A DNA stretch of 64,000 nucleotides from Amia ocellicauda (taxonomy: Eukaryota > Chordata > Actinopteri > Amiiformes > Amiidae), in contig NC_089856.1 of NCBI RefSeq assembly GCF_036373705.1, positions 8,984,501 through 9,048,500 of the forward strand. Direction: 5' to 3'. The notes beneath the pieces were generated by a model that was not told where the DNA came from, searched no databases, and saw only the letters and a list, made by a program, of their open reading frames with translations. Shown here in pieces: positions 1-64,000 of the stretch (the stretch's first letter is position 1; every line of letters starts with the position of its first letter). Both the position numbers and the translations under genes were made by a program.

Positions 1-2
1 AA

Positions 3-140
3 TCCACAGAAGAACTGTGGTTGGTTCTCCAAGATGTTTGGGCCAACCTACCTGCCGAGTTACTTCAAAAACTGTGTGCAAGTGTACCTAGAAGAATTGA
101 TGCTGTTTTGAAGGCAAAGGGTGGTCACCCCAAATATTGA
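3..140 (+). pseudogene. Tc1-like transposase C-terminal relic
   Basis: An open frame runs from the window edge to a TGA at 138-140. It reads as the last ~45 residues of a Tc1/mariner transposase, including LCASVPRRIDAVLKAKGG and a final HPKY. This tail is typical of fish Tc1 elements. The catalytic part lies outside the window or is lost. It sits in an intron of the acyltransferase-like gene on the same strand and is most likely an old insertion. Confidence 0.75.
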
Positions 141-388
141 CTCCACATAGATTTTTCTTTTGTTTGCTCACTTTGCATTTTGTTAACTGATAAATATAAT
201 CCATTAACATGTCTATTGTTGAAAGCATTCTTACTTTACAGCATTTTATCACACCTGCCTAAAACTGTTGCACAGTACTGTATATGATATTAATTATTTT
301 GTATTGGCCTCCAGTGCAGTCCTGTGTTTCAGTGAATCGCATTATCAGAACTATGTTATAGCACTTTTACATTCTCTCTTTCTCTCAG

Positions 389-3300
389 GAACCAGAAGTT
401 CTGGTATTTAAATGAACAGGGATACGTCATCATCCGAGGAATGTCTCTGCCCAGCAACGTTCCACCCGAGTACAAACTAAAGGTACCAACACACATTGTC
501 CCACAATGGCACACACAATCTGACACTGGTACACATGACACTGGCACTTGCTGATGCACACTGGCACCTTGATCAAAATAAATTAGACATGGGATTTGAT
601 TTTTCAGGTGTTGAAAACCCTGAAAGGGATGTAATAAAAACAGTCCCAACATCTGCACATCAATTTCAGCAATCTATCCATGACTGAATTGGAAATTAAG
701 ACCAGAACACACAGCACGTCTTTATACAGTGTTGTGTGGGTCTGGAACAAACCTCCCAGCCATTTAGTCAAAGCTGCTTCTCATCTTCTGGAAAGTTAAT
801 GTTTGTGTCTTCAAAAGGGATTTATGCTTTTAATTGATGCCCTGAGTTACACAATAAAATGCCTGGCATGAAGAACAGACGGATGTCAAATCAAGACAAT
901 TGCACATTGTATGTGTTTTTGTTTTTGTTTTTTTTATATATAGGTCGAGAGCCTGCGCTGCCCTCTGCTGTTGATTGCAGGGGAGGATGACCAGACCGTT
1001 GCAGTCATTGAGAGTTTTGATGAGGTGAGGAGATTATGGAGGGTGATCAGTGCCAAAATTAAGATGAACGTGATTATGAACATGATTATGAACATGAAGA
1101 TGATTATTAACATGATTATGAACATGAAGATGATTATGAAGATGATAATTAACATGATTATGAACATGAAGATGATTATGAACATGAAGATGATTATTAA
1201 CATGATTATGAAGATGATTATGAAGACGAACATGAAGAGGATTATGAACGTGAATATGAAGATGATTATAAGCACTGGATAGGACAATAAGCGCACTGGC
1301 TACCGCCCACCATGTTCATAACTTCATGTTCATAATCATGTTAATAATCATCTTCATGTTCATCTTCATGTTAATAATCATGTTAATAATCATCTTCATG
1401 TTCATAATCACGTTCATCTTCACGTTCACCCTAAACTGCGCTGCCCCACACACCACACTGCACTATCATACACTACACTACACCTAGCGCTGCTGCTCTA
1501 GTTCACTGCACTACAGTACACCGGCATTGTAGCACAATTACTGCTACAAACACGCATTAGAACTGCAACATAGCATATTCTATTATTGGTACACAAACAC
1601 ACACACACAACTTTCACAACACTATACATTACACAAGGAGTACCCTACTATTGTTCTACACATGACCATTACTGCTACACACACTACATTACTGCTGCAG
1701 AAACCATACACTATTCCTGTTAATCTACACCAGGGGTCCCCAACCGGTCAATCGTGAGCAACCACCCCCCGCGAGAGATTGCTGGCAGAGATCCTTAGAC
1801 AAAGTTTTTCACAATACAATATTATGGCGCCTCATGCAGATACCTTTACACACACTCTACACTACTGCAACTTGAACAATACATTACACTACACAACTGC
1901 TACACAAAACCTACACATTTAAAACTATTACACTACACTATTACTGCTACATACATTGTACTACTAGCAATCTCAAATTGGGAAGGTATAAAATATTTGT
2001 ATAAAAAGGAATATTTATGCTGCAAAATATCCTTAAGTATGGCTTTAAATTGTACTTTCTGATGATTTTTATTACTGCACTTGTGTAATCTGTAAATTAC
2101 GGTGGCCCTGAAGTGGGCTCAAATTAGCGCCATAAGTATCGCATTATTGTAAACAAAAAAACAAAACTTGAGAAAAAATTGATGTTGAGATCAAAAAAAA
2201 AAAAAATCGAACGCAAATTTTTAAGAATTGTAAACAAAAAAATGAATCGAAAGCAAAAAAAAAAGAAAAAAAACTATAACAAAACTGCAGCCCCTGTGTT
2301 TGCTTGCGATGCTGCAATTTTTGCTTTTGCCGCCAGTTTCTTTGCTTTCAATATTTTTTTTTTCGTTTACAAGTTTTGGCACTGTTTTGTCGTGAGGGCG
2401 GGAGGCGTGTATCCTGGGTCTCCATTGGTCCAGCAGATTTGAGTGACGGTTCTTCCTTTATTCGCATTTTTATCAATGGCGCCAGTAATTTTGTAAGTGA
2501 CTGTGCATATATATAGTGTGCATGTGTGTATGTATGCATGTATGTATGTATGTGTGTGTGTGTGTTTCTTACCTACACATAAACTGGGACATCACATGCT
2601 CTTAATGAATACGATGCCCCTCCATTTGCCTCTTGCTAAATGACGTGATCTACATCAGTCTGGCGCTGTGTTATCTGAGGAGCTGAATTAAAGTGCTCTG
2701 CAGGTTACATTAATATGAACATTATATTAAACATGTTACTGTGCATGTAGCAGGTGGATCCTGTGTTGTGTTTCAGTGCTGTATGTTTGGGCTCAAATGG
2801 CGGTGGGATCCAGTGATTGTCCAGCTCTTGACTGCAGGTCTCTGCGCACACAGGGGGTTTAATGAGTCAATGAATCGGCGCTGCTATTGAAACCGAGACA
2901 GTGGATTCCCATCCCACACAGAGATCACCAGACCAGCCCACCTGCTCACTGATTGGGTCAGGAAGAACCGTCACTCAAACCTGCTGGACCAATGGAGACC
3001 CAGGATCCACGCCTCCCTGTAAATCCCGCCCTCAGGACAAAATAGCGCCAAAACTCGTAAACGAAAAAAAATAATTCGAAAGCCAAGAAAGTGGCGGCGA
3101 AATCAAAGATCGCAGCATCGCAAGCAAAGACAGGGACTGCAGCCGAGGTTTGCTTTAGTTTTTTTTTTTTTTTTTGCTTTCGATACATTTTTTTTGTTTA
3201 CAATTCTTAAAAATTTGCATTCGATTTTTTTTTTTTGATCTCAACATTTTTTTTCTCGTTTTTTTTTTTTAATGCGATACTTATGGCGCTAATTTGAGCC

Positions 3301-6300
3301 CATAGTAACACAACAAAAACAAGTTGGCAAAAAAGGAAAAACACAACAACAATCCTGAGAGGCCAGTAGGTTAGCAGCTTGTTTTGAAAGCATAGAGCCG
3401 CCCTCGCTTCAGAGGCGTCTCCAAAGCCACGCCCCCTCCATCACACATGCGCACACACACAGAGCAGAGTCAGCGCCAGGAGGACACACGTGTGGGTGGA
3501 ATCGATCGCAACGCTTTCAGATTACCGCATGTCTCACTCACAGGTTAGACATTACAATAATAACGAACGTAAACATCTTATTTACGGTTATTATGATTTT
3601 AAAAATAGTAGCTGCGGCTCGCCTTCCATTCTCGCGCTCGCTCTCCACAGCGTCAAGGTTCCCGCACTGATGACGTGTGATTGTCTGCGCGAACAAGTTG
3701 CGCGGCGGTATGCAAATATAGATTGACAGACAGGAAGTACATCCTATCATTACATTCGGACCGAATGCAATGATTGGTCGATCCTTTTTTAGTCCTGTCC
3801 CTTCCACAGAAGATTATTTATATATATTTATATATTTATATTTACATTTAGACCACTTAAATTATTGATTGCTGTCAGGATGTGAAGAGACTTTGAACCA
3901 GAATAGCAAAAAATGTTTCTGGAAAAGATTGCTTACCCTACCTTTAACTCTAAACCGGAAAGGGAGGTTACATAGGAAATGCTGTACAATGCTTCTGATT
4001 GGAGGAATAACATGTCAATCATTGTGGAGCGGAACTGCTTGGACAGGAGAACTTGTAAGCTTATGGTGAGTAATATTTATCTTCTTTGACAATGTGAATA
4101 ATGTGTAATATTTGTATTTTGTCAAATTCTTTTCACTAATGAATATAATGTAATTATTAAAGGTTAGGCTGATGCGAATTGAAAGAAATTAACACATATG
4201 TTTAGCTTTTTGGCATTTTCCCAAGGCTACATCTATTAACAGTGAATGTTCTAACAAGATGCAAAGTCAATTGGTAAATAAGCTAGTTTTAATAAACTAG
4301 TCAAATGTAAACTGCGACTTGGACATGTTTGTGACAGAACTTAATCAGCTGTTAATTCGCTCAGATAAGTAATGGTTATTGTGTCTGTACTCCAAAGTGC
4401 TGCCAAATGTTGTCATGCACTGCAATTACACTTGCAGACGTGCGATCATATTATGTTTTATGTCCAGGTGATATCGGGTGATCACATTTTAAATTATTTT
4501 TTTAAAGACTTTCAGTAATTGTTTTCTGTAAAGGAAAGATACCAACTTGTTGGATCATGAAGTGTGCAACCAGGCGATTTAGTGCTTGAGAAGAAACGTT
4601 AATTATGTTTATGATTTGAGTGTTTTGATCATTGATTAATGCAACCATTATGGTAAGCAGACACCATTTAATTTTAATTGTGGCATTATTGGCTTAAAAG
4701 AGAAAGGAACATGTCCCCGAATGCTAAATGAAATGTTAAAAGTAAACCGTATTGAAATAAAATATTTATATGCGTGTATCTGTGAGTATGCAATTGCAAA
4801 ACTACTAAGGATAGCATCTCTTGCTTGATATACTATGGTATTGCACACCAGAACCATACATTGCAACAGTATTTCATTTTACCCTCTTATAGTTTCACAC
4901 TACCATACTATTAATAGTATTTTGAAATGAACATTATCAAATATTACATATTAAACATTAATCATTTATTAAGTATTGTTAACATAACGTTTTTAAGTAC
5001 TATTTTGTTTCAGATACTTGCAGTTTTAATCTATGTTTAACAAAATTAACAGTAGAGCAATTAAAATCTTTGTATACAGAACCATATAGAAGTCAGCCTA
5101 TTTGGCTTCATTATTTCTGAACTTTTGTTTCAGATACTGTGGATTGTGTTTTGTGGTGAATAAATTGTGTTCTGTTCAAACCTATGGCTCATCCAGTGCT
5201 GCAGAAACTCCCCAACCACCCCAACAAGAAGGAAGTCCCTCACGCTCTGACCCATCCTGCTCAGTGTCTGACACCAATTTAATAACACAGTATTTTCATC
5301 AAGTTTCAAATGATTACACTTCAACCTTGTTGTGTACACTTTATTTTGGCACAGAACACACGACAGTCACATTTCTGGCATTTGTGTCATTGTCTGAATA
5401 AAACAATGTTTTATGAACACAATTTGTGTAGGTATTCAAGGACTTCAGACAAGTTACTTAAAAATTGTAATATGGAATCCTATAAAATGAATTAATCTAG
5501 AAACAATTAAATACATTCTGCTTATAATCAGATGAAAAATTAATAAGGAAAGCATGTTCTACATGAAATCTATTCATACTTCCTTTTTGAAATCTGTGAC
5601 TTACAATAAAATGTATTACAACAGTGCATTTCAGTGGAACAAAACACATTGGCCATACTTAAACCGATTTGCATATGTAGCCTGTGGCTCTTTAAGACCA
5701 GAGGTGAGGATCAGTGATCTACATGCATCCAAATCCTGGGGAATTCTGTTTTCTGAAATGCATGTTAGTCTTAAATGAAATGTAGGTATCTGATAAAGAC
5801 AGTCTAATAATATATCCACAGGTGTTGGATTTTGGGAGCTCTGAACTGCTTATATTATATGGAATGCTGTGGCTAAATTCCTGCAGGCGGTAGTGATCTC
5901 AGCCCTGTTGTAAACATCAGGACATTGTCCATGGATGCAGGACTTAATTGTTCTGAAATTCAAAATTTAAAGATACATTTCATAATCATTAAAACCTTTT
6001 ACAGTACGTATTTTTCAAAATGCTTTGAAGTGTCACACTACAGATGTGTAACCCCTTAGATATCACACACCATATTTTTAAACGGTAATGGACATAATTA
6101 CTTATTTCTGTTGTGGAATTAGGAATTTAACAAAAAAATAGAAGAAAAAGCTAGGTCTTTCTGTAGGGGTCGTTCCCGTGACATGCGGCACGTTACACCA
6201 AACTATCATATGAGGAAATCTGTAATTATATTAATCAGATGTGAAATTAAGAAATTACATATTACGTTAAAAATATGTAATAAAACTATGGTATTCCTAT

Positions 6301-9074
6301 GATTAATTACAAATTCAAGGTGAAAAAATAATTTAACACTGCAGTCACTGAAGTCTATTGTGCAACACAGCTTTTACATTTACTTATAGGCAATATGTTC
6401 ATGCCATCCATCGTTACAGTAAGACGAGAAGGCAGTTACACAGTAAGAGTTTTTAAAACACATACATCACAACAAAAGTATTTATTATTATTATCATCCA
6501 TAAGGGTTCTGCTCTCTCTGTATACAATTGGATTGATTTGCCACAGTGACTGCAGAATCTCAGTTTGCTATCTCAAACATTTTAATTTGAAAAAACAATA
6601 TTATCATCTCACATGTCTTCAATTATTATTAATTGAAAATAATACAATATCCTCAGGGGTTCCAGTCTCAGTGAGAATCGAACTCGGGTTTGCCACAGTG
6701 CAGCGCTCTTACCCCATCACTACAGACTCTGGCCTTAGTGAGGCCTCAGGATCGCTACACTAATATAATGTACAGTTCGTTAGAGTGGGCCAGGAAACGT
6801 GATTCGCCATATACCTTGTTTAAATTTGCTTCTGTCCATAATTTCACATTGCAAACTGTCTTCATTTACGTGTTAATTTCTTTCAATTCGTCTCAGCCTA
6901 CCCTCTAATAATTACATTATCTGCATTAGTGAAAAGAATTTGACAAAATACAAATATTGCATATTATTCACATTGTCAAAGAAGATAAATATTACTCACC
7001 ATAAGCTTCCAAATGCTCCTGTCCAAGCAGTTCCGCTCCACAACGATTGACATGTTGTTCCACCAATCAGAAGCATTGTACAGCATTGCCTATGTAACCT
7101 CCCTTTCCGGTTTAGAGTTAATGTCATTGTGTTTTCTCTTAATGTCGTGTTTTTCCTTTTTGTTAATTTGTTTCTTCTTTTTGTTAATTAATTTTCCTTT
7201 TTGTTGTTGTGTTTTGCACTTCAGGGCCAGCGTAGTATGTTGCCCTAGCTAAGGGTGTCTACCAAGCAGCAGCAGCAACAACCGCACTACATTTTTGTAG
7301 TCTTGGGCCAGGTTCCTTGTAGCTGGTTAACTGAGTTAACTTTCAGGATAACTTGGCAGAAGTCTGGCTTTTTCAGTTCCTCATAGCAAGCTTAAATTCG
7401 ATTGAAGTAATTTACCATAAGGGAGAATTTATTAGCCTGAGTTAAACCAGGTACGAGGAACGGGGTCCTGGTTTTATTTCAGCTCCTGTTTAGTCTTTGT
7501 CACAGTGTCCAGATTGTGAGGAAAGTTCAGTGGTTCCCAGCCCTGATCCCTCTGTCTGCTGGTTTTCATTCCAGCCCAGTTATAACTGAGCAATCACAAC
7601 CAGTTAAAGAGCTGAACACAGCTGACAAGGTTGAAATAAGACCATCATGAGTTCAATTAACAGTTAGCAGTTGGGACGAGAACCCAGCGGACACTGGTGA
7701 CCTCAAGAACTAGGGTGTTGAGCCACTGGTCTAGTTGGTAAATCTGATCTTAACCCTTTGTGTGCCAGATCGAAGAGAGGCTGGGTGCAGTGGGGAAGTC
7801 TGGCCTGTTGACCCGGATCCAGTACCCGGGCGCTGGGCACCTGATTGAGCCACCTTACACTCCCAGTGCCCGGGCATCTCTCTTTGGCACCTACCCCATG
7901 AAAAGTATGCCAACCGCCCCCTTTCCATTGAAACTGCTTGCCTGAGACCACAGTCACACTGTCACTGACAGGCGGAGCCTCACACTGCCTCACACACAAA
8001 ACATGGAGACTCCTCCCCAAAGATTGGTCTGTTTCAGTTTAGAGGGCGGTCCTCCTCCAGAACACGGATGTCTGTTTTAGCATATTCTTCCATAGTTTCT
8101 GCCTGTCTTTTACAGACCGCCCACACAGCGGGTTGACACTTTTTAAGTGCATTAGTACAAGTTTCAGAAAACTATCCATAATATTCATGAGCCTGCTACT
8201 AGAGACAGCACTTTGACGAAGAAGCATTCTTGTCAGGGCAGGTGAAACCCTTGGTGGTTGAAATAATTTGTATATGTTAAGAAGGGGTGTCTGTAATACA
8301 ATCCAAGTTCATCATGTTTAAAAATGCAATTGTTTTTTAAAAAGAGAGCTTGAATATGAAATGAGGCAGGTTCTCCATTATATAGATGGGGAGAAAAGTA
8401 CAACCAGAACTCTGTTACAGAAATTAAGTTTCAGAAAATTACCCCCACCATATATATTTTTCTGCATTTCAATAACTAGTAAAGAGTCACTGTGAAGAAC
8501 AGGGATCTTCACTATTTGAGAGAAGCATCGTCATGTTTTAAAAGAGGGATGTGTCTTAAAATACCCAGAATGCATTGCATGATTTACTATGTAAGACCAG
8601 TGTAAGGAAAGGCAACGGTTTTAACCGAGTGTCTATCGTTAGTATGACTTATGCAATGAGCCCTGCTGCCACTCCCCCACACAGATATATACATTCTCAG
8701 GGCAGCAGACTGCTGGATTGAATGCGGTCACTGCTTTCGGGGCAATTCTGTTGTGACTGTCGTTACATGTGGTGTCTCTTTCACCCTCTCTCTGTAAGTG
8801 ATCACTCCTTTTCACTGATCTCTCTAAAATACACATTCAACACAGACACTATCCAACAAGGTTTCAAATTCTTTATTATCTGCTATCGGAGGACATTTAG
8901 AGACCTTTTTCAAATGCACTCTCCTTCTCTCTCCCTCTGTCAGTGATCCCTCTTTGGGGTGGTCAGCTCCAGCCCCACTCTGTGGCCCAGGAGGATGCCT
9001 GGAAGAGGATTCTGGTATTTCTAGATCATCACCTGAGGGCAGACTACCCTTTTGTGAGTATTTTGGTCAATTGA
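389..9074 (+). CDS. Acyl-CoA thioesterase / BAAT-like C-terminal exons
   Basis: Four coding exons join in frame: 389-482, 944-1024, 7769-7904 and 8944-9074 (stop 9072-9074). The gene starts left of the window. The family (ACOT1/2/4/6, BAAT; peroxisomal, mitochondrial or cytosolic) hydrolyses acyl-CoAs or transfers the acyl group to glycine or taurine, using a Ser/Cys-Asp-His triad in an alpha/beta-hydrolase fold. Exon 2 shows the LLLIAGEDDQTV loop with the catalytic Asp. Exon 3 shows YPGAGHLIEPPYTP with the catalytic His and ARASLFG. Exon 4 has LWGGQLQPHSVAQEDAWKR, the family's closing segment. Borders follow GT/AG: ctcag/gaac, aag/gtacc, tatag/gtcg, gag/gtgagg, gccag/atcg, aaaa/gtatgc, gtcag/tgat. 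The nucleophile lies upstream, so thioesterase and N-acyltransferase cannot be told apart here. The exon 3 donor (gtatgc) is the least certain border. Confidence 0.82.
483..943 (+). other. Intron of the acyltransferase-like gene, no further feature
   Basis: This is intron sequence between the first two visible coding exons. It ends in a T-rich tract before the acceptor at 943. I see no second gene, repeat or conserved frame in it. Confidence 0.6.
1062..1430. repeat. Inverted pair of GATGATTATGAACAT-type minisatellite arrays
   Basis: From about 1062 to 1270 the + strand is built of short units mixing gaacatgattat and gaagatgattat. After a ~40-bp unique spacer, 1309-1430 carries the reverse complement of the same units. 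The two arrays form a long imperfect palindrome inside an intron, about 40 bp after an exon. Both strands stay open only because the units are 3-bp periodic; the translations are low complexity. Confidence 0.8.
1440..1990. repeat. Degenerate CACTAC / CTGCTACAC-rich repeat
   Basis: This stretch contains many imperfect copies of cacactac, actgctacacac and similar words (for example 1470-1530, 1600-1720 and 1850-1970). A short cacaggggtcccc-like motif near 1734 resembles a DNA-transposon end. I see no coding potential. Confidence 0.5.
2112..3303. mobile_element. Foldback element with ~345-bp inverted arms
   Basis: The arms at about 2112-2460 and 2956-3303 are reverse complements. The outer ends are gggctcaaattagcgccata and its inverse. 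The arms contain A-rich tracts, a gcttgcgatgctgc segment and, at the inner edge, tgggtctccattggtccagc. The centre (2461-2955) carries gtatgtatgtgtg microsatellite and unique sequence. No transposase is present, so it is non-autonomous. Confidence 0.75.
3430..5420 (+). other. Possible transcription unit inside the 5-kb element
   Basis: A GC-richer patch at 3400-3530 contains a start codon at 3529 followed by four codons and a possible donor (cacag/gttag). A possible 3' exon follows acceptor tttcag near 5133; its frame reads through a Pro/Gln/Ser-rich stretch to a stop near 5401, overlapping the poly(A) signal aataaa at about 5398. The pieces are not joined by any recognisable protein family. 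It may be a remnant of the element's own gene or chance. Confidence 0.2.
6655..6755 (-). repeat. tRNA-derived SINE head (relic)
   Basis: On the - strand, 6755 to 6655 contains gatggggtaagagcgctgc, which resembles a pol III A box, followed by gagttcgattctcac, a good B box. The arrangement matches a tRNA-like 5' part of a SINE. I could not fold a convincing functional tRNA, so I treat it as a repeat. Confidence 0.5.
7528..7728. mobile_element. MITE, CAGTGGTTCCCAGCCCTG family
   Basis: It begins cagtggttcccagccctg and ends in a diverged inverse (gttgagccactg). The interior has the ttccagcccag and agctgaacacagctga words that recur in the copy at 45964-46181. It is a short non-autonomous element lying just before the third acyltransferase-like exon. 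Confidence 0.6.
7968..8230. repeat. Diverged dispersed repeat, copy 1
   Basis: The sequence tgacaggcggagcctcac through ggtcctcctccag and cttttacagaccgc recurs in the same order at 48210-48480. On the - strand the frame contains VKDRQKLWKNMLK, faintly like a Myb/SANT-type DNA-binding segment of a Harbinger-like transposon. The match to any protein family is weak. Confidence 0.45.
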
Positions 9075-11162
9075 ACACATTTGCACTGTGGTTTTACAGT
9101 GATTGCCTGTTGGCTCAACATGCTACACTGTTCCATGAATGAACTGTGCTGTAGGAAAAAGGTCTCAAACACTTATGATGTTCCCACAGTCCAGTGTAGT
9201 TGAGCAGTGTTTGTTTTTTGTTTTTGTTCCACCAGTGTGCTACCAGGCAGAAGCAAGTATGCCACAGAATACCGAAATCTTTGTATACAATCTATTTTTA
9301 AGGTCCTTCAATATGCAAATAAGTTTATAAACAGAACCTCCAGAATCTAACAAAGTTTAGTTTGATTTTCATTTTTATAATGGTCTGGAGTTTGTGCTGC
9401 ACAGTATGTAGGTGTCTTTAGCTTGAACAGGTTTGGAAGCACAGTGAAGGATTGTGCAACCCATAGGAAAACACTGCAGAAGTGTGGTTAAACTGCAGTC
9501 AGACTGTTCTTTTCTATGATAAATTTACCAAGGGCCATTGTTGGCCTTTCTCTCTGCACTGCCCTTCAGAAAGAGCCAGAAGATTCCCCAGCTGTCATCC
9601 CTCTCACACCGAAACGGGAGCTCTAATGGCTGGGGAGCTGAGGAAAGGGGGGCAGCTCCTCTAAATGAGAGATGCATGTGGAACCACATCACAGATCTTC
9701 TCTAGCAGACTTGTGGTTTCTGAGGAACATCTACTGCAGGAGTCTCCAACCCTGGCCCTGGACAGCCCCAATCCAGCCTGTTTAATAGGTCAACTTTGCT
9801 TCATCATTATCTAAAGGCATTCAAATATTTGAACCAGGACAGCTGAGCAATTGGTTTGGATTATCATGCACTGAGCAATGAGAAATCATTTTCACAATTA
9901 TGTTAAGAATTTATAAGTGATCAATTAAATGTTTGTAGTGTACCTTTTGTCAAAATAACAGCAGATGCCACATATAGCATTATTGTTGTAAAGTAACACA
10001 TCTAGTAATGTTTGTTGAATAGGCTGTTTGAATTTAGTCCAGAAGTGCAAGTGAAAAGTGTACTTAATGAAATGCACACTTCCAACATGTTCCATCAATC
10101 AGGTTTGGGTTCAAAGTAGGAGTTAATTTAAGTAATCCATTATAATCAATAACATAATATTGCTAGTTATGCAAATAAGTCAAACGTGTTGATGCATGTA
10201 TGTAATGCAGTAGTACAATTATTGACTGTTTTAAAGAATGCTTAAAATAAAGTTTAAATGTATATATGCAATAGTCTGATCAATTTAACAATGAGTCCTG
10301 GTTTGAGCTGTGCGTAACTGATTATCCAGCTGGTTTTAAAACGTTTAGCGTGCTACAACTCGAGACGGTGTTTTTGTGTGCTGGTGTTTGGTTTGCGTGT
10401 TCCTGACTTCTCGCACAGTGAGAGTGACTGGGCATTCATTCCCGGTCCAAACTCGCTGATGGGCACTTTTCTGCCTGTCATGCTTGTTCTAGTATGAGTT
10501 GACAGTGGATCCCAATGACACACAGGGAGGTGTAACTTAGTCCAGTGAGTTTTAATGGTATTGGTCCTGCAGTGAGTATTAAACCTGTATGTTCTCTAAT
10601 CAGAATAGTGTGTTTCAGCTGATTTAATCTAATTATTTGAAATGCTTTGTTCACAAACTTGCTTGTATTGTGGCTTTTTGGGGTGGGAGGGTATAGCAGT
10701 GGTTAATTACACTTACACCGGTTGCAATCCACAGTTTAAAAAAAAAAAAAAACTAATTGCGACGACACCTTTTGTGTTAATCTTAAAATGGGCACTTGTA
10801 ATTTTTACGAACCCATAATTGCAGCAATAAACGTTTTACCAAACATCAGGACATCAGTCAAATACAGCATCTGTGTTTAGAAAAGGGCTACTTTTAAATT
10901 GGCATATCTTTTACAGGTGACTGTGGAAGATGTTAACCTAACAAACCCTACCAAAAAAGGTGTAATGGCACTTAACACTGTTTTGAGTAGTTTTATAGTA
11001 GTAGGGTGGCCGTGTCCAAAAGAAAAAGCAATCAACAAGGAAACTAAAAAGTGTTGCATAATACGGTTACAGGCGTACAACATAAATCTACAAAGAAAAC
11101 GATAGGACTCTCCGGTTGAATGTATTGTTGTTGTGGCGCAGGTCTAGGTCTTGTACACAGAA
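9075..11162. other. Intergenic stretch, no gene seen
   Basis: This AT-rich sequence lies between the acyltransferase-like stop and the SMCO3-like relic. A piece at 9735-9790 (tccaaccctggccctgga) resembles the end of a MITE. The short open frames here show no recognisable protein or codon pattern. Confidence 0.5.
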
Positions 11163-11733
11163 ATGTCTTGGAGCGACACATTCTTCCCAGATAACCCCAG
11201 ACGCTGAGAGGAGGTGGTGCGCCTGGGTCAGCAGCTGCTCTCCCTCATGGAGCATAACTAACTGCGATATGCTGATCGGCACCATCGGTAGCATCCAGGC
11301 GCAGGTGGTCCAGATTGACAGCCGCTTGAAAGAGAAGCTGGAGCCGGAGATGTATCAGAAACTTTACAGCCTAACTGTGCCTCTTTCTGATCGCATCCAC
11401 ATCGCCAGCAGGGTGCTGAGCGGCGCTTTTGGCATGCTGGGCTCGCGCGCCATGGTTGCCGAGCTCATCCACAAGAGGGCAGTGCTCGGCCGCATCGTGG
11501 CAAGCCTAGGCCGGGTTGGCACCTGCGCGGTGGCCACAGTCGCCCTAGGAGTTTTGGGGCTGGGTGTGGACATGGTCGCTAGTGCCATCCTGGGCGCCAT
11601 AGAAAGAGAGAACCTGGAGAGAGTCATCCAGGAATACAGCGAGGCGCTGGAGGAGTTTAGACCAGCCTCCGAGCAGTATTTGGAGAATATTGGCAATGTC
11701 ATAGCCAGGGTCCAATTCAAACGGGGGCTCTAA
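11163..11733 (+). pseudogene. SMCO3-like sequence, broken single exon
   Basis: The C-terminal 150 or so codons (about 11260-11733) resemble SMCO3, a small coiled-coil protein with one membrane segment: KLEPEMYQKLYSL, then the hydrophobic VATVALGVLGLGVDMVA, then FRPASEQYLENI. The expected N-terminus is in another frame: an ATG at 11163 begins MSWSDTFFPDNPRR, then TGA at 11205-11207, then EEVVRLGQQLLSLMEHN and TAA at 11259-11261. After this the similarity resumes in the next frame, with a stretch of roughly 30-45 residues missing compared with relatives as I remember them. Two stops plus a frame-changing deletion make this a pseudogene, unless translation restarts at the Met near 11270. No intron signals explain the break. 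Confidence 0.65.
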
Positions 11734-12770
11734 CAGCAGCCTTTTCAACCCTAGACACAGACGGTGCCAACCTCTCCATACATAGGTGCTGAAGATGATT
11801 GTAATAGTCTAATACAGCCAATAGCAGGATATGTTAATATTAATAATGGCATTCTATAAAGGGTGTAAAGAGACTGCTTATTATGAATAATTATATAATA
11901 ATTATTTGGCTTCCATGGAGACTTCCATAAATAAATGTAATATAAAGTACACATGTTCTGTGGTGGAGAGTATACAACACACTATCTATAGCCCTAGACT
12001 TTAAAAATACCAATCCAAAGATAAAAGGACAAAGGTTTTTTGGTCATGTCAATAGAAAGTCAATGGGGTTTGGAGCTTTTGTACTTCAGCCAAAACTCAT
12101 GGTCATGACAACATCCCAGCTAACACACAACTAGTGAATTACGTTGCTACAATGTTGTGGCAACATTGTGTTAGCAGGGCTCACCCTTGATTTCATAACT
12201 CATACTGTACAATAAACACACCATTCATCATATTCATCATTGTGGACTAAAGCAATAGTAATGTAATATTGACAGATCCACATTTTCTTCAGGATTTCAT
12301 TCCTGGTTTATGCCAACTGGAATGTTTGTGTCCCCGAGTTTCCATTAAATTAAACAAACCACTTCCAAACCTGGCAGAACAAATAAACTGTGAACTCTGT
12401 AATTGTAAAGCTGTGTCTTTATTGGAAGATTATTTTTGCCTTCATCACTAGAGGCATTACAATGCCTCTGTCAGCTGTTGCACTGTATACCACCGACTGC
12501 CACTGTGGAGTATCTGCTTCTACATAAAACCGAGTGAATAATATATATTTTTTTAATAATATTATCAAGCATTACTAAGATCATCAAACTGGACCCTGGG
12601 TGGGTGTCACAGGTACCACAAAGAAAATAAATCTCTGACATCACACATTCTTAGCATTAGAGGGATGTAAGCAACCAACAACACACACAGACACACGCCC
12701 GTCATAAAGTGTGCTGTCTGACTATCCAGTTCCTTTCACAGCCCCAGCAGCATCACTAGAGCATTGTAGG
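11734..12770. other. Intergenic stretch with a small palindromic MITE
   Basis: Around 12112-12190, cagctaacacac and acaatgttgtggcaacattgtgttagcag form an inverted repeat typical of a short MITE. A poly(A) signal (aataaa, near 12382) could belong to an old transcript. No open frame of interest is seen. Confidence 0.45.
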
Positions 12771-12818
12771 ATGGATGCAGCTCTCACTAAGAACACAGTG
12801 AATCTCACGGGCTCCACG
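12771..12818 (+). CDS. Possible orphan first coding exon
   Basis: The ATG at 12771 opens 16 codons (MDAALTKNTVNLTGST) that end exactly at a good donor, acg/gtaaga. I found no convincing downstream partner exon on the + strand before other genes begin. It may be the first exon of a gene whose other exons I did not recognise, or chance. Confidence 0.25.
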
Positions 12819-13226
12819 GTAAGACTGGGTTGCTGTTATGCAGCAAACGTCGACTGATTATGTTGAAAGGCTTGGGTAATCTCTGGCATGGGGTTTATTC
12901 TGCTGTATCATCTGATCATTTTTTGCATTACTTTCTGATAAAACAAAATTGGACTGTGCAGAGGAGGCATCATTATTATCTTTGTACATTGTATGTGGAG
13001 AGATCTAGACCTCTTTGTGTTCTCCGTAGTATGGAAACAGAGAGGAAGATGATGCACAGTCTGCGCTCACATGCCAGTTTCAGTTGCATGTTTAAATGGG
13101 TAAAGCTGAATTACAATTTCAGTGTTAACACCACTATCCAATGATTGTAACACTGTTCCTAGTCCAATGCTCTCCAATCTAAAAACAATCCAATGCAATA
13201 TAAGATGGTTTTATATATAGCACATA

Positions 13227-14447
13227 CACTCACCTAAAGGATTATTAGGAACACCTGTTCAATTTCTCATTAATGCAATTATCTAACCAACCAATCACAT
13301 GGCAGTTGCTTCAATGCATTTAGGGGTGTGGTCCTGGTCAAGACAATCTCCTGAACTCCAAACTGAATATCTGAATGGGAAAGAAAGGTGATTTAAGCAA
13401 TTTTGAGCGTGGCATGGTTGTTGGTGCCAGACGGGCCGGTCTGAGTATTTCACAATCTGCTCAGTTACTGTGATTTTCACGCACAACCATTTCTAGGGTT
13501 TACAAAGAATGGTGTGAAAAGGGAAAAACATCCAGTATGCGGCAGTCCTGTGGGCGAAAATGCCTTGTTGATGCTAGAGGTCAGAGGAGAATGGGCCGAC
13601 TGATTCAAGCTGATAGCAGAGCAACTTTGACTGAAATAACCACTCGTTACAACCGAGGTATGCAGCAAAGCATTTGTGAAGCCACAACACGTACAACCTT
13701 GAGGCGGATGGGCTACAACAGCAGAAGACCCCACCGGGTACCACTCATCTCCACTACAAATAGGAAAAAGAGGCTACAATTTGCACAAGCTCACCAAAAT
13801 TGGACAGTTGAAGACTGGAAAAATGTTGCCTGGTCTGATGAGTCTCGATTTCTGTTGAGACATTCAGATGGTAGAGTCAGAATTTGGCGTAAACGGAATG
13901 AGAACATGGATCCATCATGCCTTGTTACCACTGTGCAGGCTGGTGGTGGTGGTGTAATGGTGTGGGGGATGTTTTCTTGGCACACTTTAAGCCCCTTAGT
14001 GCCAATTGGGCATCGTTTAAATGCCACGGCCTACCTGAGCATTGTTTCTGACCATGTCCATCCCTTTATGACCACCATGTACCCATCCTCTGATGGCTAC
14101 TTCCAGCAGGATAATGCACCATGTCACAAAGGTTGAATCATTTCAAATAGGTTTCTTGAACATGACAATGAGTTCACTGTACTAAACTGGCCCCCACAGT
14201 CACCAGATCTCAACCCAATAGAGCATCTTTGGGATGTGGTGGAACGGGAGCTTCGTGCCCTGGATGTGCATCCCACAAATCTCCATCAACTGCAAGATGT
14301 TATCCTATCAATATGGGCCAACATTTCTAAAGATTGCTTTCAGCACCTTGTTGAATCAATGCCACGTAGAATTAAGGCAGTTCTGAAGGCGAAAGGGGGT
14401 CAAACACAGTATTAGTATGGTGTTCCTAATAATCCTTTAGGTGAGTG
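13227..14447 (+). mobile_element. DD36E Tc1/mariner element, copy 1 (decayed)
   Basis: The terminal inverted repeats are cactcacctaaaggattatt and its inverse, flanked by TA at 13225-13226 and 14448-14449. The element is 1,221 bp, the same length as copy 2 at 30878-32098. It carries one transposase frame (separate entry) with two stops. Confidence 0.93.
13375..14415 (+). pseudogene. DD36E transposase, two nonsense codons
   Basis: This is the full 347-codon frame of a Tc1/mariner transposase, aligned along its length with the intact copy at 31026. Codon 33 is TGA (13471-13473) where the intact copy has GGA, and codon 254 is TGA (14134-14136) where the intact copy has CGA. The first stop falls in the helix-turn-helix region, the second just after the second catalytic Asp. 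No indels are seen. The CGA-to-TGA change is the usual CpG decay. The product is inactive, but the ends look intact and could in principle be moved by a transposase supplied in trans. Confidence 0.92.
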
Positions 14448-15831
14448 TATATAGTGTTCTCCAGCCCTGCTCCTGGCAGGTTTTGTAGGTGTCTTCATCA
14501 GTGCTGAAATCCTCTTAATCCTGACTCATTAAGTCAATAAGTAACTGAGAACTGGGTTGGAATGGAAACCAGACGCCTGATGCACGCAATATTCCTAATA
14601 AAAACACTGGCCAATTTATCTAACTTAAATCTTTTTAATTTGATTACATTGTTTCATGGTAATTATTCACTTCTTGAATGTGTGTATTTGCATGACATTT
14701 CTCTCCATGATGACCTGTAGTCAACAACACCATCACTTGTTATAAACATGCATAGAACAGCTAAAAGTGACCTATTGTCAATGCTATACATTGTAGAGTG
14801 GCTTTACATAACAACATAGAACAAAACAATGCAGTAGATTATACAGTCACGCAAAATCCAGTAGGATACAAGATACAGCTACTGTAGGTAGAGGAAACAT
14901 GAAGTGCAAGCATGTAGAACTAAGATTGAATTCACAATTGTAATTCCTGGAATCTCCAATTTAAAAGTCTACTGGCTTTCTCTGGGCACTACTCAGATAG
15001 AATTGTGGATTATTTTTCTGATTCACTGCTAATAATTTTTTATGACAATGTTGTGTAACTAGATCCACTTGACCAGATTATTTTTGTGTTTAAGTTGTAC
15101 TCCAATCATAACTACCTCACTAGCTCTACTGTCATGACTAATTTGTCACTATGTAAACACTGCCAATTTGAAACTTCATGCTTTCTTTTCTTACTGCTTC
15201 ATCCATGTTTCTTTATAACCAGAGGTGATGTAAACAAGTCTCATCTGTGGCCTGTACTACAGTGCAGAACCAAAGGGGAACCCACCCCAGACCACTCCAG
15301 TCCAGTTTTAACACATGCTATATTCATTGGGTGTCCATCTAGAACCTCTATCTTTAAACCCCGCTGATCTTATGACACATCAGATAGTCTAATCATACAT
15401 TAACTGGCTAGATCTCACATTGACGTTGAGTTTATGTTAAGCGTGATAAGCAGAAAAGCTGGGATTTCTCTCAGACATAAATGGGTAACACTTTATATTA
15501 CAGTGTCAATAATACATGATTGCTAAATAATTTAAAAAGTTAGAAACCATCAATAGTTCAATTTATAAATTATCAATAAACCTTTATAATATATGATTTA
15601 TCATTTTAAATACAAATCTGTTTTGTGAAGTATTTACCAATTATTTATTAATGACATCTTAATATAAAGTGTCATACATTAATAACCTGGGGAAGGGAAA
15701 AAAATACTTTTAATTAACAGCATGACTGATATATTGCAATTGCCCTTGATAATTGTGTATGGTGTTCATAACAAAACACTTGTAGCTCTGTCTAATACGA
15801 CCCCCCCCACCACACACACACACACACACTC
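14448..15831. other. Intergenic, MITE fragments only
   Basis: A fragment of the 'ccagccctgctcctgg' MITE family lies at 14459-14580, directly next to the DD36E element. The rest is AT-rich with no gene seen. A separate MITE at 15483-15677 and a short CA run near 15815 complete the stretch. Confidence 0.5.
15483..15677. mobile_element. MITE with GGGTAACACTTTATATTA ends
   Basis: It begins gggtaacactttatatta and ends taatataaagtgtcata, which are inverse to each other. The AT-rich interior has no coding sequence. This end sequence is common among short fish DNA elements. Confidence 0.6.
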
Positions 15832-16475
15832 CTAACTGTGGTGTGCTGGAGTGAAGAGTTCTTGGCAGGCTGACGTCACCATGGCAACAAGGGCGATGAA
15901 CTCTTTGAAGTCGATCTCCAGGTCTCCATTCTGATCCAGGTCTCCGAACAGCTGGTCCAGAGTCTCCTGCTCCTGGATTTTCTGAAGTTGAGAGACAGAG
16001 AGAGAGAGGGGTGGTGAGAGGGGGAGAGAAGGAGGGAGAGATGGTGAGATAGACAGGGGGATTGTGAGAGAGAGGGATGGTGAGAGAGAGCGGAGGAGGG
16101 ATGGTGAGTGAGAAAGACAGATGGTAAAAGAGAGGGATGGTGAGAGAGAGAGATGGTGAGCCTGGGAGGTAGAGAGAGAAGTAGTGACAGGGAGAGAGTG
16201 ATGGTGAGAGAGAGAGAAAGAGTGAAAAAGAGTGACAAAGACCACAAGGAACAGAAAGAGATACAGAAACTAGCTCTTGTCTTGTCTTTTTTCAAGCTCC
16301 ACCCACACCCAAACCACACTCGAGTCCAACCCCAACCCGGCCTCACCAATATGAAGTGAGTCATCTCATTATTAATCAGCTCCTTTAGCTCTGCCTTCCT
16401 CAGCTTGCACTTATGGCCAGAATACTTGTGAAACACCTTGATGATGGAAATCATGGAGTTCTCCAGCTCAGACAT
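15832..16475 (-). CDS. S100B-like EF-hand calcium-binding protein
   Basis: Two coding exons join in phase 0: 16475-16347 (43 codons from MSELENSMIS) and 15981-15832 (49 codons plus stop), giving a 92-residue protein. S100 proteins are homodimers that expose a target-binding face when Ca2+ binds. The intron sits at the usual S100 place, after NNEMTHFIL. The second, canonical EF loop reads DQNGDLEIDFKE with all side-chain ligands (D1, N3, D5, D9, E12), but position 6 is Leu instead of the usual Gly. The first, S100-specific loop (YSGHKCKLRKAE) is three residues shorter than in S100B. Closest by eye is S100B; S100A1 is the alternative. S100 genes normally have non-coding 5' exons, and candidates are at 18555-18641 and 29456-29565. 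Confidence 0.83.
15995..16235. repeat. GA-rich simple repeat in the S100 intron
   Basis: This is an imperfect agagagaggga / tggtgagagag array filling most of the intron between the two S100 coding exons. It makes the - strand look like Ser/Leu/His-rich protein, which is an artefact. Confidence 0.8.
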
Positions 16476-16902
16476 GGCTCTCTGACCGACAAAGACAGAC
16501 AGACAGACACAGTCAAGAGGAGAGTCGCCACATTGACTCCAGAACCCAAGAATTACAAACGGTTACAAAATCTCTTCAGTCTTAGTAAAAAAAAAAAAAA
16601 GGCTAAGAGGAGTTTTAAAAGCAGCTGATTTATTAAAGAAACAATACCATTAACAGTTTATGATCTTGATATAATAATAATATTAATAATAAACCTACCC
16701 AGTCTAAAGGATTGCACTTTTGCATTTGTAATACCTTTGATAATTCCCAAACTATTTTAACTATTGAATTCCTTACTGTAAGTAAATAATGACAACAATC
16801 ATTACTGTATTAATATAATTCTATAAAATTCTTTATAGTACAAAGTGCTGCTAATCTGAATTACACTATTTTAACTTTATATAAAACATTCATATTATCA
16901 TA

Positions 16903-18449
16903 CAGTGAGGGAAAAAAGTATTTGATCCCCTGCTGATTTTGTATGTTTGCCCACTGACAAAGAAATGATCAGTCTATAATTTTAATGGTAGGTGTATTTT
17001 AACAGTGAGAGACAGAATAACAACAAAAAAATCCAGAAAAACTCATTTCAAAAAAGTTATAAATTGATTTGCATGTTAATGAGGGAAATAAGTATTTGAT
17101 CCCCTATCAATCAGCAAGATTTCTGGCTCCCAGGTGTCTTTTATACAGGTAACGAGCTGAGATTAGGAGCACTCTCTTAAAAGACACCTGTCCACAGAAG
17201 CAATCAATCAGATTCCAAACTCTCCACCATGGCCAAGACCAAAGAGCTGTCCAAGTATGTCAGGGACAAGACTGTAGACCTACACAAGGCTGGAATGGGC
17301 TACAAGACCATCGCCAAGCAGCTTGGTGAAAAGGTGACAACAGTTGGTGCGATTATTCGCAAATGGAAGAAACACAAAATAACTGTTACTCTCCCTTGGT
17401 CTGTGGCTCCATGCAAGATCTCACCTCGTGGAGTTTCAATGATCATGAGAACGGTGAGGAATCAGCCCAGAACTACACGGGAGGATCTTGTTAATGATGT
17501 CAAGGCAGCTGGGACCATAGTCACCAAGAAAATAATTGGTAACACACTATGCCATGAATGACTGAAATCCTGCAGCGCCCGCAAGGTCCCCCTGCTCAAG
17601 AAAGCACATGTACAGGCCCGTCTGAAGTTTGACAATGAACATCTGAATGATTCAGAGGAGAACTGGGTGAAAGTGTTGTGGTCAGATGAGTCCAAAATCG
17701 AGCTCTTTGGCATCAACTCAACTTGTCGTGTTTGGAGGAGGAGGAATGACCCCAAGAACACCATCCCCACCATCAAACATGGAGATGGAAACATTATGCT
17801 TTGGGGGTGTTTTTCTGCTAAGGGGACAGGACAACCGCACCGCATCAAAGGGACGATGGACGGGGCCATGTACCATCAAATCTTGGGTGAGAACCTCCTT
17901 CCCTCAGCCAGGACATTGAAAATGGGTCGTGGATGGGTATTCCAGCATGACAATGACCCAAAACACACAGCCAAGGAAACAAAGGAGTGGCTCAAGAAGA
18001 AGCACATTAAGGTCCTGGAGTGGCCTAGCCAGTCTCCAGACATTAATCCCATAGAAAATCTGTGGAGGGAGCTGAAGGTTCGAGTTGCCAAACGTCAGCC
18101 TCGAAACCTTAATGACTTGAAGAGGATCTGCAAAGAGGAGTGGGACAAAATCCCTCCTGAGATGTGTGCAAACCTGGTGGCCAACTACGAGAAACGTCTG
18201 ACCTCTGTGATTGCCAACAAGGGTTTTGCCACCAAGTACTAAGTCGAAGGGGTCAAATACTTATTTCCCTCATTAACATGCAAATCAATGTATAACTTTT
18301 TTGAAATGTGTTTTTCTGGATTTATGTGTTGTTATTCTGTCTCTCACTGTTAAAATACACCTACCATTAAAATTATAGACTGATCATTTCTTTGTCAGTG
18401 GGCAAACGTACAAAATCAGCAGGGGATCAAATACCTTTTTCCCTCACTG
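16903..18449 (+). mobile_element. DD34E Tc1 element, copy B1
   Basis: The ends are cagtgagggaaaaaagtatt and its inverse, with TA at 16901-16902 and 18450-18451; length is 1,547 bp. Internal direct repeats of the agtatttgatcccct motif near both ends (16917, 17092, 18253 and 18422) give the IR/DR layout known from Sleeping Beauty-like elements. It lies just upstream of the S100 coding exons. Confidence 0.92.
17229..18242 (+). pseudogene. DD34E Tc1 transposase, one nonsense codon
   Basis: This is a 338-codon frame starting MAKTKELSK, with a paired-like DNA-binding region followed by the DDE domain. The catalytic Asp are in LWSDESK and FQHDNDPK and the Glu in NPIENLW, with 34 residues between the second Asp and the Glu. 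A single TGA at 17559-17561 (codon 111) interrupts it; the neighbouring copy B2 has CGG in the aligned LRREGLK stretch. Otherwise there is no indel. Translation from the later Met (17667) would lack the DNA-binding part. Confidence 0.9.
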
Positions 18450-18554
18450 TATATACATGTATCTTAATACGCTATACATATAACAATTGCACCACTGCTT
18501 ATGTCTTCTTCTGCTATATTGCCAGGAGGGCTTGATGTAAAAGGAAGGTCTTAC

Positions 18555-18641
18555 CGACGGTCTGGGGGACACAGGAAGTCTCCGGGGAGTCTTATTTTTG
18601 CTGTCGCGCAAAAACACTGAGAAGCTCCCAGTGAACATAGA
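18555..18641 (-). other. Candidate 5' exon of the S100-like gene
   Basis: On the - strand an acceptor (tttgtattgcag/tctatg) and a donor (cgtcg/gtaagacc) bound 87 bases of unique sequence. The stretch lies between the two Tc1 elements and upstream of the S100 start codon. It has the form expected of a non-coding or leader exon, but no transcript evidence is available. Confidence 0.35.
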
Positions 18642-18746
18642 CTGCAATACAAACAGTATACAAACAGACAGGTTAATGAGAATAGCATTGTGTGGGCATA
18701 GACCATATCAAAACTTTGAATGAACTGTGAGTTGGTTACAACTATA

Positions 18747-20306
18747 CAGTGAGGGAAAAAAGTATTTGATCCCCTGCTGATTTTGTACGTTTGCCCACTG
18801 ACAAAGAAATGATCAATAATCTATGGTCTATAATTTTAATGGTAGGTGTATTTTAACAGTGAGAGACAGAATAACAACAAAAAAATCCAGGAAAACACAT
18901 TTCAAAAAAGTTATAAATTGATTTGCATGTTAATGAGGGAAATAAGTATTTAACCCCTTTGACTTAGTACTTGGTAGCAAAACCCTTGTTGGCAATCACA
19001 GAGGTCAGACATTTCTTGTAGTTGGACACCAGGTTTGCACACATCTCAGGAGGGATTTTGTCCCATTCCTCTTTGCAGATCCTCTCCAAGTCATTAAGGT
19101 TTCGAGGCTGACGTTTGGCAACTCGAACCTTCAGCTCCCTCCACAGATTTTCTATGGGATTAAGGTCTGGAGACTGGCTAGGCCACTCCAGGACCTTAAT
19201 GTGCTTCTTCTTGAGCCACTCCTTTGTTGCCTTGGCTGTGTGTTTTGGGTTATTGTCATGCTGGAATACCCATCCACGACCCATTTTCAATGCCCTGGCT
19301 GAGGGAAGGAGGTTCTCACCCAAGATTTGACAGTACATGGCCCCGTCCATCGTCCCTTTGATGCGGTGCAGTTGTCCTGTCCCCTTAGCAGAAAAACACC
19401 CCCAAAGCATAATGTTTCCATCTCCATGTTTGACGGTGGGGATGGTGTTCTTGGGGTCATTCCTCCTCCTCCAAACACGGCGAGTTGAGTTGATGCCAAA
19501 GAGCTTGATTTTGGTCTCATCTGACCACAACACTTTCACCCAGTTCTCCTCTGAATCATTCAGATGTTCATTGTCAAACTTCAGACGGGCCTGTACATGT
19601 GCTTTCTTGAGCAGGGGGCCTTGCGGGCGCTGCAGGATTTCAGTCCTTCACGGCGTAGTGTGTTACCAATTGTTTTCTTGGTGACTATGGTCCCAGCTGC
19701 CTTGAGATCATTAACAAGATCCTCCTGTGTAGTTCTGGGCTGATTCCTCACCATTCTCATGATCATCGAAACTCCACGAGGTGAGATTTTGCATGGAGCC
19801 CCAGACCGATGGAGACTGACAGTTATTTTGTGTTTCTTCCATTTGCGAATAATCGCACCAACTGTTGTCACCTTCTCACCAAGCTGCTTGGCGATGGTCT
19901 TGTAGCCCATTCCAGCCTTGTGTAGGTCTACAATCTTGTCCCTGACATCCTTGGACAGCTCTTTGGTCTTGGCCATGGTGGAGAGTTTGGAATCTGATTG
20001 ATTGATTGCTTCTGTGGACAGGTGTCTTTTAAGTGAGTGCTCCTAATTTCAGCTCGTTACCTGTATAAAAGACACCTGGGAGCCAGAAATCTTGCCGATT
20101 GATAGGGGATCAAATACTTATTTCCCTCATTAACATGCAAATCAATTTATAACTTTTTTGAAATGCGTTTTTCTGGATTTTTTTGTTGTTATTCTGTCTC
20201 TCACTGTTAAAATACACCTACCATTAAAATTGTAGACTGATCATTTCTTTGTCAGTGGGCAAACGTACAAAATCAGCAGGGGATCAAATACTTTTTTCCC
20301 TCACTG
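18747..20306 (-). mobile_element. DD34E Tc1 element, copy B2
   Basis: It belongs to the same family as 16903-18449 but is inverted, with TA at 18745-18746 and 20307-20308; length is 1,560 bp. The two copies converge across ~300 bp and so form a long inverted repeat. Confidence 0.92.
18964..19976 (-). pseudogene. DD34E Tc1 transposase, one-base frameshift
   Basis: The frame starts at 19976 ([11 protein letters not shown]) and is open for 131 codons. It then shifts by one base near 19600-19620, where one C is missing from a C run present in copy B1. The remainder continues to TAA at 18964-18966 with [14 protein letters not shown] and NPIENLW, keeping all three DDE residues. Total length 1,013 nt equals 338 codons minus one base, so the shift is the only length change. 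Confidence 0.9.
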
Positions 20307-21489
20307 TATGTACCATTATTAAGAAGTTGTAAAGTGACTTCTGAAAGCAATTCGGCACAGTTGTATAATGGTCAGTATGGCAAAGTCTTATTTTGGCCTC
20401 ACCCCCAAGTGTGTATCGCTACAGAGCGCTTTCCCTTCTCCTAATTTGTCTCATTCAAGCTCTTTCTCCTCTGTCACCCCATAGGGGTGCCATGAGGTCC
20501 CTGTCAACACTGGGTAGGCTAAACACTTTTGATTTGGTGTATATGTAGGACATTGTATTTTAATGATTGTTAAATCGCCTCAGATAAACGTGTCTGGCAA
20601 ATGCATAATAACATATTTTGCCCAGAGACCCACCGACACAGTGATTGACAGGCACCAGAAACCTTGTCTAGTTTGCCTGCATAATATTGGTTGATATGTG
20701 ATTTTTCACTGGTGATATGTGGTTGTGAAGCAAAGGTATGTTTAAATCCAAATCTGCCTGATTCATGGAGATTTAGAGCTATGTTTTTCGACTTCAAAAT
20801 TACTCAGAATCGCGCATTTCAAGTTTCCAATTGTCAAAATCTTCTGGGGGAGGACCCCCAACCCCTGCCCCTGAATTCCTCAATCCTCCATGCTCCATGA
20901 AATGGTATAGACTTCAATCTAATAAGACACGAAATGCTTGAAAGTTTATATTATGTATATCTATATGCCTACAAAAATCTTTAACAAATTTAAATAAAAA
21001 ATGGTCTGAAACCATTGTAATACTAATATTTACATTGTCAAATTAATGTACAAAATATAAGCAACTAGGTATATTACTAATTCAAATAATTGTGTGTGTG
21101 ATGGAAAGGGTAATTTGAAGGTGTGATTCCCCCCCTCTGATGTCTGGACCTTGACTATACCTTGACCAAGAAATTTGGACCCTGACCCAAAATAATTGAC
21201 TACCCCTGACCTAGATTAACCCACAATTTAACAACCCCCCACAGTTGTAGATTGTAGCATATTAACTATAGTACCACCAAATCATTCTATTCCAGTCATT
21301 TGGTGTTGGTCCTGTATATGAAGCCCTTAAATAAACGGGAACTAATCTCCCACATCCTGCTACATATCTGCTGTTATGATATAATTACTGCAATTTAATT
21401 AGGTTTTTGTAACAGATTATATACATCAATAATTGTAACCCTTGTGACTCGCCAGAATATCATTATTTTATTATTATCAACAACAACAA
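20307..21489. other. Intergenic, no gene seen
   Basis: This is AT-rich unique sequence with a small (caa)n run near 21479. A short piece after an acceptor-like ccccatag (20485) has no matching protein family. I see nothing to annotate. Confidence 0.5.
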
Positions 21490-22906
21490 CAATAACTAGA
21501 AGTTGCATGCAGCTTTTAAGGCTTCCAAGCTATATCAGCAGGTTTCAGATTTTAGAAGGCATTTGTAGTTTAAATGCTTATGTTTTAAAATGTTTAATTT
21601 CCAATTTTAATCCAATATAGTATACATTTGAAGTTTTCATTCTAGTGTAATTTGAAGTGTGTATTTCAATCTCAGTGGATATTGCATGCTTCAATTATGT
21701 AAGGTAAAGTTGTATTTTTCACTTAATTCTAGCATATATGTGAAGTTTTCATTCTTGTGTCATTCAAGATGCAGCATGCAATTTCCAAACTTGTGGCTGA
21801 AAAGCAGCCATGTTTCTTGTCCTATCAACTCAGCTTCATCCATTTTGACAGATCATTGTACTAGTGTAACTCATTGATATGTTAAGCACTTCAGGCATTC
21901 CAGTTCTGAAGATATTCACTGTTGCAAGTGATATTTTGTAATGCACATTGCTGCCATGTTGCGGCACCAATGGTGACGAAATTCACCTCAATAAAGCATA
22001 ACATAGCCCTTTAGTATTGTTTCAATTTTGGTTTGTTTTTTAATATGGTCTATGAGTTTTTTCTGGGGTCAAATGTCATACATTGAAAATATGCATATTT
22101 TTCATACATGCATATTCATTGCCTTGTGGCGGCCATGTTTTTGCACACAGTCACTTGCCTTTTGCAAATTTGATAGATTCCAGTCTCTATGTAACATGGG
22201 TAAAGTTTGACCCCATGGGCCCTATGGCTCCGGTGCAGTAGCCATTTTAAGATGCACATGCGAAGAAACATATTTTCCAATATGGCAGCCAAACCATGTA
22301 CCCTATGAACTTCATCTTCGTTTTCTGGTTGTAAGTTTAAGGCATGGGCATTAACTTATATGTGAAGTTTCATGTGTGTACTGTATTGCAGTGTGCAGAA
22401 AATGTGTAATGTGCATGGCGTGGCACATGTGTTATCTTTCATTGGCCCACAGTAGCCAAGTTTTAAAGTGGAGCAACTCACCTTAAACAAACTTGGTAGT
22501 GTTCTGTACTATTGTCACCAAATTTAATTATTATAGGCATTATGGTTCTGAAGAAGAAGTGATGCGACATCGCTGCCAAACTGTGTGACACACTGACTTC
22601 TGATGAACAGCCGAAATAGTAGGGTATAAGGTATGTATGTGTATGAAGTTGCATATGCTTGTGTCAAGATGTTTTGGAGAAGAAGATTTTTGTAGCATGG
22701 CATACCTTCACCACTAAACACAAGTTGGCAGCTGCACCATGTGACCAGCATTTGTAGTTTTCACTGTGATTGAAGGTCTTAGTGGTTTCTACAACACTGG
22801 AAAGTTTCATGAGTTTATATGCATGTATGACCATTTTAGGGGCATTTGAAATTTTGGTGGTGGAAGAAAAAAAAATATAACTAGACGTTTACATGCAACT
22901 TTTACA

Positions 22907-24212
22907 TTACATTACATTACATTACATTATTTGTCATTTAGCAGACGCTCTTATCCTGGGCGACTTACATTTGTAACCATTTATACAGCTGGGCATTTTA
23001 CTGGAGCAATCTTAGTGAAGTACCTTGCTCAAGGGTACAACAGCACTAGAGCCCTGCATTTCAGCCCGAGCCTGACGGTCCCGACTTCGGGCTTCGGGCC
23101 AATTTTCACATCATAGTCCACACGCGGGCCGGGCATCGGGCCTGTTTTAGGCTCCTCCTCCTTTTTATATTTTAGACATTAATTAATTAAAAGAAACTAT
23201 GAGAAGTTGATGATGGTAAAACAAACATAGAAAGATGTTATATAATCTATCACACTGACACGCATGACAGTCTGCTCACGCACACAGGTTTCCCACGGAC
23301 AACACGAGAGCATGCTATTGCGCCTGCGCAGACCGGCTCGCATGGTGTTAGTGTCCCCGCCAGCGGCAGCAGCAGCAGCGTGTCTTCAGCGCAGCTGGAG
23401 GAGGACAGAAGAAAGCAGGACTGGATTGAAACCTCCACTGTGGACGCTGTGCTTTTTCTCCACGATGCTCTGTAAGAGACTGTTCTGCCTGTAGCCATGT
23501 TAAGACTAGGAGGCTGTCTTGTTTTTTGTTTGATTGGACTTTATTGTCATTAGTCTAACTGTTGGAAACTATTGGAAATAAGAATGGCCATATTCTGTGG
23601 TGACGCCTTGATTTTTGAGGTAAGATAACCTGCGTGTTTCATTTTATTTGTTTAGATCGTACAGCCCGTTCGTTCGTTTTTCCACACTCCATTGTGAGCA
23701 GCAGAGCAGCCTGGTCAGCTTGTCAAAAATGCCTTTTTACTGTGGTGGTGATAATAAACATTTAAACTAACATTGTGTGATATGCTTCAAGTGTTTTATA
23801 TCTATCGATTTTATTGTAGGCAAATCAAGTGTTGATTTGAGAGGCTAAATTGATCAAACGTGATCAACTCACTGTCGGCCGCTGGCTGCTTGGTCGTCAC
23901 TTTAAAAAACAAAAACTTTAATTTAACAAACAAAAAATGCTCCAAACATTTTTCTAAATTAACTTAATAAAGAAACGAAAAGAAATATAACTACTTTGCC
24001 ATTAAAAACAAAACTGAACTATTTTAATGGCTGCAACAGTAGTATAGGCTGTGTAATGGTAAGAAAAAAAAAAAACACGGGCTCCAGGCGGACTCGGGCC
24101 GATAATTGTGATCAGCTGTCGGACAAGGCCGGGCTGGGGCCTAGATTTGAGGCCCGTGCAGGGCTTTAAACAGCACTGCCCCACCCAGGGTTAGAACTCA
24201 CAACCTTCCAGT
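22907..24212. mobile_element. Fish SINE-like element (split by hAT)
   Basis: It starts with an (acatt)n run, then tttagcagacgctcttatcc and gggcgacttaca, words common to a widespread fish repeat. Its right part, gggttagaactcacaacctt, lies at 24190-24209. The two halves are separated by the hAT element 23048-24169. It interrupts unit 2 of the tandem repeat. Confidence 0.7.
23048..24169. mobile_element. Non-autonomous hAT element, copy 1
   Basis: The ends agagccctgca and tgcagggcttta are inverse, and the 8-bp target duplication acagcact flanks both sides (23040-23047, 24170-24177). The 1,122-bp interior has GC-rich gggcttcgggcc-type subterminal repeats and a segment on the - strand starting MATGRTVSYRASWRK, conserved in copy 2. 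No transposase is seen. Confidence 0.85.
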
Positions 24213-25129
24213 TAAGGCTTCCGAGCTGTATCAGTAGGTTTCAGATTTGAGCAGGCATTTGTAGTTTAAATGCATGTGTTATTACATGTATAATTTTCAA
24301 CTTCAATCCAATGCAGTATACTTTTGAGGTTTCCAATATTTTGTCATTTTAAGTGTGTATTTCAATGTCAGTGGACCATAATACTAATTTCTTGTTTGCA
24401 TGCATCAATTATGTAAGGTACCATTGTATTTTTCACCAGTGGTGACGAAACTAACCACAATCAAGCATAACATTGCCATTTATTATAGTACCAAGTTTTG
24501 TGAGTTTCTGAATTTGGCTTATGTATTTCTTCTGATGTCAAATTTCATATTTTTGAAAATATGCATATTTAACATACGTTCACAGGCATTGGCTTGTGGC
24601 GGCCATGGTTTAGTGTGCACTCACTTGCCTTTTGCAAATTTGATAGATAGCAGTATCTATGTAACATATGCAAAGTTTCAGTACACTGGGCTTTATAGTT
24701 CCGGAGCAGTAGCCATTTTAATATTCGCACACAGACACATGTTAAATGCAATATGGCAGCTTCACCATGTACCACACGAAATTCATTCTCTGGTATTATG
24801 ATCAAGGCATAGGCATGAAGATATTTGCAGAGTTTCATGTGTGTACTGCATTCTAGGGTTGGCTGTGCTACGGGTTTGCTGGCTCCGGCTCCGGAGTGGC
24901 TCCAGAGGTTCAGCTCCAGCTCCAGGCTGGCTCCGGAGCTGATGAAGGCCCCCTGCTCCAGCTCCAGGCTGGCTCCAGCAGCCCCAGCTCCAGCTCCGGT
25001 GCAGCTCCACACTGCAGCTCCAGCTCCTGCAGCTTTTAACCAGCTCCAGCTCCGGAGCCACAAAAAACAGTGCAAACTATGATGCGATCATTATTTATAT
25101 CATTTCCTTTTTTACTTCTTTTATGTAAA

Positions 25130-25597
25130 TAACTGTTTAACAAAACCACGCTGGAGTGGCTTAAAAATAAAAAGGTCAATGTCCTGGAGTGGCCTAGTCA
25201 ATGTCTGGACATCAATCCAATTGAGAATATCTTGAAACATTGCTGTTCACCATAGGTCCCCATCCAACTTGATGGAGCTTGAGCAATTGTGCAAAGAAGA
25301 ATGGGCAAACATTGCTGTGTCCAGATGTGCAAAGCTGGTAGAGACTTATATACATAGACTCATGGCTGTAATTGCTGCCAAAGGTGCCTCTACCAAATAT
25401 TGACTGAAGAGGTTGATTACTTATGCATTCAATTATTGTATGTTTTGTAGTAAAAATGTAGATCATATTTTTCATTTAGACATTATGGACATTTTCGGTG
25501 TTGATCAGTGGCAAAAACTGATAAAATCCATTCTGATTTCATGTTGTAACACAATGACATGTGAAAAAGTCCAAGAGGGGTGAATACTTTTGAGAGC
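25130..25597 (+). pseudogene. Tc1 transposase 3' fragment
   Basis: This contains decayed versions of the Tc1 tail: VLEWPSQ-like near 25182, INPIENI near 25215, then AKGASTKY and TGA near 25404. An A/T-rich 3' end follows, terminating in gaatacttttgagagccact. The 5' two-thirds are missing. It is a different Tc1 family from the two named above. Confidence 0.75.
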
Positions 25598-25599
25598 CA

Positions 25600-27603
25600 C
25601 TGTAAAATCAAGCCACACAGCAATCTCTATAGACAAGCATTGGCAGTAGAATTAACTTTACTGAGAGCTCAATGACTTTCGACGTGGCACCGTCATAGGA
25701 TGCCACCTTTCCAACAAGTCAGTTCGTCAAATTTCTATCCTGCTAGAGCTGCCCTGGTGAGCTGTAAGTGCTGTTATTGTTAAGAGGGAACATCTAGGAA
25801 CAACAACAGCTCAGCCGCCAAGTGGTCGGCCACACAAACTCACAGAATGGGACATTTTTTGTTTGTTAAATTAAAGTTTTTGTTTTTTAAAGTGACGACC
25901 AAGCAGCCAGCGGCCGACAGTGAGTTGATCACGTTTGATCAATTTAGCCTCTCAAATCAACACTTGACTTGCCTACAATAAAATCGATAGATATAAAACA
26001 CTTGAAGCATATCACACAATGTTAGTTTAAATGTTTATTATCACCACCACAGTAAAAAGGCATTTTTGACAAGCTGACCAGGCTGCTCTGCTGCTCACAA
26101 TGGAGTGTGGAAAAACGAACGAACGGGCTGTACGAGCTAAACAAATAAAATGAAACACGCAGGTTATCTTACCTCAAAAAACAAGGCGTCACCACAGAAT
26201 ATGGCCATTCTTATTTCCAATAGTTTCCAACAGTTAGACTAATGACAATAAAGTCCAATCAAACAAAAAACAAGACAGCCTCCTAGTCTTAACATGGCTA
26301 CAGCCAGAAGAACAGTTTCTTACAGAGCATCGTGGAGAAAAAGCACAGCGTCCACAGTGGAGGTTTCAATCCAGTCCTGCTTTCTTCTGTCCTCCTCCAG
26401 CTGCGCTGAAGACACGCTGCTGCTGCTGCCGCTGGCGGGGACACTAACACCATGCGAGCCGGTCTGCGCAGGCGCGGTAGCTCTCGTGTTGTCCGTGGGA
26501 ATCGTGTGTGTGTGTGTGTGTGTGAGCAGACTGTGTCATGTGTGTCAGTGTGATAGGTTATAAAACGTCTTTCTATGTTTGTTTTACCATCATCAACTTC
26601 ACATTGTTTCTTTTAATTAATTAATGTCTAAAATCTAAAACATAAAACAGGCCCGATGCCCGGCCCGCGTGTGAACTATGATGTGAAAATTGGCCCGAAG
26701 CCCGGCCCTAGGGGTGTAAATAAGTCGGGGCCCGTCGGGCTCGGGCTGAAATGCAGGGCTCTAAATGGGACTGTTGAGTGCTGAAGTACATAGTGCATAA
26801 AAATAGTCTTTCGTTAGTTGCAACAATCACTTCCGAGTGCCAGACTGCTTCTGAAAGCAACATCATCAGAAGAACTGTTTGTTGGGAGCTTCATGAAATT
26901 GGTTTCCATGGTCGAGCAGTCGCACAAGCCTAAGATCTCCATGCGCAATGCCAAGTATCGGCTAGAGTGGTGTTAAGCTGGTGGAAATGCGATCTCTGAA
27001 GTGATAAATCACGCTTCACCATCTGGCAGTCCAACAGAGGAATCTGGGTTTGGTGGATGCCAGGAGAATGCTACCTGCATGAATGCATAGACCAACTGTA
27101 AAGTTTGGAGGAGGAATAATGGTCTCAGGGCTCGGCCCCTTTGTCCCACTGAATGGAAATCTTAATGCTACAGCCTACAATGACATTCTAGATGATTTTG
27201 CACTTCCACATTTGTGGTAACAGTTTGGGGAAGGCCCTTGCCTGTTTCAGAATGACAACCCATGCACAAAGTGAGGTCCGTACAGAAACACTTGTCGAGA
27301 TTGGTGTGGAAGAACTTGACTGGCCTACACAGAACCCTGAACTCAACGCCATCCCACCTTTGGGATGAATGGAAAGCCGACTGTGAGCCAGGACTGGTCG
27401 CCCAACATCAGTGCCCGACCTCACTAATGCTCTTGTGGCTGAAATCCCCTCAACAATGTTCCAACATCTAGTGGAAAGCCTTCCCATAAGAGTGGAGGCT
27501 GTTATTGCATCAAAGGGGGGACCAACTCCATATTAATGTCCATGATTTTGGAATGAGATGTTTGATGAGCAGGTGTCCACATATTTTTGGCCATGTAGTG
27601 TAT
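25600..27603 (+). pseudogene. Old Tc1 element, many disruptions, split by hAT
   Basis: Before removing the hAT copy (25854-26763), two halves read as one Tc1 element on the + strand. Remnants include CLFQNDNPC near the second Asp and WPTQNPELNAI near the Glu, then IRVEAVIASKGGPTPY. Stops and frame changes are numerous, and the 3' end has the familiar tttttggccatgtagtgt terminus. Confidence 0.75.
25854..26763. mobile_element. Non-autonomous hAT element, copy 2
   Basis: This is a reverse-orientation copy of 23048-24169, with the 8-bp duplication aatgggac at 25846-25853 and 26764-26771. The right end, tgcagggctcta, is complete. The left end lacks ~230 bp including the terminal repeat, yet starts exactly at the duplication. 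The conserved MATARRTVSYRASW segment is at 26294. Confidence 0.85.
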
Positions 27604-28828
27604 GTACTTTGAGCCCCTGTCCAGTATTTTTGGAAGATGTCTGGTTATTTTAAGTACTACACAGTAGTAATTTAAGTATTGAATATGTCGTTAAAAATGT
27701 TATCAGTGTACAATTTGCTCTCCAGCAATGCCAGCTCCAGCTCCTCTCCGCCTCCGGAGCACAACTAACAAAAACTGTCCAGCTCCGCTCCGGCTCCGGG
27801 TCCTGGAGCCACGGCCAACCCAACTGCATTACAGTGTGCAGGAAATGTGTGACGTGTCTGACACGCATACGATTTTTTCTTTGGCCCGCAGCACTCAAGT
27901 TTTTCACAGGGGCAACTCGCCTTTAACAACCGTGGTAGTACTCTGTACTAGTGTCATGCATGACAATTTGTGGCTGAGAGGTCATTTCGGTTCTGGAGTA
28001 GAAGGCATCAGTGAACCCAAGATGCCGGCAATACCGTGCGACCGACCGACTTCTGATTAAATAGCCTAATAGTGGGGCATATGAGGTATGCATTAATATG
28101 AAGTGGCATATTCATGTGTCAGTTGGTTTTGGAGAATAATATTTTTGTAGCATTTCACAATTTTGCAGCTAAACGCAAAATGCCAGCAGCATAATGTGAC
28201 TAGCAGTGTAGCTTTCTCTGCATTTGTAGGTATAAGTGTTTCCTACAACTCTTGCGAGTTTCGTGCGTGTATGAGCGTTTTAGAGACATTTCAAGTTTCA
28301 AGTTTTCTGCATTCAAGAAATATGCAATTTCCAAGCTTGACCACATGATGGCGGTAAAGGCCTACATAAGGAATGTCACAGAAATTTTGACAGAAATTAA
28401 ATGCTGTCATTTTCATTGGTGTACAGCAGCCATGTTTTGTGTCCTACTTGACAACTTTGAAAAATGTTTGTACTAGTGTTAATCACTGATGTAAGCCCCT
28501 TAGGCTTGACAGTTCTGTAGATATTCACTGCTGGATGTGGCATGTCGTCGATAATCGTGGCCACCGCGCCATGTCACCGTTGGTGACAAAACTCACTACA
28601 ATTAAGTAACAATTTTCAATTTTCAGGGGTCAGATTTAATGCGTTTATAAATACATGTATTTTCATACGTGCACAGTCACTTGCCTCTTGCAGAAGTGAT
28701 AGATAGCACGATCTATGGAAGATGCGCAAAGTTTCAGGGCACTGGGCTTTAGAGTTCCGCAGCAGTAGCCTTTTTCATATTCGCATGCGGACACATGTTA
28801 AATCCAACATAAGCACTTCGTGCATGGA

Positions 28829-28832
28829 AACC

Positions 28833-28880
<48 letters not shown>

Positions 28881-29171
28881 TGTATATAGTCATTTATAAT
28901 CACAACATTAATAATGGACTTAAAACTGCAAGTGAAATCACTTGCTTGTACAAACTATGAGCCTTTTCTGTGAGTTAACAGACTGACATTGTGTGGTCCC
29001 AAATAAAGACTGTCACGAAGAGAAAATATGGGAGGAGTGAGGTTGTCTTATTCTGCAACTGAATTCAACAAATGCCTTTAAACAATGATTAATCTGAGAT
29101 ATTCCCTGCCGAGTACTGCTGGTCATTAACATTGGTCTCATTTTGAACAAACAACAACATAATATACTTAG

Positions 29172-29223
<52 letters not shown>

Positions 29224-29249
29224 CTAACAACAGCAACAACAACAACAAC

Positions 29250-29297
<48 letters not shown>

Positions 29298-29354
29298 CAT
29301 CATCATAACTGTTAATATTTAATATTGTAACATTTGTAAGTCGTCCTGGGTAAA

Positions 29355-29422
<68 letters not shown>
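28829..29422. repeat. Cluster of (AAT)n and (ACT)n microsatellites
   Basis: Runs of aat lie at 28833-28876, 29249-29297 and 29355-29422, with act repeats at 29173-29223. They follow the end of the 1.35-kb repeat array. The sequence between them is unremarkable. Confidence 0.9.
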
Positions 29423-29424
<2 letters not shown>

Positions 29425-29455
29425 TTGTGATTTTACACTCTCTCCAAGACTTTAC

Positions 29456-29598
29456 CTGTTTTTGAAGGACCAGTCAGTCTCCGCTTGTTGTACAGGCTCT
29501 TCTCAAATTGCACAGTAAGTGTCTTGCTGGGGTGAGCCAACGCCCCGTCGATATCTGAACATCTGTCCGCCCTTGATGCTCTGATTCGGTCATTTATA
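29456..29598 (-). promoter_or_regulatory. Candidate TATA promoter and 5' exon on the minus strand
   Basis: On the - strand a TATA-like tataaatg (29598-29591) is followed ~135 bases later by a strong donor, aaaacag/gtaaag (exon end 29456). The sequence between is unique and GC-richer than its surroundings. Position and strand suit a non-coding first exon of the S100-like gene, with a start near 29565. This is inference only. Confidence 0.3.
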
Positions 29599-29599
29599 C

Positions 29600-30877
29600 G
29601 AAGCCCATCCCTGCCACCATCCCTCCATCCCTCCATCCCTCCATCACTTAGCAACCGCAGGAGAGGAGAGTGCTGGGCTGGTAATCAGATCCGAGGGGCA
29701 GTGAGGGCTGTTAGGGCTTTAAAAAAAACTTAAATCAAGAAGAGTCAATAAACAGCTGGAGACAACAATCGCTAATTACACTGTTTACAGTGAAAAAACA
29801 GAACATGTGGTTTCTATTTATAATTGCTTAATATTAGTTCTATCATTATGGTTTCTTAAAAGTCACTCAACTACTTCCTGCTGTTTCGTTGTGCATTATC
29901 GCTCTGCACTTACATCAAATATAAATCTTATTATTGTAAATGATTTAGTAAAGTAACGGTGAACTTGGGTCAGCCCAGTGTTCTATAAATGTATGAGTTA
30001 TTAAATTTTTGATCTAATGTAATGAGTAGTTGTCCTTTGTGACTATCTTATCATCACAACCTTAAATTTCAAACACATTTATGCAAGTCAGTAGTCATAT
30101 CATTCACGATTAGGGATAGATGTGTTTAGGAATGATTATTTACACAGTGTACACTGTAGTGGTCAGCAACAAGGTGTCGAAGCAATTATATTGGTCCATA
30201 AACGTGACGAAAAATCCTAAACACTGCGTTTTGAAAAGTGTTCTCAATGTGATGCAAAAGTGTAAATTTAACACGTATCAATTATTTATTACAATGTAGG
30301 TTATGCTACATAGATGAAGCTGGACATCTGTATTTCTTCAAATGACGTGAGATTCTGCATTCGATAAATTCATTGAATAATACGTTTATTATGTATTATG
30401 TATCTTCCTATGGCACCATTTCTTACGTGGGTATTTCAGTTGTGGATGATGTCTCAGCACTGTGCCCTACAGTAAGCTGAATTTCTACAGCGCTCTGTGG
30501 AGGAACTCATAGACTAAACATAATTTTATTTTAACTACTAATGAGTCCATTATGATTATATGCATAATGTAAAATTTCAGTGAAAAGGGATTAGAAACTC
30601 CCCAGTGTTTTCTTACTGGATGTGGTACCATAGTGCACTCAGTGATCGGTATAACCGACAAGGTTCTCCATGAGCAGTAACAGCAGAAATATTTATTTTC
30701 CTTGTACTGGACAGCCAGATTATATTGTCACTAATATGCTGCGATATGAATTGTATATTAACGATACAACTATTAATAGTATATGACTATTAGTAGTACT
30801 GTAGGTGTGTATATATACAGTCACCTCCAATATCATTGGTAAAGATGAGATGAGAAAAAAACGCTGTATAAAATATA
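29600..30877. other. Intergenic, no gene seen
   Basis: AT-rich unique sequence. A short tatacagtcacctccaatat piece at 30815 resembles a DNA-transposon end. No supported gene is present. Confidence 0.5.
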
Positions 30878-32098
30878 CACTCACCTAAAGGATTATTAGG
30901 AACACCTGTTCAATTTCTCATTAATGCAATTATCTAACCAACCAATCACATGGCAGTTGCTTCAATGCATTTAGGGGTGTGGTCCTGGTCAAGACAATCT
31001 CCTGAACTCCAAACTGAATGTCTGAATGGGAAAGAAAGGTGATTTAAGCAATTTTGAGCGTGGCATGGTTGTTGGTGCCAGACGGGCCGGTCTGAGTATT
31101 TCACAATCTGCTCAGTTACTGGGATTTTCACGCACAACCATTTCTAGGGTTTACAAAGAATGGTGTGAAAAGGGAAAAACATCCAGTATGCGGCAGTCCT
31201 GTGGGCGAAAATGCCTTGTTGATGCTAGAGGTCAGAGGAGAATGGGCCGACTGATTCAAGCTGATAGAAGAGCAACTTTGACTGAAATAACCACTCGTTA
31301 CAACCGAGGTATGCAGCAAAGCATTTGTGAAGCCACAACACGTACAACCTTGAGGCGGATGGGCTACAACAGCAGAAGACCCCACCGGGTACCACTCATC
31401 TCCACTACAAATAGGAAAAAGAGGCTACAATTTGCACAAGCTCACCAAAATTGGACAGTTGAAGACTGGAAAAATGTTGCCTGGTCTGATGAGTCTCGAT
31501 TTCTGTTGAGACATTCAGATGGTAGAGTCAGAATTTGGCGTAAACAGAATGAGAACATGGATCCATCATGCCTTGTTACCACTGTGCAGGCTGGTGGTGG
31601 TGGTGTAATGGTGTGGGGGATGTTTTCTTGGCACACTTTAGGCCCCTTAGTGCCAATTGGGCATCGTTTAAATGCCACGGCCTACCTTAGCATTGTTTCT
31701 GACCATGTCCATCCCTTTATGACCACCATGTACCCATCCTCTGATGGCTACTTCCAGCAGGATAATGCACCATGTCACAAAGGTCGAATCATTTCAAATT
31801 GGTTTCTTGAACATGACAATGAGTTCACTGTACTAAACTGGCCCACACAGTCACCAGATCTCAACCCAATAGAGCATCTTTGGGATGTGGTGGAACTGGA
31901 GCTTCGTGCCCTGGATGTGCATCCCACAAATCTCCATCAACTGCAAGATGCTATCCTATCAATATGGGCCAACATTTCTAAAGAATGCTTTCAGCACCTT
32001 GTTGAATCAATGCCACGTAGAATTAAGGCAGTTCTGAAGGCGAAAGGGGGTCAAACACAGTATTAGTATGGTGTTCCTAATAATCCTTTAGGTGAGTG
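30878..32098 (+). mobile_element. DD36E Tc1/mariner element, copy 2 (apparently intact)
   Basis: The inverted ends cactcacctaaaggattatt are complete and flanked by TA at 30876-30877 and 32099-32100. At 1,221 bp it is the same length as copy 1. It holds the only uninterrupted transposase of the three copies. The right side adjoins a decayed Tc1 end (32101). Confidence 0.95.
31026..32066 (+). CDS. DD36E (Incomer-type) Tc1/mariner transposase, uninterrupted
   Basis: A 346-residue frame starts ATGGGAAAGAAAGG and ends at TAG 32064-32066. Residues 1-120 hold the two helix-turn-helix parts (SISQSAQLLGFSRTTIS at 24-40) and a basic stretch. The DDE domain has Asp155 in AWSDESRF, Asp246 in FQQDNAPCH and Glu283 in PIEHLWD. 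I count 36 residues between Asp246 and Glu283, so it is DD36E and not the DD34E of ordinary Tc1. This spacing matches the published DD36E/Incomer group of vertebrates. It would cut and paste its own element at TA sites in the nucleus. All three catalytic residues are present and there are no stops, so it could be active. Expression is unknown. Confidence 0.93.
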   Translation: MGKKGDLSNFERGMVVGARRAGLSISQSAQLLGFSRTTISRVYKEWCEKGKTSSMRQSCGRKCLVDARGQRRMGRLIQADRRATLTEITTRYNRGMQQSICEATTRTTLRRMGYNSRRPHRVPLISTTNRKKRLQFAQAHQNWTVEDWKNVAWSDESRFLLRHSDGRVRIWRKQNENMDPSCLVTTVQAGGGGVMVWGMFSWHTLGPLVPIGHRLNATAYLSIVSDHVHPFMTTMYPSSDGYFQQDNAPCHKGRIISNWFLEHDNEFTVLNWPTQSPDLNPIEHLWDVVELELRALDVHPTNLHQLQDAILSIWANISKECFQHLVESMPRRIKAVLKAKGGQTQY

Positions 32099-32100
32099 TA

Positions 32101-32520
32101 TAGTACCTATAGAAAGTCTATAACCTCTTTCTAACGGTCCACCACTTGGACCATTGCCCAAAACTGGTTGTTTTTTCATTTATCTTGACATGCTACTCAA
32201 AAAATTCAAGGGAAAAAAATATTCTAGAAATTTGTAGAAAACTAATTAAAAATCAAAACTGAAATAGCTTGGTTGGATAAGTGTCCACCCCCTTTGCTAA
32301 ATTAGCTCAGGTGTAAGTTAATTTGTCTCCACTGATGTTACATTGTAGGGATTCACATGTCTTCAGGATTAATTCAGCAGTTCCTGTAGATTCCTTCACC
32401 TGGGGAGTGCATTCCAAAGCAAAGACACAATTATGAGCACCAAGGAGCTTTTAAAAGAAATCCAGCAGAAGTATTGGAAAGGGGCAGATCAGGGTATGGA
32501 TATATAAAAAAAAAAAAAAC
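32101..32520 (+). pseudogene. 5' half of a decayed Tc1 element
   Basis: The words aaaaaaatattctag, gaaatagcttggttggataagtgtc and ctcaggtgtaa recur in the relic at 58858-60385. No transposase frame survives. It ends in an A run at 32505-32520. Confidence 0.6.
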
Positions 32521-34841
32521 CACAAAGGCCTTGAATATCCTTTGGAGCTATAGCTTGGGGTTATCAATGATCACATCTTTATCATATGACTCTGAAGCTG
32601 TTGCAATGCTGTTATGAAATTAAGTCAATACATGTGACTTCACAGCCTTTGTTTTAAAGTGTGCATTTAATTTTAACATTGTTATTACAATATAATCCAG
32701 AGATCAGGCCATTAGGCAAGCATTACTGTCTTTACCCAAAACATAAAACAAAGAAAACAAAGGACATGTTTCACAAGCTTCTTATTGCATTATCATTTTA
32801 AGTGCACAATAATTAACACCAGGTGAAAATAAATTATAGCATCAAGTCAAGAACAAGACGGTTATGAGTTTTGATTTGTCGAGAGACCTTGTTATCAGAG
32901 TACAATATTTAAAGAACCAAAAGTGAATAGCAACTTTGTAATAATAGAGCACTATTCAGTACCTGTTTGAGAAAGGTACTTATCATAGGATAACACTGCT
33001 CTGTAATCTGTAATTATTCTTACTTGCTTATTTGTACTGTGTGTCCCTGATTGAGACAGGAACAATATAGGACTAACACACTGGCCATGATTGTATAAAA
33101 TGAGCTTTAAACTATATGATGAAGCATGCACCTTTCTGACGTTATTAAATATTAAACTTTGCTATTCCTTTCACATTAATATATTTGCATTCAAAGGTCA
33201 CTTCAAATGTAGGAGAAGAGGTCATGAGCCTTCATTGTGGCTACATGGTTTGTCCAGTTTGATAGCAGACATATTGAGCCCAGACCTTCAAGACGCCATC
33301 GATCTATCACATTCAGTATACACTGTCCATGTTTCATATACACCAACAATATCCATATATCATTAACATAGGAGCTGCAAAATTAAACTGTTTATATTGC
33401 AAGTAAATACTGATGCAAGTTCACCACAGCCGTTTGTCATACAAAGCAGTGAAGAGGATTTCCAGTAGGTTTATTGAGGAGGTCTGTACGATGTGCACAT
33501 AGAATGCCGTCCAGGAACTCAAAAAAGCAATTAGCAGTGCATGCTGGTCAGAAAATCCTCCAAGTGTCTGATCTTTAGTTCTGTTCTGTCAGGAAACAAC
33601 AGGATCAGGAGGCTATCTGATGGGTCTCCTGAGGGGGGGGGTAATCACAAAGGTTTATATTCACTCTGGAATATGAAACAGCTGTATAAATTTGTAGGCT
33701 GCATGGCAGAATGCTCCTGTGCTATAGAAATCAAGGAACAGGAAAGACCTACCTGGATTTGGAAGCGTGCGCTAAATTACCATTATTATTAATAATAACA
33801 ATAGCAGTAGAAGCAGGGTTCAGGTTATGTTACTAAGTGAAGTGAAGGAGTACTATTGCTAAGCAGTCAGTGACAAAACTGGGGGGGGGGAAATTAGTTC
33901 TGTGTGTTCTATATAGAAGACAAACCCACAGTACTGTACATTGTACATTGTGTACTCTGTACCTGTATTCTACCAATTGTCAGGTTGCTGTACCTTTTTA
34001 CATGTCTGGGTTGGAGATCAACACTATAAAAAGGCAACATTGTGTCTCCAAAAAAAAAAAAGTGAATGAGATACAGATATTATTATTATTATTATTGATT
34101 ATTTACCTCTGGAGTCTTTTCATAGTCCCCCCTCTTCTTCATTATCAAATCTGAAACAAATAAATACATGAAAGAGCCTTAAAATACAGACAAAATGTAA
34201 TAACCGCGATATAAAAAGCTCCAATATTCATAGTAAACAAAGCATTATAATGCATTCAGTCATCGTTACAGCCAACATATATTACATGTGCACAACTTGA
34301 AAAAGAAAAAATCACTATTAAAAGCATAAATTATACATAAAAACCCAGAGGTAAAGGAAGAATGATCTCAATGCATAACAATAAAATTAATAGAATGAGA
34401 AAAGTACAAGTGGTATAGTTTTTTCCACAGTTTTTTTCCACTCCTTAAATTCAACCCACAAGCTGCTACAATATTGAAAGGAATGCACCAGACTGGCAGC
34501 CTACTAGCCATAATCAATATGTTATACCTCTTCAAGTTCTATTACCTATTCCTGTTCCTGTTATAACATGGTGAGCAGACAATCTTTCACCTTTTCACAC
34601 TGGTTCAGAAGGGACACAAGGGTCTACTCATGGCTGAGGACTAAAGCAGCTCTCACAGAGGACTGGAGCTCACAGGAGCCCTGGAACACACCTGGGTGGC
34701 AGTTGTGACAAGCCCAGTAACCCTGTCCGACAGCCACTCACGTGCCACCCCCAGGGAAAATCCTGGCCCCAGTGGGCTCTGACAACACCCACCGACTGCA
34801 GCCAGCGCTGTCGGGACTATAGGCCTCAACCTGCGCTCTGA
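32521..34841. other. Intergenic, no gene seen
   Basis: AT-rich sequence with short g, a and att runs (33630, 33881, 34050, 34078). The short open frames show no family resemblance. It includes the presumed 3' flank of the Ig-domain gene on the - strand. Confidence 0.45.
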
Positions 34842-37800
34842 TTAGAGGATTTCACTGGTTGAGCGCAGAACCCTTTCAAGTCCAGAGACGATGTCGGTGT
34901 CTTTAAAGTTTGTGCAGCTCTGCAGGTCTGTGATCTCTCTGCACTGGCAATAGGTGTATTTCTCTCAGCATACTTACACCTGATCCCAGAGCCGATCATG
35001 AAGAGCAGACAGGGCACCAGGGCACAGACAGGCACAACCAACTGCTCATACTCCACCCGCCTGCAGACCAGCCCTGTGGGCACAGACACCACTTTACAAA
35101 TGCTTTTCCCTTTGGCAATACAGTAGTGGTGTGTAATTGACTCAGTAGAAGCATCTCTCTCCACAGCAACTACAGCTGTGTCTACATGCTGGTAAATATG
35201 TCATCACTTTCTTTTAAGGTGTTTATGAATGGTTACAGTTTTTGAATGGTTTTGTTTGTTTTGTAGGAATACAAAAAGGTTTAGCCATCAACCCTGTGTT
35301 CAACCCACGAGAATAACATTTCTGTTCAGCTCAGTGTTTGCCGTGCGGGGTCAGGGTGTCAGTATGGGAGGTCCCTGAGATTTCTGCTGTCCTGGCCTGG
35401 CTGACACCCTGACCCCCGCCACCATCCCAGCCAGTGAGACCAGCCTGCAGGGCCTTACCGCTGTCCAACTCGTAGCTGTCCTCCTCTCTGGAGACGGGGC
35501 TGGAGACCACGCAGGTGTAGCGACCGCAGTCGGTGCCCTGCAGGTCCTGGATGGTGAGGCTGCTCTCATCCTCTGCCTCTCGCAGCACATACTTGGTGCC
35601 GTTGGCAAGAGGGACTCCCACTCTCTCCCAGCTGAACTGCGGCCAGTCCCCGAACACCACGGAGCAGCGCAGCTCCACAGAGGAGTGCTCCACAAAGCCC
35701 AGGATCAGCGGATTAGCCACAGGCTCTGAGGGGAAAGCAGCAGAGGTCCCTTTCAGTCAACTCCAGTCTGTCAGGCAGCGCACCTGCAGGATGTATTGGT
35801 ATATTTCAATTAGCACCTAATTAAGCCCTGTAACAGACCGGTAACTTGACTACATTACTTAACTGAAGTCATTAAAATATTAAGGAATACATTTTTATCA
35901 GAAACCCCTTCAGCCCTCGAGGACTGGAACTGCCAACTGCTTGATTTAGACAAGCGCTAAACAATCCTTATCGTTTCAGATTCAGAGCCTCAATTGGTAT
36001 CTTTTGGCTACTGCGTTAAATCTACACAGACAGGCAGGATGTGAAGTGTTGCTTTTCAATGGAACTGAAGTTTGTAGCTGGTCAATCTGGAAAGCTCTAG
36101 AAGGGAAGTGGTGTGCCTTTATATAGACTTCACTCTTGCTTGTTAAAATTGTTTTTTGTTTTTTTGTGTAATCTGTTTAAATCTGTTGTATATGCAAACA
36201 GAATCTACTCAGAAGGTGATCATATAGGTTTGTTATATTATAATTAAAATAATGTTGAACACAGTACAAGTATACCCCACTTTGCACAAATCCATTACAT
36301 CAATTCATTTTAAAATTAAATTAAACAACACACACCTAGTATAGATAGATGGCACAGATGTTTAAAATGTTGTTATTTAAAATGTTATTATTTTTAAATG
36401 TAATTAAAAAAAATCCAGTGTCAAAAATCAACCAAAAGTGCACTCTTTAACTACAGTTAAGCTAAAATTAAAAAAAAATTAAAATGATAATGGGCCCAAA
36501 ACTAACCAGAAGTGAGAGTTCCAATAGAGACTCTAAAATGAAGCACAAGAGCATCAGTCAGGAGCCAGGAACGTCAGCATATTAAAATAAAAGGGTCAAT
36601 AAATATGGCGAGTTTGATTATTTGTATTATTGTTAATTTATCAAAACACTTCTTATATTATATTATATTAGAATGGAACTCATTTTCACATTCATGAAAC
36701 TGATCCCTATTTATTCATGCAAAAGCGAGGTATACCTACTGTACCTCAGCCAGATTGCTCCATTAAATACTAATATTAAAAACTGTATATTGCTTGTTTA
36801 GGTCTGTTTCTGACACTAGGAGGAGCTGAAAGACTGGCTCATGCATTCTTAACATGGAGATTATATTATTGCATCTAGGTGGGATTAATGCTTTGCACTG
36901 TGGCGTTCCCAATAATCTTCTTATAAGGCCGCAAGAGTACCAGAATGGTGCTGCTCGTAACAAGATCAAAATCTCAAGAAGATGTATTAAAGTTAAACTT
37001 CATTGGTCACCTGTAAAAGTCAGGGTTGGCATTGAGATTGTAATGCTATCCTATTAAGTGCGACTTCTGCTGACCAGGGTCACCGTTCTGTGGAGTTCTG
37101 GGTACTGGAACAACAAGGATCCAGGTGCTATACTAGGGATAACAGGGTCATAATTGGGATACTGACGCAGGATAGACAGGCTGACATTTTTGGTCCTGAC
37201 TGCAGCTCCCTGTACCGTCAGTGTGTAGAGTCCCTGGTCACTGCGTTTTAGGTCTTGGAGGAGGACCGACGTATTGGATGGGAAAAATTGGCTGCGGCCT
37301 CTGTAGTGTGGGTCCACGGTGGGCTCGGCGCTGCTCATGGTGTAATCCACAACGGCTCTGGTGCCTTTGTTACCAGTGAACTGCCAACTCAGACTGGCAC
37401 CCACATCCACATCACTGAAACCCGGCAGCAGCACTGAAGAGCTCAAGGCTTCACACAGCTCCAGGTCCTTGGCCTGTCCAACTGCAGAAGGAATAAAAAC
37501 GGGAAAGAAGAGGGGAGAGGTGACAATAACCGAGGTGACGCAGCTCTCCCTAGTGGCATAGCCATGATTTTGAATGGGGTGGGCGTTAGTTGAACATTTT
37601 AAATGTTAAAAGTACATCATAGTTCAAAGAGGTTAAGAATGCAGACTAGTGCTGGGTATGTGCTAAAGGGAGGGGGCATAGGACTATTTTGTAAACTAAA
37701 ATTGTCAGTTTATTACCGTTTAGATCTGCTTCTAATCAAAGAGAGAAACCTGCAAATCATCTTTAATCAGGTATGGCATACAAACTGATGATATGCAATG

Positions 37801-38206
37801 TTGCTACAAATTGCTTTTGACTTAAATCTACAGCGTTTCAACAACAAATAAATCAACACTGAAATCATAAGATGGACCTGAGCATTTCCAAGCATACAAT
37901 TCAAATATGTAGCCTAATTATATAACACAGGCTTTAATAGAGTCTAATCAAACTAAATATTTTGAGTGTTTGTTTATTTTTCATTATTCTCCCTGTTTTA
38001 AATGTAGACTACGACAGAATTATATTTCTAAGGGCTACACTCTACAGAAAACTACAGCTACGTAAATTGCGTAGATTAGTTAAGCAAAGCATATACGCCG
38101 TGAAGTACGCTTCACCTTTAAAATGGAGAAAAAACAAACAAACAAACATACCCGTTAGAAAAGGAAAAGAAATACACAGCAACCAAACTGTCGTCTGCCG
38201 TTTCAT
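34842..38206 (-). CDS. Ig-superfamily membrane adhesion protein (HEPACAM/SLAM-like)
   Basis: Five coding exons join, all in phase 1: 38206-38152 (signal peptide, MKRQTTVWLLCISFPFLT), 37481-37167 (V-type domain), 35725-35459 (C2-type domain), 35073-34978 (membrane segment LVVPVCALVPCLLFMIG) and 34927-34842 (short tail ending STSEIL). The C2 domain has its cysteine pair (ELRCSV and GRYTCVV). The V domain has SLSWQF and DLKRSDQGLYTLTV, with Leu where the second Cys should be, as in HEPACAM and CD2/SLAM-type V domains. The predicted type I protein is ~270 residues with a very short cytoplasmic tail. The last intron would be only 50 bp; alternatively exon 4 reads on to a stop at about 34826. I assign the superfamily with confidence but not the exact member. 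Confidence 0.72.
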
Positions 38207-38266
38207 CGTGGTCTCCTGTCATGACCCTCCTGAAAACACAAACTGAAATCGCATACTGAGGTTAAA

Positions 38267-38280
38267 AATACTTCCGGTTT
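38267..38280 (-). promoter_or_regulatory. ETS-type site upstream of the Ig-domain gene
   Basis: On the - strand, aaaccggaagta lies ~65 bases before the start codon. accggaagt matches the ETS-factor consensus often found at TATA-less starts. There is no TATA box nearby. Confidence 0.35.
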
Positions 38281-38573
38281 CTCCGTGAGAACCAGATCCG
38301 GATTGACGTAAATCAACAGCACTAGCTCATTGGTACTTATTACTAACCAGAGAATAATTTCATTTGAATTAAATTAAGTTGATTTAAAATACCAATACAT
38401 CAAAGGAAACGTTAAAGTTATGAGTGTATATTGTATTCGTATTAATTTATATTTTATACTGTATTTTATATAATCAGACCAAATTGTACTAGACCGATAA
38501 CTTTATAAATATTATAGTTATTTTACAATTGGTTAATTAATTCAAGAAAGTTCGAGAAAGTCGTCAACAAAAA

Positions 38574-38596
38574 TAGTTATAATAATAATAATAATA

Positions 38597-38656
<60 letters not shown>
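38574..38656. repeat. Palindromic (AAT)n(ATT)n microsatellite
   Basis: A short aat run passes directly into a long att run, so the array is self-complementary. It lies upstream of the Ig-domain gene. Confidence 0.9.
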
Positions 38657-38817
38657 AAAGTCACAGCAAATGAAGAGATGATTAATTATTTCACAAAGGT
38701 TTCAAACCTGGGAGTTTAAGAGTTAGACCTAGGGGCTAATCCTGAAAGGCAGATCTAGACCTCAGTCCCTTATTGGTGCTGTTGTTGATCCTCTCCTCTA
38801 ATAAAATAGCTCTGCTG

Positions 38818-39023
38818 CAGGGGTGGCCAGCCATGTTCCTGGAGAGCCACAATCCTGCAGGTTTTCCAGGTCTCTCTAAATTACCAATCAATAGATATCT
38901 TGAACACAGGGACATTTTGCCTAATTGAGACCCATAATTGGTTCAATTAAGCAGTTTACAATCTGGATAAAACAAAAACCTGTAGACCCTGCAGCTCTCC
39001 AGGACCAGGGTTAGCCACTCCTG
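38818..39023. mobile_element. MITE with CAGGGGTGGCCAGCC ends
   Basis: It begins caggggtggccagccatgttc and closes with ggaccagggttagccactcctg, which is inverse. The interior ctggagagccacaatcctgc pairs with gcagctctccaggacc. It belongs to the same broad class as the copies at 7528 and 45964. A degenerate end (aggattgggaaccactcc) lies at 39352-39369. Confidence 0.65.
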
Positions 39024-40260
39024 CGCTATTGGGTTGATTTTGTCAATAAATCCACTATAGCAGGTAGGATAATATTCAGTGGTTTAGGGAATGCCAGTGA
39101 TCTCCATGCATGTGATTTCAATTCCTTAATTGGCTTTGGCTAAACTAATAATTGGCCTAATCAGAGCTTTGTAAAGAATTGTAAACCTTTGGAGATGTCA
39201 GATTGAATATAAAAGTATATTAGGTACCCAAATTCTCCAACTTAGTAATTTAAATTTCAGTCAAAAGTCAAATAAATGAATGTATTAGTTTGATTAAGGT
39301 TTTAGTTCATTGAGGGTGAATAAAAACAGCAAGACACTGGGTCCCCAGGTCCAGGATTGGGAACCACTCCATTAGCATGAGGCATTAAAGTAAATAGTTT
39401 CCATTCTTTTCCCATTGAGTTAATGGGTTCTGCTGCACTGGTTAGCTAATGACCACTCTTTTAATTATTTGCTAGATTTGGGCTCAGACATGGTGTGTTA
39501 TTGAGCCTTGACTCAAAAGATGGGACAGTGACACTTGTTAAGTTACAAAATAGTAGTAGTAGCAGTAGTAGTAGTATTACAATATTAATTTCTGGTCATT
39601 AGTCAAGTTGTTTCCTTCCTATAAAGGAGATTAAAGGTCAACTGAACAGTATTGCCTTAAAAAATGAAAATAAGAATCAACACTATTTTCTTATTTTTAT
39701 TAATATAGCTTACAGAGTATAACTATAGAATTTACAACAAAGTATAACTAAAACAAAATAATAAATAACAATAACAAAAAATAATAATTAAAATTAAAAC
39801 ATGCTAAAATTACTAAAAATAATTTAGATTCAATTAGATTAAAAAAGCAATCATTTAATTAAAGGCCACTCTATAAAGATAAATCTATAATCTGTATTTA
39901 AAAAAACTCAGTTTAGACTAAATCTCTGGTTGAATGAGGTAGTAGGTTCCAGAATCATGGTGTATAAAAACAGAAATCGTCTATCCCTTCCTTTCGTGAT
40001 TCACCCACTTATTTTTTCTCTGTTCAACATTAGTGTTAAAATGAGGAGGGGGGGGCTTTTAAACAGTTGACCCTGGACAAGAAAAGAAGCTCAAATGCAT
40101 ATTTTATCTGATTTCAACACCTGAACTGAGTCGCTGTGACATGAACAAGTTTACAACAAGTGGACAAGTGCTTCATTTCCTGGTTCAAAGGGGAATTTGT
40201 CGTACAGTGGTGTATTTTGTGATTTTCTCATAATCGCATGTAGGAACAAAAAGTGGAAAT
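39024..40260. other. Intergenic, no gene seen
   Basis: AT-rich sequence with a (tag)n run at 39550 and a g run at 40047. No gene or clear element is seen apart from the MITE end near 39360. Confidence 0.45.
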
Positions 40261-40293
40261 GTGAATGAAACTTTCTGGTGGGTAAAGGAAAAG

Positions 40294-40690
40294 GATGTTG
40301 GAAAAAATATTAGACAGAAAATAGAGCAGCATCATAATGAAAACCATATTCTTAGAGATAGTCAACATGGGTTTAGACGAGGCAGATCATGTCTTACTAA
40401 TCTATTAGAGTTCTTTGAACATGCAACTGCAGCTGTAGATCACATGAAAGCACATGATATGATATACTTAGATTTTCAAAAAGCTTTTGATAAGGTTCCA
40501 CACCAAAGACTGATCCCCCAATTGGAAGCTGTAGGCATTCAGGGTGATGTAATTAGATGGATTTTGAACTGGTTGATGTATAGGAAACAGAGGGTGTCGA
40601 TTAGAGGAGTTGCTTCTAATTGGAGTGAGGTTGTTAGTGGAGATCCACAGGGATCTATGAGTCTACGTGGACTCCTCACTTTCTCCATCC
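40294..40690 (+). pseudogene. LINE reverse-transcriptase fragment
   Basis: The frame holds RT motifs of a non-LTR retrotransposon: SQHGFRRGRSCLTNLLEFF, then MIYLDFQKAFDKVPHQRL, then VIRWILNWLMYRKQRVSIRG and SGDPQGS. The FxDD active-site motif that should follow is missing, as are the endonuclease and the tail. By eye the clade is CR1/Jockey-like. It is a truncated insertion. Confidence 0.85.
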
Positions 40691-41072
40691 AAACAATGTG
40701 CGGTTATGATCACAGTACGAAGGGCAAGCAGGTGCAGGGCTGGACAAGCAAGACAAACCTTTTGGCCTTCACCTAGGCCTACCTCTGCCATGGCATCTTT
40801 TGCTTTCATTGCACATGCTGCTGGGTCCCACGGGTGACAACAACTTACCACTAATTACAAAGTACCGCGAAGTGGGATCTATGTATTACCTCAAATTAAG
40901 CACATAATAGCACAAATTAACCACTAAGTATCCAAATTAATTAAAGCACAATAAAGTAGCTCAGTTTACTACAAAGTATCACAAATGTGTATTCAGTTTG
41001 TGGTAATTAGCTTTTGTGGGTATTTTGTGATTTAAGTAGCATCCCCCATTTCGCATTACCTTTGTGCAAATA

Positions 41073-41382
41073 CACCGATCAGCCATAACATTATGACCAC
41101 CTGCCTAATATTGTGTAGGTCCCCCTTTTGCCGCCAAAACAGCCCTGATCCATCGAGGTATGGACTCCACTAGACCTCTGAAGGTATGCTGTGGTATCTG
41201 GCACCAAGACGTTAGCAGCAGATCCTTTAAGTCCTGTAAGTTGCGAGGTGGGGCCTCCATGGATCGGACTTGTTTGTCCAGCACATCCCACAGATGCTCG
41301 ATTGGATTGAGATCCGGGGAATTTGGAGGCCAAGTCAACACCTTGAACTCATGATTCATCAGACCAGGCCACCAGGTCTTTG
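41073..41382 (-). pseudogene. Tc1 element end with internal deletion
   Basis: The end accgatcagccataacattatgaccac after TA (41071-41072) is a known Tc1-type terminus. On the - strand the frame from 41359 to 41105 reads the transposase tail: [18 protein letters not shown], then AVLAAKGGPTQY and a stop. Beyond 41350 the sequence jumps to catcagaccaggccac, which is the antisense of the WSDE region. So the middle of the transposase was deleted. Confidence 0.8.
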
Positions 41383-44241
41383 CGGTTATGTGTATTGATT
41401 ACTTTGGTTTATATTTCGATTCAATTGTTGTGTGCGCGTCGTAGGGGGCGCTGTCTAGTTTCTACACATCCTATAGTCCACAGTCCAGTCCAACGCTTTG
41501 CAAACTGTAGTATAAACTGTCACCCACTACAGAAAACGGGCACTTTTTGTATAGCATTGTGTAACATTGTCATTATCGTGTTGTATTGTAGACCTTTATT
41601 TTCTATGTGCTGTAACTTCACAGTAGGTGATTTTCCCTGCGCGATTTATTGCATTACACTGTAATCTACATCCACAGTATTACACTCCTACATTTCGTTT
41701 GCGCAGTTTCTTATGTTCTTATAGTCGTTAATGGTTTTGATGGTGTTTGATGGTAGAGGTGCAATTTTCTCGTCTCCTAGTCAAACCAGAAACAGAAATC
41801 TCGTAATCTCTATCACACAGGACCACCCACTATAGTGAGTGCCTCGGATTGAATTGACAACACTGTTCTTGCTACCGAGCTCAGATGGATTGATAATTCC
41901 AGTGTCCTGGTAGAAGCAGAGAGATTAAACGCAAAGGTGAAGTAGTATGCACATAAAGTCTAACTAGTAGTATCTTCAGCTATTGAAAAGGAGTAGCCTA
42001 CGTGTTTGCATACAAATCGGCCCTAGCAGCAAGACCAGGGAGCATTCCCGAGTACATAACTGCGGTTTGTAAAGCACTGCTGATTTCATTTTCTCTTTTT
42101 TCGCCGGCACTCCCATACGGAACATGTAAATCTTTCCTACAGGAAACATCCGCCAGAGTAATAGACTACAACTTATTGACGGAATCAAAACGAGCTGAAG
42201 GACAAGAGACATTTTCCCCCTGCATCTAAGGTAGGATTGCTATTTACACATACGCTACATTTGTGTGTTTATAGGTGAGTGTTTAATCTTTGAAACTGGT
42301 ATTTGTTGCAAGTACCCTGCGGCTGGATACATTTGTGTTTGTTTCCATTCGCCTGTGTTCAGGATCATATTTGAATTGCTGTATTTCTTGTGTTTGCATT
42401 TCTCTCCCTCTCCCCCTGTATATCTGAGACTGGATAATATACCTAATATAACAAATATAGAGAGGAGAATGGTTTGAGGTGTACATTCGTTAAGTTTGTA
42501 CTGTTGGTCGGCTTCCTTAGGACAATAAATCAGAATTGAATTCAAATCGGTAGGTGTGATTTATAAAATGGGCATTTGCCTTGTTGACCTAAAATGAGAC
42601 GTATGGAAAATATTTACTATTGTTATTATACAGACACCTTTTTCCGTCATAAATATGATAGCGGTAACGACATCCCATTAAAGAATGTTCTATGCATTAG
42701 TCAATAGCATTAAAGTTATATGATAAGATTATATTGTTCTGTCTAGGCTGTAATTGATTAATCGCTGACATTAATCCAAAGTTATTTTATTTTACACCAA
42801 ATCAAATTTTCTGTTATAGTGTGTGTGTGTCTGTCTGTGTCTGTGACCAACGTGGCTTTTAAATGACAGGTCTTTTCTGTGTCAACTGTGGAAGAAGTGT
42901 TGTCCATATGTAAAAGCTGGAAAGACCTGCATCTTCCCAATGCCACGCAGTTTAATTATTTCTCAGAAAGATTAATGTGTGTGTGAAATCTGATCAAAGC
43001 CATATAAGACCTAAGGGGGGGGGGGGGTTGTGGGGGGGGAGCCTTTTTTTTAAAATTTGATCTCATGTAGAATGACTTATGGGGGGGAGGTCCAAAAGAC
43101 AGCTGTTCACAATGTATTTTATGGGCCCTAGGCTATAGCACTGGTCTTAATGACAGTCTTTTCAATAGATGAAAAACTACTCCAGTTACTAGTTCAACAG
43201 CACCAGTTAGTTGTGGTCTAATCCTCATTTTAAAGTTCCTCCCTGAGGTGCTCCATCTGTGGGAGAATTTTTTTTTCTCTCTCTCCAGTGGTAAACTCCT
43301 CCAGCCACTGTTGCACTTCTTCAGCCAGCTCTGTCGACAGGCCCTGACACGTAGCTGCAGTTGACTCCATTTCAAGACGGCTGGAGGCCATGCAGAGATC
43401 AGTCAGCCGTGCTCATATGTTCTGTAGTGAAGCGCGGTGAGGAGGTGGTTGCTGTATGATGGGACCAGTGTAACATCCGAAAATAAATTAATTTTGTCTG
43501 CAGGGCCCCGGTTACTGGCAAAAATTAATGAGATTGTTCCCTGAAACCAGGCTAACATTGACTATAAATAGAGCTCTTCTCTTCCTGTGTTGAACTCTGC
43601 TTCCCTCTCCACTCAGCCATGCAGGGAAGGATGAACAGTGTTGTGTGTGTTGGCTGGTGGGTGGGGGAAACATCAACTGTGTTTGAAATCTATTTAAAAC
43701 AAACCAAGAAATACGGAAAATAAATGATCCAAATATGTATATATTTTTAAATGCAGTATGTGGCTGGCTATGCAATGACCATTCTAGTCCTTGCCCTGCA
43801 GGGAGGCAGTGTCTTCAGTTGTATGCACCAACCCGTAGCAGTTAATTACCTAATTACTATCTCAAGTCTTAATATAAATGGTTAAACTACTCTTCCAGTC
43901 CTGAGAGTGGTAGTGATTTACAGAGAGCTAGAAATCTTGCTGCACTGTGCCTCTCCAAGAGCAGTATTTGGGAAAAAAATTTCCTTGTGGTCCCTAATCC
44001 AGCAAAATGTTCAGTCAGTGACCTAAAGCTGATGTTAAGCTGAGTCATTCAACCACGGATTTGATTTGGTTGAGTAACTGAGAGCTGGGCGGGGCGTGGA
44101 AGGTCAAGAACATGGCCCTGTACTGAAGCTCTCCGGGATCAGTGCCGGAGAGACCAGGCTAATGGAATTCCTCATCTCTTTGCAGCTCTGTCTCTGTGCT
44201 TCTTCGTACATCTCTGCACGTCTGTGTGTGTGTGTGGCAAA
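41383..44241 (+). other. INPP1 upstream region with a possible 5' exon
   Basis: No coding exon is seen. A possible non-coding first exon ends at 42230 (catctaag/gtaggatt), preceded by GC-richer unique sequence from about 41880. A GT run is at 42823-42845, and long G runs lie at 43015-43039 and 43081-43089. The promoter is not identifiable. Confidence 0.35.
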
Positions 44242-47200
44242 ATGGCAGGGGTGCTTCGAGTGCTGCTCAATGTTGCGGAGAAAGCGGCCAACATTGCCCG
44301 TGTCTGCAGACAGGAGGCAACGCTGTTCAAGCTGCTGGTCCAGGAGAAAACCGGGTCTGACAAGAACAAGAAATTCGTTCAGGACTTCAAGACGCTGGCC
44401 GATGTGGTCATACAGGAGATGATCAGACATGACGTGGGGAGAGAGGTCAGGGGTCACACCGGGGGGGGCTGGGGGTCACTCTTAAAATAATTCACTGTAT
44501 TTGTAAGCCTGGCAGGTGATAAGTTGTGATGGCATAATTGACTCCACCAACTTAGTTAAGTGAACTAATAAGATACTTTGTTAAGGGTCTTATATCTCTT
44601 TAGTAAGGCATCACTTTACCTCACTAACTGCAATGCGATCTATCCACATAGCATAACACACCCACTCACTCAGGTCCTGAGTAGCAAGGAAACGCCTAAC
44701 TACCAAACACCACGCATGATATTTTAAACAAACGTATCAAGATAACCCTAGTGGGTCTAGCCTGGAGTGTCTGTAGTTTTGTTCTGTTCACCCCAAGCAA
44801 CGTAATCTGCAGTATTTAGCCCATTTCTGAGACTTGGTAATCTATTATACTTGATTTGTATAAGCTAGGGTGTACTGCACATGTTTTACAGAAATCTAGA
44901 TTGTTACCAAGCAAATTAACATATATAATGAAGGTAGAAAATTCAAACATGTTTTAAATTAGGAAATGTAATTTTGTTGTTGTGGCTTTTTTAATTCTAT
45001 TTTTGCTTTTTAGTTCCCAGAGCTGGTGGGCTTCATCAGAGGAGAGGAGTCCAACAAGTTTGAGAATGGACTGGGTGAGCCTGTGTTGTGTCAGGAATGT
45101 AGAATACACCAGGAATCTTGTTCTGTTTCCTTAATTAACCTGGTTATTTTATCAATTGGTCTCATATAACATTGTTTATGCCTCAAAATGTCCTTTTGAT
45201 TCGGCACACACTGCCTGTAACATAATTTGCACGCAAGAGAGAAGCACACATTTCCTCCAGTTAATCAGCTAATCAGACTGATTCAGTTACTAGGACTGGG
45301 AGAAAAGCCAAAAAACACTAAGCCCCCCCAGAAAATTAGTTTCCTCACAACAGCTTCCAACAGTTATTATCTGTAACGGAACTTGCTGTCTGGAGAGAAG
45401 TATTGAATTCCTCCAGATCAGGAGCTAATCAGACCGATTCAGGGACTAGGGGCCGGGAAGGGAGTAGAGCTAGATGACACTGTGGCCCTGTCCAATAACA
45501 GTGTTAAAAACCACTGCTTTAAAATGAGCCTGCTGAGTGGTGCTGTGCTGTCCATCTCCCACCCCAGGGGACAGCGTGACTGTGCGGGTGTGCAGCACAC
45601 AGGAGGAGACGGCCGCCCTGCTCAGCGCCGTGCTGAACGGTAACAAGATGGCCGCCTCATTGTTGGCCCAGGCCATCCACCAGGACCTGCAGGTCACTGA
45701 CCCTGTCGGTGCCGCTCTGCAGCTGCCCCTGAGCCCCGACAGCCTGGGCATCTGGATTGACCCCATCGGTAGGCCGCCATGCTTCACACTGGGTCCTCCA
45801 GGGCCCTCCGACATTCACTGGACTTGAGCTTTATTTTGGTTGTCGGTTGAAATAATTCTTCACTTCACTGGGCTGACTTCCCCCCTTTGTCTAGGTCAAA
45901 GGCAGGTGATGGTTTAAGGAGGCCTAGAGACGCTTGCTGGATTGTGTTCCTCTGGGACTGGAGCAGTGGTTCCCAGCCCTGGTCCTGCAGGACTGTCCTG
46001 ACTGGTTTGTCATTCCAGGCCCAGTTTGTCAGCTACTTGACCTAAACCACCTCCATCTTGTTTAAGGGCTGAACACAACTGACTGGGTTGGAGTGTGACC
46101 ATAAGGAATCCAGGTCAGGGTTCAATTAAGAGCTCAGTTGGAACAACAAACAGACACAGGGAGTCCATCTGGAAACCACTGCTCTAGATCAACAGCTGGT
46201 CAGCCCAGGTCCCAGAGAGGCACAGTCCAGTGGGTCCAGTGTCTATTTATAATGACTTGGACTCTTTGGTCTTGGCCATGGTGGAGAGTTTGGAATCTGA
46301 TTGATTGATTGCTTCTGTGGACAGGTGTCTTTTAAGAGAGTGCTCCTAATCTCAGCTGGTTACCTGTATAAAAGACACCTGGGAGCCAGAAATCTTGCTG
46401 ATTGATAGGGAATCAAATACTTATTTCCCTCATTAACATGCAAATCAATTTATAACTTTTTTGAAATGTGTTTTTCTGGATTTTTGAGTTGTTATTCTGT
46501 CTCTCACTGTTAAAATATACCTACCATTAAAATTATAGACTGATAATTTCTTTGTCAGTGGGCAAACATACAAAATCAGCAGGGGATCAAATACGTTTTT
46601 CCCTCACTGTATAAAACAAAGTGGATTAGGTGTGGAGAGGTGGGGAGCTCTCCAGGCCCAGGGTTGCAGACCTCAGTTCTACCCCAGTTAGAGAGGACAT
46701 CAAATTTCTTAACCTGAGGTAAACAGGATGAATCAGGAATTACTGACCCCAGACCATTCTGTGTTGTCCAGATGCCACCAGTCAATACGTGGAGGGACGA
46801 CAGGATGTGGAGGCCAATAATGGAATGTACCCAGGGGGGTTACAGTGTTCCCTGGTCCTAATCGGAGTCTACCTGAGGGCCAACGGAGAGCCCATCATGG
46901 GAGTGATCAACCAGCCCTTCGCACACCGAGATCCAGGGGGGAAGGGGTAAGGATATTAGGACTCCCAACACCAGACACTACAAACCCGAGGCGCCTTTCT
47001 TGCTGAACCAGTATTTTATTAATCTTAGAATCTTAGTATGCCCTTTCCCAGGGGATCAGTTTCAGCCATGTGGCTGGGTAGTTTTGCATACTATTTAGAG
47101 AAAAAACATGCATTTGCAAGTCCAGCATAGTGATTTAAAGGTTTTGAGATTACGTTTGAGGAGGGGGGAGGAAGTTATAGAATTTGGCATTTTCATTATT

Positions 47201-47900
47201 TTATATAAATTAATTTTGAAAAACCTCTAAGAATATTTGATTGCCACCCTTACACACTAGCAGTGAACCAGTGTGAATGGCCTGTGGAAGCTTTAGCATG
47301 AGTAGGTACAATGGTGTAACCAAATAGGTTTTTATATGGGGGTGGGGGGGAATTTAAGAAAGCTGTAACAATTCAAAAGTCAGTCTTGACCCAGGATGGT
47401 TTGTTTTCCCCAGCTGGAGTGGACAGTACTTCTGGGGCGTCTCCTACGAGAACCTCAATGTCTCCTCGCTGCCCAGACCAGCGCCGCCTCTGGTGACTGA
47501 GGAGCAGCCGCTGACTGTGGTGCTCAGCTCCAGCGAGAAGGACAGTGTAAAGCAAGTTCTGACACCCCTGTGTGGTGGGGGGCCAAGATATGCCTCGGGA
47601 GCCGGCTACAAATTCTTGTGTGTGGTTCTGGGACTGGTGGACGCCTATGTGGTCTCGGAGGGCAGCACCTACAAGTGGGACTCCTGCGCCCCCCATGCCA
47701 TCCTCAGGGCGCTAGGTGGGGGAGTTGCTGACCTGGGGCAATGCCAGAGCCTTCCTGAAAACGGGGGGGTGCCAGAACTGAAGTACCACCAGCCCAGGGC
47801 AGGGTGCCAGGGGTCAGACCAGTGGGCCAATCAATCAGGACTGGTAGCTTTCTTGGACCCTGAAAAACTGAAACTTGTGATCAGGGCTCTAAACCTCTGA
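44242..47900 (+). CDS. inpp1: Inositol polyphosphate 1-phosphatase
   Basis: Five coding exons join in frame: 44242-44445, 45014-45074, 45568-45768, 46772-46946 and 47414-47900, encoding 375 residues. INPP1 removes the 1-phosphate from inositol 1,4-bisphosphate and inositol 1,3,4-trisphosphate in the cytosol. It needs Mg2+ and is blocked by lithium. Exon 1 opens MAGVLRVLLNVAEKAANIAR and contains DFKTLADVVIQEM. Exon 2 has RGEESNKF with the metal-binding Glu pair. Exons 3 and 4 together make IWIDPIDATSQY, the Dx(P)IDxT metal motif. Exon 5 has the family's second motif, KWDSCAPHAILRALGGG, and ends DPEKLKLVIRALNL. The Met at 44242 is chosen over the upstream one (44224) because similarity starts there. 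The length is close to the ~400 residues of mammals, and the short C-terminus may be real. Confidence 0.93.
45964..46181. mobile_element. MITE in an INPP1 intron
   Basis: It starts cagtggttcccagccctggt and ends in the inverse, ggaaaccactg. The interior is shared with 7528-7728 (ttccaggcccagtttg, gggctgaacacaactgac). Confidence 0.65.
46259..46609 (-). mobile_element. Truncated DD34E Tc1 end in an INPP1 intron
   Basis: This is the 5' end of the family found at 16903 and 18747, inverted: it contains the terminal repeat before TA (46610-46611), the inner agtatttgattccc repeat and the first codons of the transposase (antisense of MAKTKE). The rest is missing. Confidence 0.88.
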
Positions 47901-48810
47901 AGACTCCTCTTGTGCATTATCTCCAGTTTTATCACTTCGCCAACCTTGATCAGATGTTTTTTATCCCCAGGTGCTGATTAGACCAAAAAGGCCAGGGGCC
48001 AATGCACAAAACCATTTTAGACTAAGCTAAACAATTAGATTAGTCATCATGTATGAGTTAGACTAGTCTAATGCAAGTTAGTCTGTTGCACAGAAATGAA
48101 GACTAAGACTGAGCCTGAAAGGATAGCCTGCACAGCCCCAGGCAAGCTTAGAATTTGTCTGTGTTTCCATGGAAACTGGCCGGAGACTACAGACAGTATC
48201 TCTGATGCTGACAGGCGGAGCCTCCCATTGGCTCACACACACTCCTTTGTCCCGCCCACCATCAATCCCCCAAAACATCAGAGACTCCTCCCCTGGGATT
48301 TCAATAACTAATCTTGTGGTCTGTTTAAGTTTCAAGCGAGGTCCTCCTCCAGTATGTGGATGTTTCATAATATTTATTTTTCTGCGGCTGGTGCCGTATT
48401 CCATCATTTCTGCACGTCTCTTACAGACCGCGCACACACCGCTGTTCTTAATAGAAGACTGAATCCACTTGAGGAGGAGTGTTTGCAGAGGTTTTACTTT
48501 CCGTTTCAGTTTAACCGAATTTAATAGATAAGGACACATTCCTCTGTATGCTTATGCAGGTGTTCCAGGATATGTTGACAAAATATAGTGCATTGTTTTA
48601 TTCCATACGATCATACCATATCCTGCATTTCAGTGTAACCCACCAATCCATATAGTTTTATAATTCCCCCTAAAATCATACATTTTCTAAAAAGCTTACA
48701 CTCAAATCAAAGCCAGGTTAGGTGTTTGGAAATTATTCCAAACAATCTCTAAACTACTACCGTCGATAACTTTTAGAATGAATCACAATGAATGGTATTT
48801 CAGTCTTTAT
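47901..48810. repeat. Spacer with dispersed repeat, copy 2
   Basis: Between 48210 and 48480 the words gacaggcggagcctccca, gagactcctcccc, ggtcctcctccag and tcttacagaccgc follow the same order as at 7968-8230. The - strand has a 153-codon frame across it, containing AEMMEYGTSRRKINIM, but I recognise no family. The rest of the spacer is unremarkable. Confidence 0.45.
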
Positions 48811-48885
48811 AAAGCCATGGTTTAGTGGAGCTGTATAAAACCTAGTTTGAGCCAGGGTTCGAACCCTATGCTCAATGCCAATCAG
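48811..48885 (+). repeat. tRNA-like element with A and B boxes
   Basis: tggtttagtgg (48818-48828) fits the pol III A box, and ggttcgaaccc (48856-48866) fits the B box ~28 bases later. I could not draw a full cloverleaf, so this is likely a tRNA-derived SINE head or a tRNA pseudogene. Confidence 0.4.
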
Positions 48886-48937
48886 ACTCCACTGACTGCT
48901 ATTTTACAATAGTGACATATATATTTGATCTATTATA

Positions 48938-50157
48938 CACTCACCTAAAGGATTATTAGGAACACCATACTAATACTGTGTTTGACCCCCTTTCACCTTC
49001 AGAACTGCCTTAATTCTACGTGGCATTGATTCAACAAGGTGCTGAAAGCATTCTTTAGAAATGTTGGCCCATATTGATAGGATAGCATCTTGCAGTTGAT
49101 GGAGATTTGTGGGATGCACATCCAGGGCACGAAGCTCCCGTTCCACCACATCCCAAAGATGCTCTATTGGGTTGAGATCTGGTGACTGTGGGGGCCAGTT
49201 TAGTACAGTGAACTCATTGTCATGTTCAAGAAACCAATTTGAAATGATTCGACCTTTGTGACATGGTGCATTATCCTGCTGGAAGTAGCCATCAGAGGAT
49301 GGGTACATGTGGTCATAAAGGGATGGACATGGTCAGAAACAATGCTCAGGTAGGCCGTGGAATTTATACGATGCCCAATTGGCACTAAGGGGCCTAAAGT
49401 GTGCCAAGAAAACATCCCCCACACCATTACACCACCACCAGCAGCCTGCACAGTGGTAACAAGGCATGATGGATCCATGTTCTCATTCTGTTTACGCCAA
49501 ATTCTGACTCTACCATCTGAATGTCTCAACAGAAATCGAGACTCATCAGACCAGGCAACATTTTTCCAGTCTTCAACTGTCCAATTTTGGTGAGCTTGTG
49601 CAAATTGTAGCCTCTTTTTCCTATTTGTAGTGGAGATGAGTGGTACCCGGTGGGGTCTTCTGCTGTTGTAGCCCATCTGCCTCATGGTTGTACGTGTTGT
49701 GGCTTCACAAATGCTTTGCTGCATACCTCGGTTGTAACGAGTGGTTATTTCAGTCAAAGTTGCTCTTCTATCAGCTTGAATCAGTCGGCCCATTCTCCTC
49801 TGACCTCTAGCATCAACAAGGCATTTTCGCCCACAGGACTGCCGCATACTGGATGTTTTTCCCTTTTCACACCATTCTTTGTAAACCCTAGAAATGGTTG
49901 TGCGTGAAAATCCCAGTAACTGAGCAGATTGTGAAATACTCAGACCGGCCCGTCTGGCACCAACAACCATGCCACACTCAAAATTGCTTAAATCACCTTT
50001 CTTTCCCATTCAGACATTCAGTTTGGAGTTCAGGAGATTGTCTTGACCAGGACCACACCCCTAAATGCATTGAAGCAACTGCCATGTGATTGGTCGGTTA
50101 GATAATTGCATTAAAGAGAAATTGAACAGGTGTTCCTAATAATCCTTTAGGTGAGTG
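48938..50157 (-). mobile_element. DD36E Tc1/mariner element, copy 3
   Basis: The ends match copies 1 and 2, with TA at 48936-48937 and 50158-50159. The length is 1,220 bp, one base shorter than the others, as expected from its single-base deletion. It lies in the INPP1-PAN2 spacer. Confidence 0.93.
48970..50009 (-). pseudogene. DD36E transposase, one-base frameshift
   Basis: The frame opens at 50009 (MGKKGDLSNFECG) and stays aligned with the intact copy until near 49310. There a single base is lost (accaccatg became accacatg on the coding strand), just before the second catalytic Asp. The second part resumes in the other frame, with FQQDNAPCH and PIEHLWDVVE, to TAG at 48970-48972. Length 1,040 nt equals 347 codons minus one base. 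No stops occur before the shift. Confidence 0.93.
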
Positions 50158-51965
50158 TATATATACAGTTCTTAAAACAATTGAGACCACTCCAAGTTCA
50201 GACATCAATGTTAATTATATATACACAGCTCTGGAAAATGTATGTATGTATGTATGTATGTATGTATGGTTTTCTGTGGTGCCGTCTTTCATACGTCCTG
50301 AAACTGAGAAGTGCCTTCACAAATAAAACCCGAAAACCTTCAAACCTTGTAACCTATACCTCTAATGTTTAAGTGTTTATCTGATTCCCAAGCTAGGTAT
50401 GACTCTCTTTCGTACTGTGACTTCAGCACACCTGGTGTCTCGGAGGGGTAAGGAGAACAAATACCACTACTAGTACAAATGCATTGGTTATAAATAAAGC
50501 ATCCTCAGATTTCAACCCACTACTGCAAAATGGGGTCTTTAGATAGAGGTCAGGCATTACAGTACACCCGTTTTTCATTATAATGGAAATGCAGCCTGGC
50601 AGTGTTTCAGCTTCGTGGCTGAGAGGAATGACACCTGGCCGGATCGTCTCCTTCCAGAATGCAAATGTCCCAGTGATTGGTCTGGAAACTCAATTTGAAT
50701 GTGGATGGAGACTATGCAAAAAGACAGGATGGCTAGGCTACCCTTACACAACAAGCAAAGTATAGCAGATCCCATCTCTCTTCAAATTCTGTCAACCAGC
50801 CATCTCCAGCCCCGACTCTGGATGCTCATCTAGCAGGTTTTATAGGGGGGGTTTCTCGAGAGGTTTAGGATGGTGTTTCTCTCGTTGGTGTGGGGGGGTT
50901 TACTTGGAATCAAGACTAAATGACAAAGAAACTTATATAGAAACCTTTAATTTATATGACCTTCAAAATACAAGAACACCAAAATTCAGTCTTCACAAAT
51001 GGAAAAAATATATACTTTCTTTCCTTTTTTTTTTTTTTTTTTTTTTTTTAAAACAAAATTCATTCTGTACAAGTGCAGTTCATTGGTTCATAAATATGTC
51101 CCCAGAGCAGTCATAAGTGTGGATGGGGAGAAGATAGCCACCGGGTACTGTTCAATACTGGGTGATCTATAAACTATACAATAAAGAATGGAATGCATTC
51201 GTGTCCATTGGGGGACAAATTTCAAAGAATGATTTTAGTCAACTTCAGACTGGTCTTCACTAATGAACCCTCATGAACCCTAGATTGTTTCCTTTAATTC
51301 TATTTTAAGATCTTTGCTCATTCAAGTATTAAAAATATCTATCTTCCCCTGAAGTCATTTTAAAATTGATATCCCTTAAAAGTACATTTTTTTGCATGGC
51401 AGATCTCCCGAGCCTTACAAGTCTTCAACACCCATGGAAAACAGGTCCTCTAAGATAGTGAAAAGATTTTAGATTTGATTCAAAAGTATGTGGGGTGGCA
51501 TTGGGCCCTCAAACCATACCCGCATTCATTTGATGTACAAACTGTGGACCTAAAGATTATTCTGCATGAAGTAGTGGTAGACATTGATCAGAATATCAGA
51601 TCTGAACAATATCAGAACTGCCTTCAAATGTCTCCCAAAATCCTCTTTAGGGCACACCCAGGCAAGGAAGTCAAGTTGACAGAAGGGAAGGAGTGGCAGT
51701 TACCAGTTTTTATAGGGAGGAGGTATGTGAAGGTGAAATATACACTGGATTTGACACACTCTAACCTGTGGAAATAAAGTCCCCTTCAATAAAAAGTCAC
51801 AAAAATAAATCATAAATGAAGAGAAAATATCTGCCTTTTTTTTCTATTACATTCCAAATGCACGTCTGAAATTAATTTGGCCAATAAGGAATTTAAATAC
51901 ATTAAAAATGCGTCCGTCTCTGTGCTTTGGCCTTCCTGTTGTGTCGGCCTGGCTGTCCATCCATC
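50158..51965. other. Spacer and PAN2 3' flank
   Basis: It begins with transposon-end relics (acagctctggaaaatg near 50226) and a (tatg)n run at 50243-50268. A long T run lies at 51027-51050. A + strand frame at 51475-51777 is followed by two poly(A) signals (aataaa at 51774 and 51789) but resembles no protein I know. The PAN2 3' untranslated region should occupy the right part of this stretch on the - strand. Confidence 0.45.
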
Positions 51966-54900
51966 TCACATTCCCATCACAGAGGGGAACACGGCAGTAT
52001 CTGCAGGAAAGACATGGGGGAGAGAATCTAATTGAGGAAGTGGACTGGTTCGTTCCCAAATGACGACGAAAAATCGAATTCATTCACTGACCAGTCGATC
52101 TTAATTCTTAATTTAATCCAAGACATTGCGTTGTGTCACCAGAACAATGCTTATAATGAAGTACAGATCAAGGTCAATGGGTGTCTGTCATGAGGGAGAC
52201 TAGCCACATTTGCTTTTCTAAAAAGTGCCACACAATGCTACTGATCAAAGGACTTGGTTAACTTATTTGGGTTTGTTGTGTGTGAGGGAAATGACTGAAG
52301 TTGCAGTTGCTTTGCTTACGAGATTACACCAAATATTCCTCAATAAATCTCTTAGAGCCAATAGTTGATGTGGTGACAAATCTATCACCAAAGAGACAAA
52401 GAAGAGGTTGTTCTAGTGGGAGCTTTTGGACTGAACATCAAGTTATGAGTCTGAATTTCACAGGGCCCCTTAAACGTGTGGAACCAGAGAAGATCTGCCC
52501 TCTGCTCTCCATTCTTCCATAGACAATACATTCAGTTTTCCATTGCGAGGTTAGGTTGACACACTTTTTATCAATTTTCTAGACATATAGATTTCTAGAT
52601 AAGCAACAAATATCGTACAGATCGTCTCAGATTGAATCAATGCATCAGTGTATTTGAACACTCTTGGATTAAATTAATTGTTTTCCTGTATGATGTACAC
52701 TTGTTTTTGTAATTGGAAATCCCACCCCCCAAAAAATAAACAAATCATGCAATGATCTTACTCTTGGGGCTGCCCTGGCTGTCTGCCCCCTCACAGTCGG
52801 GCACTTTCCAGTCCAGCTTGCGGCCCTTCTCGTACAGCCCCTTTAGCACTTTGCGCACCTCGTCATTCCTGCCCCCTCGGCTCAGTTCCAGGTACTTCCT
52901 GTACAGCTGCAGGGCAGTGCGGGCATCTTCTATGCTGTCATGAGTCTCGCTCTGGATCTTTAGGTCTGCAAGGGACAGGCACAGATAAAAACATCCACTA
53001 ACATGTCTGTGTTTATAAGATATAGCTGTGTGGGCGACCACGAAATGTCCATTGTCAACAACCAACACTTCATAGAAGAGATCACACATACTTCTTTCAT
53101 TTCCACCATGGATTAGGAATAACTCACACAGTCAACGTCAGTCTGAGCCACAGCACTGTTATTCACTCTCCCATTAGTCGGCAGCACAGACTTCAGGTCA
53201 TGTGATGTACAGGACTAGCATACTAAAGATATCTGACTTTACTTTCAAATAGGCGTTGCTGCGAATTTAATGCTCCTTAACCCTACTCTACTTTGCATGT
53301 AGACATTTTCTTAGGGAGAAGACATACTGGACTCTGGATACGCAGATGCACACAGATGTACTTATAGGTACTCGCAAGTACAAAAATGTATTTATGGGCA
53401 GTCATGAGCTCAAAGACTCTCAAAGTATAGAGATCAACACAATGGCGTAGATTTAAATAGGGACAGTAGGGACATGTCCCTACCAATGTCAAGGGAATGC
53501 TGAATTGTCCCTACCAATAATTGTGATAAATCTAAAATGTCGAGTAATGTTATCTGCTACAGAAAGAGTTAACTCTATCCACATTGTTGCTCCTACTGCC
53601 TGAAAACAAAAACGCTAACGTGATTGTCTTTGGCTTTAGGTTCTGAAGCCGCGGCGCAGTGAACATTTCAATAGTGTATTGATGCCGATTTCACCTGTGA
53701 GTTATTAAAGAGCAAAAAAAAGTCCTGGTGCTATAACTTTAATGGTAACTTAAGTTTATTTTAAGTTTTATCTGTTCTCTGGTTGCCAGATATTGAAACA
53801 TTTCAGCTGCTCTCAGCAGCCCTTTGAAGTTTTCCCCATAAAAACAAGAAAGTTTCTAGTTATTCTTGTTGGATTTTTCAAACAATATAATGCACTTCAA
53901 AGTTGAAGTTGGTGTCTGTATCCTTATGACAGAAATACAGTCATAAGATCAAAATGATCTATGAAGTGTTGTGCCATTTAATATTTACTTTATGTATGTA
54001 GTGATTTTTTGTATTTTCTTGGATGACAAGTATATTCATAGCATGACTGGCTTAGAAATGATTAAACCCCCCTCTGAAATGTCACAAGCCCAACCTCCTC
54101 TATAATGAATCCCAACCTAATCCTGCAAGGACTGACCCAGGAAGTACCAGGCGAGAAAGCGCAGGGAGATCATCCTCTTCCGGGGCATGTGGAAAAGGTA
54201 CACCGTGTCAATCACCTGGTCCTTCAGCACCTGAGCCAATCACAAAAGAGGGGGCACAGCGGTTAGCTCTGCCCACCCAAACAAACTATTCTCATGCATA
54301 CACAGTGCACGTAGGAGGTTTGAGTGTTAAACTACAGCTTTGATGCAACACTTATAGAATTCCCCAGGACCACTTCCTGTCAAGCTCTGAGGGCTTTTAC
54401 AGCTGTTTTTGTTCAAGCGCTTTGAAGGATTAAACTGAAATGAAATTATGTTTCACCTGTAATATTTAAACTGACAAGTATAAGACACTAATTACAGGAG
54501 ATGTAAGTTGACGGAGTTCCAGAACAATGGTCTCCATCCTTGGTCCTGGAATGCGCCCCAGTTCAGTTAAGTTTTATGGGTCACTCTTAAATGAGCACAT
54601 TTCTAAAGACGCACAAATTGGATAGTGTTACACATGCCAGTTATTAATCAGTTCAAGCCCATCAGTGCCACTCCTGATTACTGGGTTCCTGGCTGCCAAC
54701 TGAGAGGCAGGGACAATGAACAAGTTTACATGGCATCACGCTGAGACTCTACACTGTGCATTTTTCACCCCGTCTCAGCCCCAGGCCCATCCCCGCCTCC
54801 TTACCAGCAGGTTGATGACCCGAAAGTCCTTCTGCAGGCCATGACCCACAAATCGCACCCCGGTGTCAATCAGGAAGCGCAGTTTGAGGTAGGTGGACTT

Positions 54901-57900
54901 GAGCGTGGTCAGGTGTTTGGAGGAGATCTTGGCGTCCAAGTCTCCAGGTTTAATGCCCGAGTACTGGGTCAGATAATCCACAACCTGCAGAACAATGAGA
55001 GAAGGTCAGCGCCAAACCTGTAGTTTCAAGTTGTGATGATACACTCCCTTTCTAATGCTCCCTTTCTAATGCTAAGTGTTATCTATCACTTTTAATCACC
55101 TTACTGTAACTGCTTATTAAATATTGACAGCCAGCTGTACCCCTCTGCTGACATAAGGGAAGAAACTTTGCACAGTGTTTTCTACATGTTCTTAGTTTGC
55201 ATCAGCTAGGACTCATGATGCATATTGTTGTATATTGTATTTTGCACTTTAATTTTTTATTATGTAATGCTTCTAAGAAAAATGTTTTCACATAGACACT
55301 CACAGAAAGACACAGAGACCGAGACACACACACAGACCGAGACACACACACAGACACATGGACTCAAACACACACACCTGCTCCTGGGTGGAGATGTAGT
55401 CATCGATGAAAGGAACGCCCTCGTTGGGCCCCTGGCCACGCACACAGGTGATCCGGGCCACAGACATCTGGCTGGGCTTGATGGTGGACTTAGTGCCATC
55501 ACTGCGCAGCTCGGCCTCCTCCTGAGAAAGTGAAGATACAGCGCTGCACAGTCAGGCTGGACAACACAGAGGAGACCATACACACACAAACATAACCACT
55601 AGTTCCCTTGAGAGACAGCCTCACTCCGTTGTGAATCCAATCTCTCTTCCCGGCCCCACTTACACACACCTCGTATGCTGTAGTTGTCCTGCTTTTTAAG
55701 ACATTGTCATCTGCTGTAGTTTCCTATCTAGACTACTTTGAAAGACGAAGTTGATATTGTTTTCCACCTCAAGAGCTTAAACAAGTCTGATCAACGTAAG
55801 ATACATTGCACTGATAAAATAACAGAAAGTATCTCCACTGAGAATAAGGTTGTACTTTGCTATTAGCAAGTGGGCCAAACTTCTGATTCACCATGGTCCT
55901 TGAGCTGAATGCTGTGGCTTTGGGTACCAGCGGCAATAACTACATTTCAAAACAGCTTTTAAATGAATTTGTCCCAGGTCTATTGAATACAATGATATAT
56001 CAACACTCAAATAAGAGCCCTAACACTTTTCTGCGGTACTAGAAACCACTGAACATGCACACAGCTGCACACACAAGAGAGTGACGACATATGCAATCCA
56101 CACACATGTACACAGATGCAGAAAGAGAGAGACATATAGACAGGCACATCAATGCGTACAGATGCACACTTGGACATACAGACACACAGATACACAGACA
56201 GACACACACCTGGTTGAGTGTGACAAACTCAGCATCCAGCCCCACCAGGTCCCCAGCCTGGGGCATCTCGCTGACCATCAGAGGGATGAAGGTGGCATGA
56301 CTTTTCTTCTGTCTTCTGGCCAGGGAGGCCTCTGCCAGCAGCACACTGGCTTCAATGGGGTTCTTGACTGAAAGCACACAGGGCAGCCATCACTGACACT
56401 TGCCAGACCCAATAGGAGAGAGATATACAGGCCTCAACCACGGCCAAAAACACACCACTAGACATTCTACTCCTGCTGGAACTCAACGTTTGGCCTGGTT
56501 CTTTAAAATTGCCATGCTGGTCCAAAAATACAGTGTTAGCCTATTCTCGAAAAAGCTTGTTATTTCTATCCATTGTGAAAAAAGAGTGGTACAATGCAAA
56601 TGTTACCAATTCTCTCAGCTGCTAAAAGGGTGTAGATTTTATTAGGTAACACATTGTGAATAACTGAAGGAACAAAGCTCCTAAACAAAATCATGTTAGG
56701 ATGTTTTTCTGAAGGTGGCGTCTGTTGTATCTATCTTAAGCTGTAGAAATTCGAGACTTAAAAAGGCATCTTTTACCATTGCTTTCCGTTCACTGACAAT
56801 TTGTTAATGATTTCAAACGCCAGGTCAGATCCGGGATGGTTTAAAATCAGTGCACAGAATCTCAGCAGTACTGGCTTGTTCCAGACACAAGCCATGGGGA
56901 CACAGAAAAACACACAGTCAAATGAAGAGAGATTCGCACACAATCACATTACTCTGGTTCGCTCCCAGTCTTAAGGAGGCCGCGTCTGATGATTCATATA
57001 AGCCTTAATTTCTCCCTCTATCCCCCTCCCACTCTCCTGGGCTCTCAGACAGCACTCAGCACTGTGTGACTACCCCCCAAGCTGTATCTCTCCCATGGGT
57101 GCTTACTGCGCAGGTCGTATTTGGGGTGGTAGTTCCTCTTGGCGTAGTACAGGATGGCCGGCACCTTCCAGATCATATCAAACTGAGCCGCTTCTGCCTG
57201 GGAGACACAAGCATAGTCAACACACTGCCCTCCCAGACACCCAGTGACTGAACCACTGACAGTGTACAGGGCAGTATTTCACATATACACATTATAACAC
57301 TGACTGGACTACTTGCGCAAAGTCATGAGCTTCTTATCGATGTGTTTCACAGTTTTTAGGTACCTCTATACCTTTGAGGAGTTAAAGGTCAACTGAGCAT
57401 TATTTCATTGATAAATAAATCTGCATTGATATAGACTATGCTATTTCAGCGATTCATATTAAGACAATGTGTCTATTTTGTGCAAAGCTTAAAAGGCTAT
57501 CTGTATTCAAAATTAACAAAGGCCTAACATGGTCACATATACCCTGCCAATGATAATTCCAGTCATGGTTTTGTTAACAAGTCAAACAGAATGCAATAGT
57601 CTTTCTTTTTCTGTGAAAGACATGGTTGTGTCAGACTCAAGTGCACTGACATACTGGCAAATATTTGCTCACCCCAAAGATCACGCTGCCATACAGTTAC
57701 TGATTTTGAGGCTCCAGCAACCTTCTCCATCAGAGTCTGAGTCACTGGCAGAATTACTCTCAAATAAAATGTGGGTAATCTGCCTTGTTTTTTTTTTTTG
57801 TTTTTTTTTTTTTACAGATACCCCGGCCTCAACTTTATCTGGGTAGTAAGTAGTAAGCTTTGTTTACCTAGGAGTCCCCTACACTCATAAGCACAGTCAA

Positions 57901-60900
57901 AGACGTTGAGGTCACAGGGCATGGGACAATGGGACAGGTTAAGTCATGCACTTTTAATGAAAGCTGGACTGTGGACCTTAAAAGGATGACCACTGGGGGA
58001 AGCCCTAGAGCAGTTTCATTACCTTGTCTATTGGCTCGATCAGGAAGTCATTGAACAGATACCATTGCTGGTGAGTCACGCCCTGAAACCAGAGGACAAG
58101 ATCCATTCGACAGTTAAAAATAATTAATGGGGGGGGGACGACAGCAAAGCATTTAACAGTTAAGCAAGAATATACAGCAATATAATCGTTCTCACCTCTT
58201 TCCTCTGATGGTAGGTCTCTCCCACTTTGATATGGGCCACCAGATTGCCTCCTGTTCTGGCATCCAGGATGTGTGACACAGTGACTACCAGATCATATAT
58301 GACGGCCCCCTCTGTCTCCTCTTCGGAGCTGAGCTGTGTGTTTGTGGGGGGGGAGGGTTGTTATAAAAGACACACACACACTTGTGACAAACTGTTACCA
58401 TGATCACTGAGCACCTATGGGACCAACTTTTCCCGCTGCAGTCAGAACAACCTGGTAGCTCTGTAACTCAACCCTGTCTGTACCAGAAGAGATGCAGATA
58501 GCCCACACACACAGATGCAGTCTTCTGAAATGCACAAGATGCTTTAGGAATTCCACTTTTTACCTGATTGACACGCATTGGGGAGCCACGTAAATCACAA
58601 TGTATGCCTTTGTTCTCCGGATGCTGCTCCCCATATCTCCTCACTCTGCCCCACACCGGTTCCTTACCTCCTCATTCTCAGTCCAGTTCTGTACCTCCAG
58701 GCCCTTGGTCTTGCTGATGGTCATCTTGAGGCTGAGTGGGATCCACACATGACGCATGTCCTCTACACTGGAGTCAAAGGTCAGGCCCTCCGCATTGCAC
58801 AGCTCCTCCCTGCAGAGGGAAGCACACACACACATATATAACACACATATATATGTATATGGTCCTTATAGAATGTCCACACCCCCTTTCAAATTTCCCC
58901 CTTTCACCTTTTTTTGCTGTATAGCCTGGAATTAAAATTAATTAAAACTTTTATCTTCAAATCCTACCCCACAACTTCCAAGTGGAAAAAAATATTCTAG
59001 TACTTTGTAGAATATTAAAAATAATAACTGACATAGCTTGGGTGGATAAGTGTCTGTGCCCACCTTGTAATTGCAATCCTAAATTAGCTCAGGTGTAACT
59101 AATCACCTTCAAAATAACACCAAGTTAGCTAGCCTAAACCTGCATTATATTTTAGTGATTCATATGCTTTCAGTATGTATTCAGCAGTTCCTGTAGGTTC
59201 CCTCTGCTGGGTAGTACACTTTTTTGCAAAGACTCAACCAGGAGCAACAAGGAGCTTTAAAAATAACTTGTTGTTCAAAGGCACAGGATCAGGGGATGGG
59301 TATGAAAAATGGTCAAAGGCCTTCCATATCCTTTGGCAAACTGTCAAGATGATTCTACGACGTGTAAGGTTTATGGCCCATCCCTCCAAACTGGATGACC
59401 AAGCAAGAAGGAGACTGATCTGGGAGGTTACCAAGAGGTCAGTGGCAACTTTGTAAGAGCTAGAGGTTTTTATGGCCAAGACTTGTCAAAGTGTGCATGT
59501 GATTAGAATTATCCCAAACACTCCACAATTTTGGCCTGCATGGTACTCAAGCCTACCTTGAATCCCATTTGAAGTATGCCAAAAAACACTCAGGAGATTC
59601 TGTAGTCATGTGGCAAAACATTTTGTGGTCTAAGGAAACTAAAATGGAACTTTTTGGCCTACTGTAAAGCAGGGTGGTGGCAGCATCATGTTATGGGGAT
59701 GTTTCTCATTGACAGGGATTGGGACACTTAAATTAATGGAGCAAAGTACAGAAAAGGCCTCGAGGAAAACCTGCTGCCCTCTGCAAGACCCAAAGCACAC
59801 AGCCAATGCTACACTGGAATGGCAAAGAAACAAATGTCCTTGAGTGGCCCAGTCAGAACCCAGACCTAAATCCAATCAAAAATATGTGGCATGCATAGGC
59901 ATAGCTTGTTGAGAGAATGTTAAATTGTCTTCCCCCAATAATGCCCAGCTCCATAGGTGTCCCCCCAATATTGACAGCATCCCCCCACCCCAAATTCTGA
60001 AACGAAACTTACGCACCTGGTGGCATGACTTGAAGATTGCGGACCATCAACCTCTCCAATGAACTTGACAGAGCTTCAACAGTTTTGAAAAGAAGAATGG
60101 TAAAATATTGCCACATCTAGGCATTAGTAGAGACCTATCCCAACAGACTCCGTTATAATTGCTAACATTACTTTCACCTAATAGTAATCATGGGGTGGAC
60201 AGATTATATTTTTTTGTTTTGTACTTATAATATACATCTTTTGTTTCATAATACAAACATTTTCCCCTGAACAGTGTGGAGTATGGTGTGTAGACATGTG
60301 GAAATCAAATCCTCATTTAGATGCATAAAACCCTCTGAGGCACTGACAAAAAACAAACATGCAAAAAGTTCAAGGGGGTGTAGACTATGTATAGATACTG
60401 TTTATCTTTCTGTATATATCTGTAAATATACACACATCAGCATATTTTTGACGTCTCTTTTCTCCATAACCTCACAATCTGGACTTCAGCAATGAACTCT
60501 GCTCACTGCTGGTTAGACATAGGGGGTGCTATTGTACATAAAGTTGAGGAAACCCCTGGCCGTCTCAAAGCTCCCCAACCCCGGCAACACTCAACCAATC
60601 GTGTGCTCTCTTTACGCACCATTCTGTAGGGTTGGGCTCTTTGGGTTTTGGTGGTTCCATCTCCTCCCTCTTCACAGCCCTGTTGTAAGCGTACTGTGGG
60701 GAAAATGGCAGGAAGAAGTGTCCTGTTGGTCACTTGCTTTTTTAAAATGGTCTTCAGTCTTCCAACCCCAACAGGGTGTTAAAACTCCTCTTTAAGCCTC
60801 CTACTGGGCAATCATTAAATATCATCCAACTGAGTTAATTTCATTTCTCAATCAGACATTCTTTTTCTAGAAAAGGACACACACTCAATAAGAGGATGGG

Positions 60901-63900
60901 ATATCTGTTCAGCAGGAATTTAATCATGGTTTTGTTATGCATTGTATTCAGTATTATTCTGACAATGTGTAAATTAATTATGTATTTTCAGGAATACACA
61001 ATATAAATCAATTGGAATGAAAACATAACATTTCAGATGCAAAGCATTTGCTTATGATTTTAAGGTAAAATAAGTACAAGTTTACATAAGGATGAAAGAA
61101 GACCTAGTGCATTGCTCTTGTGAAGGGATTTCTAAATGTATAAGTTATAACCATAATAATAATAATAGGCTTTCTGCTTATGAGAAACAGCAGGGACCTC
61201 ACCTCAGCTTGGGCTTTCCAGAACTCAGCCTCCTTGGTGCTGTTCACCTCACAGTTGATGACCAGCACGTCTGGGAGGCAGCGGATATTGCGTGTCTGGA
61301 CCTGGAGAAAAAACAGCGGCCATTATATGGGGTAATGCACTGGTCAACCATTTTCCACCATAGTTTGGCAGTTGTGTACTGATGCAGCTATGCGCCACAT
61401 CCCTCCGTCCTGTCACAGAAGGGATGCAGAAACCCATAGTGCTCTAAAAAGTGCAGTCTAGGTCTGGAGTCCCTTACCTGTAGCGCGCTCACAGGCTGCA
61501 TAGACATCGATTATCATCATGCATTTGGTAAAGAGAGGAAATTCCACACTTTATGTCAATATATGAGAGTTCCCCAAAAGTGAGCAGAGGAAAAATGTTC
61601 AATACGATAATGGAAGTTCGTCATTGTTTCCAGAAAATGAACACCCCTACTTATGACTAATTTTACTGTCCTGGGCCACAATTGTGTGCTCTCTCCGTGG
61701 GGAATACCAGTCACAGTTGGCTCCAACTGTGCCCCAAGAGGAGTCTTTAACCACATGAGCCTCTACTTCTCAATTTTTCCAGATTGAATTCAGATTTAAA
61801 TGTCGTCTTAAGGAGATACACAACTGCCTCTGGTTTACAAAGTGCAACAGGTCACCAGAAAACAGGAAATCTGCAGAAGAGCATTTAATGTTGTCATTAG
61901 GGAGGGGATAACTGTAGGGCCAATACATCATCTGTTGATGCATTTCTTTGTGGGAGGGTGATACTGGTAGTCCCATGAGAGACAGACAGATACGACCACA
62001 GAAGAAGATAAGAATCACAGAAATGGTCACATGCACCTGGTGTTTCTAAAGTAGAGATGAAGTCACAGCTGGGGGAAAGGGATTTACCCTTTAAATGACC
62101 AATTACTGTTTCTAGGGTGGGGGGGGTTCTTACTTCTTGTCCCTAGGGGGGGTAGAGCTTGAACAGTGCATTCAAGTTAGTGTTTTACATTTGTTGTGTT
62201 CTAACACCCTGATTAGTTGTGTACTCTAGGTTACTGAATAGTACACTGAATAGGTTACACTACCCAGCTGGTGAGTGGCAAGACTTAGGTGTAAAATGGC
62301 AGTGTAAGTTCTACTCTGTATGTTTAGGCTGTAACCAAACGTAATACTGCTTTCTTGCCCTCTGATGGTTGCGTTCTTAATATATCCTCTTAAGTGGCAC
62401 ACTCCTTAACACACTCTGACAGTCAAAGTCTCCCATGCATAGCTTCAGTGATCCCTATCCAATCCCCCTGCCTTTTATAGAAACAGGTTTTCCACGGGAT
62501 GGATCTAATTTAAGCCACTGAGGGCAGGACACACACAGACAAGCACAGTTAACAGCTGCAACATGATTCTGTAAGGCTAGGCACCTGCAAGACATTATCC
62601 CTGCTGGTTTACTGTAAACTGCAGATTAGCGCAAACGAGAAGGCAGCTAACAAAGTCCCAGCCCTCAGGTTAACCTTTAAACATGGCGAGACGTGTAGGA
62701 TTTCAATCAAGGGAAGGGATGTCGAAACTATACAATCACTAGTAAGACCTCACCTAAAATACCGTCTAATTCTGATCCCCCCACATTATACCACTTTGTG
62801 TAACACAAGCACATCAAAGTTCACAAAGAGCATCATGCGGACCAGGGCTGTCACACTACTATGCCTTCCGATTGTGGTTCCACCCCAGTTCCCAGCTCCT
62901 GAATTGCACCAATTAAATGATCAACTGGATCAATTTAACACTTCTCTTCCAGACTTGGGGATTGTTTTGCGGGGGCAGAAACCAGAATTCACTGTGGGCC
63001 TCCAGGACCGGGGTCTGGCACCCGTGATCCAGCATGTTGTATAATTTTAAAAATACTTCCCCTCCTTTTCTTTTCTGCACATTTCACCCTTTATCCAAAC
63101 ATTATTAATTTGTTTGTTTAGCTTCCAAATGAATTGCCTGCAAAGCTTCAGAAGGCACAAGCATATGTGTGTGTGTGTGTGCGCATACTGTCAACATCTC
63201 TTCCGTGTCAGTGCAAGGCTTGTAGAAGTTAGCCAAGCTGATTCTCAACAGGAAACCCCAAACTGGAATGCAAAATAATTGAAAACACACTTGTTGACTT
63301 CTAGTGTTTGTTTGTCTTTTTCAAATGCTGATGCACTTTTCAATAGTTTTAACAAGGCTTAGACCCTTGCGTTGGACTGCACAGAGTGGATGCTTGGTTA
63401 CAAGGGGCAGACAGAGGCTCCCGGGAGGGACAGGGAGAGGAGGCAAGGGTTGTGGGGACTTACGGTGGGCTGGTACTTCTCACAGTTCTCACACCAGGCC
63501 TGGGTGCTCTGCTCCAGACAAATGCTCTTCTTCAGGATCTCTGCAAAGTCGTACTCCTTGATCGTCTTGTCTGGAAGGGAGGGTAACCGTAAGGAAATGC
63601 AGTTCATGTCAATAACACATTCCAATCGCCATCTATCCATCCCTTTTCAATATCCGCTTCATCTAGTAGTAAAGGGTCACAAAGAGCCACAGCCTAACCC
63701 AGAGGACACGGAGCACAGGTCAGGTACCCCCTGGACAGGAAGCCAGTGCAAGGCAGCACCAACTCCTTTGATAACTAATATTGGTCATTCATTCAAACAC
63801 TGGACTCACTTAACAGGCTTCTCCACAGGTCTCGGCTGTCTAGGCCCAGAGAGGATACAGCACTGGCGACTCACCGTGGGAGCTCCTCTCGGGGTAGTGC

Positions 63901-64000
63901 ATGGTGAAGAGCAGGGTGAGGGACGAGCGCACCGTCTCCTTGCCGCAGCGGCACAGGCTGCTGTTCTCCACCTCACAGCCGAACAGCCTGCCGATCACAG
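51966..64000 (-). CDS. pan2: PAN2 deadenylase catalytic subunit, C-terminal exons
   Basis: Fourteen exons join in frame and run off the window edge: 64000-63875, 63570-63464, 61301-61203, 60693-60620, 58809-58668, 58333-58196, 58082-58023, 57197-57107, 56367-56210, 55521-55378, 54984-54805, 54230-54137, 52965-52762 and 52000-51966. They encode ~550 residues, the C-terminal half. PAN2 works with PAN3 in the cytoplasm to start shortening mRNA poly(A) tails. The first exons cover the inactive ubiquitin-hydrolase-like domain ([49 protein letters not shown]). The last cover the DEDD exonuclease: GLDAEFVTL (Asp and Glu), [11 protein letters not shown] (Asp) and [12 protein letters not shown] (His and Asp) are all kept. 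The final 35-base exon gives [11 protein letters not shown], resembling the vertebrate C-terminus. The WD40 part lies beyond the window. Confidence 0.95.
55290..55376. repeat. (CACAGA)n-type simple repeat in a PAN2 intron
   Basis: Imperfect acacacagaccgag and cacacagacac units run right up to the donor of the 55521-55378 exon. A similar run lies at 56100-56208 beside the next donor. They explain the Cys/Val/Ser-rich frames on the - strand. Confidence 0.8.
58858..60385 (+). pseudogene. Old Tc1 element in a PAN2 intron
   Basis: Decayed transposase words survive on the + strand: [11 protein letters not shown]-like near 59630, then a stretch around ggtggcagcatcatgttatgggg (the GSSIMLWG region), then [11 protein letters not shown]-like near 59848. 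Stops and indels are many. The 5' part matches 32101-32520. The ends are approximately tatggtccttatagaatgtc and gggggtgtagactatgtata. Confidence 0.75.
62690..62860 (+). pseudogene. CR1/L2-like LINE 3' fragment
   Basis: The words aatcactagtaagacctcacctaaaatac and attctgatccccccacat correspond to the conserved 'VRPHLEY..W.P' end of LINE reverse transcriptases, with mutations. About 170 bp remain, in a PAN2 intron. Confidence 0.55.
63625..63775. repeat. Fish dispersed repeat fragment in a PAN2 intron
   Basis: tccatcccttttcaatatccgc, cacagcctaacccagagg and accccctggacaggaagccagtgcaaggc are diverged words of a repeat widespread in fish introns. No coding content is seen. Confidence 0.5.

Follow-up and report, generated by a model that had tools for sequence, protein, structure and literature searches.

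The element at positions 30878–32098, referred to here as copy B, is best explained as an autonomous-looking cut-and-paste transposon of the DD36E/Incomer type and one of thousands of near-identical copies from a recent burst, a reading given a probability of roughly 0.85. It lies in a window of 64,000 nucleotides (the whole stretch of DNA that was analysed) on contig C7 of an assembly searched over 988,188,214 bases. The host is probably a ray-finned fish, judging by the size of the genome, its Tc1 content and the hosts published for the family. The DD36E population to which it belongs is very large and very young, and is of a kind already known.

Copy B is a Tc1/mariner element of 1,221 bp on the forward strand, with both ends and the reading frame complete. 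A repeat search of the window detected a perfect inverted pair of 33 bp (30874–30906 with 32070–32102), whose four outermost bases read TATA at either end; the element proper therefore spans 30878–32098 and its ends measure 29 bp. The 29-bp end was matched six times in the window, counting both strands, and not once in 100 shuffles. As these matches are the two ends of three elements, a chance origin of the ends was ruled out (0 expected). The three elements, and the parts of copy B, are as follows.

30878..32098, + strand: putative full-length DD36E/Incomer-type transposon, copy B (inverted ends, flanking TA, thousands of near-identical genome copies)
30876..30877, no strand: left TA target-site duplication (sequence)
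32099..32100, no strand: right TA target-site duplication (sequence)
30878..30906, + strand: 5' terminal inverted repeat, 29 bp (repeat search and shuffles)
32070..32098, - strand: 3' terminal inverted repeat, 29 bp (repeat search and shuffles)
31026..32066, + strand: transposase frame, 346 aa (open reading frame, Pfam)
31488-31490, 31761-31763 and 31872-31874: catalytic codons of copy B for D155, D246 and E283
13227..14447, + strand: second full-length copy (copy A), with two in-frame stops
48938..50157, - strand: third full-length copy (copy C), with a one-base deletion that shifts the frame

Complete inverted ends, a TA duplication, a 346-residue transposase free of stops and all three catalytic residues had been claimed in the original prediction, and each was recovered at the positions listed, the 29-bp ends being perfect and the 346-aa frame containing 0 stops. 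The catalytic residues are separated by 90 residues (D155 to D246) and 36 residues (D246 to E283). Pfam matches, all above cut-off, were obtained for HTH_23 (residues 11–47), HTH_Tnp_Tc3_2 (residues 71–142) and DDE_3, the first two representing two N-terminal helix-turn-helix motifs. Residues 60–63 read GRKC at the place of the GRPR-like motif, and a basic stretch, NRKKR, was recognized by eye. The nearest solved structure by sequence was the catalytic domain of Sleeping Beauty SB100X (chain 5cr4, E=2.1e-44); a structure model of the transposase had a mean pLDDT of 43, too poor to add to the helix-turn-helix assignment. By analogy with what is known of Tc1/mariner elements, the N-terminal helix-turn-helix domains of the transposase would attach it to the 29-bp ends, the D155/D246/E283 centre would cut the element out, and the element would then be joined to a TA, which would be duplicated.

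Copy number was estimated from exact matches to the element ends. The 34-bp 5' end was present 14,257 times in the genome (7,199 + 7,058) and the 45-bp 3' end 13,546 times (6,752 + 6,794), with 0 matches for the reversed-pattern controls of either. A protein search yielded 85,325 first-look candidates, and a 346-aa frame without a stop was found in 116 of the 117 places scored. The first 60 of the 116 scored places other than copy B formed a protein-chosen sample, selected by likeness to the query protein, in which only four distinct proteins occurred and one commonest protein accounted for 56 of 60. Ten of these copies were identical across all 1,221 bp. The exact 5' end was present in 47 of 60, the exact 3' end in 48, both ends in 38 and a TA at each side in 56. 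Two members of this sample, L012 (C23:24741182-24742219) and L014 (C9:15181209-15182246), showed 31 and 34 differences, respectively, because the 5' end is missing; they were counted within the 60 and dropped only from a list of 58 copies. Both have an intact 346-aa frame and could encode transposase, judging by that frame, but without a 5' inverted end they would be unable to move by themselves.

A second sample, not chosen by protein, comprised the first 60 listed exact 5' ends, all on contig C1 at 1.14–2.99 Mb. Fifty of these copies were full length and differed from the commonest bases by 2–13 substitutions (median 8), with an exact 3' end in 41 of the 50 and TA on both sides in 44. In 14 of 60 the 346-aa frame was still open from its usual start and retained the catalytic triad, the ten partial places having been left untranslated and scored as not intact; most copies in this sample are thus broken. 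Twelve of the 60 were complete in all tested respects, combining this frame with exact 5' and 3' ends and a TA at either side. Scaling this fraction by 14,257 gives, as a crude estimate drawn from one region and requiring an exact 5' end, a few thousand complete copies genome-wide. The sampled region (L069–L128, C1:1138978-2990080) holds 60 exact 5' ends in about 1.85 Mb, a higher density than the genome mean of one per ~69 kb. The original prediction had described copy B as an intact member of a young family and had proposed that copies be compared for identity, with many diverged copies as the adverse outcome. The copies were many but nearly identical, and the description of copy B held for its open frame and perfect ends as well as for its near-identical relatives in the genome.

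These comparisons also bear on the age and mode of the burst. Singleton variants in frame in the second sample comprised 147 non-synonymous changes, 48 synonymous changes and 11 stops, close to the neutral expectation (0.694, 0.261 and 0.045, respectively). This indicates that inserted copies drift freely. The assumed rate of change was 2–4 x 10^-9 changes per site per year, a general value and not one specific to this host. At this rate, 8 substitutions in 1,221 bp correspond to about 1.6–3.3 million years, while copies without change would be younger than about 0.6–1.2 million years. With a median of eight substitutions per copy in the second sample, a good part of the burst belongs to the past. 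Recent activity of the DD36E element is well supported by the sequence comparisons, and copy B itself probably moved recently.

Three bases of copy B, at element positions 811, 968 and 1020, depart from the commonest sequence. Only two of these changes, P274T and R291L, alter the commonest protein, so the change at position 811 is silent. A 67-mer carrying both coding changes occurred at two places in the genome, copy B and a copy on contig C20 (L129). The latter has all three copy B changes and three of its own, including a premature stop two residues short of the end, and is framed by TA. Among 114 elements aligned, the three changes were common to copy B and L129 only; sharing of the triple by recurrent mutation would be expected about 0.0001 times, and the flanks of the two copies showed no similarity. 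This indicates that an element with these changes moved at least once. Copy B had no change of its own relative to those common to L129. The R291L change alone was found at 29 places in the genome, and was considered as the mark of an active 29-copy lineage; this was dropped, since recurrent mutation predicts about 24 such places (P=0.16).

Copy B is not identical in protein to the copies that dominate the sample, and the presence of P274T and R291L means that its open frame does not by itself amount to a working transposase. One alternative, which has appreciable weight but falls short of an even chance, is that copy B is recently dead or was moved passively: its frame would still be open simply because little time has passed since insertion, and either the variant would be inactive, with copy B and L129 moved in trans, or the whole family would have stopped. 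Both coding changes lie in the catalytic half and are common to only one other copy, and the substitutions of the second sample fit neutral decay, as this alternative would predict. However, the commonest protein recurs unaltered in many copies, of which ten are identical along their full length, and this makes a complete stop long ago unlikely. In addition, an alignment placed a serine at the P274 position in Sleeping Beauty and in the DD34E copies of the window, indicating that this position tolerates change. On the reading of copy B as an autonomous-looking transposon of a recent burst, it is a credible candidate for mobility, albeit with two residues absent from the commonest protein, and the P274T/R291L copy may possibly owe its movement to transposase supplied by other copies. 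A stronger version, in which a naturally active DD36E element, complete in a few thousand copies, has been caught in mid-burst and the P274T/R291L variant is itself an active second-generation source, appears unlikely and is put forward only tentatively. If such an active burst were true, the genome would let host containment of a transposon invasion be studied in nature while the invasion is under way.

Family membership was assessed against published descriptions of Incomer and against DD34E/Tc1 elements. Passages of Sang et al. 2019 (PMC6875036) describe Incomer elements, found mainly in ray-finned fish, as about 1.2 kb in length, with a protein of about 346 aa, ends of 22–32 bp, a TA target and a spacing of 36; its table 1 gives 1169–1229 bp and ends of 24–32 bp for intact fish copies, and intact copies are recorded in 33 fish species. 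Copy B resembles these elements in its length of 1,221 bp, its single 346-aa frame, its perfect 29-bp ends, its spacing of 36 with a TA duplication, and its two N-terminal helix-turn-helix motifs. It differs in reading GRKC where a GRPR-like motif is described, the same passages attributing GRPR to most members of the family but not to all. The 14,257 exact 5' ends also exceed the highest Incomer copy number in those passages, 5,418 in Esox lucius for hits >1,000 bp at >90 % identity, although the counting methods differ. The size of the element and of its protein, its terminal repeats, its TA target and its spacing together place copy B putatively in the DD36E/Incomer type.

Copy B shares domain order and the TA target with DD34E/Tc1 elements, both Sleeping Beauty and the copies in the window. 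However, the stretch from the second Asp to the Glu comprises 36 intervening residues in copy B and 34 in each of the two DD34E frames found in the window, which bears out the spacing on which the original prediction had set copy B apart from these copies. In the alignment, the two extra residues of copy B lie within this stretch, and there is a further two-residue gap soon after the Glu. The spacing alone could arise twice, and a lineage derived from DD34E that acquired its two extra residues on its own, without Incomer descent, would also suit the GRKC reading of the GRPR-like motif. This origin is improbable, because length, protein size, ends, target site and spacing all fall within the ranges for intact fish copies given in the passages of PMC6875036, and because the copy B protein is only 29–35 % identical to the window DD34E copies, where the ends measure ~204 bp and not 29 bp. 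Parts of two further papers (PMC7731502, PMC9777934) treat Incomer as an established family close to DD34E, and in the second of these it seems to fall within DD34E/Tc1 by phylogeny; on that account the border between DD36E and DD34E is a matter of naming. No relatives were found in bacterial/archaeal and viral collections with the patterns used, and the terminal inverted repeat and peptide strings of copy B had no match in literature text.

According to passages of PMC6875036, naturally active vertebrate DNA transposons are few, and the activity of Incomer was inferred by the authors without demonstration. Such transposons are used to deliver genes and offer insight into horizontal transfer. 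Whether the family works, and how its host responds, could be tested directly in a genome that carries identical DD36E copies in such large numbers. As a case of a family already described, the element is sizeable but unexceptional, and it leaves knowledge of that family unchanged.

That the copies multiplied through segmental or assembly duplication instead of transposition is very improbable: 30 local flank matches among the 114 elements, such as that between L105 and L106, would agree with it, but these matches range from 74.9 to 100 %, with 100 % only for L105/L106 and a 43-bp piece of L030/L122, the remainder look like common older repeats, copy B and L129 have no common flank, flanks are unrelated around most copies, and the ends adjoin ATATATA-like bases, with TA framing most copies. 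L105 and L106 (C1:2237284-2240632) are arranged head to head, about 150 bp apart.

At the insertion site, the joined flanks of copy B gave 18 matches in the assembly, two of them the occupied site and 16 diverged relatives at 75–84 % identity; this joined-flank search of the assembly detected no near-identical empty site. The left flank (30818–30877) forms part of a dispersed repeat of greater age (CAGTCACCTCCAA...), of which diverged relatives occur on several contigs (with L130, L131). One relative, on contig C1, spans the insertion point without the element (67 of 87 columns identical). As only about 23 bases of it match past the junction, it lends modest support only to a clean insertion at TA.

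Within the window, copies A and C, which the original prediction had not mentioned, were each 99.0 % identical to copy B and 98.5 % identical to one another, and TA was present on both sides of all three. Three copies in the window were not remarkable as a cluster (0.92 expected, P=0.07). Older, diverged relatives are dispersed through the window. Decayed Tc1-like transposase pieces were located at 41108-41356 (-), 27107-27533 (+), 27-137 (+), 25113-25400 (+) and 59569-59889 (+); those at 41108-41356 and 27-137 matched the DD36E protein at 55–56 % identity and may have been left by related families of greater age. Two DD34E Tc1 elements (16899-18453, +; 18743-20310, -) lie in opposite orientation about 290 bp apart, are 96 % identical and have ends of ~204 bp, and the fragment at 46255-46612 is a third, fragmentary relative of them. 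A long inverted repeat (23047-23939 with 25853-26763) showed 92.5 % identity over 926 columns. A reverse-transcriptase fragment at 40234-40773 (+; RVT_1, E=7.6e-13) is likely a retrotransposon relic. Pieces of host genes were matched by Pfam at four places.

11086-11730, + strand: DUF4533, host gene piece (Pfam)
35334-35756, - strand: Ig I-set, host gene piece (Pfam)
37057-37605, - strand: Ig V-set, host gene piece (Pfam)
47358-47897, + strand: inositol monophosphatase family, host gene piece (Pfam)

Copy B lies outside all four of these matches.
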